Source of the DNA: Bradyrhizobium lupini
GTDB lineage: Bacteria > Pseudomonadota > Alphaproteobacteria > Rhizobiales > Xanthobacteraceae
Length of the DNA: 64,000 nt
Assembly (NCBI RefSeq): GCF_040939785.1
Contig: NZ_CP162553.1
Span: 6,963,001-7,027,000, forward strand
Reading direction: 5' to 3'
Shown here piece after piece: positions 1-64,000 of this stretch (position 1 is the stretch's first letter; each line of letters starts with the position of its first letter). The notes beneath the pieces were generated by a model. The model did no database searches. It was not told the origin of the DNA and was given only the letters and a program-made list of their open reading frames with translations. Made by a program: the position numbers and the translations under genes.

Positions 1-73
1 GCGAAGTCCGTCGGCAGCATCGATCTGACCGTCAACGATCGGACCGCGCGCGCCGTGCGGCCCGATCACTTCG

Positions 74-874
74 TCAATAGCGTTCGGCGACGAAGTTCAT
101 CCCGCGCAAGGGGGCCTGGTCATTGTAACGTCCCTTGTCGGAGCGCTTCGGCAGCTTCACCTCGTCCTTCTTGATCCGCTTGTGCGGGATAGCCTCCAGG
201 ATGTGCGCGATACAGTTCAGCCGCGCCCGCCGCTTGTCGTCGGACCGAATGATGTACCATGGGGCGTCCTTCGTGCTCGTCTTCTTGAGCATCAGGTCGC
301 GCGCGCGCGAATAATCATACCAGCGCTTGAAGGATTCGAGGTCCATCGGGCTCAGCTTCCATTGCCGCACCGGATCGTCGATGCGGGCGTGGAAGCGGCG
401 CTCCTGCTCGTCCATCCCGACCTCGAGCCAGATCTTGATCAGGATGATGCCGCCGTCGATGACGTACTTTTCCATCTGCGGACAGAGCGAGAGGAAACGA
501 TCGTGCTCGGCGGGCGAGCAGAATCCCATGACATATTCGACGCCAGCGCGATTGTACCAGCTCCGGTCGAAGATCACGATCTCGCCGCCCGCCGGAAACT
601 GCTTCATGTAGCGCTGGAAGAAGAGCTGCGTCTTTTCGCGATCCGATGGCGCCGGCAGCGCCACCACCCGGAACACGCGCGGGCTAACCTTTTCAGTGAT
701 CGCCTTGATCGTGCCGCCCTTGCCGGCCGCGTCGCGGCCTTCGAACAGGACGATGACTCGAAGCTTGTTTTCCTTTACATAATCCTGGAGATGGCAAAGC
801 TCGATCTGGAGCTTTTCGAGCTCCTTCTCGTAGTCCTTGCGCTTCATCCGCTCTGAGGCTTCGTCCTTTGCCAT
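74..874 (-). CDS. ppk2: Polyphosphate kinase 2 (PPK2) family protein
   Basis: PPK2 enzymes are cytoplasmic and move phosphate between polyphosphate and nucleotides. The 266-aa product has the family's P-loop, GRDAAGKGG (residues 46-54), and the lid/Walker-B-like segment FDRSWYNRAG (102-111). Length matches single-domain class I PPK2 proteins. The ATG at 874 is preceded by GGAG about 5 nt upstream, which supports this start. It is the leftmost complete gene and is followed on the same strand by no gene I can see in bases 1-73. ADP versus GDP preference cannot be told from sequence. Family call is firm. Confidence 0.95.
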   Translation of the reverse strand: MAKDEASERMKRKDYEKELEKLQIELCHLQDYVKENKLRVIVLFEGRDAAGKGGTIKAITEKVSPRVFRVVALPAPSDREKTQLFFQRYMKQFPAGGEIVIFDRSWYNRAGVEYVMGFCSPAEHDRFLSLCPQMEKYVIDGGIILIKIWLEVGMDEQERRFHARIDDPVRQWKLSPMDLESFKRWYDYSRARDLMLKKTSTKDAPWYIIRSDDKRRARLNCIAHILEAIPHKRIKKDEVKLPKRSDKGRYNDQAPLRGMNFVAERY

Positions 875-910
875 GCCGCTCCGCCTTCTCTTAACTCGGC
901 CGAAACGTGA

Positions 911-1363
911 TCAGTCGCCCCAGGAAATGATGACGCCGATGTCGCCGGGCACGCCGCCGGGAAAATCGATGACCTGATAGCCGATGCGATAGCCGCGCGG
1001 CTTGAGGTATTCGGACCAGAGCTCGAAGATCTCTTTTGGAATTCCCGTCAGCGTTTTCTCCCAGCCCGCCTCCATTTGGTTGATCGCGCGGCCCTTGTCG
1101 GTGCACAGGGTATTCGGGAAGCGATAGACCTGCACTTCGGTCAGGCCGTTGCGAACCGCGCGCTGGATGATGGTCGAGGCGAGCTTGATTTTCTCCTCCT
1201 CGGATTTTCCGGACGGTTTGCTTAGCCGTTCGATCAAGTCGCGTTTCTCGGCTTCGGCCGCGGCGGCGAGGCGAACATATTCCTCGGCCTTTCTGGCTTC
1301 CTCGAGCGCAGCTTCCTTGCGAATTTGCAGTGCGTTGGGAATGAGCTCATCGATGCCGGGCAT
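911..1363 (-). CDS. Conserved hypothetical protein, 150 aa
   Basis: I do not recognise the family. Residues about 14-60 are rich in Ala, Glu, Arg and Lys and look like a long charged helix or coiled coil. The C-terminal half, about 70-150, is a compact mixed region ending in a hydrophobic/glycine-rich stretch (GVPGDIGVIISWGD). There is no signal peptide or membrane segment, so it is probably cytoplasmic. An AGGA lies about 11 nt upstream of the ATG. It lies 36 bp upstream of ppk2 on the same strand and may be co-transcribed with it. No function is proposed. Confidence 0.75.
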   Translation of the reverse strand: MPGIDELIPNALQIRKEAALEEARKAEEYVRLAAAAEAEKRDLIERLSKPSGKSEEEKIKLASTIIQRAVRNGLTEVQVYRFPNTLCTDKGRAINQMEAGWEKTLTGIPKEIFELWSEYLKPRGYRIGYQVIDFPGGVPGDIGVIISWGD

Positions 1364-1523
1364 GATTGGTGCGTTCCTGGCTTGCTGTGGGATCGGAGTC
1401 AGGGCTAAGGTATGGCTCGCGCCGTCCGGACCTTTGATTCATATCAAGCAATTTTCTCACCTGCGCGGCCACGGTAACGAGCCGGCGCGCAGAACGCCCT
1501 GATCCCTTCTGTGGAGGCGACCA

Positions 1524-1955
1524 TTGACCGAGCAAATTCATCCGTTGGCCCCGCATCATCTGCCGTTCTATCTCGCGCCGGGAAGCGGCACGGACGTGCT
1601 GATGGTGATGATGGGGATCTTCCTGATCGGCAGCGTGCTCTGGGTCGGTACGCTCTATTGGAAGCTGCACAGCCTCCCCGAACGAATGGCGCACAAGTCG
1701 CAGAAGCTGCAGTTCGAGATCGTGGCCGTGCTGGGCATCATCTCGCTCTTTACGCACATGCACATTTTCTGGGTGGCCGGCCTTCTGCTCGCAATGATCG
1801 ACCTGCCGGATTTCGGCACGCCGCTGCGGAGCATCGCAGGCTCGGTCGAGAGAATCGCTGACGCGGCGCCCGGTGAGGGCCGCGAGCCCGAACTGCCAAT
1901 CCTGCCGCCGGTCGAGAAGCCGATCGTCAAGGGGAAGGAACACAGCCATGTTTGA
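1524..1955 (+). CDS. Small two-TM inner-membrane protein (DUF3302-like)
   Basis: The 143-aa protein starts at TTG, with GGAGG 6 nt upstream that decides the start. There are two hydrophobic helices, at about residues 23-46 and 67-90. The second (ISLFTHMHIFWVAG) resembles the DUF3302 proteins that pair with HlyD-like adaptors, such as E. coli YiaW/YibI. The C-terminus is soluble and Pro/Glu-rich. It overlaps the following HlyD-type gene by 8 bp, so the two are probably translationally coupled partners in the inner membrane. The DUF assignment rests on resemblance and neighbourhood only; the membrane topology is seen directly. Confidence 0.75.
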   Translation: MTEQIHPLAPHHLPFYLAPGSGTDVLMVMMGIFLIGSVLWVGTLYWKLHSLPERMAHKSQKLQFEIVAVLGIISLFTHMHIFWVAGLLLAMIDLPDFGTPLRSIAGSVERIADAAPGEGREPELPILPPVEKPIVKGKEHSHV

Positions 1956-3180
1956 GCTCATGTTCTGCTCTCTTCTGACCATCCTGCCGGACTACCTCTA
2001 CCGCCGCTATGCCCAAGGCAAACGTTTCGGCAAAGAGATCACGTTCTTTTCCATTTGGTACGAATTGCGATGGGGCATCACCGGCTGCCTGATGCTCACG
2101 ATTTCTCTGATCACGATGATCTTCTACTTTCATCCGTCGACGACCTCGGCCACGCTCTATTTCCGCACGGTGCCGATCCTGCCCGAGGGCTCGGGCCGCG
2201 TCGCGGAAGTCAATGTCGGCTACAGCGAGGCCGTGAAGAAGGGAGACGTGCTGTTCAGGCTGGACGGTTCGAAGCAGAAGGCTGCGTTGGAAACAGCCAC
2301 CCGCAAGATCGCCGAGGTCGACGCTGCGATGACAAGCGCCGAAAACGACGTCGTCAAAGCCGAAGCGCAGATCCAGGAAGCCAAGGCCAGCCTTCAGCAG
2401 GCCAAGGACGAGCTGGATGTCAAGACGGAGTTGCAGCGCCGCAACCCCGGTATCGTCCCGCAGCGCGATATCGAGAAATTACAGGTCGTGGTCAACCAGC
2501 GGCAGGCTGGTGTGGACTCGGCCACCGCGTCCAAGACGTCAGCGACATTGCGGCTTTCAACGCTGTTGCCGGCTGAAAAAGCGAGCGGCCAGGCGGCGTT
2601 GGCGGAAGCGCAGGTCGATCTGGACAAGACCTTCGTTCGCGCCGGTGTCGACGGCCGCGTGGAGCAATTCCTGGTCCGCACCGGCGATGTCGTCAATCAG
2701 CTGATGCGCCCGGCCGGCGTGCTGGTTCCGGACGGCGCCGGCAGGCGCGCCTTGCAGGCCGGCTTTGGTCAGATCGAGGCGCAGGTGATGAAGGTCGGCA
2801 TGGTGGCGGAAGCAACCTGCATCTCGAAGCCGTGGGTGATCATTCCCATGGTCGTCACCAGTGTCCAGGACTACATCGCAGCCGGGCAGTTCCGAAGTGG
2901 CGAGCAACTGATAGAAGCGCAGAACGTCGGCCGGCCCGGCACGATCCTGGCCTTCCTTGAGCCGCTCTATAAGGGCGGACTTGAAGGCGTGACGCCGGGC
3001 AGCAGCTGCATCGTCAATGCCTATACCAGCAATCACGAGGAGATATCCGCAAAGGAGACGGGCACGGGTCGGGCCGTCGCTCTGCATGTTGTCGACGGTG
3101 TCGGCCTCGTGCACGCCATGCTCTTGCGAATTCAGGCGCTGCTGCTGCCGATCAAGACGCTGGTGCTGAGCGGGCACTGA
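1948..3180 (+). CDS. HlyD/EmrA-type membrane fusion (periplasmic adaptor) protein
   Basis: The product is 410 aa from the ATG at 1948, which has a GGGGAAGGAA purine-rich site just upstream; a longer frame to 1873 is possible but unlikely. One N-terminal TM segment (about 42-62) is followed by half of a biotinyl-lipoyl fold (83-107), an alpha-helical hairpin (about 110-215), and the second lipoyl half with a beta-barrel region. This is the order seen in HlyD/EmrA/YibH adaptors. No ABC or RND pump gene is adjacent; the neighbours are a two-TM protein and a TAXI-like protein, as in YiaV/YiaW-type pairs. It probably spans the periplasm from the inner membrane. Substrate unknown. Confidence 0.88.
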   Translation: MFELMFCSLLTILPDYLYRRYAQGKRFGKEITFFSIWYELRWGITGCLMLTISLITMIFYFHPSTTSATLYFRTVPILPEGSGRVAEVNVGYSEAVKKGDVLFRLDGSKQKAALETATRKIAEVDAAMTSAENDVVKAEAQIQEAKASLQQAKDELDVKTELQRRNPGIVPQRDIEKLQVVVNQRQAGVDSATASKTSATLRLSTLLPAEKASGQAALAEAQVDLDKTFVRAGVDGRVEQFLVRTGDVVNQLMRPAGVLVPDGAGRRALQAGFGQIEAQVMKVGMVAEATCISKPWVIIPMVVTSVQDYIAAGQFRSGEQLIEAQNVGRPGTILAFLEPLYKGGLEGVTPGSSCIVNAYTSNHEEISAKETGTGRAVALHVVDGVGLVHAMLLRIQALLLPIKTLVLSGH

Positions 3181-3248
3181 CCGGCTTCGCTTTGGTTTGA
3201 ATCGCACGTCGGTTCAGCGATGCGCCTCAGTTGAGCCGGTCTGGCATC

Positions 3249-4661
3249 ATGAGCCAGTCCGACCACCCAGCGCATATTCACTATGAGCGCCACATGGTCC
3301 CCGCAAAAATGCCGATCTGGCTTCGTTCCTTCATTGTCGCCAGCGCTGTTGTGCTCGTGCTTGGAGCGGGCCTGTTCGGCTACCGCTGGTACTCTCACCC
3401 GACGACGCTGACCATCGCGGTCGGGTCGCTGGATGGCGAAGCCACGCGTCTGGTATCGGCGTTGGCGAGCCGGCTTGCCGTGGTGAACGCCCCGGTCCGG
3501 CTCAAGCTTGTGGAAACCACCAACGCGCTTGATGCTGCCGAGCAGTTTGCGGCGGAAAAGGTCGAGCTTGCTGTCGTCCGCGGCGACGTGGGCGACCTAT
3601 CGCAGGCGCAGGCCATCGTGGTTCTCGCCCATGCCGTTGTCCTGCTGGTTGCGCCGCCGGGCTCCTCCATTACCGAAATCGCTGGTCTGAAGCGCACCAG
3701 CGTCGGCGTGATCGGCGGCGAGATGAATCGCAAGGTCGTCGACGTCCTCAGCGACGAATACGGCCTTGGACGCGCCAACGTGACATTCCGCAATCTCCAA
3801 CCGGCAGACGCGCGGCGGGCACTCGATGCCAAGGAGGTACGGGCTATTCTGATCGTCGTTCCCCTTGCGGAAAAGTATCTCGCCCTCTTGCGCGGCCTCT
3901 TTCTGCAGACGCCGAAGACCGCGCCGGTCCTCCTTCCCGTCGAGGCGGCTGGTGCCATCGCTGAAAAGCAGCGCGCCTATGAAAGCTTCGATGTCCCGAA
4001 GGGCACGCTGCGCGGTTCGCCGCCTGTCCCGAGCGAGGATCTTACCACGCTGCGGGTTTCGTTCTATGTGGTCGCGCAAAAGCAGCTCAGCGCAGAGGTG
4101 GCGGGCAGCCTGGCCGACGCGCTGATTAAGGCGCGCAGGGACCTGCTCGGCGAATTGCCGATCCTCTCGCAAATGACCGCACCGAGCACGGATTCGGACG
4201 CCTTCCTCCCGGTTCATCCTGGCGCCGCGGCATTCTACAACGGAACGCAGCAGAGCTTTCTGGACGAATGGGGAAACGCGATCTTCCTCGCGCCCATGAT
4301 TTTCGGCGGCCTCATCTCTATATTGGCGGCGGCTTGGAAATTCCTTCAGGTGCGTGATCCTTCTAAGGACGAACGGGGCCTGGACTTACTGTATGCACTG
4401 GGCGCGCGGATACGCAGGACGGAGGCGGAGGCCGAACTGTCCGATATCGAGGTCGAGATCGACCGGGTGCTCCAGGGCCAGCGCGCCAAGGCCGCTGCAG
4501 GAGACGAGAATGCGCTCGATGTCTCCACCCTGAATGTAGCCGCGCACCGCCTTCAAAGCCTGATCCACGATCGCCGGATCTTACTTTCTGCGCGGCTGGG
4601 CAGCAGCGGCCAAGCGGTGCGGCCGGACATCGATCGGATCGAACGTCCGGCCGCGGAGTGA
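3249..4661 (+). CDS. Membrane-anchored TAXI-family (TRAP-type) binding protein
   Basis: The product is 470 aa from the ATG at 3249; a TTG at 3231 would add six residues. An N-terminal TM helix (25-46) is followed by a periplasmic-binding-like domain of the NMT1/TAXI type (about 53-330). That domain contains LTIAVGSLDG and the stretch GLKRTSVGVIGGE typical of TAXI solute receptors. A second TM helix lies at 343-366, followed by a charged cytoplasmic tail. Classical TAXI proteins are free periplasmic receptors for a TRAP permease. Here the receptor is tethered at both ends and no TRAP permease is adjacent, so a sensing or scaffold role with the HlyD-like neighbour is more likely than uptake (inference). 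Confidence 0.8.
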   Translation: MSQSDHPAHIHYERHMVPAKMPIWLRSFIVASAVVLVLGAGLFGYRWYSHPTTLTIAVGSLDGEATRLVSALASRLAVVNAPVRLKLVETTNALDAAEQFAAEKVELAVVRGDVGDLSQAQAIVVLAHAVVLLVAPPGSSITEIAGLKRTSVGVIGGEMNRKVVDVLSDEYGLGRANVTFRNLQPADARRALDAKEVRAILIVVPLAEKYLALLRGLFLQTPKTAPVLLPVEAAGAIAEKQRAYESFDVPKGTLRGSPPVPSEDLTTLRVSFYVVAQKQLSAEVAGSLADALIKARRDLLGELPILSQMTAPSTDSDAFLPVHPGAAAFYNGTQQSFLDEWGNAIFLAPMIFGGLISILAAAWKFLQVRDPSKDERGLDLLYALGARIRRTEAEAELSDIEVEIDRVLQGQRAKAAAGDENALDVSTLNVAAHRLQSLIHDRRILLSARLGSSGQAVRPDIDRIERPAAE

Positions 4662-4694
4662 ATAGCTCCGACCTCCGGGAGAGCTCCATCTTCT

Positions 4695-4708
4695 TTGATC
4701 TTGATCAA
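4695..4708. promoter_or_regulatory. FixK/FNR-type operator
   Basis: TTGATCTTGATCAA is a perfect TTGAT-N4-ATCAA palindrome, the consensus site of FixK/FNR/Anr regulators. Its centre (4701.5) lies 64 bp before the ATG of the DUF3300 gene. If the site works at the usual -41.5 position, transcription would start near 4743 and leave a leader of about 23 nt carrying the AGGGAGG ribosome site. It is the only such perfect site I noticed in an intergenic position in this window. Binding itself is inference. Confidence 0.7.
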
Positions 4709-4765
4709 TAGAAGACACTGATCGTCCAAGATGCTTGGTCCAACGGGAGCTCAAGGGAGGACGTG

Positions 4766-6409
4766 ATGCTTCGTTGCGGGAACACTCTGATCGCGATGGC
4801 GTTGCTCTTGGCGATGCCTGTCGCCGCAGTAGCCCAAACCGCAGACGCTCCGGCGGCCCCAAGTAGCGGAGTCCAAACCGCCGGCAAGCCTCTATCGGCT
4901 GCTGAGTTGCTCAAGCCCGAGCAGCTCGAAGCTCTGGTCGCACCGATTGCGCTCTATCCGGACGAACTGCTTGCAAACGTGCTGGCCGCGTCCACCTATC
5001 CCTTGGAAGTCGTTCAGGCCGATCGCTGGCTGAAAGAGCGCAAGACTCTGAAGGGTGATGCCCTGAAGACTGAAGTCGAGAAGCAGCCTTGGGATGACAG
5101 CGTCAAGGCGCTGGCCTCAACCGCCGAAGCGTTGGCCATGATGAGCGACAAGCTCGACTGGACCAGGGCGCTGGGCGACGCCGTGCTCGCGCAGCAATCG
5201 GATGTGATGGATGCGGTCCAGCGGCTGCGGACCAAGGCTTATGACAACAAGAAGCTGGTGACCACCACGCAGCAGAAGGTGACCGTGAAGTCCGAGGAAA
5301 GCAGGCAGGTGGTCGTGATCGAGCCGGCGGTTCCCGATACGATGTACGTGCCGTACTACGAGCCTGCGACGGTCTACGGCGCGTGGCCCTACACCGAGTA
5401 TCCACCATATTACTTCGGCTACCCGTCCTACATCGGCGCAGGCGTCGTCGCGGCGGGTCTCGCGTTCGGCACAGCCTGGGCCATCGGTCGCTGGGGCAAT
5501 TATTGGGGCGGCGGCTGCAACTGGGGTAACCGCAACGTCTATATCAATCACCGCACCACCAACATCGGAACTGGCTGGCAGCACAATCCGTCGCATCGCC
5601 AAGGGGTACGCTACAACAACGCCAACGTTCAGCAGCGCTTCGGCAATAGCAATCTGAAGGCCGGCGCCGCCGACCGCATGGATTTCCGCGGCCGCGACGG
5701 ACAGCAAGTCTTGAAGCCGGGACAGGATCGGCCTGGTGGCGCAGATCGCGCTGGGGATCGTGCGGCAGATCGCGCTGGCGAGCGAGGTGGCGACCGTCAA
5801 GGCGCCGGGGATCGCGCCAAGGCGGGAGGCGATCGCGCCAAAGGCGGTGGCGATCGCGCGGCCAAGGGCGGTGGTGCCAAGAATGCCGGCGCAAAGAGTG
5901 CTGGCCCTAAAGCGGGCGGCGCCAAGGGTGGGGGCGCCAAAGCCGTGAACCGCGGTGGTAGCGGAAGCGTGCTGAACGTGTCGTCGGGCCGCTCGGCGGC
6001 CGCAGCATCGGCGCGTGGTCATGCGAGCATGGCGAGCATGGGACCGCGCGGTGGCGGTGGCGGAGGTGCGAGCTTCGCCGGCCGAGGCGGCGGCGGAGGC
6101 TTCCAGGGTGGCGGAGGCCGTGGTGGTGGTGGCGGCGGACGGCGTTCCGATATCGCGCTGAAGCATGACGTCGTTCTGCTCGGCCATCTCGCAAGCGGTC
6201 TTGGTTATTACCGCTTCAGCTATATCGGCAGCGACAAGGCCTATGTCGGCGTCATTGCGCAAGAAGTCGAGGACGTGAAGCCGGTAGCCGTCACCCGCGG
6301 AGCCGACGGCTATCTCCGGGTCTATTACGAAAAGCTCGGTCTGAAATTCCGTACCTATCGCGACTGGCTCGAGAGCGGCGCGCGGATTCCTGGCGAGGTG
6401 ACGCCATGA
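4766..6409 (+). CDS. DUF3300 exported protein with C-terminal S74-like domain
   Basis: The product is 547 aa; ATG at 4766 with AGGGAGG 5 nt upstream (a GTG at 4763 is the alternative). The signal peptide is residues 1-23 (AVA/QT). The DUF3300 domain follows at about 45-280, with hallmark segments IALYPDELLANVLAAS and YVPYYEPATVYG. Next comes a low-complexity stretch of Asp/Arg/Ala/Gly/Lys repeats (GDRAKGG-like units, about 315-400) and a poly-Gly region. The last 89 residues (459-547: DIALKHD, YYRFSYIG, VGVIAQEVEDVKP, DGYLRVYYEKLGL) resemble the intramolecular-chaperone (peptidase S74) domain of tail spikes. It overlaps the DUF2950 gene by 4 bp. Function unknown; probably envelope or surface located. 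Confidence 0.85.
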   Translation: MLRCGNTLIAMALLLAMPVAAVAQTADAPAAPSSGVQTAGKPLSAAELLKPEQLEALVAPIALYPDELLANVLAASTYPLEVVQADRWLKERKTLKGDALKTEVEKQPWDDSVKALASTAEALAMMSDKLDWTRALGDAVLAQQSDVMDAVQRLRTKAYDNKKLVTTTQQKVTVKSEESRQVVVIEPAVPDTMYVPYYEPATVYGAWPYTEYPPYYFGYPSYIGAGVVAAGLAFGTAWAIGRWGNYWGGGCNWGNRNVYINHRTTNIGTGWQHNPSHRQGVRYNNANVQQRFGNSNLKAGAADRMDFRGRDGQQVLKPGQDRPGGADRAGDRAADRAGERGGDRQGAGDRAKAGGDRAKGGGDRAAKGGGAKNAGAKSAGPKAGGAKGGGAKAVNRGGSGSVLNVSSGRSAAAASARGHASMASMGPRGGGGGGASFAGRGGGGGFQGGGGRGGGGGGRRSDIALKHDVVLLGHLASGLGYYRFSYIGSDKAYVGVIAQEVEDVKPVAVTRGADGYLRVYYEKLGLKFRTYRDWLESGARIPGEVTP

Positions 6410-7323
6410 TGGGTTTGAAGTCGCTTCGTCTCGCCATCTTGCCGGCCATTATTGCGGTGGGGCTCCTGAGCTCGCCATCCCTTGCGCAGCAGTCCTATCC
6501 GACACCGGAGGATGCGGCAGCGGCGCTCGCTGCCGCCGTGAAAAGCGGGCCGGACCGGGCCATCCTGAAAGTCCTCGGCAGCGCTGCCGAGGACATCGTT
6601 TCCTCCGGCGACGAGGTCGCCGACGTCGACATCCGGAAACGCTTCACCTCGATGTATGATGCGAAGCATGCGATCAAGGCGGAAGGTAACAGGAAGGCAG
6701 TGCTGATGTTGGGTCCGGACGACTTTCCGTTCCCGATTCCGCTCGTCAACACCAGGACCGGCTGGGAATTCGATACCGCCGAAGGCCGCATTGAGGTGCT
6801 GTATCGCCGCATCGGCCGCAATGAACTCGACGCGATCCAGACCAGTCTCGCCTTTGTCGATGCCGAGAACGAATACGCCGACAAGGATCGCGGTGAGGGT
6901 ACTGGCGTGTACGCGCAGCGCATCGTCAGCAGTGCCGGCAAGAAGGACGGGTTGTTCTGGCGCGACGACAGCGACCAGAGCCCGCTCGGTGCATTGGCGG
7001 CGCAGGCTTCGGCCGAAGGCTACAAGGCCGAGGAGGGGCCGGCGCCCTATCATGGCTACTATTTCCGCATCCTGAAGGGGCAGGGATCGAACACGCCAGG
7101 CGGCGCGCTGAACTATGTCGTCAACGGCAAGATGATCGGAGGTTTCGCACTGGTCGCCTGGCCGGCCGAGTACGGCAATTCCGGCGTCATGACCTTCCTG
7201 GTCAACCATGCGGGCGTTGTCTACCAGAAGGATCTCGGGCCTCGGACCAAGGTCCTCGTTTCCCGCATCAGCGCGTTCGATCCGGACCAGACCTGGAAGA
7301 AGCTGGATGGTGCAAAACCCTGA
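6406..7323 (+). CDS. DUF2950 family exported protein
   Basis: The 305-aa protein has an N-terminal signal peptide (about 1-27, ending PSLAQQ) and a DUF2950 domain over most of the rest. Family-typical stretches are TGWEFDTAEGR, VYAQRIVSSAGKKDGLFW and PYHGYYFRILKGQG. It overlaps the preceding DUF3300 gene through ATGA. DUF3300 and DUF2950 are commonly encoded together in proteobacteria, so they probably act in one periplasmic or surface complex whose role is unknown. It would be under the same FixK-type box. Its end overlaps the start of the next frame by 17 bp. Confidence 0.9.
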   Translation: MMGLKSLRLAILPAIIAVGLLSSPSLAQQSYPTPEDAAAALAAAVKSGPDRAILKVLGSAAEDIVSSGDEVADVDIRKRFTSMYDAKHAIKAEGNRKAVLMLGPDDFPFPIPLVNTRTGWEFDTAEGRIEVLYRRIGRNELDAIQTSLAFVDAENEYADKDRGEGTGVYAQRIVSSAGKKDGLFWRDDSDQSPLGALAAQASAEGYKAEEGPAPYHGYYFRILKGQGSNTPGGALNYVVNGKMIGGFALVAWPAEYGNSGVMTFLVNHAGVVYQKDLGPRTKVLVSRISAFDPDQTWKKLDGAKP

Positions 7324-7772
7324 GCGACGCACGCAGATCTTGCGTGGGCTTCTTTGGCGTTTGGCAGGCCTCGTGCTGCTCGCACTCCTTATCCCGACGA
7401 CCCCATCGTTTGCACAGGCATCCGCGCAGGTCCGGATCAAGATCGTAAAGGCGGGGCTGCTCGTGGGCGGTGGCGCTGGGCGGCGTGCTGACCTATCGCG
7501 GCCGCCATCATCCGTTCCGCATCAGCGGGGTAAGCTTGGGTTTTACCGTCGGCGCTACCGTTGGGTGGCTCGAGGGCTGGGCTTCAGGCATTCGAGAGGT
7601 CAGCGATTTTGCCGGCGCATACAGCTCGGTCGGTGGCGGGGCTGCCCTGATCGGCGGCATCAATGGCGCTCAGCTGCGCAACGACAAAGGGGTCACGATG
7701 GTGCTGCAGGGACCAAAAGCCGAGGTGGAATTCGCCGCTAGTCTCAGCACAATCATGATCTCTCTGAAGTGA
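7307..7772 (+). pseudogene. Small exported protein, frameshifted
   Basis: Two frames together encode one protein. The first starts at the ATG at 7307 (signal peptide LAGLVLLALLIP...SFAQA, then VRIKIVKAGLLVG). Near 7465-7475 the homologous sequence passes into the +1 frame (ALGGVLTYRGRHHPFRISGVSLG ... to the stop at 7772). The joined protein, about 154 aa, resembles a small exported rhizobial family with the layout 'VRI-V-KAGF-VG-GGG-L-Y-G--YP--I-GVSLG'. Removing one G from GGGCGGTGGC restores a single frame. It is third in the DUF3300-DUF2950 operon. It is either a real inactivating insertion or a sequencing error. Confidence 0.7.
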
Positions 7773-7813
7773 GCGCGCGCGAAAGGCGGAATGGTCGTGA
7801 CGGTCCCGTACCG

Positions 7814-9508
7814 TCATTGCACCGAAGCGGGGGCGGAGACGGGCATTTCCAGCTCGAAAACGGAGCCCCTGACGTCCGATTTGACCAGCCTCAGCTTTCC
7901 ACCGCACCTTCCGACCAGGTTGGAGGAGATGGCCAGCCCCAACCCCATACCGCCTTGTTTCGTCGTGAAGAACGGATCGAAGATGCGCTCTTGGTGACGG
8001 GGTGTGATGCCGGTGCCGGAGTCTTCTACGGACAAATGGACCGTTGCGCCACCATCAAGGCTGGTTTTCATACGGAGCTGTCGTTGATCGGCGGGGACAG
8101 AACTCATTGCGTCAAGCGCGTTTTTGCAGAGGTTCAGGACAATCTGCTGAAGCTCAGTGCCGCCCAGAGCGACTGGGGGAATGTTGCCCTGAAACTCCGT
8201 AATTACTGTTACGCCATTGGCAAGAAGATCGTGCCTCAACAGTCTCAGCGCAAGCTCGGCGACATCCTCGACGTTTGCTGAAGCGCCGCCCTGCGCCGTT
8301 TTGATTGTCATCTCGCGAATGTTCGATATGATGTCAGCGGCGCGGCTGCTGTCCGCTTCGATGTCAGACAGGATGTTCTCGAGGTCCTCCAGTTCAAGGG
8401 GGGCAGCTCGCAGGTGACTCAGGCCTGTCGCAGCATTGAGCGAGATGGCCCCCAATGGCGATCTTAACTCGTGGGCGATCGCGCCAGTGACCGCGTCGAT
8501 GCTGAGAAGCCGGTTCGCTCGTTCGCGTCGTTGCAGGGCAATGACGCTGGCAAGGCGCGAATAGATAAACATCGTTTCGATGAGCAATACGGTCAGCAAC
8601 ATGCAACTGCCGACGAGAACGAAACCGCGTGCTGCGTACCAACCGATGGTGAACCGAACCGAGCTGCCGATGATTGCTACCAGAAAGTTCGGCAAGTAGG
8701 CGAGCAAAGTCACCATCAGCCAGAGGTCAAGAATGGTGCGCATGCGTGCAAACAAAACGGTGAGAGCAGTCAGATTCCATAGCAAAAGCATCAGGTTGAC
8801 CTGATTGCCGAGAGGGGTCTGGTGCCTGACGTCGTTCACGTAGAAATTAGGAAGCCATTCGGCTTTCGCGTTCACGATCCACGTCAGTCCTGCCACGGCG
8901 GCGCCGATGCACCCGACAACTATTATGATCGCGGCTGTTGCAGGTTTGCCTGGTCTGCCGCCGGCGGAATGATCCTTCGTGAACCCGTAGCCGAAAATCG
9001 CCGCGGGGAACGTTGCGTGCCATAGCACGTAAAGCCAAGCTGGGCTGTTCAGTCCATCCCCAATGACACCCGCGGAAGCGTATCCGTTCGGAAAGGCGAG
9101 CGTTTGCAAGAATGCGAATGATCCGCTGAAAACGTATCCGCTTGCCAGTGCGAGAAGTGCCCGTTTAGGCTGGATCGAAAATTGAGCAAATAGCAGGGCT
9201 GCCGTGATGAACTCGGCCAAGGCCAACGCGGTCTGCAACACTGGAACGAAACCATTAATCTGGCCCAATTGGATCCGGGCGAACGGCGCGATGACCGCTG
9301 CAAGGACGATGAGCAAGACGGCGACACCCACCGCCCAGGCCTTTTGACGAGGGGTTGCGGGGATGTTCGCGATGATCAGTGGGAATTCTTGCTCATCCTC
9401 GTAACCGGGCTCGGCGGCTGCGTTGGCTGATCGCTGGCTCGCTAGCGCAATGCCCGGCCCTGATGCTGTCGCACCGCCGACAAGTCCCATGAACTTGCGC
9501 TGGCTCAT
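7814..9508 (-). CDS. MASE4-domain sensor histidine kinase
   Basis: The product is 564 aa; ATG with CGGAGG upstream. About eight TM helices between residues 58 and 315 form a MASE4-type membrane sensor. They are followed by a HisKA dimerisation segment (H346 in IAHELRSP) and an HATPase_c domain with the N box (NLCKNALDAM, N463), G1 (VEDSGTGI, D496) and G2 (GGMGLGLAI). All catalytic elements are intact, so it should autophosphorylate at the inner membrane. No response regulator is adjacent, so it is an orphan kinase. It is convergent with the DUF2950 operon. The signal sensed is unknown. Confidence 0.92.
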   Translation of the reverse strand: MSQRKFMGLVGGATASGPGIALASQRSANAAAEPGYEDEQEFPLIIANIPATPRQKAWAVGVAVLLIVLAAVIAPFARIQLGQINGFVPVLQTALALAEFITAALLFAQFSIQPKRALLALASGYVFSGSFAFLQTLAFPNGYASAGVIGDGLNSPAWLYVLWHATFPAAIFGYGFTKDHSAGGRPGKPATAAIIIVVGCIGAAVAGLTWIVNAKAEWLPNFYVNDVRHQTPLGNQVNLMLLLWNLTALTVLFARMRTILDLWLMVTLLAYLPNFLVAIIGSSVRFTIGWYAARGFVLVGSCMLLTVLLIETMFIYSRLASVIALQRRERANRLLSIDAVTGAIAHELRSPLGAISLNAATGLSHLRAAPLELEDLENILSDIEADSSRAADIISNIREMTIKTAQGGASANVEDVAELALRLLRHDLLANGVTVITEFQGNIPPVALGGTELQQIVLNLCKNALDAMSSVPADQRQLRMKTSLDGGATVHLSVEDSGTGITPRHQERIFDPFFTTKQGGMGLGLAISSNLVGRCGGKLRLVKSDVRGSVFELEMPVSAPASVQ

Positions 9509-10153
9509 GCCGCCTCCGGGCCACGAGACAGCATCTTACTCGTCCCCACGCCCGTTGAAAGCCCGTAAGGGCAGACCAGGTTGAAGCCCCTCCGAGGAAC
9601 GATCATGAAGCTTTGCGCCGCGTATACACCGGAATCCTGCAAGGACTGTGCGAAGCTTGCTAAAGCTTTCCCCAACCTTAATCCACAATAGTGTCGCGCC
9701 GGTTCACCGCGCCGGGATAATCATCCGGATCGTTGCTCGCCGGTTGAGCCCGGCAACACACCGGAAATTCGCCATGCGGGGCAATGTGCTGGTGTCGAGT
9801 TTGCTTAGTGTAGATTTGAACCTCGATCGATGATTTTGCGGTCTGGATTTCGTCGGCGGCTGCGAGGGCGAGCAAATTGTACGTCGAGCCCAGGCTATTC
9901 TGACCGCGGTTGTCGCGAGCTATGCGCCGCGCGCTAGCGACGCAGAAAACAGTCTGCCAGGACGTCGATTGCCTGTCGCATGGCGGCCGCGCAATTCTTC
10001 TCCGTGTGCTTGCGCTATGAAGCTGACCAGCACGCTGGACAAGTCGTAAAACTACTCTCGGAGAGAGGAAGAATGCGCTACCGCACCGCGTCGAATTATC
10101 GGCGTGTTGTTGCATCACTTGAGTAAGCTCCCGACCACTCCCTTGCGGCGGAC
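9509..10153. other. 645-bp gene-poor intergenic stretch
   Basis: Lies between the starts of the kinase transcript and the end of the LysM gene. I see no convincing gene. One tiny candidate on the + strand (9605-9691, 28 codons, MKLCAAYTPESC...) has a GAGGA site 6 nt before its ATG and three cysteines. Its size gives no statistical support. The remaining open frames look like chance. Confidence 0.4.
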
Positions 10154-11221
10154 CTACTCCAGGTGCCTTGCGCGCAGATCTTGAAGGTCCTTTTTCAATG
10201 CCGCCAGATCCAGCCCGCGAGGAAAAGTGAGGCGTCCAGATCGGATCACGAGCCGGACGTACGGATAGCGTTCCTCGGCAAGCATCGGAAGACTGATTTT
10301 GTATTTGTGCCAATCTTCAACGATGTGTGCCTGTTGCTCGACGTTGTATGAGTCCCGGGAGTCGCCGGGCGTGTACTCGTAGCCGGCACCGATTGTCTGC
10401 GCCCAGAAGGAGCGCGCCATCGTCCAGTTCGAATCGTTGAACGCCTGCCACACATGGGTCATTTCGTGCACGAAGAGGTCGCAAATTCGACCGAAGTTGT
10501 CGCACAGGAGGCCGAAGGTGGGGCTAGGAGATGCCAGGTTACTGAACGCGACATTGCCAAGATTGATGGCATACCGCATGCTCGGCACCATGGGATTGCT
10601 TCCTCTAAAGAACGGTCCGTCGTTCGTCCACGGTCTTCCGCCTGCTCCCAGGCCGTTGGTAATCGCGATCGTCTCCCACGGCGGCAGGGTCGGGCCAAAG
10701 ACGTTGCGCGCGAAATCCCGTTCGCTGACGTCCAGCACGCGGGCGAAGTCGGGTCGGCCTCCTTCACATGCCGGTGGGATCGGGGCCACTGGTGTGGGCG
10801 CAACCGGTGGAATTGGCGCAATCGGCGGGGGAGGCGGCGTACCTGGCGGTAGATAGATGAAGCCGCTTTTCCATCCACCTTTCCCGCCGGTCGTACCGGA
10901 AGAAAACGCAAAATTCTGGCGGTCGGGCGATATCGCGCGGCAGCCTACATACTCGGCTAGGTACCAGTTCACCTGCCTTGTGGCTTGTTGGAAATCGCGC
11001 TGTTTGACGAGCTTGATGCCCGGAAAATTGAACTCGATGAGGTCCCATGGATCGATGCCGATCCGCTTGGCGAGGGATATCCAGGTCTCACCTGCCGCCA
11101 CCGCATGTCGCGTTCCCGCTGGCGGTACGTAGCTTTCGACGACAGGCTTCAAGGGTCTTTCCTGGTTCGGCAATGTAAGGACCTCCCTTGCTGAGTCCTG
11201 CAGAACTACTCTTGCCACCAA
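10154..11221 (-). CDS. LysM-domain protein with HExxH peptidase-like region
   Basis: About 355 aa. The frame opens at TTG (11221) or GTG (11218), as there is no upstream ATG. A LysM-like module (about 39-88, GETWISLAKRIGIDPWDLIEFN) is followed by a proline-rich linker (125-150). The C-terminal domain contains HEMTHVWQ (H252, E253, H256) and, downstream, EQQAHIVEDW (295-304). The His-Glu-x-x-His plus a later Glu suggests a zinc site. No signal peptide is visible, so export, if any, would be non-Sec. LysM implies peptidoglycan or chitin binding. It sits beside an unknown gene and 3 kb from the T6SS. Protease activity and T6SS linkage are inference. Confidence 0.7.
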   Translation of the reverse strand: MVARVVLQDSAREVLTLPNQERPLKPVVESYVPPAGTRHAVAAGETWISLAKRIGIDPWDLIEFNFPGIKLVKQRDFQQATRQVNWYLAEYVGCRAISPDRQNFAFSSGTTGGKGGWKSGFIYLPPGTPPPPPIAPIPPVAPTPVAPIPPACEGGRPDFARVLDVSERDFARNVFGPTLPPWETIAITNGLGAGGRPWTNDGPFFRGSNPMVPSMRYAINLGNVAFSNLASPSPTFGLLCDNFGRICDLFVHEMTHVWQAFNDSNWTMARSFWAQTIGAGYEYTPGDSRDSYNVEQQAHIVEDWHKYKISLPMLAEERYPYVRLVIRSGRLTFPRGLDLAALKKDLQDLRARHLE

Positions 11222-11349
11222 TATTCATTGGTCGCCGTTACCTTGAGGCGGTTCGATGGTTCCATTCATTCGGACCGCGAACAGGTAGGCTAGGGAGGAG
11301 CCTCATTCGTAGCTTGGAGGCGTAGACAATCGAACCAGCAACCCCCGCT

Positions 11350-12228
11350 TTAGCGTCGGCCTTTTGACCTCGAGCCTAGCAGGTCATGCGTGCCGCTGAC
11401 GCTCACGGTTCCGGAGCACTCGAAACCGCCAAAAATTCCGCAGGAGCCGGTGACCGTGACGCGCAGATCTTTGCGCTGGTACATGTCGACCGAAACGCCC
11501 ACGCGCGAAAAGTCGTTCGCGCTGTTCGGCAATATCAAGTCGATGTGTTCGGCCGCCCAACGCGGCACATGTGAGTTGCTCTTCCAGAACAGCTCATTGC
11601 CGGCGTGGTGCATGAAGTTCGGCCCGACCGTAAGGGCACCGTCCACGCCCTCGAACACGAAGCCTGTTTCGTCGATGTGCACGTTCACCCGGTCGGGTGC
11701 TACTGCGAAATGCAGCGAGGTGATGTCCTGGGGCTGCGGGTCTTTGCCGAATTGCGAGCTGTAGGCATCGCTCCATTGTCCGCGGTCGCGTCCGAGCCCG
11801 AAGCCGTGCCGGCCCGGGAGATCCCGCGTTGAGAGTGGCTTGTCGGACAGCTTTGGGCGCCAGATCTCCCGAAACCCCTTGCCGATCGTTGCCGCCATCG
11901 ACAGATCGAGAGCCCAATGCGACGCCTTTTCCGGGCTTTGCCCTTCGGCGAATGCGTCGAATCCGTCCGTCGTCTTGGCAATGCGCAGCTTCTTGATCAG
12001 CTCTTCCCAGTCCTTGGGCAGGAAGGTGACGCCGTCGAGCGTGGTCGTCGCGGCAGCGACACCATACTTCTCGAGTTGGTGTCGGATGTAGGGCTTCTCG
12101 TCATAAAGGCGCACATTCGGGTTGGCGCCGGCAAAGTAATTCTTCAAATCGATCTGCGGTCGCAGCATGGTCAATCGCGCCGCGATCTTCCGGTAAGTGT
12201 CGGTCGTCGTCGGATCGGTCGTCGTCAT
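11350..12228 (-). CDS. Hypothetical protein, 292 aa
   Basis: The family is not recognised. The ATG at 12228 has GGAGGG about 6 nt upstream. There is no signal peptide or TM segment. Residues about 165-290 look beta-rich, with alternating polar/hydrophobic strands (VAPDRVNVHIDETGFVFEG, and VTVTGSCGIFGGFECSGTVSVSG near the C-terminus). Two cysteines lie close to the end. It is on the same strand as the LysM gene, 128 bp upstream of it, and may be co-transcribed. Divergent from the HESLH protein at 12442. No function proposed. Confidence 0.7.
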   Translation of the reverse strand: MTTTDPTTTDTYRKIAARLTMLRPQIDLKNYFAGANPNVRLYDEKPYIRHQLEKYGVAAATTTLDGVTFLPKDWEELIKKLRIAKTTDGFDAFAEGQSPEKASHWALDLSMAATIGKGFREIWRPKLSDKPLSTRDLPGRHGFGLGRDRGQWSDAYSSQFGKDPQPQDITSLHFAVAPDRVNVHIDETGFVFEGVDGALTVGPNFMHHAGNELFWKSNSHVPRWAAEHIDLILPNSANDFSRVGVSVDMYQRKDLRVTVTGSCGIFGGFECSGTVSVSGTHDLLGSRSKGRR

Positions 12229-12441
12229 GGCGCGCCCTCCGTGGCAATCCTCACCTCAGATTGGTCTCGCCCGAACGGGTTCGGGTTCAATGTCTGCTCG
12301 TTCTATGAGGTTACCGAACGCCCCATGCCAATTACGGCAAGAGTCAAACCCCTATTGCCCCAGCACCGATGCAGTTTGAACCCGCCAACTGGAATCGGCG
12401 ACCACTATGCAGGGGGTACTTTAAGCGGCGAGGACGATCAG

Positions 12442-13071
12442 ATGTCACTGCGAGGCAGGGTATTGGATATACTCAATGGGCCGGCGGTAGCACGCATTCG
12501 TTTCCGATTTCCGATCCGCGGCAGCCACGTGACGATTGCGCCGCAAACGTTCCATCACGTCGCCCGCGCGATCCGGTTGGGGCGGGTCACCGTCAGGGCT
12601 CCGACGGATCTCGCGGCAGGCGTTGCCGCACAATATAACGATGTGGCGAGAACCAGGGCGGACGGCACAGCGGTCGCTGCGAACACGCTGGAGGTCGTGT
12701 CGGCGGCGGGGCGGATGGACGGAGCCTATATCGTCCATGAGAGCCTGCATGCAGCCTACGATCTGTTGCGTACCGGCCTCGACGCCAATGCCGAAGAGGC
12801 GTCCGCGTACGTCTGCACGGCGCTCTATTGCCGCATGACCGGCCTCCCGCGGCCGCGCTGGGCCAACGGCCCGATTTACGCCAATGCCGCTGAGGTCGCC
12901 AAAACGTTACTGTCGCAATACCAAAAGGGCGATCCTGGCATTCCCTGGGTCGGCGAGAGTGAATGGCGGATGCTGCGTGCCGGCGTGGGCCTTCATCCGG
13001 TCTATACCAGCGGACCCGGTGGTATTCTCACCGGATGGCTGCTCGGCCAGCAGTACACCCACGATGGCTGA
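12442..13071 (+). CDS. HExxH-motif protein, 209 aa
   Basis: The ATG at 12442 starts the conserved-looking part; the frame stays open back to 11917, but that stretch is antisense to the neighbour. The core motif is IVHESLHAAYDL (H99, E100, H103), followed by EEASAYVCTALY (about 118-130), where Glu could supply a third zinc ligand. There is no signal peptide. The layout resembles small gluzincin-type metallopeptidases but the family is not recognised. Divergent from the 292-aa gene, with a 213-bp spacer, so the two may share a control region. Enzyme activity is inference from the motif. Confidence 0.6.
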   Translation: MSLRGRVLDILNGPAVARIRFRFPIRGSHVTIAPQTFHHVARAIRLGRVTVRAPTDLAAGVAAQYNDVARTRADGTAVAANTLEVVSAAGRMDGAYIVHESLHAAYDLLRTGLDANAEEASAYVCTALYCRMTGLPRPRWANGPIYANAAEVAKTLLSQYQKGDPGIPWVGESEWRMLRAGVGLHPVYTSGPGGILTGWLLGQQYTHDG

Positions 13072-13160
13072 GTGATGGGCACCTCGCCTGTTTCGGGAGG
13101 TAGCAGATCTTCTGGTTCCTTCCGCCACTCTTTCCACGGTGCCCGGCGCACATGAGCGCG

Positions 13161-14747
13161 TCAGGCGATTAGCAAGCCCAGCTTGCCGACCATCGCAAGC
13201 GAGCGTTGAACGCTTTCTCGCGTTGATAGCAGCAGCGGCTCGGCGGGCTTCCTGGCACGATCCTTCTGATCTACCTGGATGGTCGGGCCGAATTTCTCGG
13301 TCATTTCGGCCGTGATCTGGTCGATGGTCCGCGTACCATCGAGCAATTGCAGGAAATCCCTGGTTCGGTCGTCCTCCAACTGCACGGTTTGGTGGAGGAG
13401 ATTGGTGACGAGCGGACCTGTTTGCGCTTGTTTTCGCGCGAGCAGGCTCGCCTGCGGATGCTCGGTCGCTTCCGTCAATAAGAAGGGACGCGACAGCCGG
13501 AACGAGACCTCGCCGCTGCAAGCCAGGATAAACATCGCCTCGGTCAACGCCTTTTGGTCATCATCTGCCTGCCCGCCGCCAAGCAGCACTCGCGCCCCAT
13601 CGAGCAATTCGTCAAATGACAGCGCGCGAGGCCAAGCGCGGCCGAGGCATAGGTGCGCCGCCTTCAAGAGCGAATTGGTCACCGTGATCCTGCTACCGTC
13701 CTCATTTTCGAATTCCATCGCTGAATCGTCCGTTACGCAGGCGTCCGGATCAACCGGGCTCGTCGTGCTCAGCAAATAGAACCGGGTGACGAAATCGAGG
13801 TCGGTCTGGCGGGAGAGCGAGACGTTGTCGTGGCAGAGCAAGGTACGGCGAAAGCCGTTACCGTCGATGAAGTCCTGATACTGATCGCGTGCCATGAACT
13901 CGGTTTCCGGGAAGCGTTGCAACGTCGCGCGTACCTCCTCGGAATAGCCCGCCAGATTGCGTCGCGAGAAATCGGCGTCGCTTAGATATTGCAAGCCATG
14001 AGAGCCTGCAAGCTCGACAACCTCGTGCAGCAGGAAGGCCTCGGCGCCTTCGTCGAGATCGTCATGAAACAACAGCTCGTCGGGCGCCTTGAGGACGCGG
14101 TTGTACTGATCGCGCATGATCGCGCCGTGAACCGAGTTGGCTTTCGATCCCTCGCTCAAGAACTTCAAGATTGCGCGGGCCTGTCCTACTTTTTCTTTCA
14201 TGCCGGTGAGGCGGCGGGTGTGATACCGCATCATGTCGCGGACCATGTCGCGCATATGTGAGAACGGGTGCGCATTGTAACTGACGTAGCAGACCCCCTG
14301 CGGCGCGAGGTTCTGTTTGAAGATCATCATCATCTTCTCGCGCACCGAGGGTGGCACCCAGGAATACACGCCGTGCGCGATGATGTAGTCGAACCGTCCG
14401 AAGCTTGCATCGACATTCATGATGTCGCAGTGGAGAAGCTTGATGTTCTCCAGGCCCAATGTAGCGACATTGTTCTGACCGCGCTCGATCGTCACGCCGC
14501 TCAGGTCGACACCGACGAATTCGCTGTTCGGGTATTGAAAGGCCATCGGCAACAGGTTGCCGCCGACGCCGCAGCCAAGCTCCAGCACCCGGCAACGCTC
14601 GACCGGCGCCGGCTGCATGCCGTAAACGGCGGCCATGGTAGCAAGATGGTTGGGATGAGTAAGCCCATAAACATGGCCCGGGTAGTAGACCTCGTCGTAT
14701 GGCGTTGGACCGATGTTTGGGTGACGATGCTCGGTTTGAATGTTCAT
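13161..14747 (-). CDS. SAM methyltransferase with regulatory domain
   Basis: The product is 528 aa from the ATG at 14747; a GTG at 14762 would overlap clpV by 10 bp. The N-terminal class I methyltransferase domain has motif I VLELGCGVGGN (54-64) and the acidic loop GVDLS (79-83). A middle/C-terminal region matches the 'methyltransferase regulatory domain' (MethyTransf_Reg) architecture. It begins right at the end of clpV, so it is the last gene of the leftward T6SS operon. Target unknown: protein, lipid and small molecule are all possible. Its position suggests it modifies a T6SS component or effector (inference). Confidence 0.85.
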   Translation of the reverse strand: MNIQTEHRHPNIGPTPYDEVYYPGHVYGLTHPNHLATMAAVYGMQPAPVERCRVLELGCGVGGNLLPMAFQYPNSEFVGVDLSGVTIERGQNNVATLGLENIKLLHCDIMNVDASFGRFDYIIAHGVYSWVPPSVREKMMMIFKQNLAPQGVCYVSYNAHPFSHMRDMVRDMMRYHTRRLTGMKEKVGQARAILKFLSEGSKANSVHGAIMRDQYNRVLKAPDELLFHDDLDEGAEAFLLHEVVELAGSHGLQYLSDADFSRRNLAGYSEEVRATLQRFPETEFMARDQYQDFIDGNGFRRTLLCHDNVSLSRQTDLDFVTRFYLLSTTSPVDPDACVTDDSAMEFENEDGSRITVTNSLLKAAHLCLGRAWPRALSFDELLDGARVLLGGGQADDDQKALTEAMFILACSGEVSFRLSRPFLLTEATEHPQASLLARKQAQTGPLVTNLLHQTVQLEDDRTRDFLQLLDGTRTIDQITAEMTEKFGPTIQVDQKDRARKPAEPLLLSTRESVQRSLAMVGKLGLLIA

Positions 14748-14752
14748 CGTGC

Positions 14753-17392
14753 TCAATTCCACGAATATGCGAACTTGTTGTTGTCGATCGAGACACGTGC
14801 TTCCTTCACCTCTTCCTTGGCGAGCGACTTGCTGAGGAATTCGCGCGACAGCTCGGGGAGCAGGGTGTTGGTGATGATGTTGTCAATCATTCGCCCACCG
14901 GAGTCGGGGTCGTTGCAGCGCGACACAATGTGCTCGACGACCGCGTCGTCATAACCGAAGGTCGCGTTATGATTGTCGCGAAGGCGCCTTCCGATGCGGT
15001 CGAGTTGCAAACGCACGATCCCGGACAGCATCTCGTCCGATAGCGGGAAGTACGGTATCGAGACGATGCGTCCGAGCAGCGCCGCTGGGAACACCTTGAG
15101 CAACTCCGGCCTTAGCATCCTGGCGAGCTCTTCCGGCTCGTCGCGATACTTTGGATCGCGTGATAGGCCCATGATCATATCGGTGCCGACGTTGGTGGTA
15201 AGGATGATCAAAGTGTTCTTGAAGTCGATCCGTCGCCCGTTGCCGTCCTCCATGGTTCCTTTGTCGAATACCTGAAAGAAAATCTCATGGACGTCGGGAT
15301 GAGCTTTCTCCACCTCGTCGAGCAGAATGACGCTATAGGGCTTGCGCCGGACGGCCTCGGTGAGGCGCCCACCTTCGCCATAGCCGACATACCCGGGAGG
15401 TGCGCCTTTCAAGGTCGAGACGGTGTGCGCTTCCTGGAACTCTGACATGTTGATCGTAATCATGTTTTGCTCGCCGCCATAAAGAGTCTCGGCAAGCGCC
15501 AGGGCGGTTTCGGTCTTGCCCACACCGGACGGGCCAGCCAACATGAATACGCCGATCGGTTTCGACGGGTTGTCCAGCTTAGCGCGGCTGGTCTCAATTC
15601 GCTTGGCGATCATTGTCAGCCCATGGGACTGGCCGACGACGCGGCGGTTGAGGATCTCCGGTAGCTTCAGCACGGTTTCGATCTCGTCGCGCATCATCCG
15701 GCCGACCGGGATGCCGGTCCAATCAGAGACAACGGACGCCACCGACTGCTGGTCTACATGGGCATAGACCATTCGCTTTTCCGGATTGATGGTCTCAAGT
15801 GTGTCGAACTTGCCGCGCAGCTCCGCGCGCCTGGCAGCCGGATCTTCGCCTTCCTTGGGCCTGGACAGGATTTCACGAATGCTGCGGATGTCCTTGATGA
15901 GCTCCTGCTCGACCGCCCAATCGCCATCGAGGTTCGTCAGCTTGTCTTTCAGTGCGGCGATGTCGTTGTCGATCGCGACAATGCGCTCGTTGTCCTCTAT
16001 CCCAAGGTCGCCGTCGCTGACGAGCGCAGATCTCTCAGCTTCACGAGCGGCAATCGCCACGCGTGCATCCTCGATCAAGGCCGGCGTCGCGCTCTGGCTG
16101 ATGGCTACGCGTGCCGAGGCTGTATCAAGCAGGCTAACCGCCTTGTCCGGCAACTGCCGTGAAGGAATGTATCGGTGGGACAGGTTGACTGCTGCGACGA
16201 TCGCAGCATCCGAAATGCGAACGCCATGGTGCTTTTCCATCGGACCGAGAAGTCCGCGAAGCATGATGCAGCAGGTCTCCACATCAGGTTCATCGATCTG
16301 GATTGGCTGGAAGCGCCGGGTGAGCGCGGGATCCTTCTCGATGTACTGGCGATATTCCGCCCATGTGGTGGCGGCGATCGTACGAAGCGTGCCACGGGCG
16401 AGGGGAGGTTTCAGGAGATTGGCCGCATCGCCGGTACCGGCGGCGCCGCCGGCGCCGATGAGTGTGTGGGCCTCATCGATGAACAAGATGATGGGAGTAG
16501 GTGAGCTCTGGACCTCGTCGATCACCGACCGCAAGCGCTGCTCGAACTCGCCCTTCATGGAGGCGCCGGCTTGCATCAGGCCGATGTCGAGTGCGCAGAG
16601 CCTTACATTGCGCAGCGGTGGCGGCACGTCGCCGGCGGCAATGCGCTGCGCAAAGCCTTCGACAACTGCGGTCTTGCCGACGCCAGCCTCGCCGGTGAGA
16701 ATTGGATTGTTCTGCCGCCGACGCATCAACACGTCGATCAGTTGGCGGATTTCTTCGTCCCGGCCAAGGATCGGATCCATTTCGCCCGATTTAGCCTTGG
16801 CAGTGAGGTCCTGGGAGAACCGGTCGAGCGGCGTCGTGCCCTTCGGACCAGCTTGGGCCGCGCCTTCCGTGCCGGCGCCAACCAGGCCCGATCCGTCCAT
16901 CGGCCGCATGTTCTCCTCGTCGGAGCCGGTCCAGACAGCGCGGCGTTCCGCCGCCAGTGCGTCGACGTTGACCTTGGCAAATTCCCGCGAGAGGTTGTTC
17001 AGCGCGCGACGAATATCGTTCGATTTCAGGCCGGCAACGAGCAGATGACCGGTGCGGATCTGGGTCTCGCCAAAGAAAAGCGTGGCATAGTGCCAGCCGC
17101 GATCGAGCAGATCGATGACCGAATTCGCGACGCCCGGCATGTCGGTCTCGTTCTTAGCAAAGCCGCTGATCACGCCGGCCAGGTCCGACAATAAGCGCGC
17201 GCGGTCGAGCTTGTAGTGATCGACCGAGAGGCTGAGATCGTTGCCCTCCTGCTGCAGAATATGAAACAGCCAGTGCGCAAGCTCGACGTTGCGATTGCCG
17301 GCGCTCTTTGCGTGGCGCAGGGCCTGTATGAAGGCATCATAGCCGGCCCGGTTCAGCTTGCCCGTTACAGCTTCAATGCTGATGTCGGTCAC
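14753..17392 (-). CDS. clpV: T6SS ATPase TssH/ClpV
   Basis: The product is 879 aa; GTG start with GGAG 6 nt upstream. A Clp-N-like domain (about 1-150) is followed by two AAA+ domains. D1 has Walker A GEAGVGKTA (234-242) and Walker B LFIDEAHT (303-310), then a middle coiled-coil (about 430-530). D2 has Walker A GPSGVGKTE (620-628), Walker B ILLDEVEKAH (689-698), and a ClpB-D2-small C-terminus. ClpV disassembles the contracted TssB/TssC sheath in the cytoplasm for reuse. It follows tssG after 97 bp. Context separates it from the chaperone ClpB. Confidence 0.97.
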   Translation of the reverse strand: MTDISIEAVTGKLNRAGYDAFIQALRHAKSAGNRNVELAHWLFHILQQEGNDLSLSVDHYKLDRARLLSDLAGVISGFAKNETDMPGVANSVIDLLDRGWHYATLFFGETQIRTGHLLVAGLKSNDIRRALNNLSREFAKVNVDALAAERRAVWTGSDEENMRPMDGSGLVGAGTEGAAQAGPKGTTPLDRFSQDLTAKAKSGEMDPILGRDEEIRQLIDVLMRRRQNNPILTGEAGVGKTAVVEGFAQRIAAGDVPPPLRNVRLCALDIGLMQAGASMKGEFEQRLRSVIDEVQSSPTPIILFIDEAHTLIGAGGAAGTGDAANLLKPPLARGTLRTIAATTWAEYRQYIEKDPALTRRFQPIQIDEPDVETCCIMLRGLLGPMEKHHGVRISDAAIVAAVNLSHRYIPSRQLPDKAVSLLDTASARVAISQSATPALIEDARVAIAAREAERSALVSDGDLGIEDNERIVAIDNDIAALKDKLTNLDGDWAVEQELIKDIRSIREILSRPKEGEDPAARRAELRGKFDTLETINPEKRMVYAHVDQQSVASVVSDWTGIPVGRMMRDEIETVLKLPEILNRRVVGQSHGLTMIAKRIETSRAKLDNPSKPIGVFMLAGPSGVGKTETALALAETLYGGEQNMITINMSEFQEAHTVSTLKGAPPGYVGYGEGGRLTEAVRRKPYSVILLDEVEKAHPDVHEIFFQVFDKGTMEDGNGRRIDFKNTLIILTTNVGTDMIMGLSRDPKYRDEPEELARMLRPELLKVFPAALLGRIVSIPYFPLSDEMLSGIVRLQLDRIGRRLRDNHNATFGYDDAVVEHIVSRCNDPDSGGRMIDNIITNTLLPELSREFLSKSLAKEEVKEARVSIDNNKFAYSWN

Positions 17393-17489
17393 GGCGGCTC
17401 CTCCTGCTCAACTCCTCCGCGGATGCTTGTCATCATGCGGAATTGGCTTCAAATTCCATAGCATTAGGCGATCAGCACTATGGATAGGT

Positions 17490-18521
17490 TCAAATCGCCG
17501 TGGCATTGGCTGCGGCGCTCCGGCGGGATCTCAATCGCTCCCCGAGCTGAAAGCGTGCATCGCGGCGATATTCTTCTGTGGAGGCCCAGTTCGGCGAGAC
17601 CCAAGAAGTCCATCCAAGTCGACCACTTTGTCCGAGCCTGACCGGTACAACCTCTCCGGCAGGAATGGCGAGCTCTACCTCCCATTCCAATTCGTCGCCG
17701 ACATAGAAGAAAACGGCGTCGGCCAGTGGCTCCGACAGGTTGGGTGTTTCGGTCGGCAGGAATTCTTCGTACTGAGCAAATGTTCTGACAAAGACCCGAA
17801 CTCTGATCTTGTCCTCGACGCTGAACACGCGCGAGCCCAGAAGGGCGTCCTGACCGAGCCTCGCATGCGTTCCGCCGAGCCGGCTGCAGTGACTTGGGTC
17901 GAACGAGAGCCAAGTGCCGACGAATTCGTCGATCTCGACTTTGACCTCGAACAGTCCTTGCAGGAATCGCGTCAACCGTGATGCACACTTCGCCCTTGGC
18001 GCGACCAGTCCAGCGAAGCTGAGCTTCGCCATGTCCGGAACGGTATCGCGATCGGCGAAAACATCGGTGCCCAAGCCGGCGAAGGAGCCGACATAGGCAA
18101 TGAAGCGATCGTCTGCCGGGCGGTCGTGCTGCGCGATCGGGCGCGCGTCGGCCCAGGCACGAAAGAAGAGTTGCAGGAAGCGCCCGTTAAACAGATCGAG
18201 AAAGCGCGGGAAAGCGTCATCCCGCATCAGCCACCAGCTGAGGCTTTCGTCGGTGGTGGCAATGGGCAGGGCGCCCTGCGGGCCCAGGAGGCCGAGAAAT
18301 TTGACGAGTATCCTGAGCCGGCCACTCTGGTCGTCCACGGCCGCGAGATTCGAGGCGGGAAACTCCAGATAAGGCACTTGGCCGAGGTCGACATATTCGT
18401 CGCGGCGCGCGGCACTGTCACCGATCCGCGGTCGATCCGGGTTGGCGCGCTCGAACTGGCGTAACGTATGGAAGAAATCGAAACGCCAGGGCTCGGCCTT
18501 CATCTGGTCGATCAGGGTCAT
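17490..18521 (-). CDS. tssG: T6SS baseplate protein TssG
   Basis: 343 aa from the ATG at 18521, which shares ATGA with the tssF stop; upstream extension to 18554 is not needed. It carries the family's opening (WRFDFFHTLRQFERANP), the GLLGPQGALP segment and SWWLMRDDAFPRFLDLFNGRFLQLFFRAW. TssG forms the baseplate wedge with TssE, TssF and TssK at the inner membrane. Translationally coupled to tssF, order as in most T6SS operons. Confidence 0.96.
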   Translation of the reverse strand: MTLIDQMKAEPWRFDFFHTLRQFERANPDRPRIGDSAARRDEYVDLGQVPYLEFPASNLAAVDDQSGRLRILVKFLGLLGPQGALPIATTDESLSWWLMRDDAFPRFLDLFNGRFLQLFFRAWADARPIAQHDRPADDRFIAYVGSFAGLGTDVFADRDTVPDMAKLSFAGLVAPRAKCASRLTRFLQGLFEVKVEIDEFVGTWLSFDPSHCSRLGGTHARLGQDALLGSRVFSVEDKIRVRVFVRTFAQYEEFLPTETPNLSEPLADAVFFYVGDELEWEVELAIPAGEVVPVRLGQSGRLGWTSWVSPNWASTEEYRRDARFQLGERLRSRRSAAANATAI

Positions 18522-20485
18522 AGCGGTCTCCGCGTGCCCATGCGCGGCGGCCATCGCATGATCTCGCCGCGCTCCGGCGTCGAGATGACCGTCTGGGTGA
18601 AGGTGTTGAAGCCGGAATAGTCGGCAAAGAAGCGTTCCAGGATCGCCCCGAGCAAGAACACGCCGCTGCCCTCAAATGCCTTCTCGTCGAGTGTGACGAT
18701 AATCTCCAAGCCACGTGCTGCGCCGCTGCCGGTGCGCTCACGCACGCGTCGCACGATGGGGCGGCTTTCTATGCTGCGCACGCCGCGGATCTTGCGTTCC
18801 GTGGCGTCGTCGAATTGGTCGGCGAACAAGGACAGCATCTCGCGCAGCGCTCCGGCGTTCTTGCCGCCACCGCGCTCGACGAGCCCAAGATAGTTGAGGC
18901 TGAGCATGTTGATGAGCCGCCAGCTGACAACGCCGCTGTTGACGATTTCGCTGCGGCTGCGCAATTGGGCCACCACCGGCTCGCGCGGCGGCGTCGGACC
19001 AGCGACGCACATCAGATCAAGAGATGTGTCGTCCAGCAAACGAAAATCGGCGCCGCCCTGGCCGACCGGCAAGTGCTCCGTGAGATGGCGATTGGAGCAG
19101 AGAGCCCGAACGCTCAGTTCGGCGACAGAGCCTTTGCCGCTCAATTCACCGGGCTCGAGCAGTGACAGGAACATGTCCGTCCCGGTGTAGTCTGAGGAGG
19201 CGCCGTATGTCTTTTCTTCCACTGTGCGGCGCCGCGGCAAGCGGCGCACAGTGAAATAAAGCCTGTCGGCCGACCCGCCGCTCCGGTCGACGGCGGCCGA
19301 ATATAGCGGGCGCACGGGGCGCTTATCCTTCTCTGCCGGAAGGTGTGCGTAGACTTCGAGCACCTGGTGCGGTTCGTATTCCAGATAGCGGCTGCGATCT
19401 GGCACCACATGGTACTCGTGCGTATTCGACTTGACCGGAATACGGTCACTCGTCTTCTCGAACAGATTGATCGCCGGCGCGGTATAGAGCCTGAACGTCT
19501 CGGGGCGCACCGAGGCGGCCAATCGTGAGCTGTGTTCATCGAATGCGAAGACAATATCGATCGATTTGCTGCGCAGCCGTGACATCACGCCGCGAAGTCC
19601 GGTGAGGGTAATGCCGAGGAACTTGCGTGGAAACATGAAGTATTCACGCAGCAATTCCGAGCCACGAAAGATCCGGTTATCGTTAGGAAATAGAGACTCA
19701 TTCTCGTCGAAACCAATTTGCTGCACGCTGTCATGGGGGGCACGAGTCACCACCGGATCGCCAAAGTCGTCGAGATGCCGGAAGTAGACCCCCCTGCAAT
19801 TCGAGATCAACTGCTCGTAAAGCGCGATGGCGTCGGATTCCGCACCGGACAGGTAGATCGGAAGCTCGCTCACGCGGCAGCCTGCGAACCACGTTTCCGG
19901 CTTGGTCCGAGCCTCCGCGTCCGGCGGCTCGTCCTCGAGCCGGGCCGCACTACGATGGGTCAACGATAGCCTCAGCCCCGCGATGACGTCACTGTCGATC
20001 GGGATACCAAGCGCCTGCAGAGCGCCCGCCGTCGAGAAATACTCGGCGCTTGTGACGTCAAATGGCCAGAGCACGATGTCGCGGCAAAGTCGAAACCGGC
20101 AGGAAAGACTTCGCTCTCTCTCGCGATAGGTCGCGTCGAAATAGGCGCCGCGCGCGATCTTCCTGCCGTCACGCAGCGCCGGGTCGGCATAGGGTGGCCG
20201 TGCGGTCACCAGCATGGCCGAAGGTGTCGGCGCAAGATAGTTCGGTACCAGTTGCTCGAGCAGATTTGCAGTGAATTCCGGGAACTCGTGCTTGAGCTTG
20301 AGTTGAACGCGGGCGGCAAGAAAGGCAGCGCCTTCCAGCAGTCCCGTGATCATCGGGTCCGAGCGGTCTCGGATCAGGCCGCCGAGGCGCTCTGCGATAC
20401 CTGGATATTCTTCGGCGAAATCTCCCGCCTGCTCGTACAGCAATGACAGTTCACGATTGTAGAAATCGAGGAATTCGCGATTCAT
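18518..20485 (-). CDS. tssF: T6SS baseplate protein TssF
   Basis: 655 aa; the ATG at 20485 starts 1 bp after the tssE stop. The opening NREFLDFYNRELSLLYEQA and following GDFAEEYPGIAERLGG are diagnostic for TssF, and the length is usual for the family. It forms the wedge of the baseplate with TssG (two TssF per TssG in known systems). The frame can be read 18 codons further upstream, but this would overlap tssE. Confidence 0.97.
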   Translation of the reverse strand: MNREFLDFYNRELSLLYEQAGDFAEEYPGIAERLGGLIRDRSDPMITGLLEGAAFLAARVQLKLKHEFPEFTANLLEQLVPNYLAPTPSAMLVTARPPYADPALRDGRKIARGAYFDATYRERERSLSCRFRLCRDIVLWPFDVTSAEYFSTAGALQALGIPIDSDVIAGLRLSLTHRSAARLEDEPPDAEARTKPETWFAGCRVSELPIYLSGAESDAIALYEQLISNCRGVYFRHLDDFGDPVVTRAPHDSVQQIGFDENESLFPNDNRIFRGSELLREYFMFPRKFLGITLTGLRGVMSRLRSKSIDIVFAFDEHSSRLAASVRPETFRLYTAPAINLFEKTSDRIPVKSNTHEYHVVPDRSRYLEYEPHQVLEVYAHLPAEKDKRPVRPLYSAAVDRSGGSADRLYFTVRRLPRRRTVEEKTYGASSDYTGTDMFLSLLEPGELSGKGSVAELSVRALCSNRHLTEHLPVGQGGADFRLLDDTSLDLMCVAGPTPPREPVVAQLRSRSEIVNSGVVSWRLINMLSLNYLGLVERGGGKNAGALREMLSLFADQFDDATERKIRGVRSIESRPIVRRVRERTGSGAARGLEIIVTLDEKAFEGSGVFLLGAILERFFADYSGFNTFTQTVISTPERGEIMRWPPRMGTRRPL

Positions 20486-20486
20486 G

Positions 20487-21035
20487 CTAAAGTCGATTGA
20501 TCTGGATGTCGCCGCTGTCGAGATCGACGTCGGCGACAAATTCCACGGGGACGTTGAGCGGCTCAGCTTTGAGGTCGGCGTGAACGATGAAGCGCAGCTT
20601 CAGCTGCTCAGGGCCGACCGAGCCGTCGCGACGAACCCGAATCGTCTTGCGGTCGAGTCTGGGTTCGTAGGTCGCTAGCGTCTCGCGCAACGCGTCGGTG
20701 AGTTCGTCGTCCGTAACCTCGTCGATCGAGCGGTGGGCGATATCGGGGAAGCCGTAGTTCAAGATCGATCTCCGGACGCAATCCCGGTCGCTCAGATCCA
20801 AAGTCGATTCCAGAGCAATGGTATTGAGAAGGGCTTCTAGGTCATGAGAGATTTCCCGCCGCAACAGCGTTTCCGAGATCGGAAAGCGGCCGGCGCTACG
20901 CCGTCCGGCAATGACCCGTTCACCGAATTCATCGCGCAAATTGAGCTTCTTGCGCGCATCGCGAGCTTCATGAGCCAAGCGAAAGGCCAGCATTAGCGGG
21001 GGAGAGAGACGATCCCTCTTTGGAGTAATGGTCAT
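20487..21035 (-). CDS. tssE: T6SS baseplate protein TssE (gp25-like)
   Basis: 182 aa; ATG with GGAAGG 4 nt upstream. It has the gp25/lysozyme-like core, including RREISHDLEALLNTIALE, followed by SILNYGFPDI and the C-terminal strand pair that contacts the sheath. TssE joins the baseplate wedge to the first sheath ring. It lies 181 bp downstream of hcp and 1 bp before tssF. The intergenic 21036-21216 shows no clear terminator. Confidence 0.95.
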   Translation of the reverse strand: MTITPKRDRLSPPLMLAFRLAHEARDARKKLNLRDEFGERVIAGRRSAGRFPISETLLRREISHDLEALLNTIALESTLDLSDRDCVRRSILNYGFPDIAHRSIDEVTDDELTDALRETLATYEPRLDRKTIRVRRDGSVGPEQLKLRFIVHADLKAEPLNVPVEFVADVDLDSGDIQINRL

Positions 21036-21216
21036 TTACCTTCCCCAAGATGCCGGGCCCGCTATGCCCTTTCGCGGAGCATCAGCTGGTCTCTAGGATG
21101 GTTGTCGCCTCGGCAGGCGGTCGTGCTCGTAACCGCTCCCGCCGAGACGTCAACGCAATCGCACCGTGCGGCGCCGGCTCAGCTAATCGCAACCAACGCC
21201 AAGCAGAAGCCGACGA

Positions 21217-21702
21217 TCAGGCCCATTCCTTGTTGGCGGGAACGTCCCAGCCAAACACCGGCGCCGCTCCAGCGCCGCCTTTTTCCGTCTGGGTCTTGTA
21301 CGTCATCTTGACCTTGGCGAAATTCAGACTCACGTTTTCAGTGAGGCGATCTTCGCCGTGCGATCCGCCCGTCGATACACTCGTGACCAGAATGTGCTTC
21401 ATCTCGATCTTGAGATACTCCAGCGGATTTTCACCCGCCTTGCGCACCGTGAGGATCGCCGTATCAATGTGCTTGCCGTTCGCACAGACTTTGAAAAGCT
21501 CCGGCGTGGCCTTGTCGACGAAGTGCGTGAAATGCAGGTCCTGGATGCTGACCTTGCCGGCACCGCCGCCCGAACCGCTGTGGAAAGTGCCTGACTGGCT
21601 CTCGCCGAACGACCAGCTCAAAATATCGATTTCGTCCTTGTGCTTGTCGTCCAGCGACTCGCCCTTAATCGGATCGAGTTTCAGGAAAATGTCGACAGCC
21701 AT
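21217..21702 (-). CDS. hcp: T6SS tube protein Hcp (TssD)
   Basis: 161 aa; ATG with AAAGGA about 7 nt upstream. The start MAVDIFLKLDPIKGES and the segments ILSWSFGESQSG and LTENVSLNFAKVKMTY are typical of Hcp1-family ring proteins. Hexamers stack to form the inner tube that is expelled with VgrG, and may also carry small effectors in the lumen. It lies 49 bp after tssC. No C-terminal extension, so this is not an evolved Hcp. Confidence 0.98.
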   Translation of the reverse strand: MAVDIFLKLDPIKGESLDDKHKDEIDILSWSFGESQSGTFHSGSGGGAGKVSIQDLHFTHFVDKATPELFKVCANGKHIDTAILTVRKAGENPLEYLKIEMKHILVTSVSTGGSHGEDRLTENVSLNFAKVKMTYKTQTEKGGAGAAPVFGWDVPANKEWA

Positions 21703-21751
21703 AGCATAGTCCTTTCAAATTTCTGCATGTTACGGTTGCGATGCTGCGGCG

Positions 21752-23254
21752 TCAGGAGCCGGGGCCGGGAAGGCGCGAAACCAGACTGAGGCCGACGTCC
21801 ATCGCCTCCAACTGAAAGTGTGGACGAAGAAAGAAGCGCGCGTTGTAATATCCCGGGTTCTCCTCGTTTGCTATGACCTCTACCTTCGCAGCGGCCAGCG
21901 GCTTGCGCGCCTTCTGAGCTTCTGACGACAGGGCTGGATTGGCATCAACGTACTCGTTGATCCAGGTCTGCAGCCAGACCGTCAGCTCATCCTTCTCCTT
22001 CATGGATCCGATCTTGTCGCGAACCATGCACTTCAGATAGTGCGCAAAGCGAGACACAGCGAACATGTAGGGCAGTCGTGACGACAGGTTATCAGAGGCG
22101 GTGGCATCCACGCCTTTCTCGCCGAAATACTTCTTCGGCTTGTAGAGCGACTGAGCGCCGATGAACGCCGCCTTGTCGGTGTTCTTGCGATGGATCAGCG
22201 GGATGAGGCCCGCCTTCGCAAGTTCGTGCTCACGGCGATCGCTGATTGCGATCTCGGTCGGGCATTTCAGGTCGACGCCGCCGTCATCGGTCGGGAACGT
22301 GTGCGTCGGCAGGTTGATAACTTCACCGCCGGACTGCACACCGCGGATGCGCGTGCACCAGCCAAACTCCTTGAAGGCGCGGTTGATGTTGACGGCCATT
22401 GCGTAGGCGGCGTTGATCCAGCCGTATTTGTCGCCGGTGTGTCCGTCCGTCTCCTCTTCGAAGGCGAACTCTTCCACGGGCTCCGATTTCGCGCCGTAGG
22501 GGAGGCGGCCGAGCGCGCGCGGCATGCACAGGCCGAGATAGCGCGAGTCGTCCTGATCGCGCAGTCCCTTCCATGCGGCATATTCCGGCGTGTCGAACAC
22601 CTTGCCGATGTCCCGAGGGTTGGACAGCTCGGTCCAAGAGTCCATTCCCATCAGCGTCGGCTCGGCGCCGCTGAAGAAGGGGGCGTGTGCGGCGCCGGCG
22701 ATCTTGCTGAGATCGCGGAGCAGTTGCACATCGGTGGGGAGGTGACTGAAATAATAGTCGCCGATCAGGCAGCCGAAAGGCTCGCCACCCAGCTGGCCGA
22801 ATTCATACTCATAGATCTGCTTGAAAAGGGGGCTCTGGTCCCAGCGTGCATCGGGATAAAGCCGCAGATTTCGATACAGCTCGTTCTTTGAGACGTTCAT
22901 CACCCGGATTTTCAGGTTGGCGTCGGTCTCGGAATTGAAGACGAGGTAGTGGAGACCGCGCCACGCACTTTCGATTGCCTGGAACTCAGGTGTATGAAGA
23001 ATCTCGTTCATTTGCGCGGTCAGCTTCTGGTCGATCCGCGCGATCATCTCCTCGATGGTGTCGAGGACGTCCGACTTTATGACGCTTGTGTCCTTCAACG
23101 CCTCTTGAACGAGCGTGGATACGGCGTTTTCGACTTCGGTCGCTGCACGTTCAGTGCGCGGTTTGAAGCTTTGCTTTAGCAGGCTGGCAAACTCATCAGC
23201 TTCGACGGTTTTGACTTGGGTAGGGCTCTCTGTGTGAACAGCTTCTTTTGCCAT
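21752..23254 (-). CDS. tssC: T6SS sheath large subunit TssC (VipB)
   Basis: 500 aa from the ATG at 23254, with GGAAGG 9 nt upstream; another ATG at 23263 lies too close to that site. Family segments include ALEST-like ALKDTSVIKSDVLDTIE, FQAIESAWRGLHYLV, GCLIGDYYFSH and a C-terminal FFLRPHFQLEAMDVGLSLVSRLP. It forms the contractile sheath with TssB around the Hcp tube. 16 bp separate it from tssB, so co-translation is likely. Confidence 0.98.
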   Translation of the reverse strand: MAKEAVHTESPTQVKTVEADEFASLLKQSFKPRTERAATEVENAVSTLVQEALKDTSVIKSDVLDTIEEMIARIDQKLTAQMNEILHTPEFQAIESAWRGLHYLVFNSETDANLKIRVMNVSKNELYRNLRLYPDARWDQSPLFKQIYEYEFGQLGGEPFGCLIGDYYFSHLPTDVQLLRDLSKIAGAAHAPFFSGAEPTLMGMDSWTELSNPRDIGKVFDTPEYAAWKGLRDQDDSRYLGLCMPRALGRLPYGAKSEPVEEFAFEEETDGHTGDKYGWINAAYAMAVNINRAFKEFGWCTRIRGVQSGGEVINLPTHTFPTDDGGVDLKCPTEIAISDRREHELAKAGLIPLIHRKNTDKAAFIGAQSLYKPKKYFGEKGVDATASDNLSSRLPYMFAVSRFAHYLKCMVRDKIGSMKEKDELTVWLQTWINEYVDANPALSSEAQKARKPLAAAKVEVIANEENPGYYNARFFLRPHFQLEAMDVGLSLVSRLPGPGS

Positions 23255-23270
23255 GGTCCCCATTCCTTCC

Positions 23271-23798
23271 TTAGCTCTCGGTGCCAGGTTCGCTCGACTG
23301 GCTTGTCGCGCGTTCCCGCAGCGCTGCCATCAGTTGAGGATCGGCGAGAAGTTTTTTCAGCTGGTCCTCGGCGGCCACCTTGCCGTCCATGTAGCGCAGC
23401 AGGTTGGCGAGTTGTTCGCGTGCCTCGAGCAGCTTGGCGGTGGCCGGCACCTGGCGGGCGACTGCCACCGGAGTGAAGTCTGCCATCTTGTTGAAGCGCA
23501 AGTTGACCGAGATCTTTTCGTCGGAACCATCGCTGAGGCGATTGGCGACGCGCGCCGTCACGCCGGGCTGGATTGCGGCCATGCGGTTGTCGAAATTGTC
23601 CATATCGAACTCGAGGAACTTACGCTCCTCGACCTTCGACTTCTCGATGCCGGGGTTGTTGCCGGAGAGGTCGGAGAGGACGCCCATGACGAACGGCAGC
23701 TCGATCAGCCGCTCGGCATCGTAAGGATCCTCGTATGTTATGTGCACGCGTGGTGCGCGGTTTCGTCGAATGAATTTTTGACCGCTGTCAGTAGCCAT
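23271..23798 (-). CDS. tssB: T6SS sheath small subunit TssB (VipA)
   Basis: 175 aa; ATG with GGGAGGGG 4-5 nt upstream. VHITYEDPYDAERLIELPFVMGVLSDL and the FLEFDMDNFDNRMAAIQP stretch identify the family. TssB and TssC assemble into sheath protomers; the C-terminal helix of TssB takes part in recognition by ClpV in known systems. It is 124 bp downstream of tssA. Confidence 0.98.
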   Translation of the reverse strand: MATDSGQKFIRRNRAPRVHITYEDPYDAERLIELPFVMGVLSDLSGNNPGIEKSKVEERKFLEFDMDNFDNRMAAIQPGVTARVANRLSDGSDEKISVNLRFNKMADFTPVAVARQVPATAKLLEAREQLANLLRYMDGKVAAEDQLKKLLADPQLMAALRERATSQSSEPGTES

Positions 23799-23922
23799 GG
23801 TTCCCCTCCCTGCGAAATCGCATCAGAAGCCAAATTGCACGACGCAGATTGACTAAGGCGTCTCAACTTGCGGTCGGCAAAACATTCTTATGTCCAGTTA
23901 GTGCCTTCGAGAGAAAGGTGGT

Positions 23923-25263
23923 TCAATACGATTTGTCGATTGTCTTGAGAGCGCCCTCAGGAAGGACATCATTCAGAAGGCTGAGGAAATCCCGCTGTGC
24001 GAGGTCGCGCGCGCGATCGACCAAAAAGGGGATCGGGCTGGACGGCTCCGTGGTTCGGAAAAACGACGCCACCTTCGTCAGCAGACCCAAGGCCTGCGCT
24101 CTATTTTCCACCGAAAAAACAATATCTTGGGCGCTCTCATCCGTCGTTGATGAGAGCGGGGTCGCGAGCTCCGCCATCCGTTCGATCGGCAGGTCGAAGA
24201 CTTTGTCCCGCCCGATGTTGATGGCAGCGCTCCCCACGTGGGACGGCACCAGCATCCGCATCACTTCAATAAATGATTTGCCGACCATCTCCTGCGCTTG
24301 ACGTACCAGCAACAGCGCCGGGTTGGATGGTTCCATTCGGGCAAAATAGGCGGCCGCTGCGCCGAGCGCTGCGGACGCCTGTGCAGATGAAGCAAACATC
24401 GTGGTTGCGTCCAACGGCACCTGCGTATCGACGGGACCGGCATCTTCCGCAGTTGCGGCAATCGCCACCGGATCACGCAATGCGACAAGACCCGCAAGCC
24501 ATGCAGCCATGCCGTCAACCAAGCCGGAGAGCCTGTCGAGGCTGATAGGTTGCCCCGAATTCATCTTCTCACGCCAGGTCGCCTTGATACCTGCGATTTC
24601 AGCAGCGACCGCGGAGCACCGCGCGCTGATTGCCTTGAGAGTATCGAGATCCGTCTCGCTGACGATGCGCTCGATAGTCGCGAGATCGAGCCCGTCGGCG
24701 TCGGCATCGCCGGCGGGAATTTCGCCTTGCGCGATTTGATAGGCACGGTAGTGGAGGTTGCCGTGTCTGCGGTTCTCGATCAGGGGGAGGAACTGGAGCG
24801 GGTTGATCACGGTCGGAAACACGTCGATTGCTTCGACCGTGACGGCCCGAAGCGCGTAGTCGCCGTTCTCACCCCTCGGATGTACCGCTTCCCACTGCTC
24901 GCGCAGCAGCAAGTTGGTCGCCCTCAGGCAGTTAAGAAAGCCGTCGAGATCGCGGTTGAGGATTGAAAACTTCGCGAGCAGCAGGTTTAGGCGCAGATCG
25001 CGGGTACGCGCCAGGAGGGGCTGTGCAGCGGCAAATTGGCCGGCAAAATCGACTGCCTTTGGATCGAAGCGTCCACGCTCCCCATTGGCATTGACGACCT
25101 CGAAGAACGACATTGGCAGCAGGGATTCCGCACCTGCGAAGAAGTTCAGATATTGGACGTCTCCGATGGCGTCGAGATCCGGTCCGCAGGGATCGTCAGC
25201 GGTAATGGGCAGCGTCAGGGAGGCGACATCAAGCATGCGAGGATCGTCCATCTGCTCGGTCAC
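23923..25263 (-). CDS. tssA: T6SS assembly protein TssA (ImpA-N domain)
   Basis: 446 aa with a GTG start; an ATG four codons in (25251) is an alternative and neither has a strong ribosome site. The ImpA N-terminal domain (about 14-130) starts with ITADDPCGPDLDAIGD and LNLLLAKFSILNRDLDGF. The C-terminal region (about 320-446) contains PSNPALLLVRQAQEMVGKSF and SSPIPFLVDRARDLAQRDF, typical of the short TssA class. TssA primes baseplate attachment and sheath polymerisation. First gene of the leftward operon, divergent from vgrG. Confidence 0.93.
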   Translation of the reverse strand: MTEQMDDPRMLDVASLTLPITADDPCGPDLDAIGDVQYLNFFAGAESLLPMSFFEVVNANGERGRFDPKAVDFAGQFAAAQPLLARTRDLRLNLLLAKFSILNRDLDGFLNCLRATNLLLREQWEAVHPRGENGDYALRAVTVEAIDVFPTVINPLQFLPLIENRRHGNLHYRAYQIAQGEIPAGDADADGLDLATIERIVSETDLDTLKAISARCSAVAAEIAGIKATWREKMNSGQPISLDRLSGLVDGMAAWLAGLVALRDPVAIAATAEDAGPVDTQVPLDATTMFASSAQASAALGAAAAYFARMEPSNPALLLVRQAQEMVGKSFIEVMRMLVPSHVGSAAINIGRDKVFDLPIERMAELATPLSSTTDESAQDIVFSVENRAQALGLLTKVASFFRTTEPSSPIPFLVDRARDLAQRDFLSLLNDVLPEGALKTIDKSY

Positions 25264-25584
25264 GGCCCCGCTGCCGAGCCGTGACGACTAAGGGATCGCG
25301 CGGGGCGCATGATCCGATTCTATACCTATGGGTCAGATGCCTGCTGATCTTGGTTCATTCCCGAAGATCATGCCATTTTCTCGTGAACCGGCAAGCTCTT
25401 GGAGCCGACTACTTGATGGCCAGGGTGGTTCTTTGGACGGCTGTCGTGAAACGTCAGGAGGCCAGCCCCGGGGCGGACTTGCCGGTACTGCCAATTGGCG
25501 GGGCAGGATTTCCGCGGATCTTGCATACGTCTGATCAGCTCTTTGCAGCGGGTCATTCGATCGAAGGAGGGAGTTTAAGCCCAC
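25264..25584. promoter_or_regulatory. Divergent T6SS promoter region
   Basis: A 321-bp spacer between the starts of tssA (-) and vgrG (+), the only place from which both T6SS operons can be driven together. I see no convincing gene, no sigma-54 -24/-12 pair and no clear palindrome. GGAGGG ends 13 nt before the vgrG ATG, a rather long spacing. Confidence 0.5.
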
Positions 25585-27453
25585 ATGGGCCAGCTTACTC
25601 AGGATACCCGCCTCTGCGAACTCAAGACGCCTCTTGGCAAAGACGTTCTGGTTTTTGCCGGATTCGAGGGCTCGGAAGGTCTCAGCGAACTGTTCGAGTA
25701 TCGCATAGAGTGTCTCAGTGAGGATGCCGACCTCGACTTCGACCGAGCCATCGGTCAGCAATGCACGCTGACCATAAAGCTGCATGAAAAGGAGCGCGAG
25801 TTCAGTGGCATTCTGACGGAGGCCCAGTGGCTCGGGGTAAGGAACGACTATTTTAGCTACCGGATCGTGCTGAGGCCCTGGTTTTGGCTGTTGTCGCGGA
25901 CCACCGATTGCCGGATCTTTCAGGACAAGAAAGCGCCCGACATTATCAAGGAGGTATTCAACGAACGCGGCTTCACCGATTATGAATCCAAACTGACCGA
26001 AGAGGGGTCCTGTCCGAAGCTCGAATATTGCGTTCAGTACCGCGAGACTGACATGAATTTCGTGTGCCGGCTGATGGAACAGCACGGCATCTACTACTTC
26101 TTCAAGCACGAGGGCGGCAAACATACGCTGGTGTTGGCGGATTCCAAATCGTCGCATAGCCCGATCAACGGTCTTGCTACGATTCCCTATATCCCGTTAA
26201 CAGGGGCAGATCGTCGAGGCGAGCAGCATATCTACGAATGGGTCTCGGAGCGCCGGTTTCGAACCGGCAAGATCGAGCTTAACGACTACAACTATCAAAA
26301 GCCCAACGCGCAGATGATCAGCGACGCCAAGGGCTCCGAGCACTACACCCGGTCGGAGATGGAGTTTTACGACTATCCAGGGAAGTTCAAGGAAAAATCC
26401 GACGGCGAGCGCTACGCGAAGATCCAGCTCCAGGCCGAGCAGGCAATGGACCGAAGGCGCCGCGGCAACGGCGACGCCGTCAACCTGTTCCCCGGTGGGT
26501 TAACGAAGCTTGAAAAGCACTCCAAGGATTCGCAGAACGTGGAATATCTCGTGGTGCGAGCCACGCACTCGTTCTCGATCGAATCTTATCGCACCGGAGG
26601 TCCGAGCGACGCCGGGCAACACGTCTATTTCGGCAGCTACGAGTTTCTGCCGAGCGATCGGCCGTTTCGAGCGCCAATGACGACGCCGAAGCCAAGGATC
26701 AATGGCATCCAGACTGCCAAGGTAGTGACCAAAGACGACAATTCGAGCGAGGAAATCGACGTCGAGTCGCTCGGCGAAATCTATGTCCGCTTTTTCTGGG
26801 ATCGCAAGAAGAAGCGGTCGTGCCGGTTGCGCGTCGCCCAGGTTTGGTCTGGCAAGCGCTGGGGCGGTCAGATTATCCCACGCGTCGGGCAGGAAGTCGT
26901 TGTCGAATTCCTGGAAGGGGATCCGGACCGTCCCCTGGTGATCGGCACCGTGTACAACGACGAATACAAGCTGCCTTACGATCTGCCGTCGAAAAAGACG
27001 ATTGGCGGCTTGAAGTCGGACTCCACCAAAGGTGGCGGCGGCTTCAACGAGTGGAGCTTCGAGGACAAGAAGGGGTCCGAGAAGATCACGGTGCATGCCG
27101 AGAAGGACCATGACGTGACGGTCCGGGACACCGAGACACGGACCATCGGCGAAGCTGCATTCGGCGGCGATACCCGCAAGACCACGCTCAAGAAAGGCAA
27201 TGACAAACTCGATATCGAATTGGGCGGTCAACACATCACGCTGGCCATGGACCAGTCTGTCAATGCGGGCATCAGCATCACGCTCACGGCCAACGCCAAT
27301 ATCACCCTGCAGGTTGGTCCCAGCCAGATTATCCTGACCCCGGCGGGCATCGTCATCAACGCGCCGACGATCGCCATGACAGCGCAGGCCGGCATGGCGC
27401 TTGCTGCCGGCGGTCCGCTGGTCGCTCACGGCACTCCAACTCTTGTCGGCTGA
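25585..27453 (+). CDS. vgrG: T6SS spike protein VgrG (TssI)
   Basis: 622 aa. The gp27-like N-terminal part begins TRLCELKTPLGKDVLVFAGF and contains QYRETDMNFVCRLMEQHGIYYFF. The OB-fold gp5-like part contains VRFFWDRKKKRSCRLRVAQ, then the signature VGQEVVVEFLEGDPDRPLVIG, then a beta-helix needle. After the needle there is only a short hydrophobic tail with no extra effector domain. The trimer caps the Hcp tube and normally carries a PAAR tip; no PAAR gene is in this window. First gene of the rightward operon, 5 bp before the next ORF. Confidence 0.97.
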   Translation: MGQLTQDTRLCELKTPLGKDVLVFAGFEGSEGLSELFEYRIECLSEDADLDFDRAIGQQCTLTIKLHEKEREFSGILTEAQWLGVRNDYFSYRIVLRPWFWLLSRTTDCRIFQDKKAPDIIKEVFNERGFTDYESKLTEEGSCPKLEYCVQYRETDMNFVCRLMEQHGIYYFFKHEGGKHTLVLADSKSSHSPINGLATIPYIPLTGADRRGEQHIYEWVSERRFRTGKIELNDYNYQKPNAQMISDAKGSEHYTRSEMEFYDYPGKFKEKSDGERYAKIQLQAEQAMDRRRRGNGDAVNLFPGGLTKLEKHSKDSQNVEYLVVRATHSFSIESYRTGGPSDAGQHVYFGSYEFLPSDRPFRAPMTTPKPRINGIQTAKVVTKDDNSSEEIDVESLGEIYVRFFWDRKKKRSCRLRVAQVWSGKRWGGQIIPRVGQEVVVEFLEGDPDRPLVIGTVYNDEYKLPYDLPSKKTIGGLKSDSTKGGGGFNEWSFEDKKGSEKITVHAEKDHDVTVRDTETRTIGEAAFGGDTRKTTLKKGNDKLDIELGGQHITLAMDQSVNAGISITLTANANITLQVGPSQIILTPAGIVINAPTIAMTAQAGMALAAGGPLVAHGTPTLVG

Positions 27454-27458
27454 CGATC

Positions 27459-28022
27459 ATGGGGCAGGTTCGATTCGGAACGGTACAGGATCTGTTTCAG
27501 GCCTATCCGTTGGCGCGCTATGATGTCGGCAGAGCCGACGCTGACAAGCCTTCGCTGGATTTCCTTCAGGAGGCCGCCGACGCGTGCAATTGGCACGCGG
27601 CCGTGTCTTATTGTGCATACCTACTTCCAAGGCGTGTGGCAATTGGCTGGGGATGTCGCTCTCTGCGACGGATGTTCGATCATTTCGATGCCAGCGATAG
27701 CAGGTCGCTCAATATTGTGGAGACCTGGGTCCGGCAACCGGACGAGCAGTCCCGGAACAAGGCGCTGGCTGTCGGCAATGCCAACGATCCTGAGCAGCCG
27801 GCAACGTGGCTGGCGCTGGCGGCCGGCTGGTCCGGCGGAAGCGTGGTTCCCCCGGAATTTGCGCCCGTGGAAGCCAAGCCAGATCAGGCCGCACGGGCGG
27901 TGCGTACAGCACTGCTGATTGGCCTCTGCCGGCTCCCCCGTGACTTCCGGGACCAGATAATGACGTCGTGCCTGGAGGATGGTATTCAATTGGCACGCGG
28001 CGAACCGCGCCCTCCGCGCTAA
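27459..28022 (+). CDS. T6SS-associated hypothetical (DUF6931-like)
   Basis: 187 aa; ATG 5 bp after the vgrG stop. It resembles the DUF6931 family: a helical protein with ACNWHAAVSYCAYLLPRR, RQPDEQSRNKALAVGN and ATWLALAAGWSGGS. There is no signal peptide or TM helix. Position between vgrG and tagH suggests a cytoplasmic helper, for example an effector-loading or assembly factor. The family assignment is from recollection and moderately sure; the function is unknown. Confidence 0.75.
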   Translation: MGQVRFGTVQDLFQAYPLARYDVGRADADKPSLDFLQEAADACNWHAAVSYCAYLLPRRVAIGWGCRSLRRMFDHFDASDSRSLNIVETWVRQPDEQSRNKALAVGNANDPEQPATWLALAAGWSGGSVVPPEFAPVEAKPDQAARAVRTALLIGLCRLPRDFRDQIMTSCLEDGIQLARGEPRPPR

Positions 28023-28034
28023 CGAGACGATGTG

Positions 28035-29405
28035 ATGGTGCTTCGCTTTAATATCGAGAACGAACCGAATCTTCCGGACGGCGGACCTGTGACGTTTACG
28101 GTCACCGGCAGGCGTTCGGTCGATATTGGCCGGGACCGTCACCTCGACTGGACGCTGCCGGATCCGGCGCGGACTATTTCCGGAAAGCATTGCGAGGTGC
28201 ACTTTCGCGACGGTGGCTATTGGCTGCACGACGTCTCGACCAACGGCACCTTTCTCAATGGTGCCGACCAGCGCATGCGGGGGCCGCACCGCTTGCGCGA
28301 CGGCGATCGGCTCACGATCGGCCACTACATCATCGGAGTTTCGCTGGAGGATGAGGCTGGCGGGCGTATCCCAAATCAAGCGGCGCAACTGCACGAACCC
28401 TCGGTCCAGCAGCATGCGGATTACGGAGAGCTTTGGACGGCCGATCGTGACGTTCCGCCGCCGATCGATCCGCAACTGTTGAAGAAGCCACGCGAGGCGG
28501 CGCGGCCCGTCAATCCGGGGTTCCTTGATTGGGCAGCGAGCGTGCCGGCGCCGGGTGTAGACCCATTTCGATGGTCATCGCCGACGTCTACGTCCCAACC
28601 GTCCGTGCAGGACGATGACATGAACTGGGCAGCCGGTCCGGTCACCGCGCCGAAACCGCAAGTCGAGCGCCCGCAAGCCATCCCGACTCCACGCCGGCCG
28701 TCGGTTTGGATCGATGATGAACCAGTCGCTGCCCAGCCGCCAACATCGCCATCGCACCCGCAGGTCGAGACGGCGCAAGCAGCAGACGAGCGACCTGTCG
28801 CGGCCAAGCCAGTCGGTGGTACCGAGTTCGCGCGACTGGTGGCGCGCGCTGCGGGATTGCCGGAGAATTTCTTCGCCAGCAAGTCCGATGCCGAACTCGC
28901 CGAACAGCTTGGCATCATCTTGCGTATGACCGTGGACAATCTGATGGCGCTGCTGCAAGCGCGAACCCAAGCCAAGCAGCTGACCCGTAGCACCAGCCAG
29001 ACCACCGTCCAAGCCCTTGAAAATAATCCGCTGAAATTCTCGCCGACCTCGGAGGAAGCGATGCGCATTCTCTTTGGGCCGCCGACACGCAGCTATCTCG
29101 ATGCACAGCGCGCCTTTGCACAGGGCTTCAGTGATCTCAAGTCACATCAGTTGAGAACCTATATGGCGATGCAGCACGCTGTCCATGAGCTGATTGCGGG
29201 CATAGATCCGACGCTGATGGCGCGCGAGCTCGAGCTTCAGCGTGGCGCAAGCTCCTGGCTCGGCACGAACAAGGGCAAACTCTGGGACGAGTTCTTGACG
29301 CGCTGGAAAGCGCATCTTGGCCGCGACAACAACGCGCCGATCGAAACCTTTATGTTGCTTTTCTCGAACTATTACGACCGCGGTGATAAGCCCGGCTCAA
29401 AGTAA
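28035..29405 (+). CDS. tagH: T6SS FHA-domain protein TagH/Fha
   Basis: 456 aa from the ATG at 28035; a GTG at 28032 is possible. The N-terminal FHA domain (about 1-105) has the phosphothreonine-binding pattern IGRDRHLDWTLPD...ISGKHCEVHF...DVSTNGTFLNG. A Pro/Ala-rich linker (about 110-265) leads to the conserved TagH C-terminal domain (about 270-456, with TVQALENNPLKFSP and YEDLKSHQ-like SDLKSHQLRTYMAMQHAV). Fha proteins are phosphorylated by the system's kinase and promote assembly. The PP2C and kinase genes downstream complete that switch. Confidence 0.94.
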   Translation: MVLRFNIENEPNLPDGGPVTFTVTGRRSVDIGRDRHLDWTLPDPARTISGKHCEVHFRDGGYWLHDVSTNGTFLNGADQRMRGPHRLRDGDRLTIGHYIIGVSLEDEAGGRIPNQAAQLHEPSVQQHADYGELWTADRDVPPPIDPQLLKKPREAARPVNPGFLDWAASVPAPGVDPFRWSSPTSTSQPSVQDDDMNWAAGPVTAPKPQVERPQAIPTPRRPSVWIDDEPVAAQPPTSPSHPQVETAQAADERPVAAKPVGGTEFARLVARAAGLPENFFASKSDAELAEQLGIILRMTVDNLMALLQARTQAKQLTRSTSQTTVQALENNPLKFSPTSEEAMRILFGPPTRSYLDAQRAFAQGFSDLKSHQLRTYMAMQHAVHELIAGIDPTLMARELELQRGASSWLGTNKGKLWDEFLTRWKAHLGRDNNAPIETFMLLFSNYYDRGDKPGSK

Positions 29406-29454
29406 ACTCTCGGCGACCCACGAGGTTGCCTACAATTTCTAAGTGGATATAGGA

Positions 29455-30792
29455 ATGTCTTGGTACAGCAAGGTCTTCTGGTCGGAAGGTTTGTTTCTGC
29501 GGCCGCATCATCTGCAGCAGAACGACCGCTACATCGAACACTTGCTGGAAAAGCGCGTTCGCTACACGACACCATACCCTTGGGGCTTTGCCGAGCTAGA
29601 GATCGATAGGGATCTTACCGAACAGAGCAAATTCGCGGTGCGCAGTGCGTCCGGCCTCATGCCGGACGGTACGCCGTTCGATATCCCTGCGGACAGCCCA
29701 ATACCCGAATCGATCGAGGTGCCGGAGACGGCTGCAGGCCAGATCGTCTGGCTGATGATGCCGGTCGCGGCGCCAAACACCCGCGAGGTCGACGAGGACC
29801 GCACCGACAGCGCCAGTCGTTATGTTCGCACTTCGGAAACCTTCATCGACTCGACCTCGGCGCTCCGCATCGAGGAAGAGATCGACATCGCTTATCCGCG
29901 CCTGTCTTTCGAACTGCGCAAGACGAGCAAGCCCGGATACATGGGCCTGGGCATCGCGCGCATTCTGGAGGTGCGCGACAAGAACATCCTGTTCGACGAC
30001 AAGTTCGTGCCGCCGATGCTGGTCTGCGCCGCGCATCCGATCATCGATGGCTGGCTCAACCGCATCATCGGCTGGGTTGAGACTAAACTCGACGAGTTGG
30101 CGCGTTACGCCGTCGATCCGTCATCCGGTGGTGGGTTGCAGAGCGTCGACTATCTGGTCCTGCAAGTGCTGAACCGTACCATTCCCGTGCTGACTCATTT
30201 CCAGCGCTCCGGCAGCGTTCACCCGGAGCGCCTGTACGAGGAATTGCTGAGGTTCGCGGGTGAACTTGCGACGTTTTCCACGGCGGAACGGCGGGCGCGC
30301 AACTATCCGGCGTACAATCACGACGATCTCGAGAACGTCTTCACACCCTTGGTGAGCGACATCCAGGACTTCTTGAGCGCGCGGCTGGGTCGGCGGGCGA
30401 TCCGCCTGGAGATCATCGAGCGCGCACAGAATGCGTTCGTATCGCCGATCCGCGATCGAGCGCTATTCCGAAATGCGACCCTGGTGCTGGAAGTTGCCGC
30501 ACGGCGGCCGCTTGTGGAGATCCAGAACGATTTCCCGCACCTGTTCAAGGTCGGGCCGAACACAAAGATGAACGAGATCGTGCACGCAAACCTGCCGGGC
30601 CTCACGTTGGCGCATTTGCCGACGCCGCCGCCGCATATCCGGGCCATCACGGATCACGTCTATTTCTATCTCGACCGCAAGTCACCGCTGTGGCCCGAGT
30701 TCAGTACGGCTGCGTCGATCGGAATGCATTTTTCCGGCGACTGGCCCGAGCTTGAGCTGTATCTTTGGGCTATCCTGGAAGACAGGCCATGA
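29455..30792 (+). CDS. tssK: T6SS baseplate protein TssK
   Basis: 445 aa from the ATG at 29455; a GTG at 29443 would add four residues. The opening WYSKVFWSEGLFLRPHHLQQNDRY is diagnostic. TssK trimers link the baseplate wedges (TssF/TssG) to the membrane complex (TssL/TssM) in the cytoplasm. The stop overlaps the tssL start through ATGA, so they are translationally coupled. Confidence 0.97.
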   Translation: MSWYSKVFWSEGLFLRPHHLQQNDRYIEHLLEKRVRYTTPYPWGFAELEIDRDLTEQSKFAVRSASGLMPDGTPFDIPADSPIPESIEVPETAAGQIVWLMMPVAAPNTREVDEDRTDSASRYVRTSETFIDSTSALRIEEEIDIAYPRLSFELRKTSKPGYMGLGIARILEVRDKNILFDDKFVPPMLVCAAHPIIDGWLNRIIGWVETKLDELARYAVDPSSGGGLQSVDYLVLQVLNRTIPVLTHFQRSGSVHPERLYEELLRFAGELATFSTAERRARNYPAYNHDDLENVFTPLVSDIQDFLSARLGRRAIRLEIIERAQNAFVSPIRDRALFRNATLVLEVAARRPLVEIQNDFPHLFKVGPNTKMNEIVHANLPGLTLAHLPTPPPHIRAITDHVYFYLDRKSPLWPEFSTAASIGMHFSGDWPELELYLWAILEDRP

Positions 30793-32315
30793 GCGACAAG
30801 GACAAGCCGGTCAATCCTTTCGGGCGGGGCGAACGGACGATCATCCGTCCCAACCCCGGCGGGAAGTTGCCGCCGGCGCCGATCTCTCAACCTCCGCCGG
30901 GTGGGGGGCCCGCAGCACGCCCAGCCTATTCGCCATCACCCGTACCCTCTCCCGGCACGCCGGCCCCACCACCATCCTTTTCGCCCGTTCCACAGGGCTC
31001 GAACTACGCCTCCGCGCCGGCCAGCCATCCAGCCGAGGAATGGATTTCGACACCCGCGCAAGGCCAGGTGCCGCAACCCTTGATGCCGCCAGGGCCGCCG
31101 TTGCGCGTTGACGATCTGGTCGCGCCAAATGCCAATCCGGTGATGCGCGCTGCGGGCCCGTTGCTGCAACTGCTCGGTCGGTTGCGTGTGGCGCTCATGC
31201 GAGCGTCGTTCGCCAGCCTGATGGAGCAGGTCGCAGACGCGATCAAATTCTTTGAGAAGGACATCCGTTCAGCGGGCATTTCCGAGCACCAGGCCAACAC
31301 AGCAAAATACATCCTGTGTGCCACTGCTGACGATATCGTGCAGCACATCCCAACCGAAGAGCGTCACGTCTGGACGCAATATTCGATGCTGAGCCGGTTC
31401 TTCGGCGAGCGTGTCGGCGGCGTCCGTTTCTTTGAGATCCTCGACCATTTGAAGGTTGATCCACTGGTCAACTATCCGGTCCTCGAACTTCAGCACGCCT
31501 GCCTTGCGCTTGGTTTTCAGGGCATCCACCGGACGTCAGGGGGCGGACTTGCGAACCTGCAACTGATCCAGCGCAACCTCTATGAATTGCTGCGCCGGGT
31601 TAGACCGAAAACGATGAGCGACCTGTCGCCCAACTGGCGCGGGCAGGCGCTGGCGGGGCGCCGGCAGCGTCTGCGTGTTCCGGTCTGGCTCGTGGCAGCC
31701 GTGGTCGCCGCGCTGCTGACCGGGTCCTATTTCGTTCTGCGGACGCTCCTCGCTGGACGGGCAGAGAATGCTGCTGAGGTGGCGCTCGCGCTCCATCCGG
31801 CCGGTCCGATCGAACTCAAGCGTCAGGTCGTTGCACCACCCCCACCGCCGCCGCCTCCGCCGCCGCCGGATCGCATTACCCAGTTGCAACGCATCCGCAA
31901 TGCGCTCGCGAAGGAGAACACCGCCTGCGCCATGACGGCGGACCAGACCCCCAGCTTCATCGTGATCAGGGTCTGCGACCTGGCCTTGTTTGCGTCGGGC
32001 CAAGCGACCATCCTCGACGGCTTTAAGCCGATCGCTCTCCGCGTCGCAGCAACCCTCGACAAGGAGCCGGGACGGATCCGGGTCGTCGGCCATACGGACA
32101 GTTCGCCGATCCGCACAGTCCGCTTCCCGACCAATTTCGAGTTGTCGGTCGAGCGCGCCAAGGCGGTTGCCGCGGCACTGAAACCTGGCTTGAACGATGG
32201 TTCGCGCGTCGACGTCGAGGGCAAAGGAGCAGATGCGCCGATTGCCAGCAACACAACGCCCGAGGGACGTGCCAAGAACCGGCGCGTCGAGATCTTTATC
32301 GAACGCAGCGAATAG
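30789..32315 (+). CDS. tssL: T6SS membrane protein TssL fused to OmpA domain
   Basis: 508 aa. A Pro/Gly-rich N-terminus (1-95) precedes a cytoplasmic DotU/IcmH domain (about 110-285, with ADDIVQHIPTEERHVW and FFEILDHLKVDP). A single TM helix follows at about 296-317, then a proline stretch. The periplasmic OmpA-like domain (about 380-508) has VVGHTDSSPIRT, NFELSVERAKAVAAAL and TPEGRAKNRRVEI. This is the 'specialised' TssL that carries its own peptidoglycan-binding module. It anchors the TssM complex to the cell wall, which may matter here because no TssJ is visible. Confidence 0.96.
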   Translation: MSDKDKPVNPFGRGERTIIRPNPGGKLPPAPISQPPPGGGPAARPAYSPSPVPSPGTPAPPPSFSPVPQGSNYASAPASHPAEEWISTPAQGQVPQPLMPPGPPLRVDDLVAPNANPVMRAAGPLLQLLGRLRVALMRASFASLMEQVADAIKFFEKDIRSAGISEHQANTAKYILCATADDIVQHIPTEERHVWTQYSMLSRFFGERVGGVRFFEILDHLKVDPLVNYPVLELQHACLALGFQGIHRTSGGGLANLQLIQRNLYELLRRVRPKTMSDLSPNWRGQALAGRRQRLRVPVWLVAAVVAALLTGSYFVLRTLLAGRAENAAEVALALHPAGPIELKRQVVAPPPPPPPPPPPDRITQLQRIRNALAKENTACAMTADQTPSFIVIRVCDLALFASGQATILDGFKPIALRVAATLDKEPGRIRVVGHTDSSPIRTVRFPTNFELSVERAKAVAAALKPGLNDGSRVDVEGKGADAPIASNTTPEGRAKNRRVEIFIERSE

Positions 32316-32359
32316 GCACACACCGCCGGATCAGGTGGTTTTGCGACGGGTACGGTTAG

Positions 32360-35300
32360 ATGCTTGCCAAGGACATTCTTCGCATCGTTCTCTACGGGGT
32401 CGGGCTCAGCTCGCTCGGAGCGGTGATCTATTTCGCCGGTCCCTTCATCGCATTCGGCGATTGGCGGCCGCTGGAGAACCATATCGTCCGGCAGATCGCT
32501 ATTCTGCTGCTCACCACGGCCGGGGCAGGCATCGTTGGCCTCAATCTGTTCAAGCGGCGCAAGGGTGCCAAGGAGATTGCCGATGGTATCGCTGGTGCAG
32601 ACCAGCCCGTCAGCGATGAACCAGTGCTCAAGGAGCGCATGAAGGATGCGCTCGCGACGCTGAAGACCGCCAGCGGCAACAAGTCGGGCTATCTCTACGA
32701 TCTCCCCTGGTACGTCATCATCGGTCCGCCCGGCGCCGGCAAGACCACGGCCCTTGTCAATTCCGGGCTCAAATTTCCGCTCGCGCGCGGGGCAACGCCC
32801 GCGGCGATCGCAGGGGTCGGCGGTACCCGCTACTGCGACTGGTGGTTTACAGAGGAGGCGGTGCTGATCGATACCGCCGGCCGCTACACCACCCAGGACT
32901 CCAACAGCAAGGCCGACAAGGACAGCTGGCTGGCGTTCCTGGATATCCTGAAGAAAAGCCGGTCGCGCCAACCGATCAACGGCGTTCTTGTCGCCATCAG
33001 TATCGAAGACATCCTGACGCTGCCGAAGCAGGAGCTCGCACTTCATGCCGATGCCATCAGGATGCGCCTGCTCGAGCTGCATCAGAGACTCAAGGTCAGC
33101 TTCCCAGTCTACGCGCTATTTACCAAAGCGGATCTCGTTGCCGGCTTCACCGAGTATTTCGCCTATCTCGGGGAGGCCGGCCCCCGTCAAGTCTGGGGTG
33201 CCACGTTCCAGACCGCCGACAAGACCCAGAATCTGGTTGGGCAGATCCCGTTCGAGTTCGACCGTCTGCTGGAGCGCCTGAGCGAAGAGACGCTCGACCG
33301 TCTGCAGGACGAGCCGACGCCCCAGCACCGCGTGCAATTGTTCGGTTTTCCGGCACAGATGGCGCGGCTCAAGCCTCAGATCCACGATTTCCTCAACCTG
33401 ATCTTCGAGCCGACGCGCTATCACGTGAACGCGAACCTGCGCGGATTCTACTTTACTTCGGGTACGCAGCAGGGCACGCCGATCGATCAATTGATCGGGT
33501 CGCTGGCGCGCACGTTCGGCGCTGAGGAAGTCGGTTCCGGATCCTATTCGGGCACGGGCAAGAGCTTCTTCCTTGCCGATCTGATTTCCAAGGTCATCAT
33601 CGGCGAGGCCGACTGGGTCTCGACTGACCGTGCCGCGGTGCGCCGCGCGCTGGTCCTGAAGACCGCAGCCCTGTCATTGATCGGTCTGGTCTCGATCGGG
33701 CTGATCGCAGCTTGGCTGGTGAGCTACAAGCGGAACGCCGATTTGATCGAGCAAAGCCTGCAGGCGGATAGCGAGTATGCAACCGCCGGCGCGGCACTTA
33801 TCAAGCAGACGTTGATTGCCGATCATGATCTCGACAAGGTGCTGCCGCTACTCTACCGGCTTCGCAACGCCCCGGCGGGCTACGGATCGCGCGGCGAATC
33901 GGTGCCTCTGTCGGCTCGCTACGGGCTCAGTCAGCGCGCCCGGCTGCTGTCGCCCTCGAAAGCGGCCTATCACACCGCGCTTGAACGCATGTTCCGACCG
34001 CGCCTGCTGTATCGCCTGGAAGAGCAGCTCAATGCGCGCATAAACGAGCCTGCCTTCGTCTATGAGGCGCTCAAGGTCTATCTGATGATCGGTGGCCTGC
34101 AGTCGCCGGATCGCGAGTTGATCCGCTCCTGGATGCAACGTGACTGGGCGGATAATCTCTATCCTGGCGCCACCAACGCAGAAGGGCGGCGTCTGCTCGA
34201 CGAGAACCTCGTGGCAATGTTCGACCTCGAGACCGAACAGCCGCCCTTGGTCGAACTCGACGGCCGGTTGATCAAGCAGGCCCAGAACTCCTTGGCGCGC
34301 CTGAGCGTGTCGCAACGAGCGTACGAGTTTCTGAAATCGGAGGCTCGCGCGTCGATCGCCGGCGACTGGATCGCCAGCCGCCATGGCGGACCCGACATGG
34401 GTGTCGTGTTCGAAACCACGACCGGGCAGCCTTTGGACGCCGTGCGGGTACCTGAGTTCTTCACGTATAACGGCTTCCATCAGAAGTTCGTCGCCCGGCT
34501 GTCCGGATTGTCTGAGCGGATGAAGCGGGAGCGATGGGTTTTGGGGGATGCCGGCCAGCAGTCGGCCATCAACCAGCAGTACGACAATCTGGCCGGCGAT
34601 CTGCTCAGCATCTATTCAAACGATTTCGTGACGACCTGGCGAACGGCGCTCGGGAGCCTGCGCCTGAAGAAGCTGCTCGCCGACAAACCGAAATATGAGG
34701 TGCTTCGGGCGCTTTCGGCGCCGACCTCGCCGATGCGGCAAATTCTGGAGTCGGTGCGCGACGAGACGGTGCTGACCAAGGAACGGGCGAAGAGCGCTTC
34801 GGCGCCAGCTGCCGCATCGGCGCCAGCACTCTTCACGAATGCTCAGGATGGACCGCCTGGCACGATGATCGAAGCACAGTTCAAGCCTTACCACGCAGCG
34901 CTCGAAGGCGAGAGCACCCGCCGGCCAATCGACTCGACCGTCGCGAACCTGAACGACATCGCGCAGAACCTGACGCTGATCATCGAGAATCCCCAACTGA
35001 CCGCACAAGCCACAGCTGCGCTCCAGAACCAGGTCGCAGCGCTCCGCAACAACGCCTCGCGCATGCCGCCGCCATTCTCCGATATGTTGCGAGCAGCAGC
35101 CGCGGAGTTCGAAGGTAGCATCGCGGCTTCAACCGCCGGACAAATCCTGCAAACGTTGCGCGATCAGGTCACGCCAGTCTGCCAACAGACCGTGACTAAC
35201 CGCTACCCGTTTATCCGCGGCAGCGGCCAGGAAGTTCCGCTCGCGGATTTTGCCAAATTGTTCAGTCCGAATGGCGTTATGGACAGGTTCTTCACCCAGT

Positions 35301-35896
35301 ACCTGGCACCTTATGCCGACACGTCGCGGTCGGACTGGGCTTGGCGAAAGGAGAGCCCCGTTGGTCGGTCGTTCTCGCCCGAGACGCTCAAACAATTCCA
35401 GAACGCGGCTTATATCCGGGATGCGTTCTTCCAGACGGGCGGCGGTATGCCCGCCGTTTCATTCGCGATCCGACCCCCTGGGGCACCGGGACCAGGCGTG
35501 ACAGTTAAGACCGAGATCGGTGGCACCACAATTGCGAGCCCAACCATTCCCGGATCGGCCCCTCCGTCCTTGTTCGGCGGGCCGCAACCTACGCCACCGC
35601 CACCGCCACAGCCGCAGACCAACTCGCCGACTACTATCCTATGGCCGGGCCCAGCGCCGCGAACGGCAATTTCAGTCAGTAACGATACCGGCCCGCCATC
35701 CGTGCTTGAGCGCATTGGTCCCTGGTCGTTGTTTCGGATGTTGGAGGCGGGCTCGTTAGTGGTGAAAGCGGAAACCGCCAGCGCGAGTTTCATCGTCGCC
35801 GGGCGCGAGCTCAACTATCAAATTTCGACCGGATCGTTGCGCAACCCGCTGAACCTGTCAGTGCTGCGCGAGTTTCGTTGCCCGACCGGGATATGA
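32360..35896 (+). CDS. tssM: T6SS membrane protein TssM (IcmF)
   Basis: 1178 aa. Two N-terminal TM helices (about 8-30 and 42-64) are followed by a cytoplasmic domain with an intact Walker A, GPPGAGKTT (122-130), and a DTAGRY Walker-B-like site. A third TM helix (about 434-457) leads to the large periplasmic IcmF/DUF1215-type domain. The periplasmic part ends in a Pro-rich insert (PTPPPPPQPQ) before the conserved C-terminal beta domain. TssM spans the envelope with TssL. Its stop overlaps the tagF start through ATGA. Confidence 0.97.
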   Translation: MLAKDILRIVLYGVGLSSLGAVIYFAGPFIAFGDWRPLENHIVRQIAILLLTTAGAGIVGLNLFKRRKGAKEIADGIAGADQPVSDEPVLKERMKDALATLKTASGNKSGYLYDLPWYVIIGPPGAGKTTALVNSGLKFPLARGATPAAIAGVGGTRYCDWWFTEEAVLIDTAGRYTTQDSNSKADKDSWLAFLDILKKSRSRQPINGVLVAISIEDILTLPKQELALHADAIRMRLLELHQRLKVSFPVYALFTKADLVAGFTEYFAYLGEAGPRQVWGATFQTADKTQNLVGQIPFEFDRLLERLSEETLDRLQDEPTPQHRVQLFGFPAQMARLKPQIHDFLNLIFEPTRYHVNANLRGFYFTSGTQQGTPIDQLIGSLARTFGAEEVGSGSYSGTGKSFFLADLISKVIIGEADWVSTDRAAVRRALVLKTAALSLIGLVSIGLIAAWLVSYKRNADLIEQSLQADSEYATAGAALIKQTLIADHDLDKVLPLLYRLRNAPAGYGSRGESVPLSARYGLSQRARLLSPSKAAYHTALERMFRPRLLYRLEEQLNARINEPAFVYEALKVYLMIGGLQSPDRELIRSWMQRDWADNLYPGATNAEGRRLLDENLVAMFDLETEQPPLVELDGRLIKQAQNSLARLSVSQRAYEFLKSEARASIAGDWIASRHGGPDMGVVFETTTGQPLDAVRVPEFFTYNGFHQKFVARLSGLSERMKRERWVLGDAGQQSAINQQYDNLAGDLLSIYSNDFVTTWRTALGSLRLKKLLADKPKYEVLRALSAPTSPMRQILESVRDETVLTKERAKSASAPAAASAPALFTNAQDGPPGTMIEAQFKPYHAALEGESTRRPIDSTVANLNDIAQNLTLIIENPQLTAQATAALQNQVAALRNNASRMPPPFSDMLRAAAAEFEGSIAASTAGQILQTLRDQVTPVCQQTVTNRYPFIRGSGQEVPLADFAKLFSPNGVMDRFFTQYLAPYADTSRSDWAWRKESPVGRSFSPETLKQFQNAAYIRDAFFQTGGGMPAVSFAIRPPGAPGPGVTVKTEIGGTTIASPTIPGSAPPSLFGGPQPTPPPPPQPQTNSPTTILWPGPAPRTAISVSNDTGPPSVLERIGPWSLFRMLEAGSLVVKAETASASFIVAGRELNYQISTGSLRNPLNLSVLREFRCPTGI

Positions 35897-36594
35897 CCAT
35901 GCGTTGCGGGATATTCGGCAAAATCGGTGCGAAGCGCGATTTCATCGCGATCGCGACCCCGCGCAGCTTCCTGGAAGCCTGGGAGCCGTGGGTACAGGCT
36001 GCGCTGTCAGCAAGTCGCCACCAGCTTGGCCCAGGATGGCAACAGGCCTTTCTGACCGCGCCGGTCTGGCGGTTTTGGCTCGGCGCCGCGATCTGCGGCA
36101 CGACAGTGGCGGGTGCGATCATGCCCTCGCTCGATGGGGTGGGGCGATACTATCCCTTGACCCTGCATGCGGTGACCGGCGAGGCCGTCTCGCTGCCGCC
36201 GCCGAGCATTGATCCGCAGGACGAATGGTTCGGGCAAGTGGAGGCGTTTCTGCTTTCGACCCTGGATCGGGCCGCAACCTTCGAGCAGATCTCCGATGCA
36301 TTGGATCGGCTTTCGGTGCCACGACTGCAGGAGACCATCACCGGCGATCCGCCGGTCACGTCGCTTGGTACTGCGGCAATGGGGAGGGCTTCGGCGGTCG
36401 AAGCGTTCGCGGCGTCGTTTGCAGCACTTTGCGCTGCCAACCCACAGGTCTACGCCGCGGCTAGCTTCTGGTGGACCGCCGGAGGGGAAGGCTTCCCGCC
36501 AATGGCGCTGAGTTGTCGCGGATTGCCAGATCCGTTTCACTACGTCACGCTGCTGACCGGTGATCTCGGACCCGCGGCATCCGGGAATGGATGA
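35893..36594 (+). CDS. tagF: T6SS-associated protein TagF
   Basis: 233 aa from the ATG at 35893, which overlaps the tssM stop. RCGIFGKIGAKRDFI and the segment GVGRYYPLTL are typical of the TagF family. In Pseudomonas and Agrobacterium TagF represses T6SS post-translationally, acting through Fha in parallel to the kinase/phosphatase pair. The domain stands alone here; in Agrobacterium it is fused to the PP2C phosphatase, which in this window is the next gene. Confidence 0.93.
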   Translation: MTMRCGIFGKIGAKRDFIAIATPRSFLEAWEPWVQAALSASRHQLGPGWQQAFLTAPVWRFWLGAAICGTTVAGAIMPSLDGVGRYYPLTLHAVTGEAVSLPPPSIDPQDEWFGQVEAFLLSTLDRAATFEQISDALDRLSVPRLQETITGDPPVTSLGTAAMGRASAVEAFAASFAALCAANPQVYAAASFWWTAGGEGFPPMALSCRGLPDPFHYVTLLTGDLGPAASGNG

Positions 36595-36600
36595 CGCGCG

Positions 36601-37377
36601 ATGGTGCATATTCCGTCCTTGTTCGATGTTGGCAGCGTCACCCATGCCGGACGCGTGCGGGAGCGGAACGAGGATTCATGTTTGGTACGAACCGACGTTG
36701 GTCTGTGGGCGGTCGCCGACGGCATGGGGGGGCACGAGGCCGGTGATCTCGCCAGTCGCATCGTAGTGCAGTCGCTCGACGCTATCGCCACACCAGAATC
36801 AGCCGCAGACCTGCTGGCGGAATGCGAGGAGCGGCTTTTCAGCGCAAACCAGCAGATACTGGCGCTTAGTCATGAACGACAGGGTGCCACCGTCGGGACC
36901 ACAGCGGCGGTTCTGCTCGTTCGCGATAACTACTATGCCTGCATATGGGCGGGTGACAGCCGGGTCTACCTTATTAGTCGCGGCGCAATTCGCCAGGTCT
37001 CGCATGATCACAGCGAACTGGAGGAGCTGATCGCAAAAGGTGCGCTGTCGCGCGAAGACGTGAATGATTGGCCGAGCAATGCCATTACGCGTGCCGTCGG
37101 TGTCGCCGATGATCCGGAATTCGAGGTGGTGACAGGCCCGGCGGAGCCAGAAGATATCTTCGTGATCTGCAGCGATGGCCTGACCAGGCACGTGCAGGAC
37201 GACGAGATCCTGCAGCACGCGGCTACGCGACGCGCCCAGGCGGCTTGCGATGACATGCTCGCGCTGGCTCTTGATCGTGGCGGGCTTGACAATTTGACGA
37301 TTGTGATCGTGCGACTACTGACGCCACGATCTCAGGGGACGACAAGATCTCCGCTCAATCGGGAGCCGCAACCATGA
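36601..37377 (+). CDS. pppA: PP2C-type Ser/Thr phosphatase PppA
   Basis: 258 aa. PPM-family metal-binding motifs are present: RERNEDS (20-26), AVADGMGGHEAGD (38-49), WAGDSRVYLI, FVICSDGLT and the closing GGLDNLTIVIVRL. It is a cytoplasmic Mn/Mg phosphatase that would reverse phosphorylation of Fha by the kinase encoded next, with which it overlaps by 4 bp. It starts 7 bp after tagF. Intact catalytic aspartates suggest activity. Confidence 0.93.
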   Translation: MVHIPSLFDVGSVTHAGRVRERNEDSCLVRTDVGLWAVADGMGGHEAGDLASRIVVQSLDAIATPESAADLLAECEERLFSANQQILALSHERQGATVGTTAAVLLVRDNYYACIWAGDSRVYLISRGAIRQVSHDHSELEELIAKGALSREDVNDWPSNAITRAVGVADDPEFEVVTGPAEPEDIFVICSDGLTRHVQDDEILQHAATRRAQAACDDMLALALDRGGLDNLTIVIVRLLTPRSQGTTRSPLNREPQP

Positions 37378-39182
37378 GTCCGAGCGATCCGTTCCGATCG
37401 TCCTATCACGGCGTGCCGCCCGGCACCCGTCTCAATGGCATTTACGAGGTCGAAGCGGTGATCGGCGCGGGCGGCATGGGTGAGGTCTACAAATGCCGTG
37501 AGATCCAGACTGGATCGCCTATTGCGGTGAAAATGCTACTGCCCGACGTGGTTGATAACGAGGCCGCGCTCGCGCTGTTCCGTCGAGAGGCCGCGGCACT
37601 CCACAATCTTCCGCACGACGCGATCGTTCGCTACTTCCTGTTTACCGTCGAGCCGGTGCTGCAGCGACCTTATCTCGCGATGGAGTTCGTGAATGGCCGC
37701 TCGCTCTCGAACATGCTCGATGATGGGCCGTTGACCTTCGAGGCGCTGATCAGGCTGAGGCAGCGTGTCGCATTGGGACTGGAGGCCGCACATGAGCACG
37801 GCATCATCCATCGCGACGTGTCTCCGGACAACATCATCATTCCGCTCGACGACGTCAGTCGGGCCAAGATCATCGACTTCGGCATCGCTCGGTCGACCCA
37901 AATGGGCGACAAAACCATCATCGGCTCGGGCTTCGCCGGCAAGGACAACTACGCATCGCCGGAGCAAGTAGGGTTGTACGGCAATGACGTGACTGCGAAA
38001 TCCGATGTCTACAGCCTCGGTCTTGTGCTGTTCCATGCGCTGACCGGACAGAAACTCGACATGGGCGGCAGCCAATTTCAACTGGTGGAGAAGCGCCGGC
38101 GTGTGCCCGATCTCGGTGGTGTGGATATGCGCATCCGACCTTTGCTGGAGCGGATGCTGCAGCCTGATCCGGCATTGCGCCCCACTATGGGGGAGGTCGC
38201 CAGCTGGACGCCAACCGGTTCCGCCCAGACGCCGGCCGCGCCGTTATATGGCTTCGATCCGCTGCGGCGGCCGGAAAGCGCGTCGCCGGCGCCGCAGGAC
38301 AGGATGCCGGAGATCGCGCGGAGTCCGCGCCGCCTCTGGCTGGGGGCGGGCGCCGCGGCATTGTTGCTGCTGGTCGGCGGTGGTGGATATGCCTTCTACA
38401 AGCTGGTTTGGTCAGCGCCAGGCACCGCGGTCTTGTCGCCACCCCCGAAACTCGCCGGAGCAATGGCGCCGCCGAAGGTCGAGCCCGCCGGACCACAGCC
38501 CGGACGCCAAGAGCCGGAGAAGTTGCCCGCACAGCCGACGGCGACGCAGTCTCCGGCACTCGATGGGCCAGGGCGCGCCGAGCGCATCCGCAAATACGTG
38601 GCCCAATATTCCGGCGGTGACTGCTTCTTCGTGTTGCCGATTGCCGTGAGCCCAAATGCCGCTGTCATCGAAGGGTTCGGTGCCTCGACCGTCCCATTCG
38701 ACACGTTCGACAAAGCGTTTCGGCGTGAGCAGGGTTTCGAGGCTTCGATCGGCGTCAGGCAAGTGACCCAGGCGCAATGCCCAGCCGTCAAGTTCTTGAG
38801 TCAGGTCGGGAGCGATCAGGCGCGAATGCCACGCATCACCTTGTCAGCGACAGAGCTGAAGGGCGGTGAAACCCTCAATGGGACCATCGAGAACTTTGCC
38901 AACCGCGTGGTGGAGCTCCTGATGGTATCTGATCGCGGCGAAGTTCAGAGCCTGTCTTATCTTCTGAAGCCGGGCATCGACTCACTTTCGTTTACGCTCC
39001 CGACAGCGCGCGCGAGCGGTCCGCAACTGCTATTGGTCGTGGCGGTCCCGCAGGTTCTCGACTCGTTGCGCCAGCCGCGACCGATCGCCGCCGACACGTT
39101 CTTCCTGCAGGCGCTAAGCGAGGCTCAGCGCAATAAGATGACTGTCATCGCGGCCGTGCGCTACGTGCTGCTCACCAATTGA
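37374..39182 (+). CDS. ppkA: Membrane Ser/Thr kinase PpkA with DUF4384-like tail
   Basis: 602 aa. The kinase domain (about 20-290) has all key residues: GAGGMGEV (31-38), K53, HRDVSPDN (146-153) and DFG (168-170). A TM helix at about 321-345 is followed by a Pro-rich linker and a periplasmic part. In this part, about 485-600 (GGETLNGTIENFANRVVELLMVSDRGEVQ...) resembles DUF4384-type beta domains. Coupled to pppA; the pair should switch TagH/Fha. The periplasmic sensor differs from the VWA tail of Pseudomonas PpkA. Last gene of the rightward T6SS operon, convergent with the DUF4424 gene. Confidence 0.92.
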   Translation: MSPSDPFRSSYHGVPPGTRLNGIYEVEAVIGAGGMGEVYKCREIQTGSPIAVKMLLPDVVDNEAALALFRREAAALHNLPHDAIVRYFLFTVEPVLQRPYLAMEFVNGRSLSNMLDDGPLTFEALIRLRQRVALGLEAAHEHGIIHRDVSPDNIIIPLDDVSRAKIIDFGIARSTQMGDKTIIGSGFAGKDNYASPEQVGLYGNDVTAKSDVYSLGLVLFHALTGQKLDMGGSQFQLVEKRRRVPDLGGVDMRIRPLLERMLQPDPALRPTMGEVASWTPTGSAQTPAAPLYGFDPLRRPESASPAPQDRMPEIARSPRRLWLGAGAAALLLLVGGGGYAFYKLVWSAPGTAVLSPPPKLAGAMAPPKVEPAGPQPGRQEPEKLPAQPTATQSPALDGPGRAERIRKYVAQYSGGDCFFVLPIAVSPNAAVIEGFGASTVPFDTFDKAFRREQGFEASIGVRQVTQAQCPAVKFLSQVGSDQARMPRITLSATELKGGETLNGTIENFANRVVELLMVSDRGEVQSLSYLLKPGIDSLSFTLPTARASGPQLLLVVAVPQVLDSLRQPRPIAADTFFLQALSEAQRNKMTVIAAVRYVLLTN

Positions 39183-39191
39183 CCGGCACGC

Positions 39192-40250
39192 TCAGAATGT
39201 TCCGATCACCAGGATTTTCAGGTCGGCATCCGGCTTGAAGTCGCTTGCCGTATATTCAAGCGTGTTTCCAGTAGCGGACGATGCCTTTAGCCGCCCAGGA
39301 CAGAAGCTCACCAAGCGGTCGCTGCCGCCTGGGTCGATAGTCAGCTTGAATGACCGGATCGGCCCAGCCCAATTCGCGCCGGTCTTGAGCACGTACGATA
39401 TGCGCCGCTCCTGGAGATTTGCGCCGTTGGTCTGGTTATTGCCCGTGCGCTTGTCGAGCTCGGCAAGGAACGTATCCTGGATGCAGTATTCTTTCCGGTA
39501 ACGCGCAACTTCCTGACCGAGTGCGCTGCTGCGGCGCAGGCTCGAGCGCAGAATGGTGTCAGGACTGGAGCCGACGCTCGGCCGGTACTGGTGTTCGACC
39601 GTGACGCTGCGCACGGGCGGAAACAACTGCTGGCGCACAGCCGAGGTCTTGACGGTCCACCCCGGCGCATATTGCTGGCGACCGTTGTCGCTCATTCCGG
39701 CAGGCATCAGAAGTCCGTCGTCCACAAGCCGGGTCCGGGTCGCCGCGGGCAGGTCGGTCACCCGGATCTCGCGGCCACCAATCGGCAGCAGCGGCAACTT
39801 GAGTTCGCGGAGCAGGGCACTGACATCCCTGTTGCCAACCATGGCGCGCTGATCGACGGTCAGCGGCGCCGGGTTGCCATCGACCTTGGTCTCGAATTCG
39901 ACGAAGTTGATCGGATCACTTGACGGCAATGCAACATTCTCAGCCTCCGACAGGTCGATGTCGGGCAGCGGAAAGGCAACATTAAGCGTGACCGGCTTGG
40001 CGGTGAGGTTCGCGAATTGGTAGCGAACGCTGATTCTGTCGAGCGTGATACGAAGGTTCTCGCTCTCCATGGCCACGTCATTGGTGCGTACGAACTGGAG
40101 CCCACCGATCGACAATTCCGCAGCCGAGTCGTTGGCGCGTGCCGGCCAGCCTGTCGCAACGAGCAGCGCGACCATCAGGGCCGGTATAAGGAACGACAGT
40201 CGGGCGGAGGGTTCGTTCGGCAAGCTAGTCTGTATGCGGCGTCGCAGCAT
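39192..40250 (-). CDS. DUF4424 family exported protein
   Basis: 352 aa from the ATG at 40250, chosen because GGAG lies 7 nt upstream; the frame stays open to 40334. The signal peptide (about 18-40) ends PARANDSAAE. The DUF4424 domain is recognised by ELSIGGLQFVRTNDVAMESE, PVTLNVAFPLPDIDLSEAENVALP and KLPLLPIGG. The role is unknown; the family is exported and probably beta-rich. Convergent with ppkA with a 9-bp gap. Confidence 0.85.
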   Translation of the reverse strand: MLRRRIQTSLPNEPSARLSFLIPALMVALLVATGWPARANDSAAELSIGGLQFVRTNDVAMESENLRITLDRISVRYQFANLTAKPVTLNVAFPLPDIDLSEAENVALPSSDPINFVEFETKVDGNPAPLTVDQRAMVGNRDVSALLRELKLPLLPIGGREIRVTDLPAATRTRLVDDGLLMPAGMSDNGRQQYAPGWTVKTSAVRQQLFPPVRSVTVEHQYRPSVGSSPDTILRSSLRRSSALGQEVARYRKEYCIQDTFLAELDKRTGNNQTNGANLQERRISYVLKTGANWAGPIRSFKLTIDPGGSDRLVSFCPGRLKASSATGNTLEYTASDFKPDADLKILVIGTF

Positions 40251-40273
40251 TTGCCGGCTCCATCCGATGCGGG

Positions 40274-40555
40274 TCAATCGATCGGTTGATAAAGATCGCC
40301 CCATTCGGGCTTCCAGACCCCGTCTGGATCGCACACCACGAGCGCGAGCTTGACGTCGTTAGCCAGCCGGATCGCGCCGCGAAAAGCATCCTGAGCCGGC
40401 AATTGCGCGCTGACTTGGTCGGTGGTCAGCCGCCCTTGGCTCGCGGCGGCAGGCAGCACGATCGCTCCGGAGGCACCGTCACTGTCGCGTTTCAGGAGCA
40501 GCGTGACCGCGTCGGGCTGGACTTCGTTCACTTGCTCAAATCTATTCCGGGCCAT
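40274..40555 (-). CDS. Small hypothetical protein, 93 aa
   Basis: The ATG at 40555 has a strong GGAGGA about 5 nt upstream, which decides this short start inside a longer open frame. The product begins ARNRFEQVNEVQPDAVTLLLKR and ends WKPEWGDLYQPID. It is soluble, with no signal peptide. It is located 23 bp upstream of the DUF4424 gene, so the two may form one leftward transcript, divergent from the NlpC/P60 gene. Family not recognised. Confidence 0.7.
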   Translation of the reverse strand: MARNRFEQVNEVQPDAVTLLLKRDSDGASGAIVLPAAASQGRLTTDQVSAQLPAQDAFRGAIRLANDVKLALVVCDPDGVWKPEWGDLYQPID

Positions 40556-40715
40556 GGTTTTCCTCCGCAAGCTGAAGAAATTTCGGACTATCACCGTCCA
40601 GTGATAAAATTGAACGCGATTGAGATTGCTCACCACTAATTGACGCGCGGCATCAACGGCATCTCGGATTAGTCGATCCGACGCGGCGATCGGTTCGGGG
40701 TACATTGAGGCGAAT

Positions 40716-42443
40716 ATGCTTCGTCCAAAACATTGGATCTGGGTCTTCATCGTTAGCGCGGGCATTTTCGGAACCAAGGCGCACGCCGACGATACTGTCG
40801 TACGCAGCTTTACCGGCGGTTCGGCTGCTTCCATGGTCGGCATAGTCCCGGCCAGCGAGGACGTGGAACTCGCGGGACCGCAAGCACTCAGCGCCGACGG
40901 GCAGGGCAACCTGTTTTTGCTCGATCAGATCAACGGTCGGATCATCCAGTTTGACCCGAAACAGCCGAACTCCGATCCCGACGTCCTCAAGATGCCGAAA
41001 GACGTCCAGCCGACCGATCTCGTCGTCCATGACGACGACATAATGGTTTGGGACGGCGGCGTACGGACGCTGAAGGCGGCGCCGGGGCAATCCACGCGCG
41101 GACTCGGCGGTGACGTGATCCAGCTTGAGGAGGTCTCGAGCCGTGGGGCAAACGACCAGGTCGCCGTCTCCGCTTTCGCCCAGATGGGATCGCAGGCACC
41201 CGGCAGCGCGGCGGACCTGCTCGATCAGAACACCCGCGCGGCCATCATCAGGACGACCCGGCAGCCTGACCGGCAATACGTGGCTTCTCGAAGCAAGGGC
41301 TCGGTGATCGCCGACATCATTCCGGACAAGAGCAATGCCAGCGTACGGGTCGAGATCCAGACCATGGTCACCAACGAAACCATCGGCCAACTCGGCCTGC
41401 GCGTGCGCAACCAGCTCGGCACGGTGGAGTTTCTCGAGATCGACAACAGCGACCGCTTCTACGTGCTGGCCGAGGACGTTCCGCCATCAGGAAAGAACGC
41501 CTCCACGTTCGTCGCACGCTATGCCGCGAACGGGCGTCTCGAGGGAATCTATGAGCTTCCTCTGGAAAATACGCCGCTGACCAGACGGTTCGTCACGGTG
41601 TCGGGCAGTGGCGATGTCTATTTCCTGCGAACCAAGCCGGACGGTATCGAAGTGATTGGCGTCGGGTTCCGACCTCTGACCAATGCCTCGATTATCGACG
41701 TGCGGCCGTCGCGAACGACGACGGCGCCGGCACCACAATCCGGCGTCAAATTTGACGCTTCGGCCGCCGTGAGGCCGTCCAATCGCCAGCAGGCGATCGA
41801 GACCGCGTTTGCGTTCGAGGGTATCCAGTGGAAGCTGACGCAGGCGAACTACGGCAACGATCCCGACAGCCAATGCAGCGGCTTCAGCCGTGTTCGTCGG
41901 CCGTGGTATCTGCAGGGAAAAGTGAACCAGGAGGTGCGCGGCGTACCGTATTGCTGGGGCTGCCACGGTTCGCTCGCGAACTTCCGGCAGCGGATCGAGA
42001 GCGGAACGCTGGCTGGCAATGTGTGCACCCGCAATGCGCCACGGCCCGATGTGGCGGGCGTCGACTGTTCGGCATTCGTCAGCGCCGCGTGGGGGCTCTC
42101 CGTCCACTATACGACTGCAGCTATCCCCGCGATCGCTGCGCCCGTGGCAAATCCTTGGGACCTGAGGCCCGGCGATGCGCTGAACAAGCCAGGCTCGCAC
42201 GTGATGCTGTTCCTGCGGTTCACGCCTGATCGCAAGGCCGAGGTGATGGAATCCTCGACCGGTGGCTGCAACGGCCGCGTCTGTCGCAACGTCTATCCCT
42301 TGGCGAGCTTGCTCGCGCGCGGCTATGTTCCGGTCCGCTTTCGGGCGTTCGCGGATGATCAGACGACGGTTTCAGCGGGCGCCTATCAGGAGCAGACTGA
42401 ACAACCGCCGGCGGGCCGCAAAACGGCAGGCAAAAGGCGCTGA
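40716..42443 (+). CDS. Exported beta-propeller/NlpC-P60 protein
   Basis: 575 aa; ATG with GAGG about 5 nt upstream; signal peptide 1-24 (AHA/DD). Residues about 25-330 form NHL/propeller-like repeats (ALSADGQGNLFLLDQINGRI, LEIDNSDRFYVLAEDV, VSGSGDVYFLRTKPDG). The C-terminal 200 residues resemble NlpC/P60 Cys-peptidases: GVDCSAFVSAAWG (C451), LRPGD, and GSHVMLFLRF (H495), plus extra Cys residues that could form disulfides. Such enzymes cleave peptidoglycan peptides. The signal peptide argues for periplasmic action rather than injection. It may remodel the wall for T6SS assembly or be a housekeeping hydrolase (inference). Confidence 0.8.
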   Translation: MLRPKHWIWVFIVSAGIFGTKAHADDTVVRSFTGGSAASMVGIVPASEDVELAGPQALSADGQGNLFLLDQINGRIIQFDPKQPNSDPDVLKMPKDVQPTDLVVHDDDIMVWDGGVRTLKAAPGQSTRGLGGDVIQLEEVSSRGANDQVAVSAFAQMGSQAPGSAADLLDQNTRAAIIRTTRQPDRQYVASRSKGSVIADIIPDKSNASVRVEIQTMVTNETIGQLGLRVRNQLGTVEFLEIDNSDRFYVLAEDVPPSGKNASTFVARYAANGRLEGIYELPLENTPLTRRFVTVSGSGDVYFLRTKPDGIEVIGVGFRPLTNASIIDVRPSRTTTAPAPQSGVKFDASAAVRPSNRQQAIETAFAFEGIQWKLTQANYGNDPDSQCSGFSRVRRPWYLQGKVNQEVRGVPYCWGCHGSLANFRQRIESGTLAGNVCTRNAPRPDVAGVDCSAFVSAAWGLSVHYTTAAIPAIAAPVANPWDLRPGDALNKPGSHVMLFLRFTPDRKAEVMESSTGGCNGRVCRNVYPLASLLARGYVPVRFRAFADDQTTVSAGAYQEQTEQPPAGRKTAGKRR

Positions 42444-42479
42444 ACCCAGTGTGTCGCCAGAGCTACAAAATGGGTAGGC

Positions 42480-44279
42480 ATGATGTCGAGGTGGATCACG
42501 ATGCGGATGCCCAGAGGACTTGACTGCGGGATCGGGCGGCTGTGCGCCACCATCGGGCTCGCCGCGTTGATCGGACTGACAATCCCGCGGGCGCATGCGG
42601 CAGGAGATTTGTCGCTCAGCAATCCAGATGGGGCGGCGGTGCGTGCGCTCGTGATCGGGATCGACGACTACCAGCACGTGCGCAAATTGAAGGGTGCGGT
42701 CGCTGACGCTACGGACATCGTGACCAGCCTTAAATCCATGGGGGTTGGCGACGTCGTCGAACTGACTAACGCGCAGGCCGACAGGGCAGGCGTCCTGCGC
42801 GAGATCAGTGCACTGGTGGAGCGGACCAAGAACAACGACCTCATCTTTCTGTCGATCGCCGGCCATGGCACCCAGGAGCCGGAGCGCGTCAAGGGCGCGG
42901 AGCCGGACGGGATGGAGAACGTGTTCCTGCTGCCAGGCTTTGAAACCACGCCAACCGGGTCCGTTGAGCGGGTTCTGGGCAGCGAGTTCAACCATTTCAT
43001 ACGGCAGTTCGAGCTGCGCGGAGCGAGGGTGATCTTCGTGGCTGACACGTGCCACGGTGGCGGTATGGTGCGCGACATCGATCCGCGTGCCGCTGAGATG
43101 AGCTTCCGGCAGGTCCCGCGCTACACGTTGCTGGTCGACGAACTGAAGCCGGTGTCGGACAGCAACGATCCGAAGTCTGAACTTGACCTTGACCACACGG
43201 CGTTTCTGGCCGCGGTGGACCGCTACACCAAAGCGCCGGAAGTCCGCATCCCTGGCATCGATGGCCTACGCGGGGCTCTCAGCTATGCGGTCGCGCGTGC
43301 GGTGGAAGGTAGCGCGGACATCAATCACGATGGGAAGGTGACGCTTAAGGAGCTTTTCAGCAACGTTCGGCAGGTGGTCTATCAGCTCTCGGACCAGCGC
43401 CAGAATATCGTGACTGTATCATCGCCAGCTCAGACGCCGGATACCGACGTCGCCTTCGGATTGACGCGCGGTGTCGTGCTGATTCAGGGGCCGGCCGCGA
43501 GAGCGGCCTCGGGTCAGGCCGGAGCCGGGGTGCCCGTCGATGGACAGGCGCCCGCACCGTCGGCTGTCACGGCCAAGGCTCCAACCATTCCGACCCTTGC
43601 GGGGGCGGCCAAGGAACTTCCGATCGCCGGCGCGCCGGGGCCTCTACGCCTCGTTGCACCAATCCGGCTGGCGGCGCTGGACGGCAAGACTAGCTATTTT
43701 GTAAGCGTGAAGCCAAAAGATGTTTCCGTGCAGGCTGTTCAACCGACGGACAATCCCGACCTGATATGGGATCCTGTGTCGCACGACGTGATCGCTTGGG
43801 GTGATGTGGTCGCCTACGGGATGGACGTTGCCAGCCTGCCGACGGTGATTGATAGGACTGCGGCAATTCGTGAACTCAAGCGCATTGCGACACGGTCGCC
43901 GCAGGTGATGCGTATTTGGCCAGACGATCGCCAACAACGTGCTGGCCAGACCATCGAAGTTGACTTGTCTGATGTGGCATCAAGGGCGGTGCTGCTGTTC
44001 AATGTGTCCGGCGATGGCACCATCCAATTGTTGTATCCGGTGGGTGCTGATGCGGCGTTGGCCAGATCGGCGAGTTTGCGCCTACCGCTCAGGGTCGGCG
44101 AGCCGTTCGGTGCGGAACAGATCGTTGCGGTGACTTCGCAGCAACGCATGGTCGAGCTTGAGACAGCCCTAGTGCAGTTCAACCGGCGTCGCGCCTCGGG
44201 GCAGGTGATCAAGAGTCTCGAGCGTTACTTGCCCGCGGACGCGCGAATCGCCTCGATCGGCTTCTTCAGTGCTCCCTGA
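42480..44279 (+). CDS. Caspase-like (C14) protein with DUF4384-like tail
   Basis: 599 aa; two adjacent ATGs (42480, 42483). The signal peptide is about 20-40 (AHA/AG). The peptidase C14 domain (about 53-330) has the catalytic dyad H129 (IAGHGTQ) and C191 (ADTCHGGG), and an EF-hand-like loop, DINHDGKVTLKE (about 280-291). An Ala/Pro linker leads to a C-terminal beta domain (about 480-580: ASRAVLLFNVSGDGTIQLLYPV, FGAEQIVAVTSQ) resembling DUF4384. It lies 37 bp after the NlpC gene and 19 bp before a stand-alone DUF4384-like gene, so one operon. An exported metacaspase-like protease is likely; substrate unknown. Confidence 0.87.
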   Translation: MMSRWITMRMPRGLDCGIGRLCATIGLAALIGLTIPRAHAAGDLSLSNPDGAAVRALVIGIDDYQHVRKLKGAVADATDIVTSLKSMGVGDVVELTNAQADRAGVLREISALVERTKNNDLIFLSIAGHGTQEPERVKGAEPDGMENVFLLPGFETTPTGSVERVLGSEFNHFIRQFELRGARVIFVADTCHGGGMVRDIDPRAAEMSFRQVPRYTLLVDELKPVSDSNDPKSELDLDHTAFLAAVDRYTKAPEVRIPGIDGLRGALSYAVARAVEGSADINHDGKVTLKELFSNVRQVVYQLSDQRQNIVTVSSPAQTPDTDVAFGLTRGVVLIQGPAARAASGQAGAGVPVDGQAPAPSAVTAKAPTIPTLAGAAKELPIAGAPGPLRLVAPIRLAALDGKTSYFVSVKPKDVSVQAVQPTDNPDLIWDPVSHDVIAWGDVVAYGMDVASLPTVIDRTAAIRELKRIATRSPQVMRIWPDDRQQRAGQTIEVDLSDVASRAVLLFNVSGDGTIQLLYPVGADAALARSASLRLPLRVGEPFGAEQIVAVTSQQRMVELETALVQFNRRRASGQVIKSLERYLPADARIASIGFFSAP

Positions 44280-44297
44280 CTCTTAGGGGAGCACGCC

Positions 44298-44945
44298 ATG
44301 CCGTCATCGCAGTCGATCCGCCGCAAGCGAGCATGGTTCGCATTCCTGCTGCTACAGGCGGGCAGCGGACCTGCGTCCGCAGCACCGTTGCCGACGGGGG
44401 CGTTGCATATCGGCACGACGTACGTACCTTGGCTTTGGCCCGCACAAGCGGTGCGCAGGCAGACCAATACCGCGAGTGTGTCCCTTCAGATCCTGCCGAG
44501 TCAGACCGTCAACGTCGGCGCCAAGGTCTCGTTCGGCGTCACCGCCAGGAGGCCTGGATATCTCATTCTGGTTGACGTCGACTCGGAAGGGCGGATGTCC
44601 CAGATCTTTCCGACCCCCGAGCTATTGGCGCAGTCGAACGAACGCGACATTAATCTCGTCAAGCCGGGTGTCGAATTTGTCGTCCCTGCTCCGGCGGCGC
44701 GGCAGCGTGGTTTTGAATATGTCGTCGCACCGCCGACCGGGTCCGCAGTGATGATCGCCATCCTGAGCGAGCTGCGCGTGCAATTGCTCGATTTGCCGGA
44801 CATGCCTCGCAAGCTGGAAGGTCAGGCGGACGCGTTGAGCTATCTATCGGCCTGGACCAGTGAGCTGCGCGTGCCGGACAACAGCAGCGGAAAGCTTGTG
44901 ACGAACAATTGGTCGTTCGACGTCAAATCCTATTCCATCAAGTGA
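44298..44945 (+). CDS. Exported DUF4384-like protein
   Basis: 215 aa; ATG with AGGGGAG about 8 nt upstream; signal peptide about 1-28 (ASAAP). The mature protein is almost entirely a DUF4384-like domain: VNVGAKVSFGVTARRPGYLILVD, EGRMSQIFPTPE, FEYVVAPPTGSAVMIAILSE. The same layout is seen at the C-termini of the caspase-like protein just upstream and the T6SS kinase. It probably acts with the caspase in the periplasm (inference from operon position). Convergent with the alpha/beta hydrolase gene. Confidence 0.8.
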   Translation: MPSSQSIRRKRAWFAFLLLQAGSGPASAAPLPTGALHIGTTYVPWLWPAQAVRRQTNTASVSLQILPSQTVNVGAKVSFGVTARRPGYLILVDVDSEGRMSQIFPTPELLAQSNERDINLVKPGVEFVVPAPAARQRGFEYVVAPPTGSAVMIAILSELRVQLLDLPDMPRKLEGQADALSYLSAWTSELRVPDNSSGKLVTNNWSFDVKSYSIK

Positions 44946-44963
44946 GTCCTGTGAGGCTTGGGG

Positions 44964-45950
44964 CTATAGCTTGCTCAGTCGGCTGAAGAAGCCACCGCGG
45001 GCGATCATGTAATGAATGTCCTTTGGAAAGGGAAAAGCACTGCGAATGTTGGAAATCGCGTGCTGGAGGAATTCCCCGTCCAGCGGCGCAGGCTTATGCC
45101 GCGGTTGGTCCGCGACCTGCGGTATCATGAAGCGATCCACGAAAGCCGCGTCAAGATCGTTGACCCTGACCATCTGTCCAAATGCCGGGAACAGGTCGTA
45201 ATGACCCAAGCTTACGTTGAGATTCTTGAGGGCAGGGCGCTGAGGCTGGGTTTGATTGCCATCGGCCGTCGCCAGCCCGCGCCCGATCAGGTCCAGCTTC
45301 ACCGATTGCGGGAGAGTTGACGGACCATACACGATCTCGAGGGCGTGGCCGCTCTGCCCAGATAGCCACTGGTACCAAAAGGTCGCATCGTCGGGCCGCG
45401 CATTGGCACCGTAAAGGCAATCAAATCCCCAACAAGCCGTCAGCTTCCCCTGATACTTTCCGAGGCTCCCGACGAGATTGCGCATGCCGTTACCACCGCC
45501 GGAGTGGCATGCGATGATGAGCTTGCCGATTTGGAGCTGAGGAATGGACGTCGAGGAGATACCCAGGAACCTGGCCAGAGCTCGAAGGATCTCCTCGAGA
45601 TAGCGTTCACCCCAGTTCGCGGTGGCCAGGTCGGACACGCTGTAGTTTCCGGCAAAGGTGTTGCCCACAGCATATTCGTAGCCCAGGAAGGGCGCGATGA
45701 GCACCACGTCCTTGCCGGAATCCCGGACCTGTTCGCGCAGCCGCGCTGGATCGTTGTGGAAAAGGAATTCATGGTTTTTGACGTAGAAGCCGTGAAGCCA
45801 GATCACGACATCGAACTTGGTGGCGGCTGTTGGGTGCTTTGGCGGAAGATAAACCGCCGTTGGTTTCATGCCGGGCGCCTGCCGCTTCGTGAAGAGCGTC
45901 ACCCCAGGAAAGGCGTTGGCGTCCTTTTGCTCAAGCTCACACGCAACCAC
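44964..45950 (-). CDS. Alpha/beta-hydrolase-like protein, 328 aa
   Basis: GTG start at 45950 with GGAG about 8 nt upstream. Fold signatures are VVIWLHGFYVKNH (oxyanion strand, about 48-60), IIACHSGGGNGM (nucleophile elbow, S150) and SLGHYDLFPAF (likely catalytic His, about 251). The elbow is C-H-S-G-G rather than the classical G-x-S-x-G. There is no signal peptide. Within an accessory block next to a T6SS it could be an esterase or lipase effector, but no VgrG, PAAR or immunity-like partner is adjacent, so this remains speculation. Confidence 0.72.
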   Translation of the reverse strand: MVACELEQKDANAFPGVTLFTKRQAPGMKPTAVYLPPKHPTAATKFDVVIWLHGFYVKNHEFLFHNDPARLREQVRDSGKDVVLIAPFLGYEYAVGNTFAGNYSVSDLATANWGERYLEEILRALARFLGISSTSIPQLQIGKLIIACHSGGGNGMRNLVGSLGKYQGKLTACWGFDCLYGANARPDDATFWYQWLSGQSGHALEIVYGPSTLPQSVKLDLIGRGLATADGNQTQPQRPALKNLNVSLGHYDLFPAFGQMVRVNDLDAAFVDRFMIPQVADQPRHKPAPLDGEFLQHAISNIRSAFPFPKDIHYMIARGGFFSRLSKL

Positions 45951-46107
45951 GCAGGTCGCTCCGATTCGGCCACATCAGGCTTGGGACTCTGACGTTAGCT
46001 CGGCCACTTGCCATGCTTGCGATCCCAAATCCACCGGGCCTGATGGCTCCGACGCGCCGTGACAACTCGGCGCCGTGCCAGCGCGCAGTTGTGTAGGAGC
46101 GGTGAGG

Positions 46108-47952
46108 CTAGTGGCATACCTCGACATTGGCCTCGTTGCCTGGCCCGCCACCGCCGCGATATTCGAGATGGCAGCCGCGCTGGACCGGACGGCAGCTGCT
46201 GGCGTTGCATATGATCTGAGGACTGGCCGTCGCATGGCCCACCGCAGCGCCATAGCCGCCTGCGCTCGCCTGCGCCCGCTGACGCAATGGCCGATCCTGC
46301 CGCTGACTGTCATTGCTCTTGGCGGCATTGACGGGCCTGGCGCGCTGTTTCTCGCATTCATTGTCGTCGTTGAGGAACGAGCCCCTTGCACAGGAGATTC
46401 TGCTGCAGTGGTCGCCGTCAGCCTTGTAGCCATGATCACAGATCAGGGGACAGACCCGGGACGGCTTGAGCTTGATTGCGTCAAGTGCGTCGAGACTTGC
46501 GAGCTTGGCGTCAAATTTGGTTCCGGCGTGCTGGTTGAAGAGAGCCAAGGAGCGCTGGGAGGCCGCATTCCATCGGCCATCTACGCTACCGGTGAAGCAG
46601 CCGACGCGGTTCAATTCGCTTTGTACGGATTTGGTGATATCGGCTTTTGCGATATCGGTCTGGCGCGGCTCGGCGCTGAGTGCGGCAAGCTTTGGCGGCG
46701 TATTGTCGTCAGCCAGCGCAGCGACTGTAGGATTGTCCGCGAAGGCACTCCCAACAGCCGGCTTATTCCCGGAGAGAGCCGCAACGATTGTAGATTCGGA
46801 CGCAATTCGTTTCCGTTCTGCCTCGGTGGCCTGCTCCTGCGCGGCCTGCTTCGCCTTCTCGGCGGCAATTCGGGCGTCTTCCGCAGCCTTCAGATCCGCG
46901 GCCGCCTTCTCTTGGTCGGCACGCTGGGCGCCCTGCGACATCAGCCGAGTTTTCTGCTGTTCCGCCTGCTGCGCCTTCGCTGTTGCCGCGACGCGTGCGT
47001 CCTCAGCATCGAGCTGATTAAGCTGCAGCTTGGCAAGATTTGCGTAGTATCCGTCCGGATGCTGGTTCAGGAACGCGTCCAGAGCGGGCTTGTTGCGTAG
47101 TTGCAAGGCCAATTCGTAATCACGACGAATTTCTGCCTGGGGGTTGGCTGCTTGCACCGGCTCATCAGCCTTGGCAGCGGGAACAAGTGCAACGTCTTCG
47201 CCGCCCAGCGAGCCGTAGACATAGGGCTCCTGTCGGTTGCCGGTGGCTTGCAAGACATCATCGCGGACGAAGCCGAAGGCCCTACGCAAGTCGAGCCCCG
47301 GCTTTGCGATGTACTTTACGAGAGCCGTCGCATACGGACTATTCTTGCTGTTGCCATCGAGGGCGGTTAGTCCGGCTTTCGCGGCAAACGCGATCAGCGT
47401 GTTGGAGACGGCGGGTTCGACCCTGGCCAGCCCGCGGCTGATTGATCGAGAGGCAACTGTACGCTTCATCGAATCGGCAAACGGATTGTTGCGGCACGCG
47501 TCGACGATCACCACGCGCAACTGTCTCGCAGGCTCGATTGCCAGCAGGACGCGGTCGAGTGAGAATGCTTCGTCATAAATATCAGTGTCACGTTCGAGTC
47601 TGGCGTCGGTCGGGATCAGATAGTTTGTCCCGTCGATCTCGATGCCGTGGCCAGCATAGTACACCAGGGCTATGTCCGCATTGCGCGCCTGATCGGCGAA
47701 TTCTCTCAGGGCCCGCCGCATATCGGTCGCGGCGAGGTTGAGCCTTGAGTCAACCACATCGAAACCTGCGCCCTTCAAGGTTTCAGTGATGGCGGCAGCG
47801 TCGTTGGCCGGGTTTGGGAGCAGAGGGGCATTCTGATAGTTGGCATTGCCAACCACCAAAGCCACGCGCTTTGTCGCCCAGGCTGGCTGGGCTGCCAGTA
47901 ACAGCGAAGCGGCAAGAAGAAGCAAAACTCGAAGGTGCCTGTATAACCTCAT
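46108..47952 (-). CDS. Caspase-like (C14) protein with PG-binding-like tail
   Basis: 614 aa from the ATG at 47952, chosen because it gives a compact signal peptide (RLYRHLRVLLLLAASLLLAA); an ATG at 47976 adds eight residues. The caspase domain carries H102 (YYAGHGIE) and C153 (VDACRNNPF). It is followed by a long Ala/Glu/Lys coiled coil (about 310-380), then a peptidoglycan-binding-like segment (SVQSELNRVGCFTGSVDGRW, about 450-510) and a Cys-rich tail (CPLICDHGYKADGDHC). This architecture recurs in rhizobia. It is exported to the periplasm. Catalytic dyad intact; substrate unknown. On the opposite strand from the first caspase gene. Confidence 0.87.
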   Translation of the reverse strand: MRLYRHLRVLLLLAASLLLAAQPAWATKRVALVVGNANYQNAPLLPNPANDAAAITETLKGAGFDVVDSRLNLAATDMRRALREFADQARNADIALVYYAGHGIEIDGTNYLIPTDARLERDTDIYDEAFSLDRVLLAIEPARQLRVVIVDACRNNPFADSMKRTVASRSISRGLARVEPAVSNTLIAFAAKAGLTALDGNSKNSPYATALVKYIAKPGLDLRRAFGFVRDDVLQATGNRQEPYVYGSLGGEDVALVPAAKADEPVQAANPQAEIRRDYELALQLRNKPALDAFLNQHPDGYYANLAKLQLNQLDAEDARVAATAKAQQAEQQKTRLMSQGAQRADQEKAAADLKAAEDARIAAEKAKQAAQEQATEAERKRIASESTIVAALSGNKPAVGSAFADNPTVAALADDNTPPKLAALSAEPRQTDIAKADITKSVQSELNRVGCFTGSVDGRWNAASQRSLALFNQHAGTKFDAKLASLDALDAIKLKPSRVCPLICDHGYKADGDHCSRISCARGSFLNDDNECEKQRARPVNAAKSNDSQRQDRPLRQRAQASAGGYGAAVGHATASPQIICNASSCRPVQRGCHLEYRGGGGPGNEANVEVCH

Positions 47953-47976
47953 GGCGAACACCCAACCTATGCTCAT

Positions 47977-48658
47977 CGAATGATAACGTCGCGAAGATGG
48001 CCGCGTAAGGCATGATTACTGAATTCACACGCCACTGGCCGCTGGCCTATCTCCGTACAGTACCAGTTTCGAGCCCGATCCATTCCTATGTGTTGTCTGG
48101 CACTGCGCTCGCGTTCAAACGGCACGGAAGAAATCGCGGGCCGGCGCTGTGTGCCGTTTCATGAGGATGATGGGCACCCGCCAGTATCGATGTCTCGCGC
48201 TGGCGAATTAAGCTTTTGAAATTATAGGATTATTGCACTTAAGGCGTGTTCGCGGCAGTGCAGCAGAGCCTCTGGCTTAGTTCAAACGAAGATTCCGCGG
48301 TCGGCAGATCGAGGGGACGTGAAGTCCAGGACGCCGGCTTGCGGGTCAATCTCTCGGTTACAGCTTGCGCGGAGGTCAGGAGCCCGTCAGTTCGGCTTTC
48401 CATGGTCCCCGGTGCTCGATCTTCAGGTTCCTGCCGGACGCTCGCCCCGGCAACTGCTCCTTCGCAATGAGGGAACCAGTCTCCGAGTCGCGAAGGCGGG
48501 CCTTGGTCGACCAGTCGATCGCGTCGGTGGCCGCTGCCGGAAGTCGTCAGTGCGCAAGTCGCCAGCCGACTTAATCAGAAAGCCCTGAATATAAGCCGCT
48601 CTATTTCGAACGATAGCGTACGGAGATACAATCGCAATTCCGAACTTTGGAGAAGTTG
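47977..48658. other. 682-bp gene-poor divergent spacer
   Basis: Lies between the divergent starts of the second caspase gene and the metallopeptidase gene. Parts are clearly more AT-rich than the neighbourhood (for example around 48205-48245). I see no gene with a credible start, no tRNA and no clear palindrome. It must hold the promoters of both flanking genes. Confidence 0.4.
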
Positions 48659-49219
48659 ATGCCCATTCCGTTGAGGATTTACATCACGCCATTTGCCGAT
48701 AGGGGGAGCGTTGAGCCCGGGCAATGGAGCAGCGAGACAGCCAAGAAGGCGCTCGACGTGGTCAATACGATCTGGTCAAAGGCCAAGATCGCGTTCGTGA
48801 TCAGCGATTGCTTGATGGAGAAGCCGCTCGACATGGCAAAGAGCGCGCGCAGCAATGACCAGCGATTGCTGGGTGTTCTTGCCTCTCGGCACGATCCGGA
48901 CAATGCCGTCCACATCTACCTCGTCAATTCGATTGAAAATCTGGCCGCCGGTGGAAGCTCATACCCCAATAGCCAACCGGAGCCGGCAAGCTTCGTCCAA
49001 TGGTATGGCAATGACCACGCCAATGGACGCGCCTGGGCTCACGAGCTCGGCCATCTACTGAGCCTCGATCACGTCGAGATCGACTATTCCAATGAGAAGC
49101 AGGCGGCGCGGCGTGTCAAGAACCTCATGACGATAGGATTGAGCGTCGGTTCTGACCTGACGGGCCAGCAGATTGATGCAGCCAAGGGTTCAAAGCTGGT
49201 CAAGCGATTTGGTGGATAA
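48659..49219 (+). CDS. Metzincin-type metallopeptidase-like protein
   Basis: 186 aa; the ATG at 48659 has GGAG 6 nt upstream and is preferred to a TTG at 48647. It contains the full extended zinc motif HELGHLLSLDH (H128, E129, H132, H138) and a Met-turn candidate, KNLMTIG (about residue 161). This is the HExxHxxxxxH layout of metzincins such as matrixins. No signal peptide or propeptide is visible, so the protein is either cytoplasmic or exported without Sec. It stands alone between two gene-poor stretches. Peptidase activity is inferred from the motif. Confidence 0.78.
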   Translation: MPIPLRIYITPFADRGSVEPGQWSSETAKKALDVVNTIWSKAKIAFVISDCLMEKPLDMAKSARSNDQRLLGVLASRHDPDNAVHIYLVNSIENLAAGGSSYPNSQPEPASFVQWYGNDHANGRAWAHELGHLLSLDHVEIDYSNEKQAARRVKNLMTIGLSVGSDLTGQQIDAAKGSKLVKRFGG

Positions 49220-49868
49220 GTCCGTGGCCGGCCGCAGAATTTGTCAGCTCCGTCGTTCTGCACATTGCGCGCCTTCGCCAGGTTCCTATTCGCGAGATCC
49301 TCGTCGCTCCAATCCAGGCGTTGGGCGCAAGAGTCCATGATTGCGATCACGCTGGTAGCCACTTCTCCCGCTTTGGGAAAAGCCATCCGCGATTAATATG
49401 CAGATGACCCCAACGATGAGATCACCAACGACCATATCAAGTGCTTCCGGGATATTGCAGCTGCGCTAGACGACGCTTACCGTTTCGCTCTATTTTTGAT
49501 GGGCGATCAGGCAGACGCAGAACAAGCCGGCAAACGTACTATCCAGATGCACTGCCGATTTAACGTGGTTGGGTAGCGGCCCTCCAAGTCTAGGGCGATC
49601 GCGCAAAGTCGTCGTGCTGTACGAATTCCAGGGCCCGTCCTATCGCGACTCTCTTATATCGTAGCTGCTCCGATCGCGACAGTGATGTCGCGTATTGCAC
49701 AAGGGCATACTCCTTCGGTGCCAGATCGAAATGGGAGCAAGATCACAACCTTCGTTGCAGCTGTCGATTTGAACTTCTCTTTTCCTGCCTGCACTAAAAC
49801 AAGGTGGTCCTGCGGCCGTCCGGACGATCACCGACGAGTTCCTATTTGTCGATTGCAGGTCGAAGAGA
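49220..49868. other. 649-bp gene-poor stretch with possible gene remnant
   Basis: No complete gene is seen. A + strand open frame without start, 49397-49573, reads ...LDDAYRFALFLMGDQADAE..., faintly like region 2 of ECF sigma factors. It could be a decayed fragment, but it is too short for a firm call. A minus-strand frame (49084-49386) overlaps the metallopeptidase gene and is not supported. The region looks like degraded or laterally acquired DNA. Confidence 0.3.
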
Positions 49869-50828
49869 ATGTTCCACAAAACCGGTCCGGGCAAGGTTGA
49901 CGTCGATCTGGATTTTTCGGGAGTGGGGGTTTTGCACGCGCGGCTTTGGAATTTCGATTTCGATGACTTTGCCGGCTACCAGTTTCGGGGCTTGAAGACA
50001 GAGCACTTCGAATTTCTCAAGAACAAGGTGGTTCCCCTGGTGGAGCACGACGCTGGTCAGATCTGGATGACGGGATCCGCGAGCCGGATCGGTACGGCTG
50101 ATTGGAATATGACGACATCAGCCAACCGCGTCATTACGGTCGCGCGGTCTCTGTCAGAGATGGGCATCCGCCCGGAGCAAATGCAGACGCACGCCATCGG
50201 CAATACGCAGACGGCAAATCACAGGCTGGACGAAGACAACGATAGATCAGTGGTCCTTTGGGTTCTGCCTAAGGTCTATTTCGAACCGATCATAAAGCCA
50301 GACTTGCCGCGACCCGTTCCGCCGAAGCCAAAGGTCAGTCGAAATTTCAAGATAGCCATGCTGCTTGAGGTCGACGGTTCGATCTCGTTTGCAGCGAGAG
50401 CGGCCATCAAGCGCATCGTGAAGGGCAGGGCCGGAGCCGGGATTGCGTTTGCCAGCGCGTTGTTCTCCATATGGGACACGGAAAACAATTTGAAGTGCAC
50501 CTACGTCTATGCCGCGGTCGGCCTAGGCTTCGGCTTGACCCTTCCGAAGACCGGCGGCAGATCGGGTACTCTGCATGGCCCCTGGAATTCGTTTACGACC
50601 GAAAAGCCCATCTCCTGTTCGCAGTTCGGCAAGTCAATGCGCTTTACGACTATCGGGATAGGGGACTTGAGCAAGAACTGGATCCTGCTGGAAACGCCCA
50701 GAGGAGTGAAGGACGTCTACTTGAGCATCAGCACGGGCACGACCATCGGCGGCGGCGCGTCGACCTACCCAGCCCATTTGAGCGCTTTCGTCCCGCTAGA
50801 GCGACCGAAGCCGTTTGGCGGGCCTTGA
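49869..50828 (+). CDS. OmpA-like domain protein with unknown C-terminal domain
   Basis: 319 aa; ATG with GAAGAGA just upstream. Residues about 28-134 resemble an OmpA/MotB C-terminal domain: LKTEHFEFLKNKVVPLVEH, MTGSASRIGTADWN, SANRVITVARSLSEMGI and DNDRSVVLWVLP. A Pro/Lys linker (about 140-155) leads to a beta-rich domain (160-310) containing VGLGFGLTLP, LHGPWNSFTTEKPIS and STGTTIGGGAS, which I do not recognise. There is no signal peptide, which is unusual for a wall-binding protein. Last gene before the tRNA-derived boundary. Function unknown. Confidence 0.7.
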   Translation: MFHKTGPGKVDVDLDFSGVGVLHARLWNFDFDDFAGYQFRGLKTEHFEFLKNKVVPLVEHDAGQIWMTGSASRIGTADWNMTTSANRVITVARSLSEMGIRPEQMQTHAIGNTQTANHRLDEDNDRSVVLWVLPKVYFEPIIKPDLPRPVPPKPKVSRNFKIAMLLEVDGSISFAARAAIKRIVKGRAGAGIAFASALFSIWDTENNLKCTYVYAAVGLGFGLTLPKTGGRSGTLHGPWNSFTTEKPISCSQFGKSMRFTTIGIGDLSKNWILLETPRGVKDVYLSISTGTTIGGGASTYPAHLSAFVPLERPKPFGGP

Positions 50829-50962
50829 GTGAATCGGCTCATCATAACCTTTAGCCGGCGTCGGCGAGGGAGCTCCGGGTTGACCCGCCGTAGTGATCTC
50901 AATGGGTCAAAAAACGCCGAAAATGTCAGAATAGCCTTTGAAGACACTACAGTATTTCGAGA

Positions 50963-51006
50963 CTTCCAAGCTGAATACGAGGGTTCGATTCCCTTCACCC
51001 GCTCCA
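50963..51006 (+). other. tRNA-Gly(TCC) 3' fragment, probable att site
   Basis: 44 nt match the 3' part of a tRNA-Gly with anticodon TCC: anticodon loop CTTCCAA (50963-50969), T-arm GAGGG-TTCGATT-CCCTT (50979-50995), acceptor strand CACCCGC (50996-51002), discriminator T and CCA (51004-51006). The 5' half (expected to start GCGGGTG) is absent; the sequence to the left is unrelated. Such 3' fragments are left by tyrosine integrases that insert into tRNA genes. The intact tRNA would lie at the far left end of the element, outside this window. Not a functional tRNA. Confidence 0.85.
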
Positions 51007-51015
51007 TCCCAACAA

Positions 51016-52316
51016 TGTCCGGCCCGAAGACATGGGTAACGGAACGTACCTAAGACATGGGTGACAGCCTCGTGCCGAACGGGTTGTCGAGAGGTTGCAG
51101 GGTTTTCTGCTCCAGGTCGAAGTATCCCAGATCATAGTGCATGAAGCTGACGAGCCAAATGCCCTCGTCGACCTCCTTGATGCCGAGCTTCTGGCCCGCC
51201 AGCACGGTTGAGATGTTGATCCGCTTGCGGTGCAGGCAAAGGCGGCCGCACGCGGTTACAAGGACCTCGCGATCGTGGAACGGATAGGTCAGCTCCGGCA
51301 GGCCGGCATAGGAACGTGCTGAGGCGACGTAGAGCTCGGCAGGACGTTTCATGTCGAGGGCCTCGTGCGGGCGTTCGGAGTTGAACTCGCGGACGAAGGC
51401 ATCGAAGCGTTCCTGCTGCTGCAAGCTATTGCCGCCCGGCGGCCGGGTGGTTTCCTTTTTGAGGGTGAGGTGCATGCGCTCATGACGTCCGTTCTGTTGC
51501 GGGTGGCCCGGCTTGATGCGTTCGATTGCAATACCAAGTCGGAGCCACCACACCGAGAGCTTGGAGAGGTTGAACAAGGCGTTGGGACTGGCGAAGGGCA
51601 CGCCGTTGTCGGAGCGAATGGCGAGCGGCAGGCCGCGCTCGAGGAACAAACGCTCGAAGGCAGTAATTACAGGGTCTTCACGCGTTGAATCGAGCGCTTC
51701 GCACAACAACAGGAAGCGCGAGGCATGATCGGTAACGGTGAGCGGATAGCAGTAGCGGCCATTGCCGAGCTTGAACTCGCCCTTGAAGTCGGTGCACCAC
51801 AAATCATTGGGTCCGGTACCCGTGGACAGCGGCGTGCCGCGCGCGCGGTGGCGCGGCCCGCCGCCACGCTTGACCAGGCCATGGCGATCGAGCACCGCAT
51901 GGATGGTGCTTTTGGCCGGAATCCTGACATCGCCATCGAGCCGCCGGACCAGCAGTTCGCGGATCTTGCGCGCGCCCCAGTGCGGTTTCTCGGCTTTGAG
52001 GCGGACAATCAGACCCTCGATTTGCTCCGGGAGCTGATTGGCATAGCGTACCGGCCGTCTGGACCGATCGCTCAGGGCGGCCAGCCCCTGCTCTTTGTAG
52101 CGATCGAAAATCTTATAGCCGGTCTTGCGGGATACGCCGAACTCCCGGCACACATCCGTCATGGCTTCCCCATCCAGAAGCCTGGCCACAAAGCGAAGGC
52201 GTTCTTCCATGACCGAACTCGCTTTCCACGGCATCCACACCTCCCGCAGAACAAAAGCGGAAAGTGTAATCCATGTGTCCGGTACGTTTTGTCACCTATG
52301 TCTCGGGCCGCTCACA
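51016..52316 (-). mobile_element. IS481-family insertion sequence
   Basis: About 1.3 kb with one transposase. The ends are imperfect inverted repeats. Left, from 51016: TGTCC-GGCCCGAAGACATGGG. Right, read inward from 52316: TGTGAGCGGCCCGAGACATAGG. Both continue to a shared ACGTACC. Repeated AAGACATGGGT units follow the left end and may be transposase binding sites. No clear target duplication is seen, so the outer limits are good to a few bases. It inserted 10 bp downstream of the tRNA-Gly fragment. Confidence 0.85.
51050..52234 (-). CDS. IS481-family transposase
   Basis: 394 aa from the ATG at 52234, with GGGAGG 5 nt upstream. An N-terminal helix-turn-helix (about 8-60, DVCREFGVSRKTGYKIFDRY) is followed by an rve integrase core with the DDE triad D149 (DLWCTDFKGEF), D209 (IRSDNG) and E252 (PQQNGRHERMH). 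The frame is intact with no internal stops, so the element may still be mobile. The stop lies inside the left end region of the element, as is usual for compact IS elements. Confidence 0.95.
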   Translation of the reverse strand: MPWKASSVMEERLRFVARLLDGEAMTDVCREFGVSRKTGYKIFDRYKEQGLAALSDRSRRPVRYANQLPEQIEGLIVRLKAEKPHWGARKIRELLVRRLDGDVRIPAKSTIHAVLDRHGLVKRGGGPRHRARGTPLSTGTGPNDLWCTDFKGEFKLGNGRYCYPLTVTDHASRFLLLCEALDSTREDPVITAFERLFLERGLPLAIRSDNGVPFASPNALFNLSKLSVWWLRLGIAIERIKPGHPQQNGRHERMHLTLKKETTRPPGGNSLQQQERFDAFVREFNSERPHEALDMKRPAELYVASARSYAGLPELTYPFHDREVLVTACGRLCLHRKRINISTVLAGQKLGIKEVDEGIWLVSFMHYDLGYFDLEQKTLQPLDNPFGTRLSPMS

Positions 52317-52333
52317 ATTGATGCATCTTGATT

Positions 52334-52359
52334 GACCGACTTTGACCGTCAAGTCGGTC
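52334..52359. repeat. Intergenic inverted repeat (hairpin)
   Basis: GACCGACTT (52334-52342) and AAGTCGGTC (52351-52359) are perfect 9-bp arms around 8 nt. It lies between the IS element and the end of the 68-aa gene. There is no T-run, so it is not a clear intrinsic terminator. Confidence 0.5.
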
Positions 52360-52430
52360 CCGGTGACGGCTGGAGCTTGGAGCGGGCGGCCTTGCGATAA
52401 CCGGGTGCGTTTCGGGTCGGCAGAGCGGCT

Positions 52431-52637
52431 CTATTCCTGTTTGCTGTCCTTCTCCTCGCGCTGCTTCCGGGCACGATCGACTGCGCCGCCCTGGGGCTGC
52501 CCGCTGACCTTCACGCCGGGGAGATGATCGACCTTGTTGTTGGCGGTATCTTCGGCACGCTGCAATTCACGATCGATGATGTCGCGTGATCCTTCGGCCG
52601 GGTCCTTGTCGAATGGGCTCTTGGTATCGGTGCTCAT
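52431..52637 (-). CDS. Small charged hypothetical protein, 68 aa
   Basis: The ATG at 52637 with AGGA about 8 nt upstream decides the start inside a much longer open frame that is otherwise antisense to the FNT gene. The product is hydrophilic and probably disordered, with FDKDPAEGSRDIIDRELQR and a Lys/Glu-rich end. There is no signal peptide. It lies 95 bp downstream of the FNT-type channel gene on the same strand. Function unknown. Confidence 0.65.
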   Translation of the reverse strand: MSTDTKSPFDKDPAEGSRDIIDRELQRAEDTANNKVDHLPGVKVSGQPQGGAVDRARKQREEKDSKQE

Positions 52638-52732
52638 GATTGATCCTGCTCGTCGGCGCGCGTTGATTTGCCGAGGCAAGCTCGGCTCGGGCCCATCGTT
52701 CCTGTCGAGGCGGCAGCTTTTGTGCAGGCTCT

Positions 52733-53596
52733 TTACTCCCTGTGGTCGTCGATTTCGGGGGCGACCTGTCCGTAGTTCAGCAGGGCCACGAGGGTCGTTC
52801 CGCCCAGAATATTGCCGAGGAGTGTCGGTACGAAGAAGTCCGAGGCATATTGCGAGAGCGACGCCAGGCCGCTCTGCACCAGGAAGGCGCACTCGACCGA
52901 GCCCGCGATGATGTGCGCGAACTGGCCGAGCGCGACCACATAGGTCATCACGACGACGAGGTGCGGGCGCGATCCCTTCACGGCAGGCAGTAGCCACGCC
53001 ATCAAGGCGATCAGCCAGCCGGCAAAGATCGCCCGGACAAGGGTCGTCGCGAACGTACCCTCGATGGTGTGGCGGCTGAGATCGACGAAGGCGCCCACGA
53101 TGCGGGGTTCGAAGATGCTGGTGTGCGCGAGCACGGATCCAACGGCCCAGGTTCCTGCGATGTTGGAGGCGAGGACCAGGCCCCATAGCTTGATCACGCT
53201 CCCAAGCGTGCCGAGATCCCTGTTGTGCAACAGCGGCAGCATCGGCGTCAGCGTGTTCTCGGTGAAGAGCTGCTGCCGTCCCAGCACCACGACCAGGAAA
53301 CCGACCGTGTAGCCGAGCGGAGCCACCAGCCGTCGGGTGGCCTCGTCGGAAATCAGCGCGTGAAACTCGCCCTGGACAATCAGGGACAATCCCATCGAAA
53401 GGCCGGCGGCGAGGCCGGACAGCACGATGGCCCACCATCGCCGTTCCAGTTCCTGCTCACCCTCGGCGCGGATTGTCTCATGGATCAGCGCTGCGCTAGG
53501 CCGGCTCTGGGATTCGATCTGTTTCGTCTGGCGCCGCGAGACGCCGTCGAGCTTTGAGGCTGGATTGAAGGAGGCGCCGTCGCCAGGCTGGTCCAC
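52733..53596 (-). CDS. Formate/nitrite transporter (FNT) family channel
   Basis: 287 aa; GTG start with CAGGAG about 8 nt upstream. About six TM helices occur after a soluble N-terminus (1-50). Family features are WWAIVLSGLAAGLSMGLSLIVQG, the GRQQLFTENTLTPMLPLL loop, and LGNILGGTTLVALLNYG at the end. It resembles the YfdC-like branch of FNT proteins, whose substrate is not established; formate, nitrite or another small anion is possible. Inner membrane. Not in an obvious operon except with the 68-aa ORF. Confidence 0.9.
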   Translation of the reverse strand: MDQPGDGASFNPASKLDGVSRRQTKQIESQSRPSAALIHETIRAEGEQELERRWWAIVLSGLAAGLSMGLSLIVQGEFHALISDEATRRLVAPLGYTVGFLVVVLGRQQLFTENTLTPMLPLLHNRDLGTLGSVIKLWGLVLASNIAGTWAVGSVLAHTSIFEPRIVGAFVDLSRHTIEGTFATTLVRAIFAGWLIALMAWLLPAVKGSRPHLVVVMTYVVALGQFAHIIAGSVECAFLVQSGLASLSQYASDFFVPTLLGNILGGTTLVALLNYGQVAPEIDDHRE

Positions 53597-53788
53597 TCCG
53601 CGGTCTCCTGAAGGGCAGGTTCATCTCAATGCCGGGATCAAGGCTCGGAGCGGCAAGGGGTTCCTGGTAAGTGCTCGCACGCCGCAGCATTGTTGAGGCA
53701 CAGCGGCGCCGTGGTCGACCATCAGGAACCTTCGTGGAAAGCGGGTGTTTTCTACCGGGGCGGGTGGCGATCTGACAAGAGGCCAACC

Positions 53789-54241
53789 GTGCAAGACAAT
53801 TTGCGTGTGCGCTCAACCGCGCAGATCGCGGGCCATCCGATTCATCCGATGCTGGTGCCGATACCGATCGCTTGTTTCATCGGAGCGCTGTTGACCGATA
53901 TCGCCTATGTCGTCAGTGCCGAGATCATGTGGGCGGATTTTTCCGCCTGGCTTCTGGTCGTCGGCGTCATCTTCGGCGTACTGGCGGCGATCGCGGGCCT
54001 GACCGATTTTCTCGGCAACCGTCTGGTGCGGGCGCAACCGCCGGCCTGGCCGCATCTGATGGGCAACGCGGTGGCGTTGGTCCTGGCGATCGTCAATGCG
54101 TTGATCCATACGCGCGATGCCTGGACCTCGGTGTGGCCGACCGGGCTCATTCTTTCAGCCATCACCGTATTGATCCTGCCGGTCACCGGCTGGCTCGGCT
54201 GGGCCATGGTGTATCGCCACGGTGTAGGAGTTGCGCGATGA
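53789..54241 (+). CDS. DUF2231 membrane protein
   Basis: 150 aa from the GTG at 53789, chosen because AAGAGG lies 6 nt upstream; the upstream open frame lacks a ribosome site. The DUF2231 signature [24 protein letters not shown] is followed by four TM helices in total. It overlaps the next gene, a PQQ-type dehydrogenase-like lipoprotein, through ATGA; the two are often neighbours in rhizobia. DUF2231 proteins are thought to serve as redox or haem-related membrane partners, but this is not established. Confidence 0.88.
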
Positions 54242-55572
54242 ACTCCGCAATGGTTCGGGTGCTGTTGTGTGCCTCGCTGCTGTGTCTCGCCGGCTGCAAT
54301 GACGGCAGTGGCGATCCGAAGGCGCAAACCGGCGCCAACCCGACGCTGCCCGACATCCAGCAATACCTGCTGCCGCCGATGCACATCGCCCGTATCGTCG
54401 GCTGGAAAAAGGACGAGACCCCGGCCGTCGCGCAGGGCTTGCAGGCCAAGGCCTTCGCGACCGGCTTGCAGCACCCCCGATTCCTCTACGTGCTGCCCAA
54501 CGGCGACGTGCTGGTGGTGGAATCCAAGGCGCCGAAGGGCGCTCCGATCAAGCGGCCCAAGGAAATCGTGATGGGATACATCGAGTCCTGGGCGACATCA
54601 GGCGGCGACACCGGCGCGAGCAACCGCATCACGCTGCTGCGCGACAGCAACGGCGACGGCGTGCCGGACGTGCAGAGCGTCTTCCTCGACCATCTCAACT
54701 CGCCGTTCGGCGTCGCGCTGGTCGGCAACGATCTCTATGTCGCCAACACCGATGCGATCGTCAGATATCCCTACACGGAGGGTGATACGAAGATCACCGC
54801 GCCGGGCACGGTGCTGACGCCGCTGCCGGGCGGACCAATCGATCATCACTGGACCAAGAGCCTGGTCGCGAGCCCCGACGGTTCAAAGCTCTATGCCGGC
54901 GTCGGCTCCAACAGCAACATCACCGAGAACGGCATGGAGGCCGAGCACAATCGCGCCGCGATCCTCGAGATCGACCGTGCCAGCGGCCGCTGGCGCATCT
55001 TCGCGAGCGGCTTGCGCAACCCCAACGGCCTCAGCTTCGAGCCGCAGACCGGGACGCTGTGGACGGTGGTGAACGAGCGCGACGAACTCGGTCCCGATCT
55101 CGTGCCGGACTACATGACGTCGGTGAAGGACGGCGGCTTCTATGGCTGGCCCTACAGCTATTACGGCCAGCACGTCGATCCTCGCGTCAAGCCGGAGCGT
55201 CCTGATCTCGTCGCCAAGGCGATCGTGCCTGACTATGCGCTGAGCTCGCATGTCGCGCCGCTCGGCATGGCCTTCAACACGAGCGCGAGTTTGCCGGCGG
55301 CCTATCGCGGCGGCGCCTTCGTCGGCGAGCACGGCAGTTGGAACAGGCAGGTCTTGAACGGCTACAAGGTGGTGTTCGTGCCGTTCACGGATGGCAGGCC
55401 GAGCGGTCCGCCGCAGGACGTCGTCACCGGCTTCCTCAACAGCGACAACCAGGCGCGCGGGCGGCCCGTCGGCGTCGCCATCGACAAGACCGGCGCGCTG
55501 CTGGTCGCCGATGACAGCGGCAACACGGTGTGGCGGGTGACGGCGGCGCACCCGCAGCTCACGCAGCGATAG
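54238..55572 (+). CDS. Sorbosone/glucose-dehydrogenase-like lipoprotein
   Basis: 444 aa; ATG overlapping the DUF2231 stop. The lipoprotein signal has lipobox LAGC (C20). The rest is a six-bladed beta-propeller of the GSDH/PQQ-dependent sugar dehydrogenase type. Key stretches are [75 protein letters not shown] and [12 protein letters not shown]. It would oxidise aldoses or sorbosone-like sugars in the periplasm with PQQ, passing electrons to the membrane partner. Substrate not predictable. Confidence 0.88.
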
Positions 55573-55594
55573 ATAGATCTCGAGGAGTTACACC

Positions 55595-55798
55595 ATGGGC
55601 CTTGCTCAATACACGATCGTGCCGGTGCAGGACGAATGGGGCGTGCTGCATGACGGCGACGTCAAGAACAGATACTCCACCAAGGAAGCGGCGTTCGAAT
55701 CGGCGGTGGCTGCCGCCTCGCTGGCGCTTCGCGAGGGACACGAAGTCCATGTCAGCGTGCCCGGCCGGGAAGCCGGCGAGAACGCGCTGGGAATTTGA
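55595..55798 (+). CDS. Small DUF2188-like protein, 67 aa
   Basis: ATG with GAGGAG 7-8 nt upstream. The pattern YTIVPVQDEWGVLHDGD ... YSTKEAAFESAVAAASLAL ... VHVSVPGRE resembles DUF2188 proteins: beta strands, one helix, then beta strands. Soluble, probably cytoplasmic. 22 bp after the dehydrogenase gene, likely same transcript. Function unknown. Confidence 0.75.
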   Translation: MGLAQYTIVPVQDEWGVLHDGDVKNRYSTKEAAFESAVAAASLALREGHEVHVSVPGREAGENALGI

Positions 55799-55834
55799 TG
55801 GGACACTCCGAGCAGAACACTTCAGGAGGCTGCG

Positions 55835-56005
55835 ATGACCAAGCCCCGTGAACCGAACGGCATTGAACCCTCCCGCTCTGAAGACGACATTCAGCGAGAC
55901 CAGCTCGGGCCGCGCGGCGTGCCGGGTGCGCCGGATCCGGCCAAGATGACACCCCAACGCGACAAGAAAACGCCGAAGCACGTCGATCCCGGTCACACGG
56001 CCTGA
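55835..56005 (+). CDS. Very small hydrophilic protein, 56 aa
   Basis: ATG at 55835 with AGGAGG about 6 nt upstream; stop TGA at 56003-56005. The product starts TKPREPNGIEPSRSEDDIQ and is Pro-, Asp- and Lys-rich, so probably disordered. It is 36 bp downstream of the 67-aa gene and likely in the same operon. The strong ribosome site supports it despite its size. Family not recognised. Confidence 0.6.
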   Translation: MTKPREPNGIEPSRSEDDIQRDQLGPRGVPGAPDPAKMTPQRDKKTPKHVDPGHTA

Positions 56006-56035
56006 CGGCTGCCCCGCGGCTTTTCTGTTCGGCCG

Positions 56036-56063
56036 GTAAGTCGGCGCCCGGCCGTCGACTTAC
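56036..56063. terminator. Hairpin between convergent genes
   Basis: GTAAGTCG (56036-56043) pairs perfectly with CGACTTAC (56056-56063) across a 12-nt GC-rich loop. It overlaps the vapC stop codon and lies 30 bp after the 56-aa ORF. No T-tract follows, so a terminator role is only suggested by position. Confidence 0.35.
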
Positions 56064-56443
56064 GCCGCTGCAACGATATCCGTCTTGGCAAAGTCGTCGC
56101 CGACATAAAGAAGTGCGCAGCCATGCTCCTTGGCGACATCGTAGGCGAAGCAGTCACCAAAGTTGAGACCGGCAGGACGAATGCCTTTGCCCCAACGCGA
56201 GTAGATTTGCGCCACGCGTTCGGCCGAAGCTTGGGTCACCGAGATCACGTTCAAACCGAGATCGTTAATCAGCTTGTTCATCTCTTCGTCGACGCCCCGC
56301 CGTGCCGCGACGATCAGGCTTTCTGCAACGGAGGCCGCCGAGATCAGGATTTCGTCGGCGGTGTCCAGCGCGGTGATGCAAGCATCGGCTTGCGGTTCGT
56401 CGAGCACGATCGCCATCAGCGCGGAGGTATCGACTGCGATCAT
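56060..56443 (-). CDS. vapC: VapC-type PIN-domain toxin
   Basis: 127 aa; the ATG at 56443 overlaps the antitoxin stop. PIN-domain acidic residues are present: D5 (MIAVDTSALM), E41 (SVAESLI), D97 (NFGDCFAYDVA) and D116/D117 (VGDDF). VapC toxins are Mg-dependent ribonucleases that cut tRNA or rRNA and are held inactive by the cognate antitoxin. All four acidic positions are intact, so the toxin should be active. Coupled to the Phd/YefM-type antitoxin just upstream. Confidence 0.93.
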   Translation of the reverse strand: MIAVDTSALMAIVLDEPQADACITALDTADEILISAASVAESLIVAARRGVDEEMNKLINDLGLNVISVTQASAERVAQIYSRWGKGIRPAGLNFGDCFAYDVAKEHGCALLYVGDDFAKTDIVAAA

Positions 56444-56697
56444 TCCGGCAGTCCGTCATCGCCGAAAAGAAAGTCCTGACTGCGCGCGGCGCTCGGTCCG
56501 GGAATAGCTTTCGCCCCGCCGGTCCTTCGCGCCGCCTCAAGCGCGGTCCGGCGGGTGGCGCGGTCCGGCGAAAGCTTGACCGGGACGAGCCGCACCGCGG
56601 GATGCCCATGTCGCGTCAGGATCACCTCGTCGCCGGCCTCTGCGCGGCGGACAAGATCGGTCAATTGTCCTTTTGCGTCGGTAACGGAGACCCGCAT
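56440..56697 (-). CDS. vapB: Phd/YefM-type antitoxin
   Basis: 85 aa. The N-terminal DNA-binding fold (RVSVTDAKGQLTDLVRRAEAGDEVILTRHGHPAVRLVPV) is typical of Phd/YefM antitoxins, which are often paired with VapC. The C-terminus (SAARSQDFLFGDDGLPE) would wrap the toxin active site. ATG with AAGGAC about 7 nt upstream. Expected to repress its own promoter through the palindrome at 56727-56745. Symbol given for pairing; the antitoxin fold is Phd rather than AbrB. Confidence 0.9.
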   Translation of the reverse strand: MRVSVTDAKGQLTDLVRRAEAGDEVILTRHGHPAVRLVPVKLSPDRATRRTALEAARRTGGAKAIPGPSAARSQDFLFGDDGLPE

Positions 56698-56726
56698 CTC
56701 ATTGTCCTTCCTCAGTTTTCATAAAA

Positions 56727-56745
56727 TGGACCATGCAATGGTCCA
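56727..56745. promoter_or_regulatory. Palindromic operator of the toxin-antitoxin pair
   Basis: TGGACCAT-GCA-ATGGTCCA is a perfect inverted repeat with 8-bp arms, 30 bp upstream of the antitoxin start. Position and symmetry fit autoregulation by the VapBC complex. Binding is inferred. Confidence 0.65.
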
Positions 56746-56767
56746 ATGTCAACCACCTCCCACCCCA

Positions 56768-56833
56768 CCATCGCCGGACGCGATCTCGCGGTTGATCTCG
56801 GCATGAGCCTGCCGGCGGTGTTCGCCGGAACGT
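56768..56833 (+). pseudogene. 66-bp fragment copied from the MFS gene at 59524
   Basis: This stretch matches 59618-59683 (inside the second MFS transporter gene) with 4 mismatches in 66 bases, all seen by direct comparison. It encodes the same peptide core (GRDLAVDLGMSLPAVFAGT), but there is no start or continuation. It is a duplicated remnant lying between the antitoxin promoter and the first MFS gene. The remaining 56834-57045 holds no gene that I can see. Confidence 0.75.
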
Positions 56834-57045
56834 GGGCTCTCCGTGCAAAATAACATCATGTTAGGTTTGTCGAATAACTGGGTAATTGTGTTAGCCCGGC
56901 GAAAGCTTATCGTCGCCACCAAGCAGACACCCATCGGCAATGACAAGCGCTCGCGAAACTCCGCAGAGCGGCCGGAGAGTGCTGCCCAATTTTGAGCGAA
57001 GCCCGTCAACGGGACGTCAGCAAAACCCAAGGGAGGAATCTTGAG

Positions 57046-58437
57046 ATGACCGCGATCCATCAGATGAGTCAGTCCAGGAAAGCCGCTGCCAGCGGCTGGA
57101 TCGGGTCGGCTCTCGAATATTATGACTTCTTCATCTACGCGACCGCCGCGTCACTGATCTTCCCGCAAATCTTCTTCCCGTCGGAGAATCCCACCGTCGC
57201 GATCGTCGCCTCGTTGGCGACCTATGGCGTCGGGTATGTGGCCCGGCCGATTGGCGCGTTTGTCCTCGGGCACTGGGGCGACACCCATGGCCGCAAGACG
57301 GTTCTCATCGTCTGCATGTTCTTGATGGGCATCTCGACGATGGCCGTGGGTATCCTGCCGACCTACCAGCAGGTTGGCATCCTGGCGCCAATCCTGCTCG
57401 TCATTCTGCGCCTCGTGCAGGGATTTGCCGTGGCCGGCGAAATCTCGGGCGCAAGCTCGATGATCCTGGAGCACGCGCCGTTCGGCCGGCGGGGCTTCTA
57501 TGCCAGCTTCGCCCTTCAGGGGGTGCAGGCCGGACAGATCCTCGCCGCAGCAATCTTCCTGCCGTTGGCGGCCTATATGCCGACCGAGGCCTTCAACAGC
57601 TGGGGCTGGCGGATTCCCTTCCTGCTCAGCTTCTTCGTCATCGTCGCGGGCTACATCATTCGTCGCGAAGTCGACGAGACCCCTGCTTTTGCCCGCGAGG
57701 GCGAGCGGGGAGAAACGCCGCGCGCGCCCATCGTTCAGGCGATCAAGCTGAGTTGGCGCGACATGCTCAGGGTCATCTGCATGGCGCTGATGAATGTCAT
57801 TCCTGTCGTTGCGACCATCTTCGGCGCGGCCTATGCGGTGCAGCCGGCCTACGGCATCGGTTTTGCCAAGGACGTCTATCTCTGGATCCCCGTGCTCGGA
57901 AACATGCTGGCCGTGTTCGTCATTCCCTTCGTCGGCAATCTCTCCGACAAGGTCGGCCGCAAGCCCCCGATCATCGTCGGCGCGCTTCTCTCTGGCTTGC
58001 TCGCCTTTGGCTACCTCTATGCCATCAGCATCAGGAATGTGCCGCTGGCAATATTGGTGTCGCTCTTGATGTGGGGCGTAGTCTATCAGGGCTACAACGC
58101 GATCTTCCCGAGCTTTTACCCGGAGCTGTTTCCGACCCGCACCCGCGTCTCGGCGATGGCGATATCGCAGAACATCGGAACCACCATCACCGCATTGCTG
58201 CCCGCCTTGTTTGCGACCGTCGCGCCTCCCGGCTCGACCAACATTCCGTTGACCGTGGGGGCGATTGCCTTCGCTATCACGGTCATCGCCGCGCTGGCCG
58301 CCCTGACCGCGCGGGAAACCTATCGGATCAGGATCGACGATCTCGGCAATCCCAATGCCGTTCCAATGCTGCGGGCAGATTATGACCGTCAGCGCGCCGG
58401 CGATGCGGTGCGCGGGGCTGCCACGGTTCGGACCTGA
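57046..58437 (+). CDS. MFS transporter, metabolite:H+ symporter type
   Basis: 463 aa from the ATG at 57046, with AAGGGAGG 9 nt upstream. Twelve TM helices. The loop motif GHWGDTHGRKTVL and the opening SGWIGSALEYYDFFIYATAASLIFP are typical of the MHS (ProP/ShiA/KgtP-like) group. It imports an organic acid or similar solute driven by protons. The next gene is a beta-keto acid cleavage enzyme, so a keto or dicarboxylic acid is a reasonable guess for the substrate (inference). Confidence 0.93.
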   Translation: MTAIHQMSQSRKAAASGWIGSALEYYDFFIYATAASLIFPQIFFPSENPTVAIVASLATYGVGYVARPIGAFVLGHWGDTHGRKTVLIVCMFLMGISTMAVGILPTYQQVGILAPILLVILRLVQGFAVAGEISGASSMILEHAPFGRRGFYASFALQGVQAGQILAAAIFLPLAAYMPTEAFNSWGWRIPFLLSFFVIVAGYIIRREVDETPAFAREGERGETPRAPIVQAIKLSWRDMLRVICMALMNVIPVVATIFGAAYAVQPAYGIGFAKDVYLWIPVLGNMLAVFVIPFVGNLSDKVGRKPPIIVGALLSGLLAFGYLYAISIRNVPLAILVSLLMWGVVYQGYNAIFPSFYPELFPTRTRVSAMAISQNIGTTITALLPALFATVAPPGSTNIPLTVGAIAFAITVIAALAALTARETYRIRIDDLGNPNAVPMLRADYDRQRAGDAVRGAATVRT

Positions 58438-58560
58438 CGGGTATGGTAGAGGCAACTGCCGCCGCGATCGATGATGTTCGCGGCGGCAGGGCCTCACTGC
58501 ATAGTCAGGCCGCCGATTCGAATTTGGTGCGCGCGAGCGCAATCAATATGAGGTTGCAAG

Positions 58561-59409
58561 ATGAACCCCGTCGTCATTGCCGTCGCAATCACCGGCTCCG
58601 TTCCGCGCAAGAAGGACAATCCCGCGGTCCCGATTCTGCCGTCCGAGCAGATCGAGTCGACGCACCAGGCCTTCGAAGCCGGTGCCACGCTCGCCCATAT
58701 CCATGTTCGCAACGATGACGAGACGCCGTCCTCCGATCCCGAGCGTTTCGCCCTGGTGCAGGCGGGGATCAAGAAGCACTGTCCTGACATGATCGTTCAG
58801 TTCTCGACCGGAGGGCGGGGCCGCGATCCCTCGGCGCGCGGATCGTCGCTCTATCTGAAGCCGGACATGGCCTCGCTGTCCACGGGATCGGTGAACTTTC
58901 CGACCATCGTCTACGAGAACAGCGCCGCGCTGGTCGAGACCCTCGCCACCGGGATGAAGGCGAATGGCATCCGGCCGGAAATCGAGATCTTCGATTTGTC
59001 GCATCTGCATGGCGCCCGCCGCCTGATCGAGGCGGGGCTGATCGACCAGCGTCCGCACGTGCAGTTCGTCATGGGCGTCAAGAACGCCATGCCCGCGGAC
59101 GAGCATGTCCTCGACATCTTGCTGGGAGAGCTCAGGCGGCTGATCCCGAAGGCGACATGGACGGCAGCGGGGATCGGACGCCACCAGGCCGAGGTCATGG
59201 GCTGGGCGCTCGCGCGGGGCGCCGATGCGGTCCGCACCGGCCTCGAGGACAATATCAGGATCGACAAGGCGCGCCTCGCGGCCAGCAACGCCGAACTCGT
59301 GGCCATCGCCGGTGAGGCTGTCGCGCGTCACGGCCGGCGCGTGGCGACTGCGGCCGAGGCGCGATCCCTGCTCGGGCTCGCGGGGCAGGGCGCTCCTGCC
59401 GCCACCTGA
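58561..59409 (+). CDS. Beta-keto acid cleavage enzyme (BKACE, DUF849)
   Basis: 282 aa. (beta/alpha)8-barrel enzyme of the Kce/BKACE family. It has AITGSVPRKKDNP near the N-terminus and the zinc-binding HIHVRND (H46, H48), then a FSTGGRGRDPS loop and GIGRHQAEVMGWALARGADAVRTGLEDNI, which should supply the Glu ligand. These enzymes condense a beta-keto acid with acetyl-CoA, giving acetoacetate plus a CoA ester. GAGG lies about 9 nt before the ATG. It is 123 bp after the MFS gene and probably acts on its cargo; the particular keto acid cannot be read from sequence. Confidence 0.93.
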   Translation: MNPVVIAVAITGSVPRKKDNPAVPILPSEQIESTHQAFEAGATLAHIHVRNDDETPSSDPERFALVQAGIKKHCPDMIVQFSTGGRGRDPSARGSSLYLKPDMASLSTGSVNFPTIVYENSAALVETLATGMKANGIRPEIEIFDLSHLHGARRLIEAGLIDQRPHVQFVMGVKNAMPADEHVLDILLGELRRLIPKATWTAAGIGRHQAEVMGWALARGADAVRTGLEDNIRIDKARLAASNAELVAIAGEAVARHGRRVATAAEARSLLGLAGQGAPAAT

Positions 59410-59523
59410 CATGCTCCCGGCCGCCTGCTGCCATTCGACAGCCGGCGTTTCCGTGCGCCGAGTCTGCGGGTAAGACTGCCGTCACAGGCGTAATCTGCGC
59501 CTGGCGGGCAGGCGACGGTTGGA

Positions 59524-60729
59524 ATGCGGCTTCTGAAATCTGACAGCAGGCTCATCGGGGTCCTGCTGGTGCTCGCGGTCTCCCAGCTTGTCGGGTGGGG
59601 TACGATAGGTCTTCCCGCCATCGTCGGACGCGATCTCGCGGCCGATCTCGGCATGAGCCTGCCGGCGGTGTTCGCCGGGACGTCCGTCCTCTATGTGTCG
59701 ATGGGGCTATGCGCGCCCTGGCTCGCCAGGTCGTTTGCGCGGCACGGCGCACGAAAGGTCATGATCTCAGGCACGGTCCTCACCGTGCCGGGCTTCATCA
59801 TGCTGTCTCTCGCGCGCGAGCCGATGCTGTATTTCGCGGCCTGGATCGTCCTTGGAATCGCCGGCAGCGCCACGCTTTCGACCGGCGCCTATATCATGCT
59901 GAACGAGGTCGCCGGGCGGCAGGCCAAGAATGCCATCGGCGCGCTGATGCTGGTGACGGGCCTGTCGAGCAGCATCTTCTGGCCGACGACGTCGTTCCTC
60001 AGCGGTTTGCTCGGCTGGCGCGGGACGTGCCTCGTCTATGCAGCCATGATGGTCGTCATCAACCTTCCGCTCTATGCATTCTTTGCACCGCGCCGGAAAA
60101 TCGTCGGTGATCGTGGCGGCGAGCCGGTGAAATCTTCGCCGCCGCCTACGATTCCCAGGAGCACCTTCAGCCTCGTCGTTGCCGCGATCACGCTGAATGC
60201 CTTCGTCAATTTTGGCATCGGCGCCATCATGATCGAGTTGCTCCGGGCGGAGGGGCTTCCCCCGGCGCAGGCGCTTGCGTTTGGCTCGATGCTGGGCGTG
60301 ATCCAGGTCAGCGCCCGCGGACTCGATTTTCTCGGCGGAGGGCGGTGGGATGGAATCACGACCGGGCTCGTCGCCGGCACGGCGCTGCCGATCGCCATGC
60401 TGCTGCTGATGACGAGCGAGGGCGCGACCTGGGCGGTTGCGGCCTTCATCCTGCTCTACGGCGCCGGCAGCGGCGCGATGGCGGTGGCGCGGGCAACGAT
60501 CCCGCTCGTGTTCTACGATCAGACCGAGTTCGCCAAGGCGATGTCGATGATCGCGCTGCCGCTCAATCTCGCCTCCGCGGTCTCGCCGCCGCTCCTTGTC
60601 GGCCTGCTCACCCAGTTCGGCAGCCGCGGCGCGCTCGGTCTCACCTTCGTCTGCTCCTGCGCCACGGTGCTGATCCTGGTCCTGCTCGGCCGCCGCCGGC
60701 CGCAGGTGGCTGCAGCGGCTGCAACCTGA
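59524..60729 (+). CDS. MFS transporter, 401 aa
   Basis: About twelve TM helices; starts RLLKSDSRLIGVLLVLAVSQL, followed by GWGTIGLPAIVGRDLAADLGMSL-type residues. The central cytoplasmic loop (about 193-215) is short. No drug-specific motif is obvious. It follows the BKACE gene by 114 bp on the same strand. Bases 59618-59683 are the source of the near-copy at 56768-56833. Export or import, and the substrate, are unknown. Confidence 0.88.
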   Translation: MRLLKSDSRLIGVLLVLAVSQLVGWGTIGLPAIVGRDLAADLGMSLPAVFAGTSVLYVSMGLCAPWLARSFARHGARKVMISGTVLTVPGFIMLSLAREPMLYFAAWIVLGIAGSATLSTGAYIMLNEVAGRQAKNAIGALMLVTGLSSSIFWPTTSFLSGLLGWRGTCLVYAAMMVVINLPLYAFFAPRRKIVGDRGGEPVKSSPPPTIPRSTFSLVVAAITLNAFVNFGIGAIMIELLRAEGLPPAQALAFGSMLGVIQVSARGLDFLGGGRWDGITTGLVAGTALPIAMLLLMTSEGATWAVAAFILLYGAGSGAMAVARATIPLVFYDQTEFAKAMSMIALPLNLASAVSPPLLVGLLTQFGSRGALGLTFVCSCATVLILVLLGRRRPQVAAAAAT

Positions 60730-60898
60730 GAATATTCGCCATGCGGAAATTCACCGCGCGGTGACCTGCGCCGGGCGGGCTGGGGGATGGCCGTATGCCC
60801 ACAGTGCAGTGCTCGGATCGCCAAAATAGTGTATCCGCAGGAAGCGCGGCCTGCGATCTCGCCGCCGCGCCAAGATCCAGTTCCCGGAGGAATTCGAC

Positions 60899-62128
60899 AT
60901 GTCGGCCCTGCCGCTCTCAGGCATCAAGATCCTTGACCTCACCCGCGTGCTTGCCGGGCCCCTGTCGGCCCAGATGCTGGGCGATTTGGGCGCGGAGGTT
61001 ATCAAGATCGAGCGGCCGGGCACCGGTGACGACGCGCGCGCCTTCGGCCCGCCTTACCTGACTGACCCCGAGGGCAAGGCCAACAACAACAATTCATTCT
61101 ACCTCTGCGCCAACCGCAACAAGAAGTCGGTCACGGTCAACATCGCCAAGCCCGAGGGGCAGGCGATTATCCGCGAGCTCGCCAAGGATGTCGACGTCTT
61201 CATGGAGAACTACAAGGTCGGCGATCTCAAGCGCTACGGCCTCGACTACGAGACCATCAAGGCGATCAATCCCGGCATTATCTACTGCTCGGTGACCGGC
61301 TTCGGCCAGACCGGCCCCTATGCGCCGCGCGCCGGCTACGACGCCATCCTGCAGGCGATGGGCGGCCTGATGAGCGTCACCGGCCATATCGACGGCGAGC
61401 CCGGCGAGGGCCCGATGAAGGTCGGCCCGTCGATCGTCGACTACATGACCGGCATGAACACCTCGATCGGGATTCTCTCGGCGCTCTATCATCGCGACGC
61501 CAATGATGGCGTGGGGCAGCATATCGACGTCTGCCTGTTCGACACCGTCATCGCGTCGTTGTCGCACTGGCTGCAGATCTATCTCGTCAACGGCAAGACG
61601 CCGCCGCGCCGCGGCACCTGGGGCAATGGCGGCATGCCGGCCGGCGTGTTCCGCTGCACCGACGGCGAGCTGATGCTGGTGGTCGGCAATGACGGCCAGT
61701 TCCAGCGCACCTGCGCCGTGCTCGGCGCGCCCGAACTCGCGAGCGACAAGCGTTTCGTCAGGAACAACGACCGCGTCGTGCACGGCAAGGAGATCATGGC
61801 GATCTTCGCCGGCCTGTTCCTGAAGCAGCCGGTGGCCTATTGGCTGGACAGATTGGAGGAGGCCGGCGTGCCCTCCGGCCCGATCAACAATTTCGAGCAG
61901 GTGTTTTCCGATCCGCACGTCCGGTCGCGCGGCATGCGGGTGAAGGTCGATCATCCCTTCCAGCCCGATCTCTCGCTGATCCGCAACGCGCTGACGCTCT
62001 CGGAAACCCCGATCAAGGATTACCGCGCCCCGCCGCTGCTCGGTGAGCACACCCAGGAGGTGCTCGCCGGCAAGCTCGGCTACGATGCCGGCAAGATCGA
62101 GACGCTGAAGCAGCAGGGGATTATCTAG
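60899..62128 (+). CDS. CaiB/BaiF family CoA-transferase (class III)
   Basis: 409 aa; ATG with GGAGGA about 6 nt upstream. ALPLSGIKILDLTRVLAGPLSAQMLGDLGAEVIKIE is the family opening. The catalytic Asp is probably D181 in GPSIVDYMTGM. Formyl-/succinyl-CoA transferase-like length. It moves CoA from an acyl-CoA to a free organic acid. With the BKACE and the acyl-CoA dehydrogenase start at the window edge, it suggests activation and oxidation of organic acids. Substrate unknown. Confidence 0.94.
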   Translation: MSALPLSGIKILDLTRVLAGPLSAQMLGDLGAEVIKIERPGTGDDARAFGPPYLTDPEGKANNNNSFYLCANRNKKSVTVNIAKPEGQAIIRELAKDVDVFMENYKVGDLKRYGLDYETIKAINPGIIYCSVTGFGQTGPYAPRAGYDAILQAMGGLMSVTGHIDGEPGEGPMKVGPSIVDYMTGMNTSIGILSALYHRDANDGVGQHIDVCLFDTVIASLSHWLQIYLVNGKTPPRRGTWGNGGMPAGVFRCTDGELMLVVGNDGQFQRTCAVLGAPELASDKRFVRNNDRVVHGKEIMAIFAGLFLKQPVAYWLDRLEEAGVPSGPINNFEQVFSDPHVRSRGMRVKVDHPFQPDLSLIRNALTLSETPIKDYRAPPLLGEHTQEVLAGKLGYDAGKIETLKQQGII

Positions 62129-62317
62129 CTTCGGCGGAGCGGCGCGCGCGGTCTGGCCTGATCGCCACTGGATAAAAAGGGACGTCAGCATGACGCTCCT
62201 GCGGCCTTGCGCGAACCTTGCGGGCAATCCCCAGATAATTCCGGTCCGTACTCACACAGGCTTCCGCTCCGCGCGCGACTCAGATCCGATCGGTCCACTA
62301 AGTCCGGGAGGGAACGC

Positions 62318-62533
62318 ATGTCCTACACGATCGGGTTTCAGGCCAAGAACCAGAAGGCAATTCTGGCGACCGAGGCGGCAACGGCCAACCAGGCCGTCGC
62401 GATCATTGCCGCGTTGCGGCAAAGCGCCGACGAAATAAAGTTCATCCGCTCGCCGCAGGAAGGCGACATGGGCATCGAGATGCTGCTGCTGCTCGCCAAG
62501 GAAGAGGCCGAGGAGATGCCGCAGCACGCCTAG
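62318..62533 (+). CDS. Small hypothetical protein, 71 aa
   Basis: The ATG at 62318 with GGGAGG 6-7 nt upstream decides the start. Product begins SYTIGFQAKNQKAILATEAAT, contains an Ala-rich helix, and ends in an acidic Leu-rich helix (MLLLLAKEEAEEMP). It is soluble, with no signal peptide. 190 bp after the CoA-transferase gene. Family not recognised. Confidence 0.7.
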   Translation: MSYTIGFQAKNQKAILATEAATANQAVAIIAALRQSADEIKFIRSPQEGDMGIEMLLLLAKEEAEEMPQHA

Positions 62534-62629
62534 GCGGCTCGGCGACCAAACTTCGATCAGAAGCGAAGCATGACGGCTGCAACATGCTGTAGCAAGCCGT
62601 CATCTCGCTTGGACCGAAGGTGGCCGCCC

Positions 62630-63034
62630 ATGAATCTCGAAATGAAACGCGAAGCGCTCCGCGTCGAACCGATCTCGACTTTCCTCGATCGTCGGCAGGC
62701 GCCGGTCTCGCCGGTCACGCGCGCCGGCAACATGATCTTCGTCGCCGGCCTGCCGCCATTCGACCCCGAGACGGGCGAGATCGCGGACGTGCCGATCGAA
62801 CGGCAGAGCGAGCTGATCATGGAGCAGATGAAGCTGTGCCTTGAGACGGCGGGCGCGAGCCTCGACAACGTCATGAAGTGCAACGTCTACTGCACCTCGA
62901 CCAAGCACTTCGCCGCGTTCAACAACGTCTATGCGCGCTATTTCCCGCACGATCCGCCGGCGCGGATCTTCGTCTGTACGCCGGAATGGTTCGGCCCCTT
63001 CGACGTCGAGATCGACTGCATCGCGATGATGTGA
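62630..63034 (+). CDS. RidA (YjgF/YER057c) family protein
   Basis: 134 aa from the ATG at 62630, with AAGGTGG 6 nt upstream. RidA fold features are GNMIFVAGLPPFDPETGEI, MKLCLETAGASLDNVMKCNVYCT and PPARIFVCTPEW...VEIDCIAMM. The conserved Arg (R112) that binds the imine/keto-acid carboxylate is present. Such proteins hydrolyse reactive enamines/imines or act on related intermediates. It ends 3 bp before the convergent TetR gene. Confidence 0.92.
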   Translation: MNLEMKREALRVEPISTFLDRRQAPVSPVTRAGNMIFVAGLPPFDPETGEIADVPIERQSELIMEQMKLCLETAGASLDNVMKCNVYCTSTKHFAAFNNVYARYFPHDPPARIFVCTPEWFGPFDVEIDCIAMM

Positions 63035-63037
63035 AGG

Positions 63038-63700
63038 TTAGCGCGCCGCCACTTTTGACGGCGCCTTCGCCTCCGTCCGTCCCGCCGTCAGCGCCATCGT
63101 CGCCACGCTGACGACGCGCGCGACCACGTCCTCGACATCGTCGAGGTCGCATTTGCCTTCCGACAGTTTCGTCAGCCGCTCGCTCTCGCGGATGGTGTGG
63201 TGCGCCATGGCGAGCGCGAAGTTCAGGCCCCAGTAAATATCGACGTCGCTGCGGTCGGGCAGGGACCTTCGCATCGCGCCGGCGAATTTGCGCAAATGGT
63301 CGATCTCGCGATTCTTGATGCGGCGGATCGGCGGCACGGATTTGATCGAAGCGCGGATCATGAAGCGCGCCGCGCTCGAGCGCTGGTTCTCGGGACCGAG
63401 GCAGCCGCGCAGCGTCGGGCCGACCAAGGCATGCAGGATTACCTCGATCGGCGCGCGGCCGCCGCCTTGTTCTTCCGCCGCCTTCAATTCGCGCAGACGC
63501 TCGCGATTGGTGGCGATCGAGCGTGTCACGAACAGCTCCGCGATCAACTCGTCCTTTGAGCCGAAATGATAGTTCACCGCCGCGAGGTTGACATTGGCCT
63601 CAGCGACGATGTCGCGCAACGTCACGTCGCCGAACCCGCGATCGGCATAGAGCCGTTCGGCGGCGGCGAGAATGGCAGTCCGGGTATGATCGCTGGCCAT
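63038..63700 (-). CDS. TetR family transcriptional regulator
   Basis: 220 aa from the ATG at 63700, with GAGGGG just upstream; the frame extends to 63727 without a better site. The N-terminal TetR helix-turn-helix (about 5-55: AILAAAERLYADRGFGDVTLRD, then AAVNYHFGSKDEL) precedes a ligand domain. Divergent from an acyl-CoA dehydrogenase gene, so it likely represses that fatty-/organic-acid CoA pathway and is relieved by an acyl-CoA (inference). A palindrome in the spacer (63728-63758) is its likely operator. Confidence 0.9.
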   Translation of the reverse strand: MASDHTRTAILAAAERLYADRGFGDVTLRDIVAEANVNLAAVNYHFGSKDELIAELFVTRSIATNRERLRELKAAEEQGGGRAPIEVILHALVGPTLRGCLGPENQRSSAARFMIRASIKSVPPIRRIKNREIDHLRKFAGAMRRSLPDRSDVDIYWGLNFALAMAHHTIRESERLTKLSEGKCDLDDVEDVVARVVSVATMALTAGRTEAKAPSKVAAR

Positions 63701-63727
63701 GGGAGCCCCTCGGGGAGGGAGTTGCAA

Positions 63728-63758
63728 TTCAAACAGTTGTATGAAACTATCGTTTGAA
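63728..63758. promoter_or_regulatory. Probable TetR operator palindrome
   Basis: TTCAAAC (63728-63734) and GTTTGAA (63752-63758) are perfect 7-bp arms around a partly symmetric 17-nt core (GTTGTATGAAACTATC region). It lies 28 bp upstream of the tetR start in the divergent spacer. Size and position fit a TetR dimer site for acyl-CoA responsive regulators. Binding is inferred. Confidence 0.6.
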
Positions 63759-63922
63759 GGCCGGGAAAGTCAATCCGCAATCGGGACTCGTTCGCAAACG
63801 CGCGAATGGGTTCCGGAGCATCCGCAAGCCGCGCATTCGCACTTGCGGGTCGCACAATGCGGGTGGACAGTCCGGCGCAAAACAAGTTCGCCAAACGAGT
63901 TGGCAAAGACGAGGAGCGTCCC

Positions 63923-64000
63923 ATGGATTTCGATCTGTCGCCGAAGCAGAAGGAATGGCTCGACCGCGTGCAGTCCTTCATGGCCAAGCACGTGCGCCCG
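63923..64000 (+). CDS. Acyl-CoA dehydrogenase, N-terminal part (cut by window)
   Basis: ATG at 63923 with GAGGAG about 7 nt upstream. The 26 codons visible (DFDLSPKQKEWLDRVQSF ... HVRP) match the start of acyl-CoA dehydrogenases, which are FAD enzymes of acyl-CoA oxidation. The gene runs off the right edge. Divergent from tetR, which probably controls it. Family call rests on a short segment. Confidence 0.7.
   Translation, partial: MDFDLSPKQKEWLDRVQSFMAKHVRP

What the first reader, a model, noticed from the sequence alone, without database searches (positions are those of the whole stretch)
50963..51006. tRNA-Gly(TCC) 3' remnant marks the right end of a possible genomic island
Forty-four bases from the anticodon loop to the CCA end of a tRNA-Gly(TCC) are present without the 5' half. 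Because the fragment reads on the + strand, a tRNA-targeting integrase would leave the rebuilt intact tRNA at the left end and this copy at the right end. The element should therefore lie to the left and could include the T6SS and the accessory block at 39-51 kb. The gene-poor, AT-richer DNA at 48-51 kb fits this. No integrase is in the window, so it would be further left or lost.
Basis: partly seen in the sequence, partly recalled or inferred. Interest (0 to 1): 0.7.

Follow-up and report, generated by a model that had tools for sequence, protein, structure and literature searches.

The report
tRNA-seeking insertion sequence at island end
The tRNA fragment is the far end of a 73-kilobase block of acquired DNA in a Bradyrhizobium chromosome, and the small transposon beside it belongs to a group that mostly lands at one fixed spot just past the end of a tRNA gene or tRNA relic.

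Summary
Window 50963-51006 is an exact 44-bp copy of the 3' part of tRNA-Gly(TCC). The intact gene lies 22.3 kb left of the window, with decayed remains of an integrase just inside; relatives of that integrase often sit beside the same tRNA. The two copies bound a 73,337-bp island holding the T6SS. Seven relatives have a single tRNA-Gly with right-flank sequence within 2.3 kb; G128 is almost base-for-base the empty site.

In a genome scan, 44 of 64 distinct copies of this subgroup have an intact tRNA on the opposite strand 47-51 bp past the transposase end (random positions: 0 of 12,800), with 14 tRNA identities; 8 more have a T-arm motif there, 12 neither. Of 18 plasmid copies examined, 9 lie 33-36 bp from a T-arm motif (GGTTCRANTCC) without CCA. 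Seven sister elements (37-46% identity) have no tRNA nearby. Likely mechanism: the transposase, or something bound there, reads T-arm DNA. Ten literature searches found no description; ISfinder was not available.

The parts
50963..51006 (+). attR: 44-bp 3' remnant of tRNA-Gly(TCC), anticodon loop to CCA; its intact partner is at G000:C1:6940596-6940669, 22.3 kb left of the window
1..50962 (.). right 51 kb of the 73,337-bp island; the left 22.4 kb lie outside the window
   Evidence: closed-up locus in relatives; junction of G128
14753..39182 (.). T6SS cluster: ClpV-like ATPase 14753-17392 (-), TssG 17490-18554 (-), TssF 18518-20539 (-), TssC 21752-23263 (-), TssA 23923-25263 (-), VgrG 25585-27453 (+), FHA protein 28032-29405, TssK 29443-30792, TssL 30765-32315, TssM 32360-35896, TagF 35878-36594, PP2C phosphatase 36601-37377, Ser/Thr kinase 37374-39182 (all +)
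   Evidence: Pfam; ClpV is named from its AAA/ClpB domains and its place
51007..51015 (+). 9 bp between the remnant's CCA and the IS; the same bases follow CCA in the empty site of G128
51013..51015 (+). target duplication CAA, left copy
51016..52314 (-). IS481-like insertion sequence, 1,299 bp, identical to the copy behind tRNA-Ser(GGA) at G000:C1:4063359
51050..52240 (-). transposase, 396 aa (HTH, rve/integrase core, IS481 leucine zipper; C-terminal beta domain about 320-385 in a weak model)
52315..52317 (+). target duplication CAA, right copy
52733..53596 (-). formate/nitrite transporter, first gene of the conserved right flank used for the empty-site test

Best explanation
Shown by comparison: a 73.3-kb island entered the chromosome at the 3' end of the tRNA-Gly(TCC) gene. 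The intact gene now stands at the left end next to the decayed integrase, and the original 3' part stands at the right end as the 44-bp remnant. Inferred: a tyrosine integrase did this by recombination within the 44-bp repeat, the island supplying the new 3' half. Shown: an IS481-like element stands 9 bp behind the remnant, and copies of its subgroup mostly stand in this position and orientation behind tRNA 3' ends, intact or relic. Inferred: the transposase, or a factor it contacts, recognises the T-arm DNA motif GGTTCRANTCC and directs insertion about 34-35 bp downstream, so that a tRNA relic serves as well as a gene. Not settled: whether the IS came before or after the island, and whether the 73 kb arrived at once.
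For: Island: two exact 44-bp copies in direct orientation; integrase remains beside the intact copy and relatives of it beside the same tRNA in other genomes; flank genes 75.5 kb apart here but 456-3,006 bp apart in G134, G143, G076, G095 and G136; G128 junction nearly identical to the own flanks without IS; 19 of 146 genomes have TssC at 96-100% identity, in G112 and G123 away from this locus. IS: four of five matches in the own genome stand behind a tRNA 3' end (the fifth, 64 bp at 78%, was not examined); genus, 36 distinct ends: 21 intact tRNA, 7 T-arm motif, 8 neither; genome scan, 64 distinct copies: 44, 8 and 12, against 0 and 90 of 12,800 random positions; 9 of 18 plasmid copies at a T-arm motif without CCA, against 135 of 33,000 random positions; an empty counterpart of one such site in two Ti plasmids.
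Against: The integrase family has no Pfam, NCBIfam or solved-structure match; calling it a tyrosine recombinase rests on one source name (P0062) and my reading of conserved residues. In G089 and G141 the locus holds 11.6 and 14.3 kb of other genes, and in G010 a first remnant lies between the tRNA and the T6SS, so the 73 kb could be composite. For the IS, 12 of 64 and 8 of 36 copies show neither tRNA nor T-arm motif by the rule used, although some of these keep a tRNA-like acceptor end by eye; in 10 of 52 genus loci the IS end was not recognised. Target duplications were seen in 12 of 19 copies. No transposition was observed.
Confidence: 0.88

Rival explanations
1. The tRNA fragment was brought or made by the insertion sequence rather than left by an island.
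For: Fragment and IS are only 9 bp apart, and IS copies elsewhere stand beside tRNA fragments.
Against: The other own copies stand beside their own, different tRNAs. G128 has tRNA-Gly followed by the very bases that lie between remnant and IS and beyond the IS here, so fragment and right flank belong together without the IS. The partner repeat lies beside integrase remains.
Confidence: 0.03
2. The 73 kb are a composite: two or more elements entered at this tRNA in turn, inner remnants were lost, and the T6SS block came separately from the part beside the integrase.
For: G010 has an intact integrase between tRNA and a first 44-bp remnant 4.7 kb on, and the T6SS block beyond it. G036, G119 and G145 share the integrase end but, in the 20 kb fetched, nothing further.
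Against: Only one remnant was found in the 102 kb searched here.
Confidence: 0.35
3. The IS inserts anywhere, and copies behind tRNA genes are those that survive because the site is harmless.
For: tRNA 3' flanks are known as tolerated sites (recalled).
Against: In 44 of 44 intact-tRNA copies the distance is 47-51 bp and the tRNA is on the opposite strand; the other side has a tRNA in 1 of 48. Plasmid copies without a tRNA stand at a T-arm motif at the same distance. Seven sister elements and 20 other IS481-profile hits of the own genome have no tRNA in their loci.
Confidence: 0.04
4. The target is not read as DNA by the transposase but through a host protein bound to tRNA genes, transcription, or the tRNA itself.
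For: For ISAjo2-type elements at dif sites, contact with bound XerC was proposed (PMC10132070, passages read). In tRNA genes the distance from T-arm to CCA is constant, so the two cannot be told apart there.
Against: Nine plasmid sites have the T-arm motif without CCA; these could, however, be old tRNA relics.
Confidence: 0.25

Closest known systems
tRNA-integrated genomic islands and ICEs of Bradyrhizobium (tRNA-Val, -Ile, -Pro and -His symICEs; PMC9239051, passages read)
   Same: Integrase next to the tRNA, att repeat at the far end, cargo replaced between strains
   Different: Other tRNA (Gly-TCC); integrase decayed; no symbiosis genes were looked for; conjugation genes not searched
IS481 family
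   Same: DDE transposase with IS481 domains, TG...CA ends, single gene
   Different: Score 219.1, just under the 224-bit cut-off of NF033577; fixed tRNA or T-arm target and orientation; target duplication of 3-4 bp in the 12 copies where one was seen
ISAjo2 group of the IS1202 family (PMC10132070, passages read)
   Same: One-gene IS at a fixed distance and in one orientation from a conserved chromosomal site
   Different: The site is dif/pdif, not tRNA; no sequence comparison was made here
Tn7-like transposons and CASTs with tRNA att sites (PMC11406308, passages read)
   Same: Insertion beside tRNA genes; TnsB of ShCAST is the best fold match of the weak transposase model
   Different: Those use TniQ/TnsD or a guide RNA with several proteins; this IS has room for one gene only
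Dada superfamily and tRNA-directed retrotransposons of eukaryotes (PMC3706591, search listing only; PMC5911963, search listing only)
   Same: Targeting of small-RNA genes as safe sites
   Different: Eukaryotic and unrelated; mechanisms recalled, not examined

Membership tests
tRNA-integrated genomic island | Direct repeat of a tRNA 3' end at both ends, one copy rebuilding the gene | tested here: met
   44 bp exact, 73,337 bp apart
tRNA-integrated genomic island | Integrase gene next to the intact tRNA | tested here: met
   Decayed remains only; relatives beside the same tRNA; the class (tyrosine recombinase) is inferred
tRNA-integrated genomic island | Empty site in relatives | tested here: met
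   7 of 12 fetched loci have right-flank sequence within 2.3 kb of the tRNA, 2 have 11-14 kb of other DNA, 3 had no right-flank match in the piece fetched
Integrative conjugative element | Relaxase and conjugation genes | not tested
   The left 22 kb were read as ORFs only; no conjugation profile was searched
IS481 family | Transposase profile NF033577 over its cut-off | tested here: not met
   219.1 bits against 224; 220
IS481 family | Pfam domains of the family (PF13011 leucine zipper, rve core) | tested here: met
   PF13011 30.0 (cut-off 22.2), PF13683 56.4 (26.5), PF00665 49.7 (32.6)
IS481 family | Inverted ends TG...CA and short target duplication | tested here: met
   Own copies: CAA and CGT; 12 of 19 others 3-4 bp
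Tn7-like transposon | Separate TnsC ATPase and TniQ/TnsD target protein in the element | tested here: not met
   A 1,299-bp element with one 1,191-bp gene
IS1202 family (ISAjo2 group) | Sequence similarity of the transposase | not tested
   No IS1202-family sequence was compared

The most novel reading that the evidence does not exclude
A subgroup of IS481-like elements, spread over alpha-, beta- and gammaproteobacteria and apparently beyond, is a one-protein tRNA-gene homing system: its transposase reads the conserved T-arm (B-box-like) DNA, GGTTCRANTCC, and inserts in one orientation about 34-35 bp downstream, just behind CCA. It thus finds a harmless site in any genome, and also behind the tRNA relics that islands leave.
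Probability: 0.6. Interest if true: 0.8.

Novelty: new variant of a known kind. Interest (0 to 1): 0.62.

Why it matters
In the papers seen here, bacterial elements that use tRNA genes as safe sites are integrase-driven islands or multi-protein Tn7-like transposons. A single 396-residue transposase that sends its element behind many different tRNA genes would be a simpler system. It would make directly testable how a DDE transposase reads a fixed target motif without helpers, which also matters for targeted insertion. The elements may mark the far ends of tRNA-borne islands, since several copies in the genus stand behind tRNA relics. For this genome, the result shows the T6SS region to be acquired DNA and gives its borders.

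Tried and rejected
Integrase: PF00589 in the own genome gave 17 hits, the nearest to the island near 6.17 Mb. The integrase remains were found by reading ORFs next to the tRNA and tested by relatives. Pfam, NCBIfam and solved-structure searches did not recognise the family.

That the IS made the remnant was rejected through the G128 junction. Survival bias for the IS position was disfavoured (see rivals). An automatic count of target duplications was off by one base and gave 4 of 15; the corrected count is 12 of 19, with ends not found in one further copy. The transposase model is weak (mean pLDDT 65.2, pTM 0.51); its best fold matches (TnsB, IstA) have TM-scores near 0.2 and support only the general class. 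BLAST of two non-tRNA plasmid sites found copies without the IS for one (two of them examined) and only itself for the other.

Order of events: the two full IS copies are identical over 1,299 bp, so either may be the source; I could not tell whether the IS landed before or after the island.

Literature: ten searches (one search was about pSymB only, one search was rejected for a sign in a term). No title or abstract start listed describes IS481-like elements at tRNA genes. The library holds open-licence PMC papers only; lists were cut at 8 to 20 papers; ISfinder was not available.

Coverage limits: of 52 IS places listed in the genus search, one (G051:C57) was not fetched. In one search only the best 80 of 202 relatives were returned. 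Of 84 plasmid records, 18 loci with the close relatives were examined; hits in Leptospira and Enterobacter were seen in the listing only.

Full report
Place. The window is 6,963,001-7,027,000 of a 7.83-Mb single-contig genome. Its genus is Bradyrhizobium: contig lengths of G096 equal those of B. neotropicale BR 10247 records, and G123 has the 9,207,384 bp given for B. japonicum USDA6 (figure from the abstract start of PMC3927601 in a search listing).

The remnant. Window 50963-51006 equals the last 44 bases of tRNA-Gly(TCC), CCA included. The intact gene is at 6,940,596-6,940,669 on the same strand. In the 102 kb from 6,925,001 to the end of the window the 44-mer is found only at these two places. 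The CCA ends are 73,337 bp apart.

The left end. From 76 bp behind the intact tRNA lie the remains of an integrase gene on the minus strand (L007:15745-16756). tblastn with the G036 relative gives pieces of 94-96% identity in different frames and a longer one at 70%; with the longer G145 query the match begins only at residue 76. The open 168-residue piece, searched in 146 genomes of the genus, matched in 37 at E <= 1e-20. Of 30 loci fetched, 12 contain tRNA-Gly(TCC) (one of them, L100, an odd.2 kb away), 4 contain tRNA-Lys(CTT) and 14 none. The family has no match in Pfam, and the open piece none in NCBIfam. Of the 120 relatives listed, I saw one (P0062) with the name 'Tyr recombinase domain-containing protein'; the other names seen are 'hypothetical protein'. 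R247, R360, H361 and Y392 are invariant and H383 nearly so in 25 aligned members; that this is the catalytic set of tyrosine recombinases is my reading.

The empty site. The hybrid histidine kinase left of the tRNA and the formate/nitrite transporter right of the remnant lie 75.5 kb apart here, but 2,990 bp apart in G134, 2,694 in G143, 3,006 in G076, 456 in G095 and 769 in G136; in G089 and G141 they are 11.6 and 14.3 kb apart. Twelve loci were fetched; each has one intact tRNA-Gly(TCC). In seven the right-flank sequence begins within 2.3 kb of the tRNA; among them G118 and G128 lack the transporter stretch and continue with sequence like window 53.7 kb onward about 0.1 and 0.35 kb behind the tRNA. 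In three (G078, G071, G034) no right-flank match was found in the piece fetched. In G128 the bases after CCA are TCCCAACAATTGTTGCATC; here they are TCCCAACAA, the IS, CAATTGATGCATC.

Cargo. The island holds a T6SS: TssG, TssF, TssC, TssA, VgrG, FHA protein, TssK, TssL, TssM and TagF by Pfam, a ClpV-like ATPase, a PP2C phosphatase and a Ser/Thr kinase. TssC matched in 31 of 146 genomes at E <= 1e-60; 19, the own included, at 96-100% identity. In G112 and G123 the block is collinear over 34 kb, to the edge of what was fetched, at 91-92% DNA identity, while the left-flank kinase of both is 84% identical (protein). No tRNA lies in the 40 kb fetched around the block in G112, G123, G122 and G017. 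In G010 the block lies behind the same tRNA-Gly(TCC), beyond a first 44-bp remnant that encloses an open integrase gene. This fits repeated arrivals at this tRNA and leaves open that the 73 kb are composite.

The insertion sequence. A 1,299-bp element, 51016-52314, starts 9 bp after the remnant, is flanked by CAA on both sides, and is identical to a copy at 4,063,359 flanked by CGT. That copy stands 10 bp behind tRNA-Ser(GGA). Two truncated copies stand 9 and 10 bp behind tRNA-Ser(GCT) and tRNA-Thr(CGT). These are four of the five matches in the genome; the fifth, 64 bp at 78%, was not examined.

Generality in the genus. 52 loci were examined (50, and the two truncated own copies). In 10 the IS end was not recognised; 4 ends lie at contig ends and 2 are duplicates. 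Of 36 distinct ends, 21 stand behind an intact tRNA (20 of them 9-11 nt behind CCA, one truncated IS at 3 nt), 7 behind a T-arm motif in place, this window among them, and 8 behind neither by that rule. By eye, L146, L148, L158 and L163 of the 8 keep a tRNA-like acceptor end with CCA.

Generality beyond. In a scan of 84,980 species genomes, the best 80 of 202 loci were returned. Twelve were set aside for short flank or partial match and 4 as duplicates. Of the remaining 64, 44 have an intact tRNA on the opposite strand 47-51 bp past the transposase end, of 14 amino-acid identities; 8 more have the T-arm motif in place and 12 neither. Random positions in the same loci give 0 and 90 of 12,800; the other side of the IS has a tRNA in 1 of 48. 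Copies with an intact tRNA come from alpha-, beta- and gammaproteobacterial records and one Acidobacteria MAG (L228); the Nitrospirota copy (L245) counts among the 12. Many of these records are MAGs, whose assignment of an IS contig is uncertain.

What is recognised. Of 84 plasmid records with a relative, 18 loci were fetched. Five stand behind what looks like an intact tRNA (three called by ARAGORN; L293 and L295 judged by eye), 3 behind a relic with CCA, 9 behind a T-arm motif without CCA, and 1 (L282) behind nothing recognisable. In the nine, the motif begins 33-36 bp before the IS (counted); random positions in these and two further loci give 135 of 33,000. One of the nine sites exists without the IS in pTi1078 and pTiK1_93, and the flanks overlap by 3 bp, as a 3-bp duplication would give. 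The relative on pSymB of S. meliloti 1021 stands behind a tRNA-Arg(CCG).

How special it is. Seven related elements of 37-46% identity have no tRNA in the fetched locus; two of them have a T-arm-like motif at other distances (38 and 131 bp past the gene), and their IS ends were not mapped. None of 20 other, mostly partial and weak, IS481-profile hits in the own genome has a tRNA in its locus. The preference seems to belong to one subgroup; the copies counted in the genome scan are 62-92% identical to the query.

Mechanism. The most likely reading is that the transposase, or something it contacts, recognises T-arm DNA and inserts in one orientation about three helical turns downstream. Pfam shows helix-turn-helix domains at the N-terminus; the model has a beta domain at 320-385. 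The model is weak; its best folds are TnsB of ShCAST and IstA. Which part reads the target is not known. Precedents for the behaviour, not for the family, are ISAjo2-type IS at dif sites (PMC10132070, passages) and Tn7-like elements with tRNA att sites (PMC11406308, passages).

Novelty. Ten searches of open-licence PMC papers (named under Tried and rejected) listed no description of tRNA targeting by IS481-like elements. One paper notes that all 16 copies of the IS481-family ISMex2 lie on the chromosome of Methylobacterium extorquens AM1 (PMC2680597, one passage); this would fit but was not tested. The trait may be known in sources not available here.

Noticed in passing
L304-L306 (G010:C1:4041548 and 4046268): G010 has the same tRNA-Gly(TCC) with an exact 44-bp remnant 4.7 kb on, an open integrase gene between them, and the T6SS block beyond: apparently tandem elements.
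   Followed up: partly
L007:13296-15243: The histidine kinase left of the tRNA is split over two overlapping ORFs in different frames here, while relatives have one ORF of about 800 codons.
   Followed up: no
L280, L281, L283, L284, L291, L292, L294 (just past the IS): Plasmid sites with a T-arm motif but no CCA share a further TCAAGGCG-like stretch about 3 bp behind the motif; its origin is unknown.
   Followed up: partly
L146, L158, L163, L177, L180, L213: Recurrent short relics ending in CGCTACCA, like the end of tRNA-Met(CAT), directly before the IS: perhaps ends of islands at that tRNA.
   Followed up: no
L084, L085, L086 (G134, G143, G076): Three close relatives without the island carry a decayed end of the same kind of IS 10 bp behind tRNA-Gly(TCC).
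   Followed up: partly
window 42480-44279 and 46108-47976: Two caspase-like (PF00656) proteins in the accessory block behind the T6SS.
   Followed up: no
window 56060-56697: Two small overlapping ORFs that look like a PIN-domain toxin and its antitoxin (VapBC-like; named by eye, no profile search).
   Followed up: no
L278 (S. meliloti 1021 pSymB 1313806-1317903): A relative of the IS (residues 30-396 matched) stands behind a tRNA-Arg(CCG) gene on this megaplasmid.
   Followed up: no
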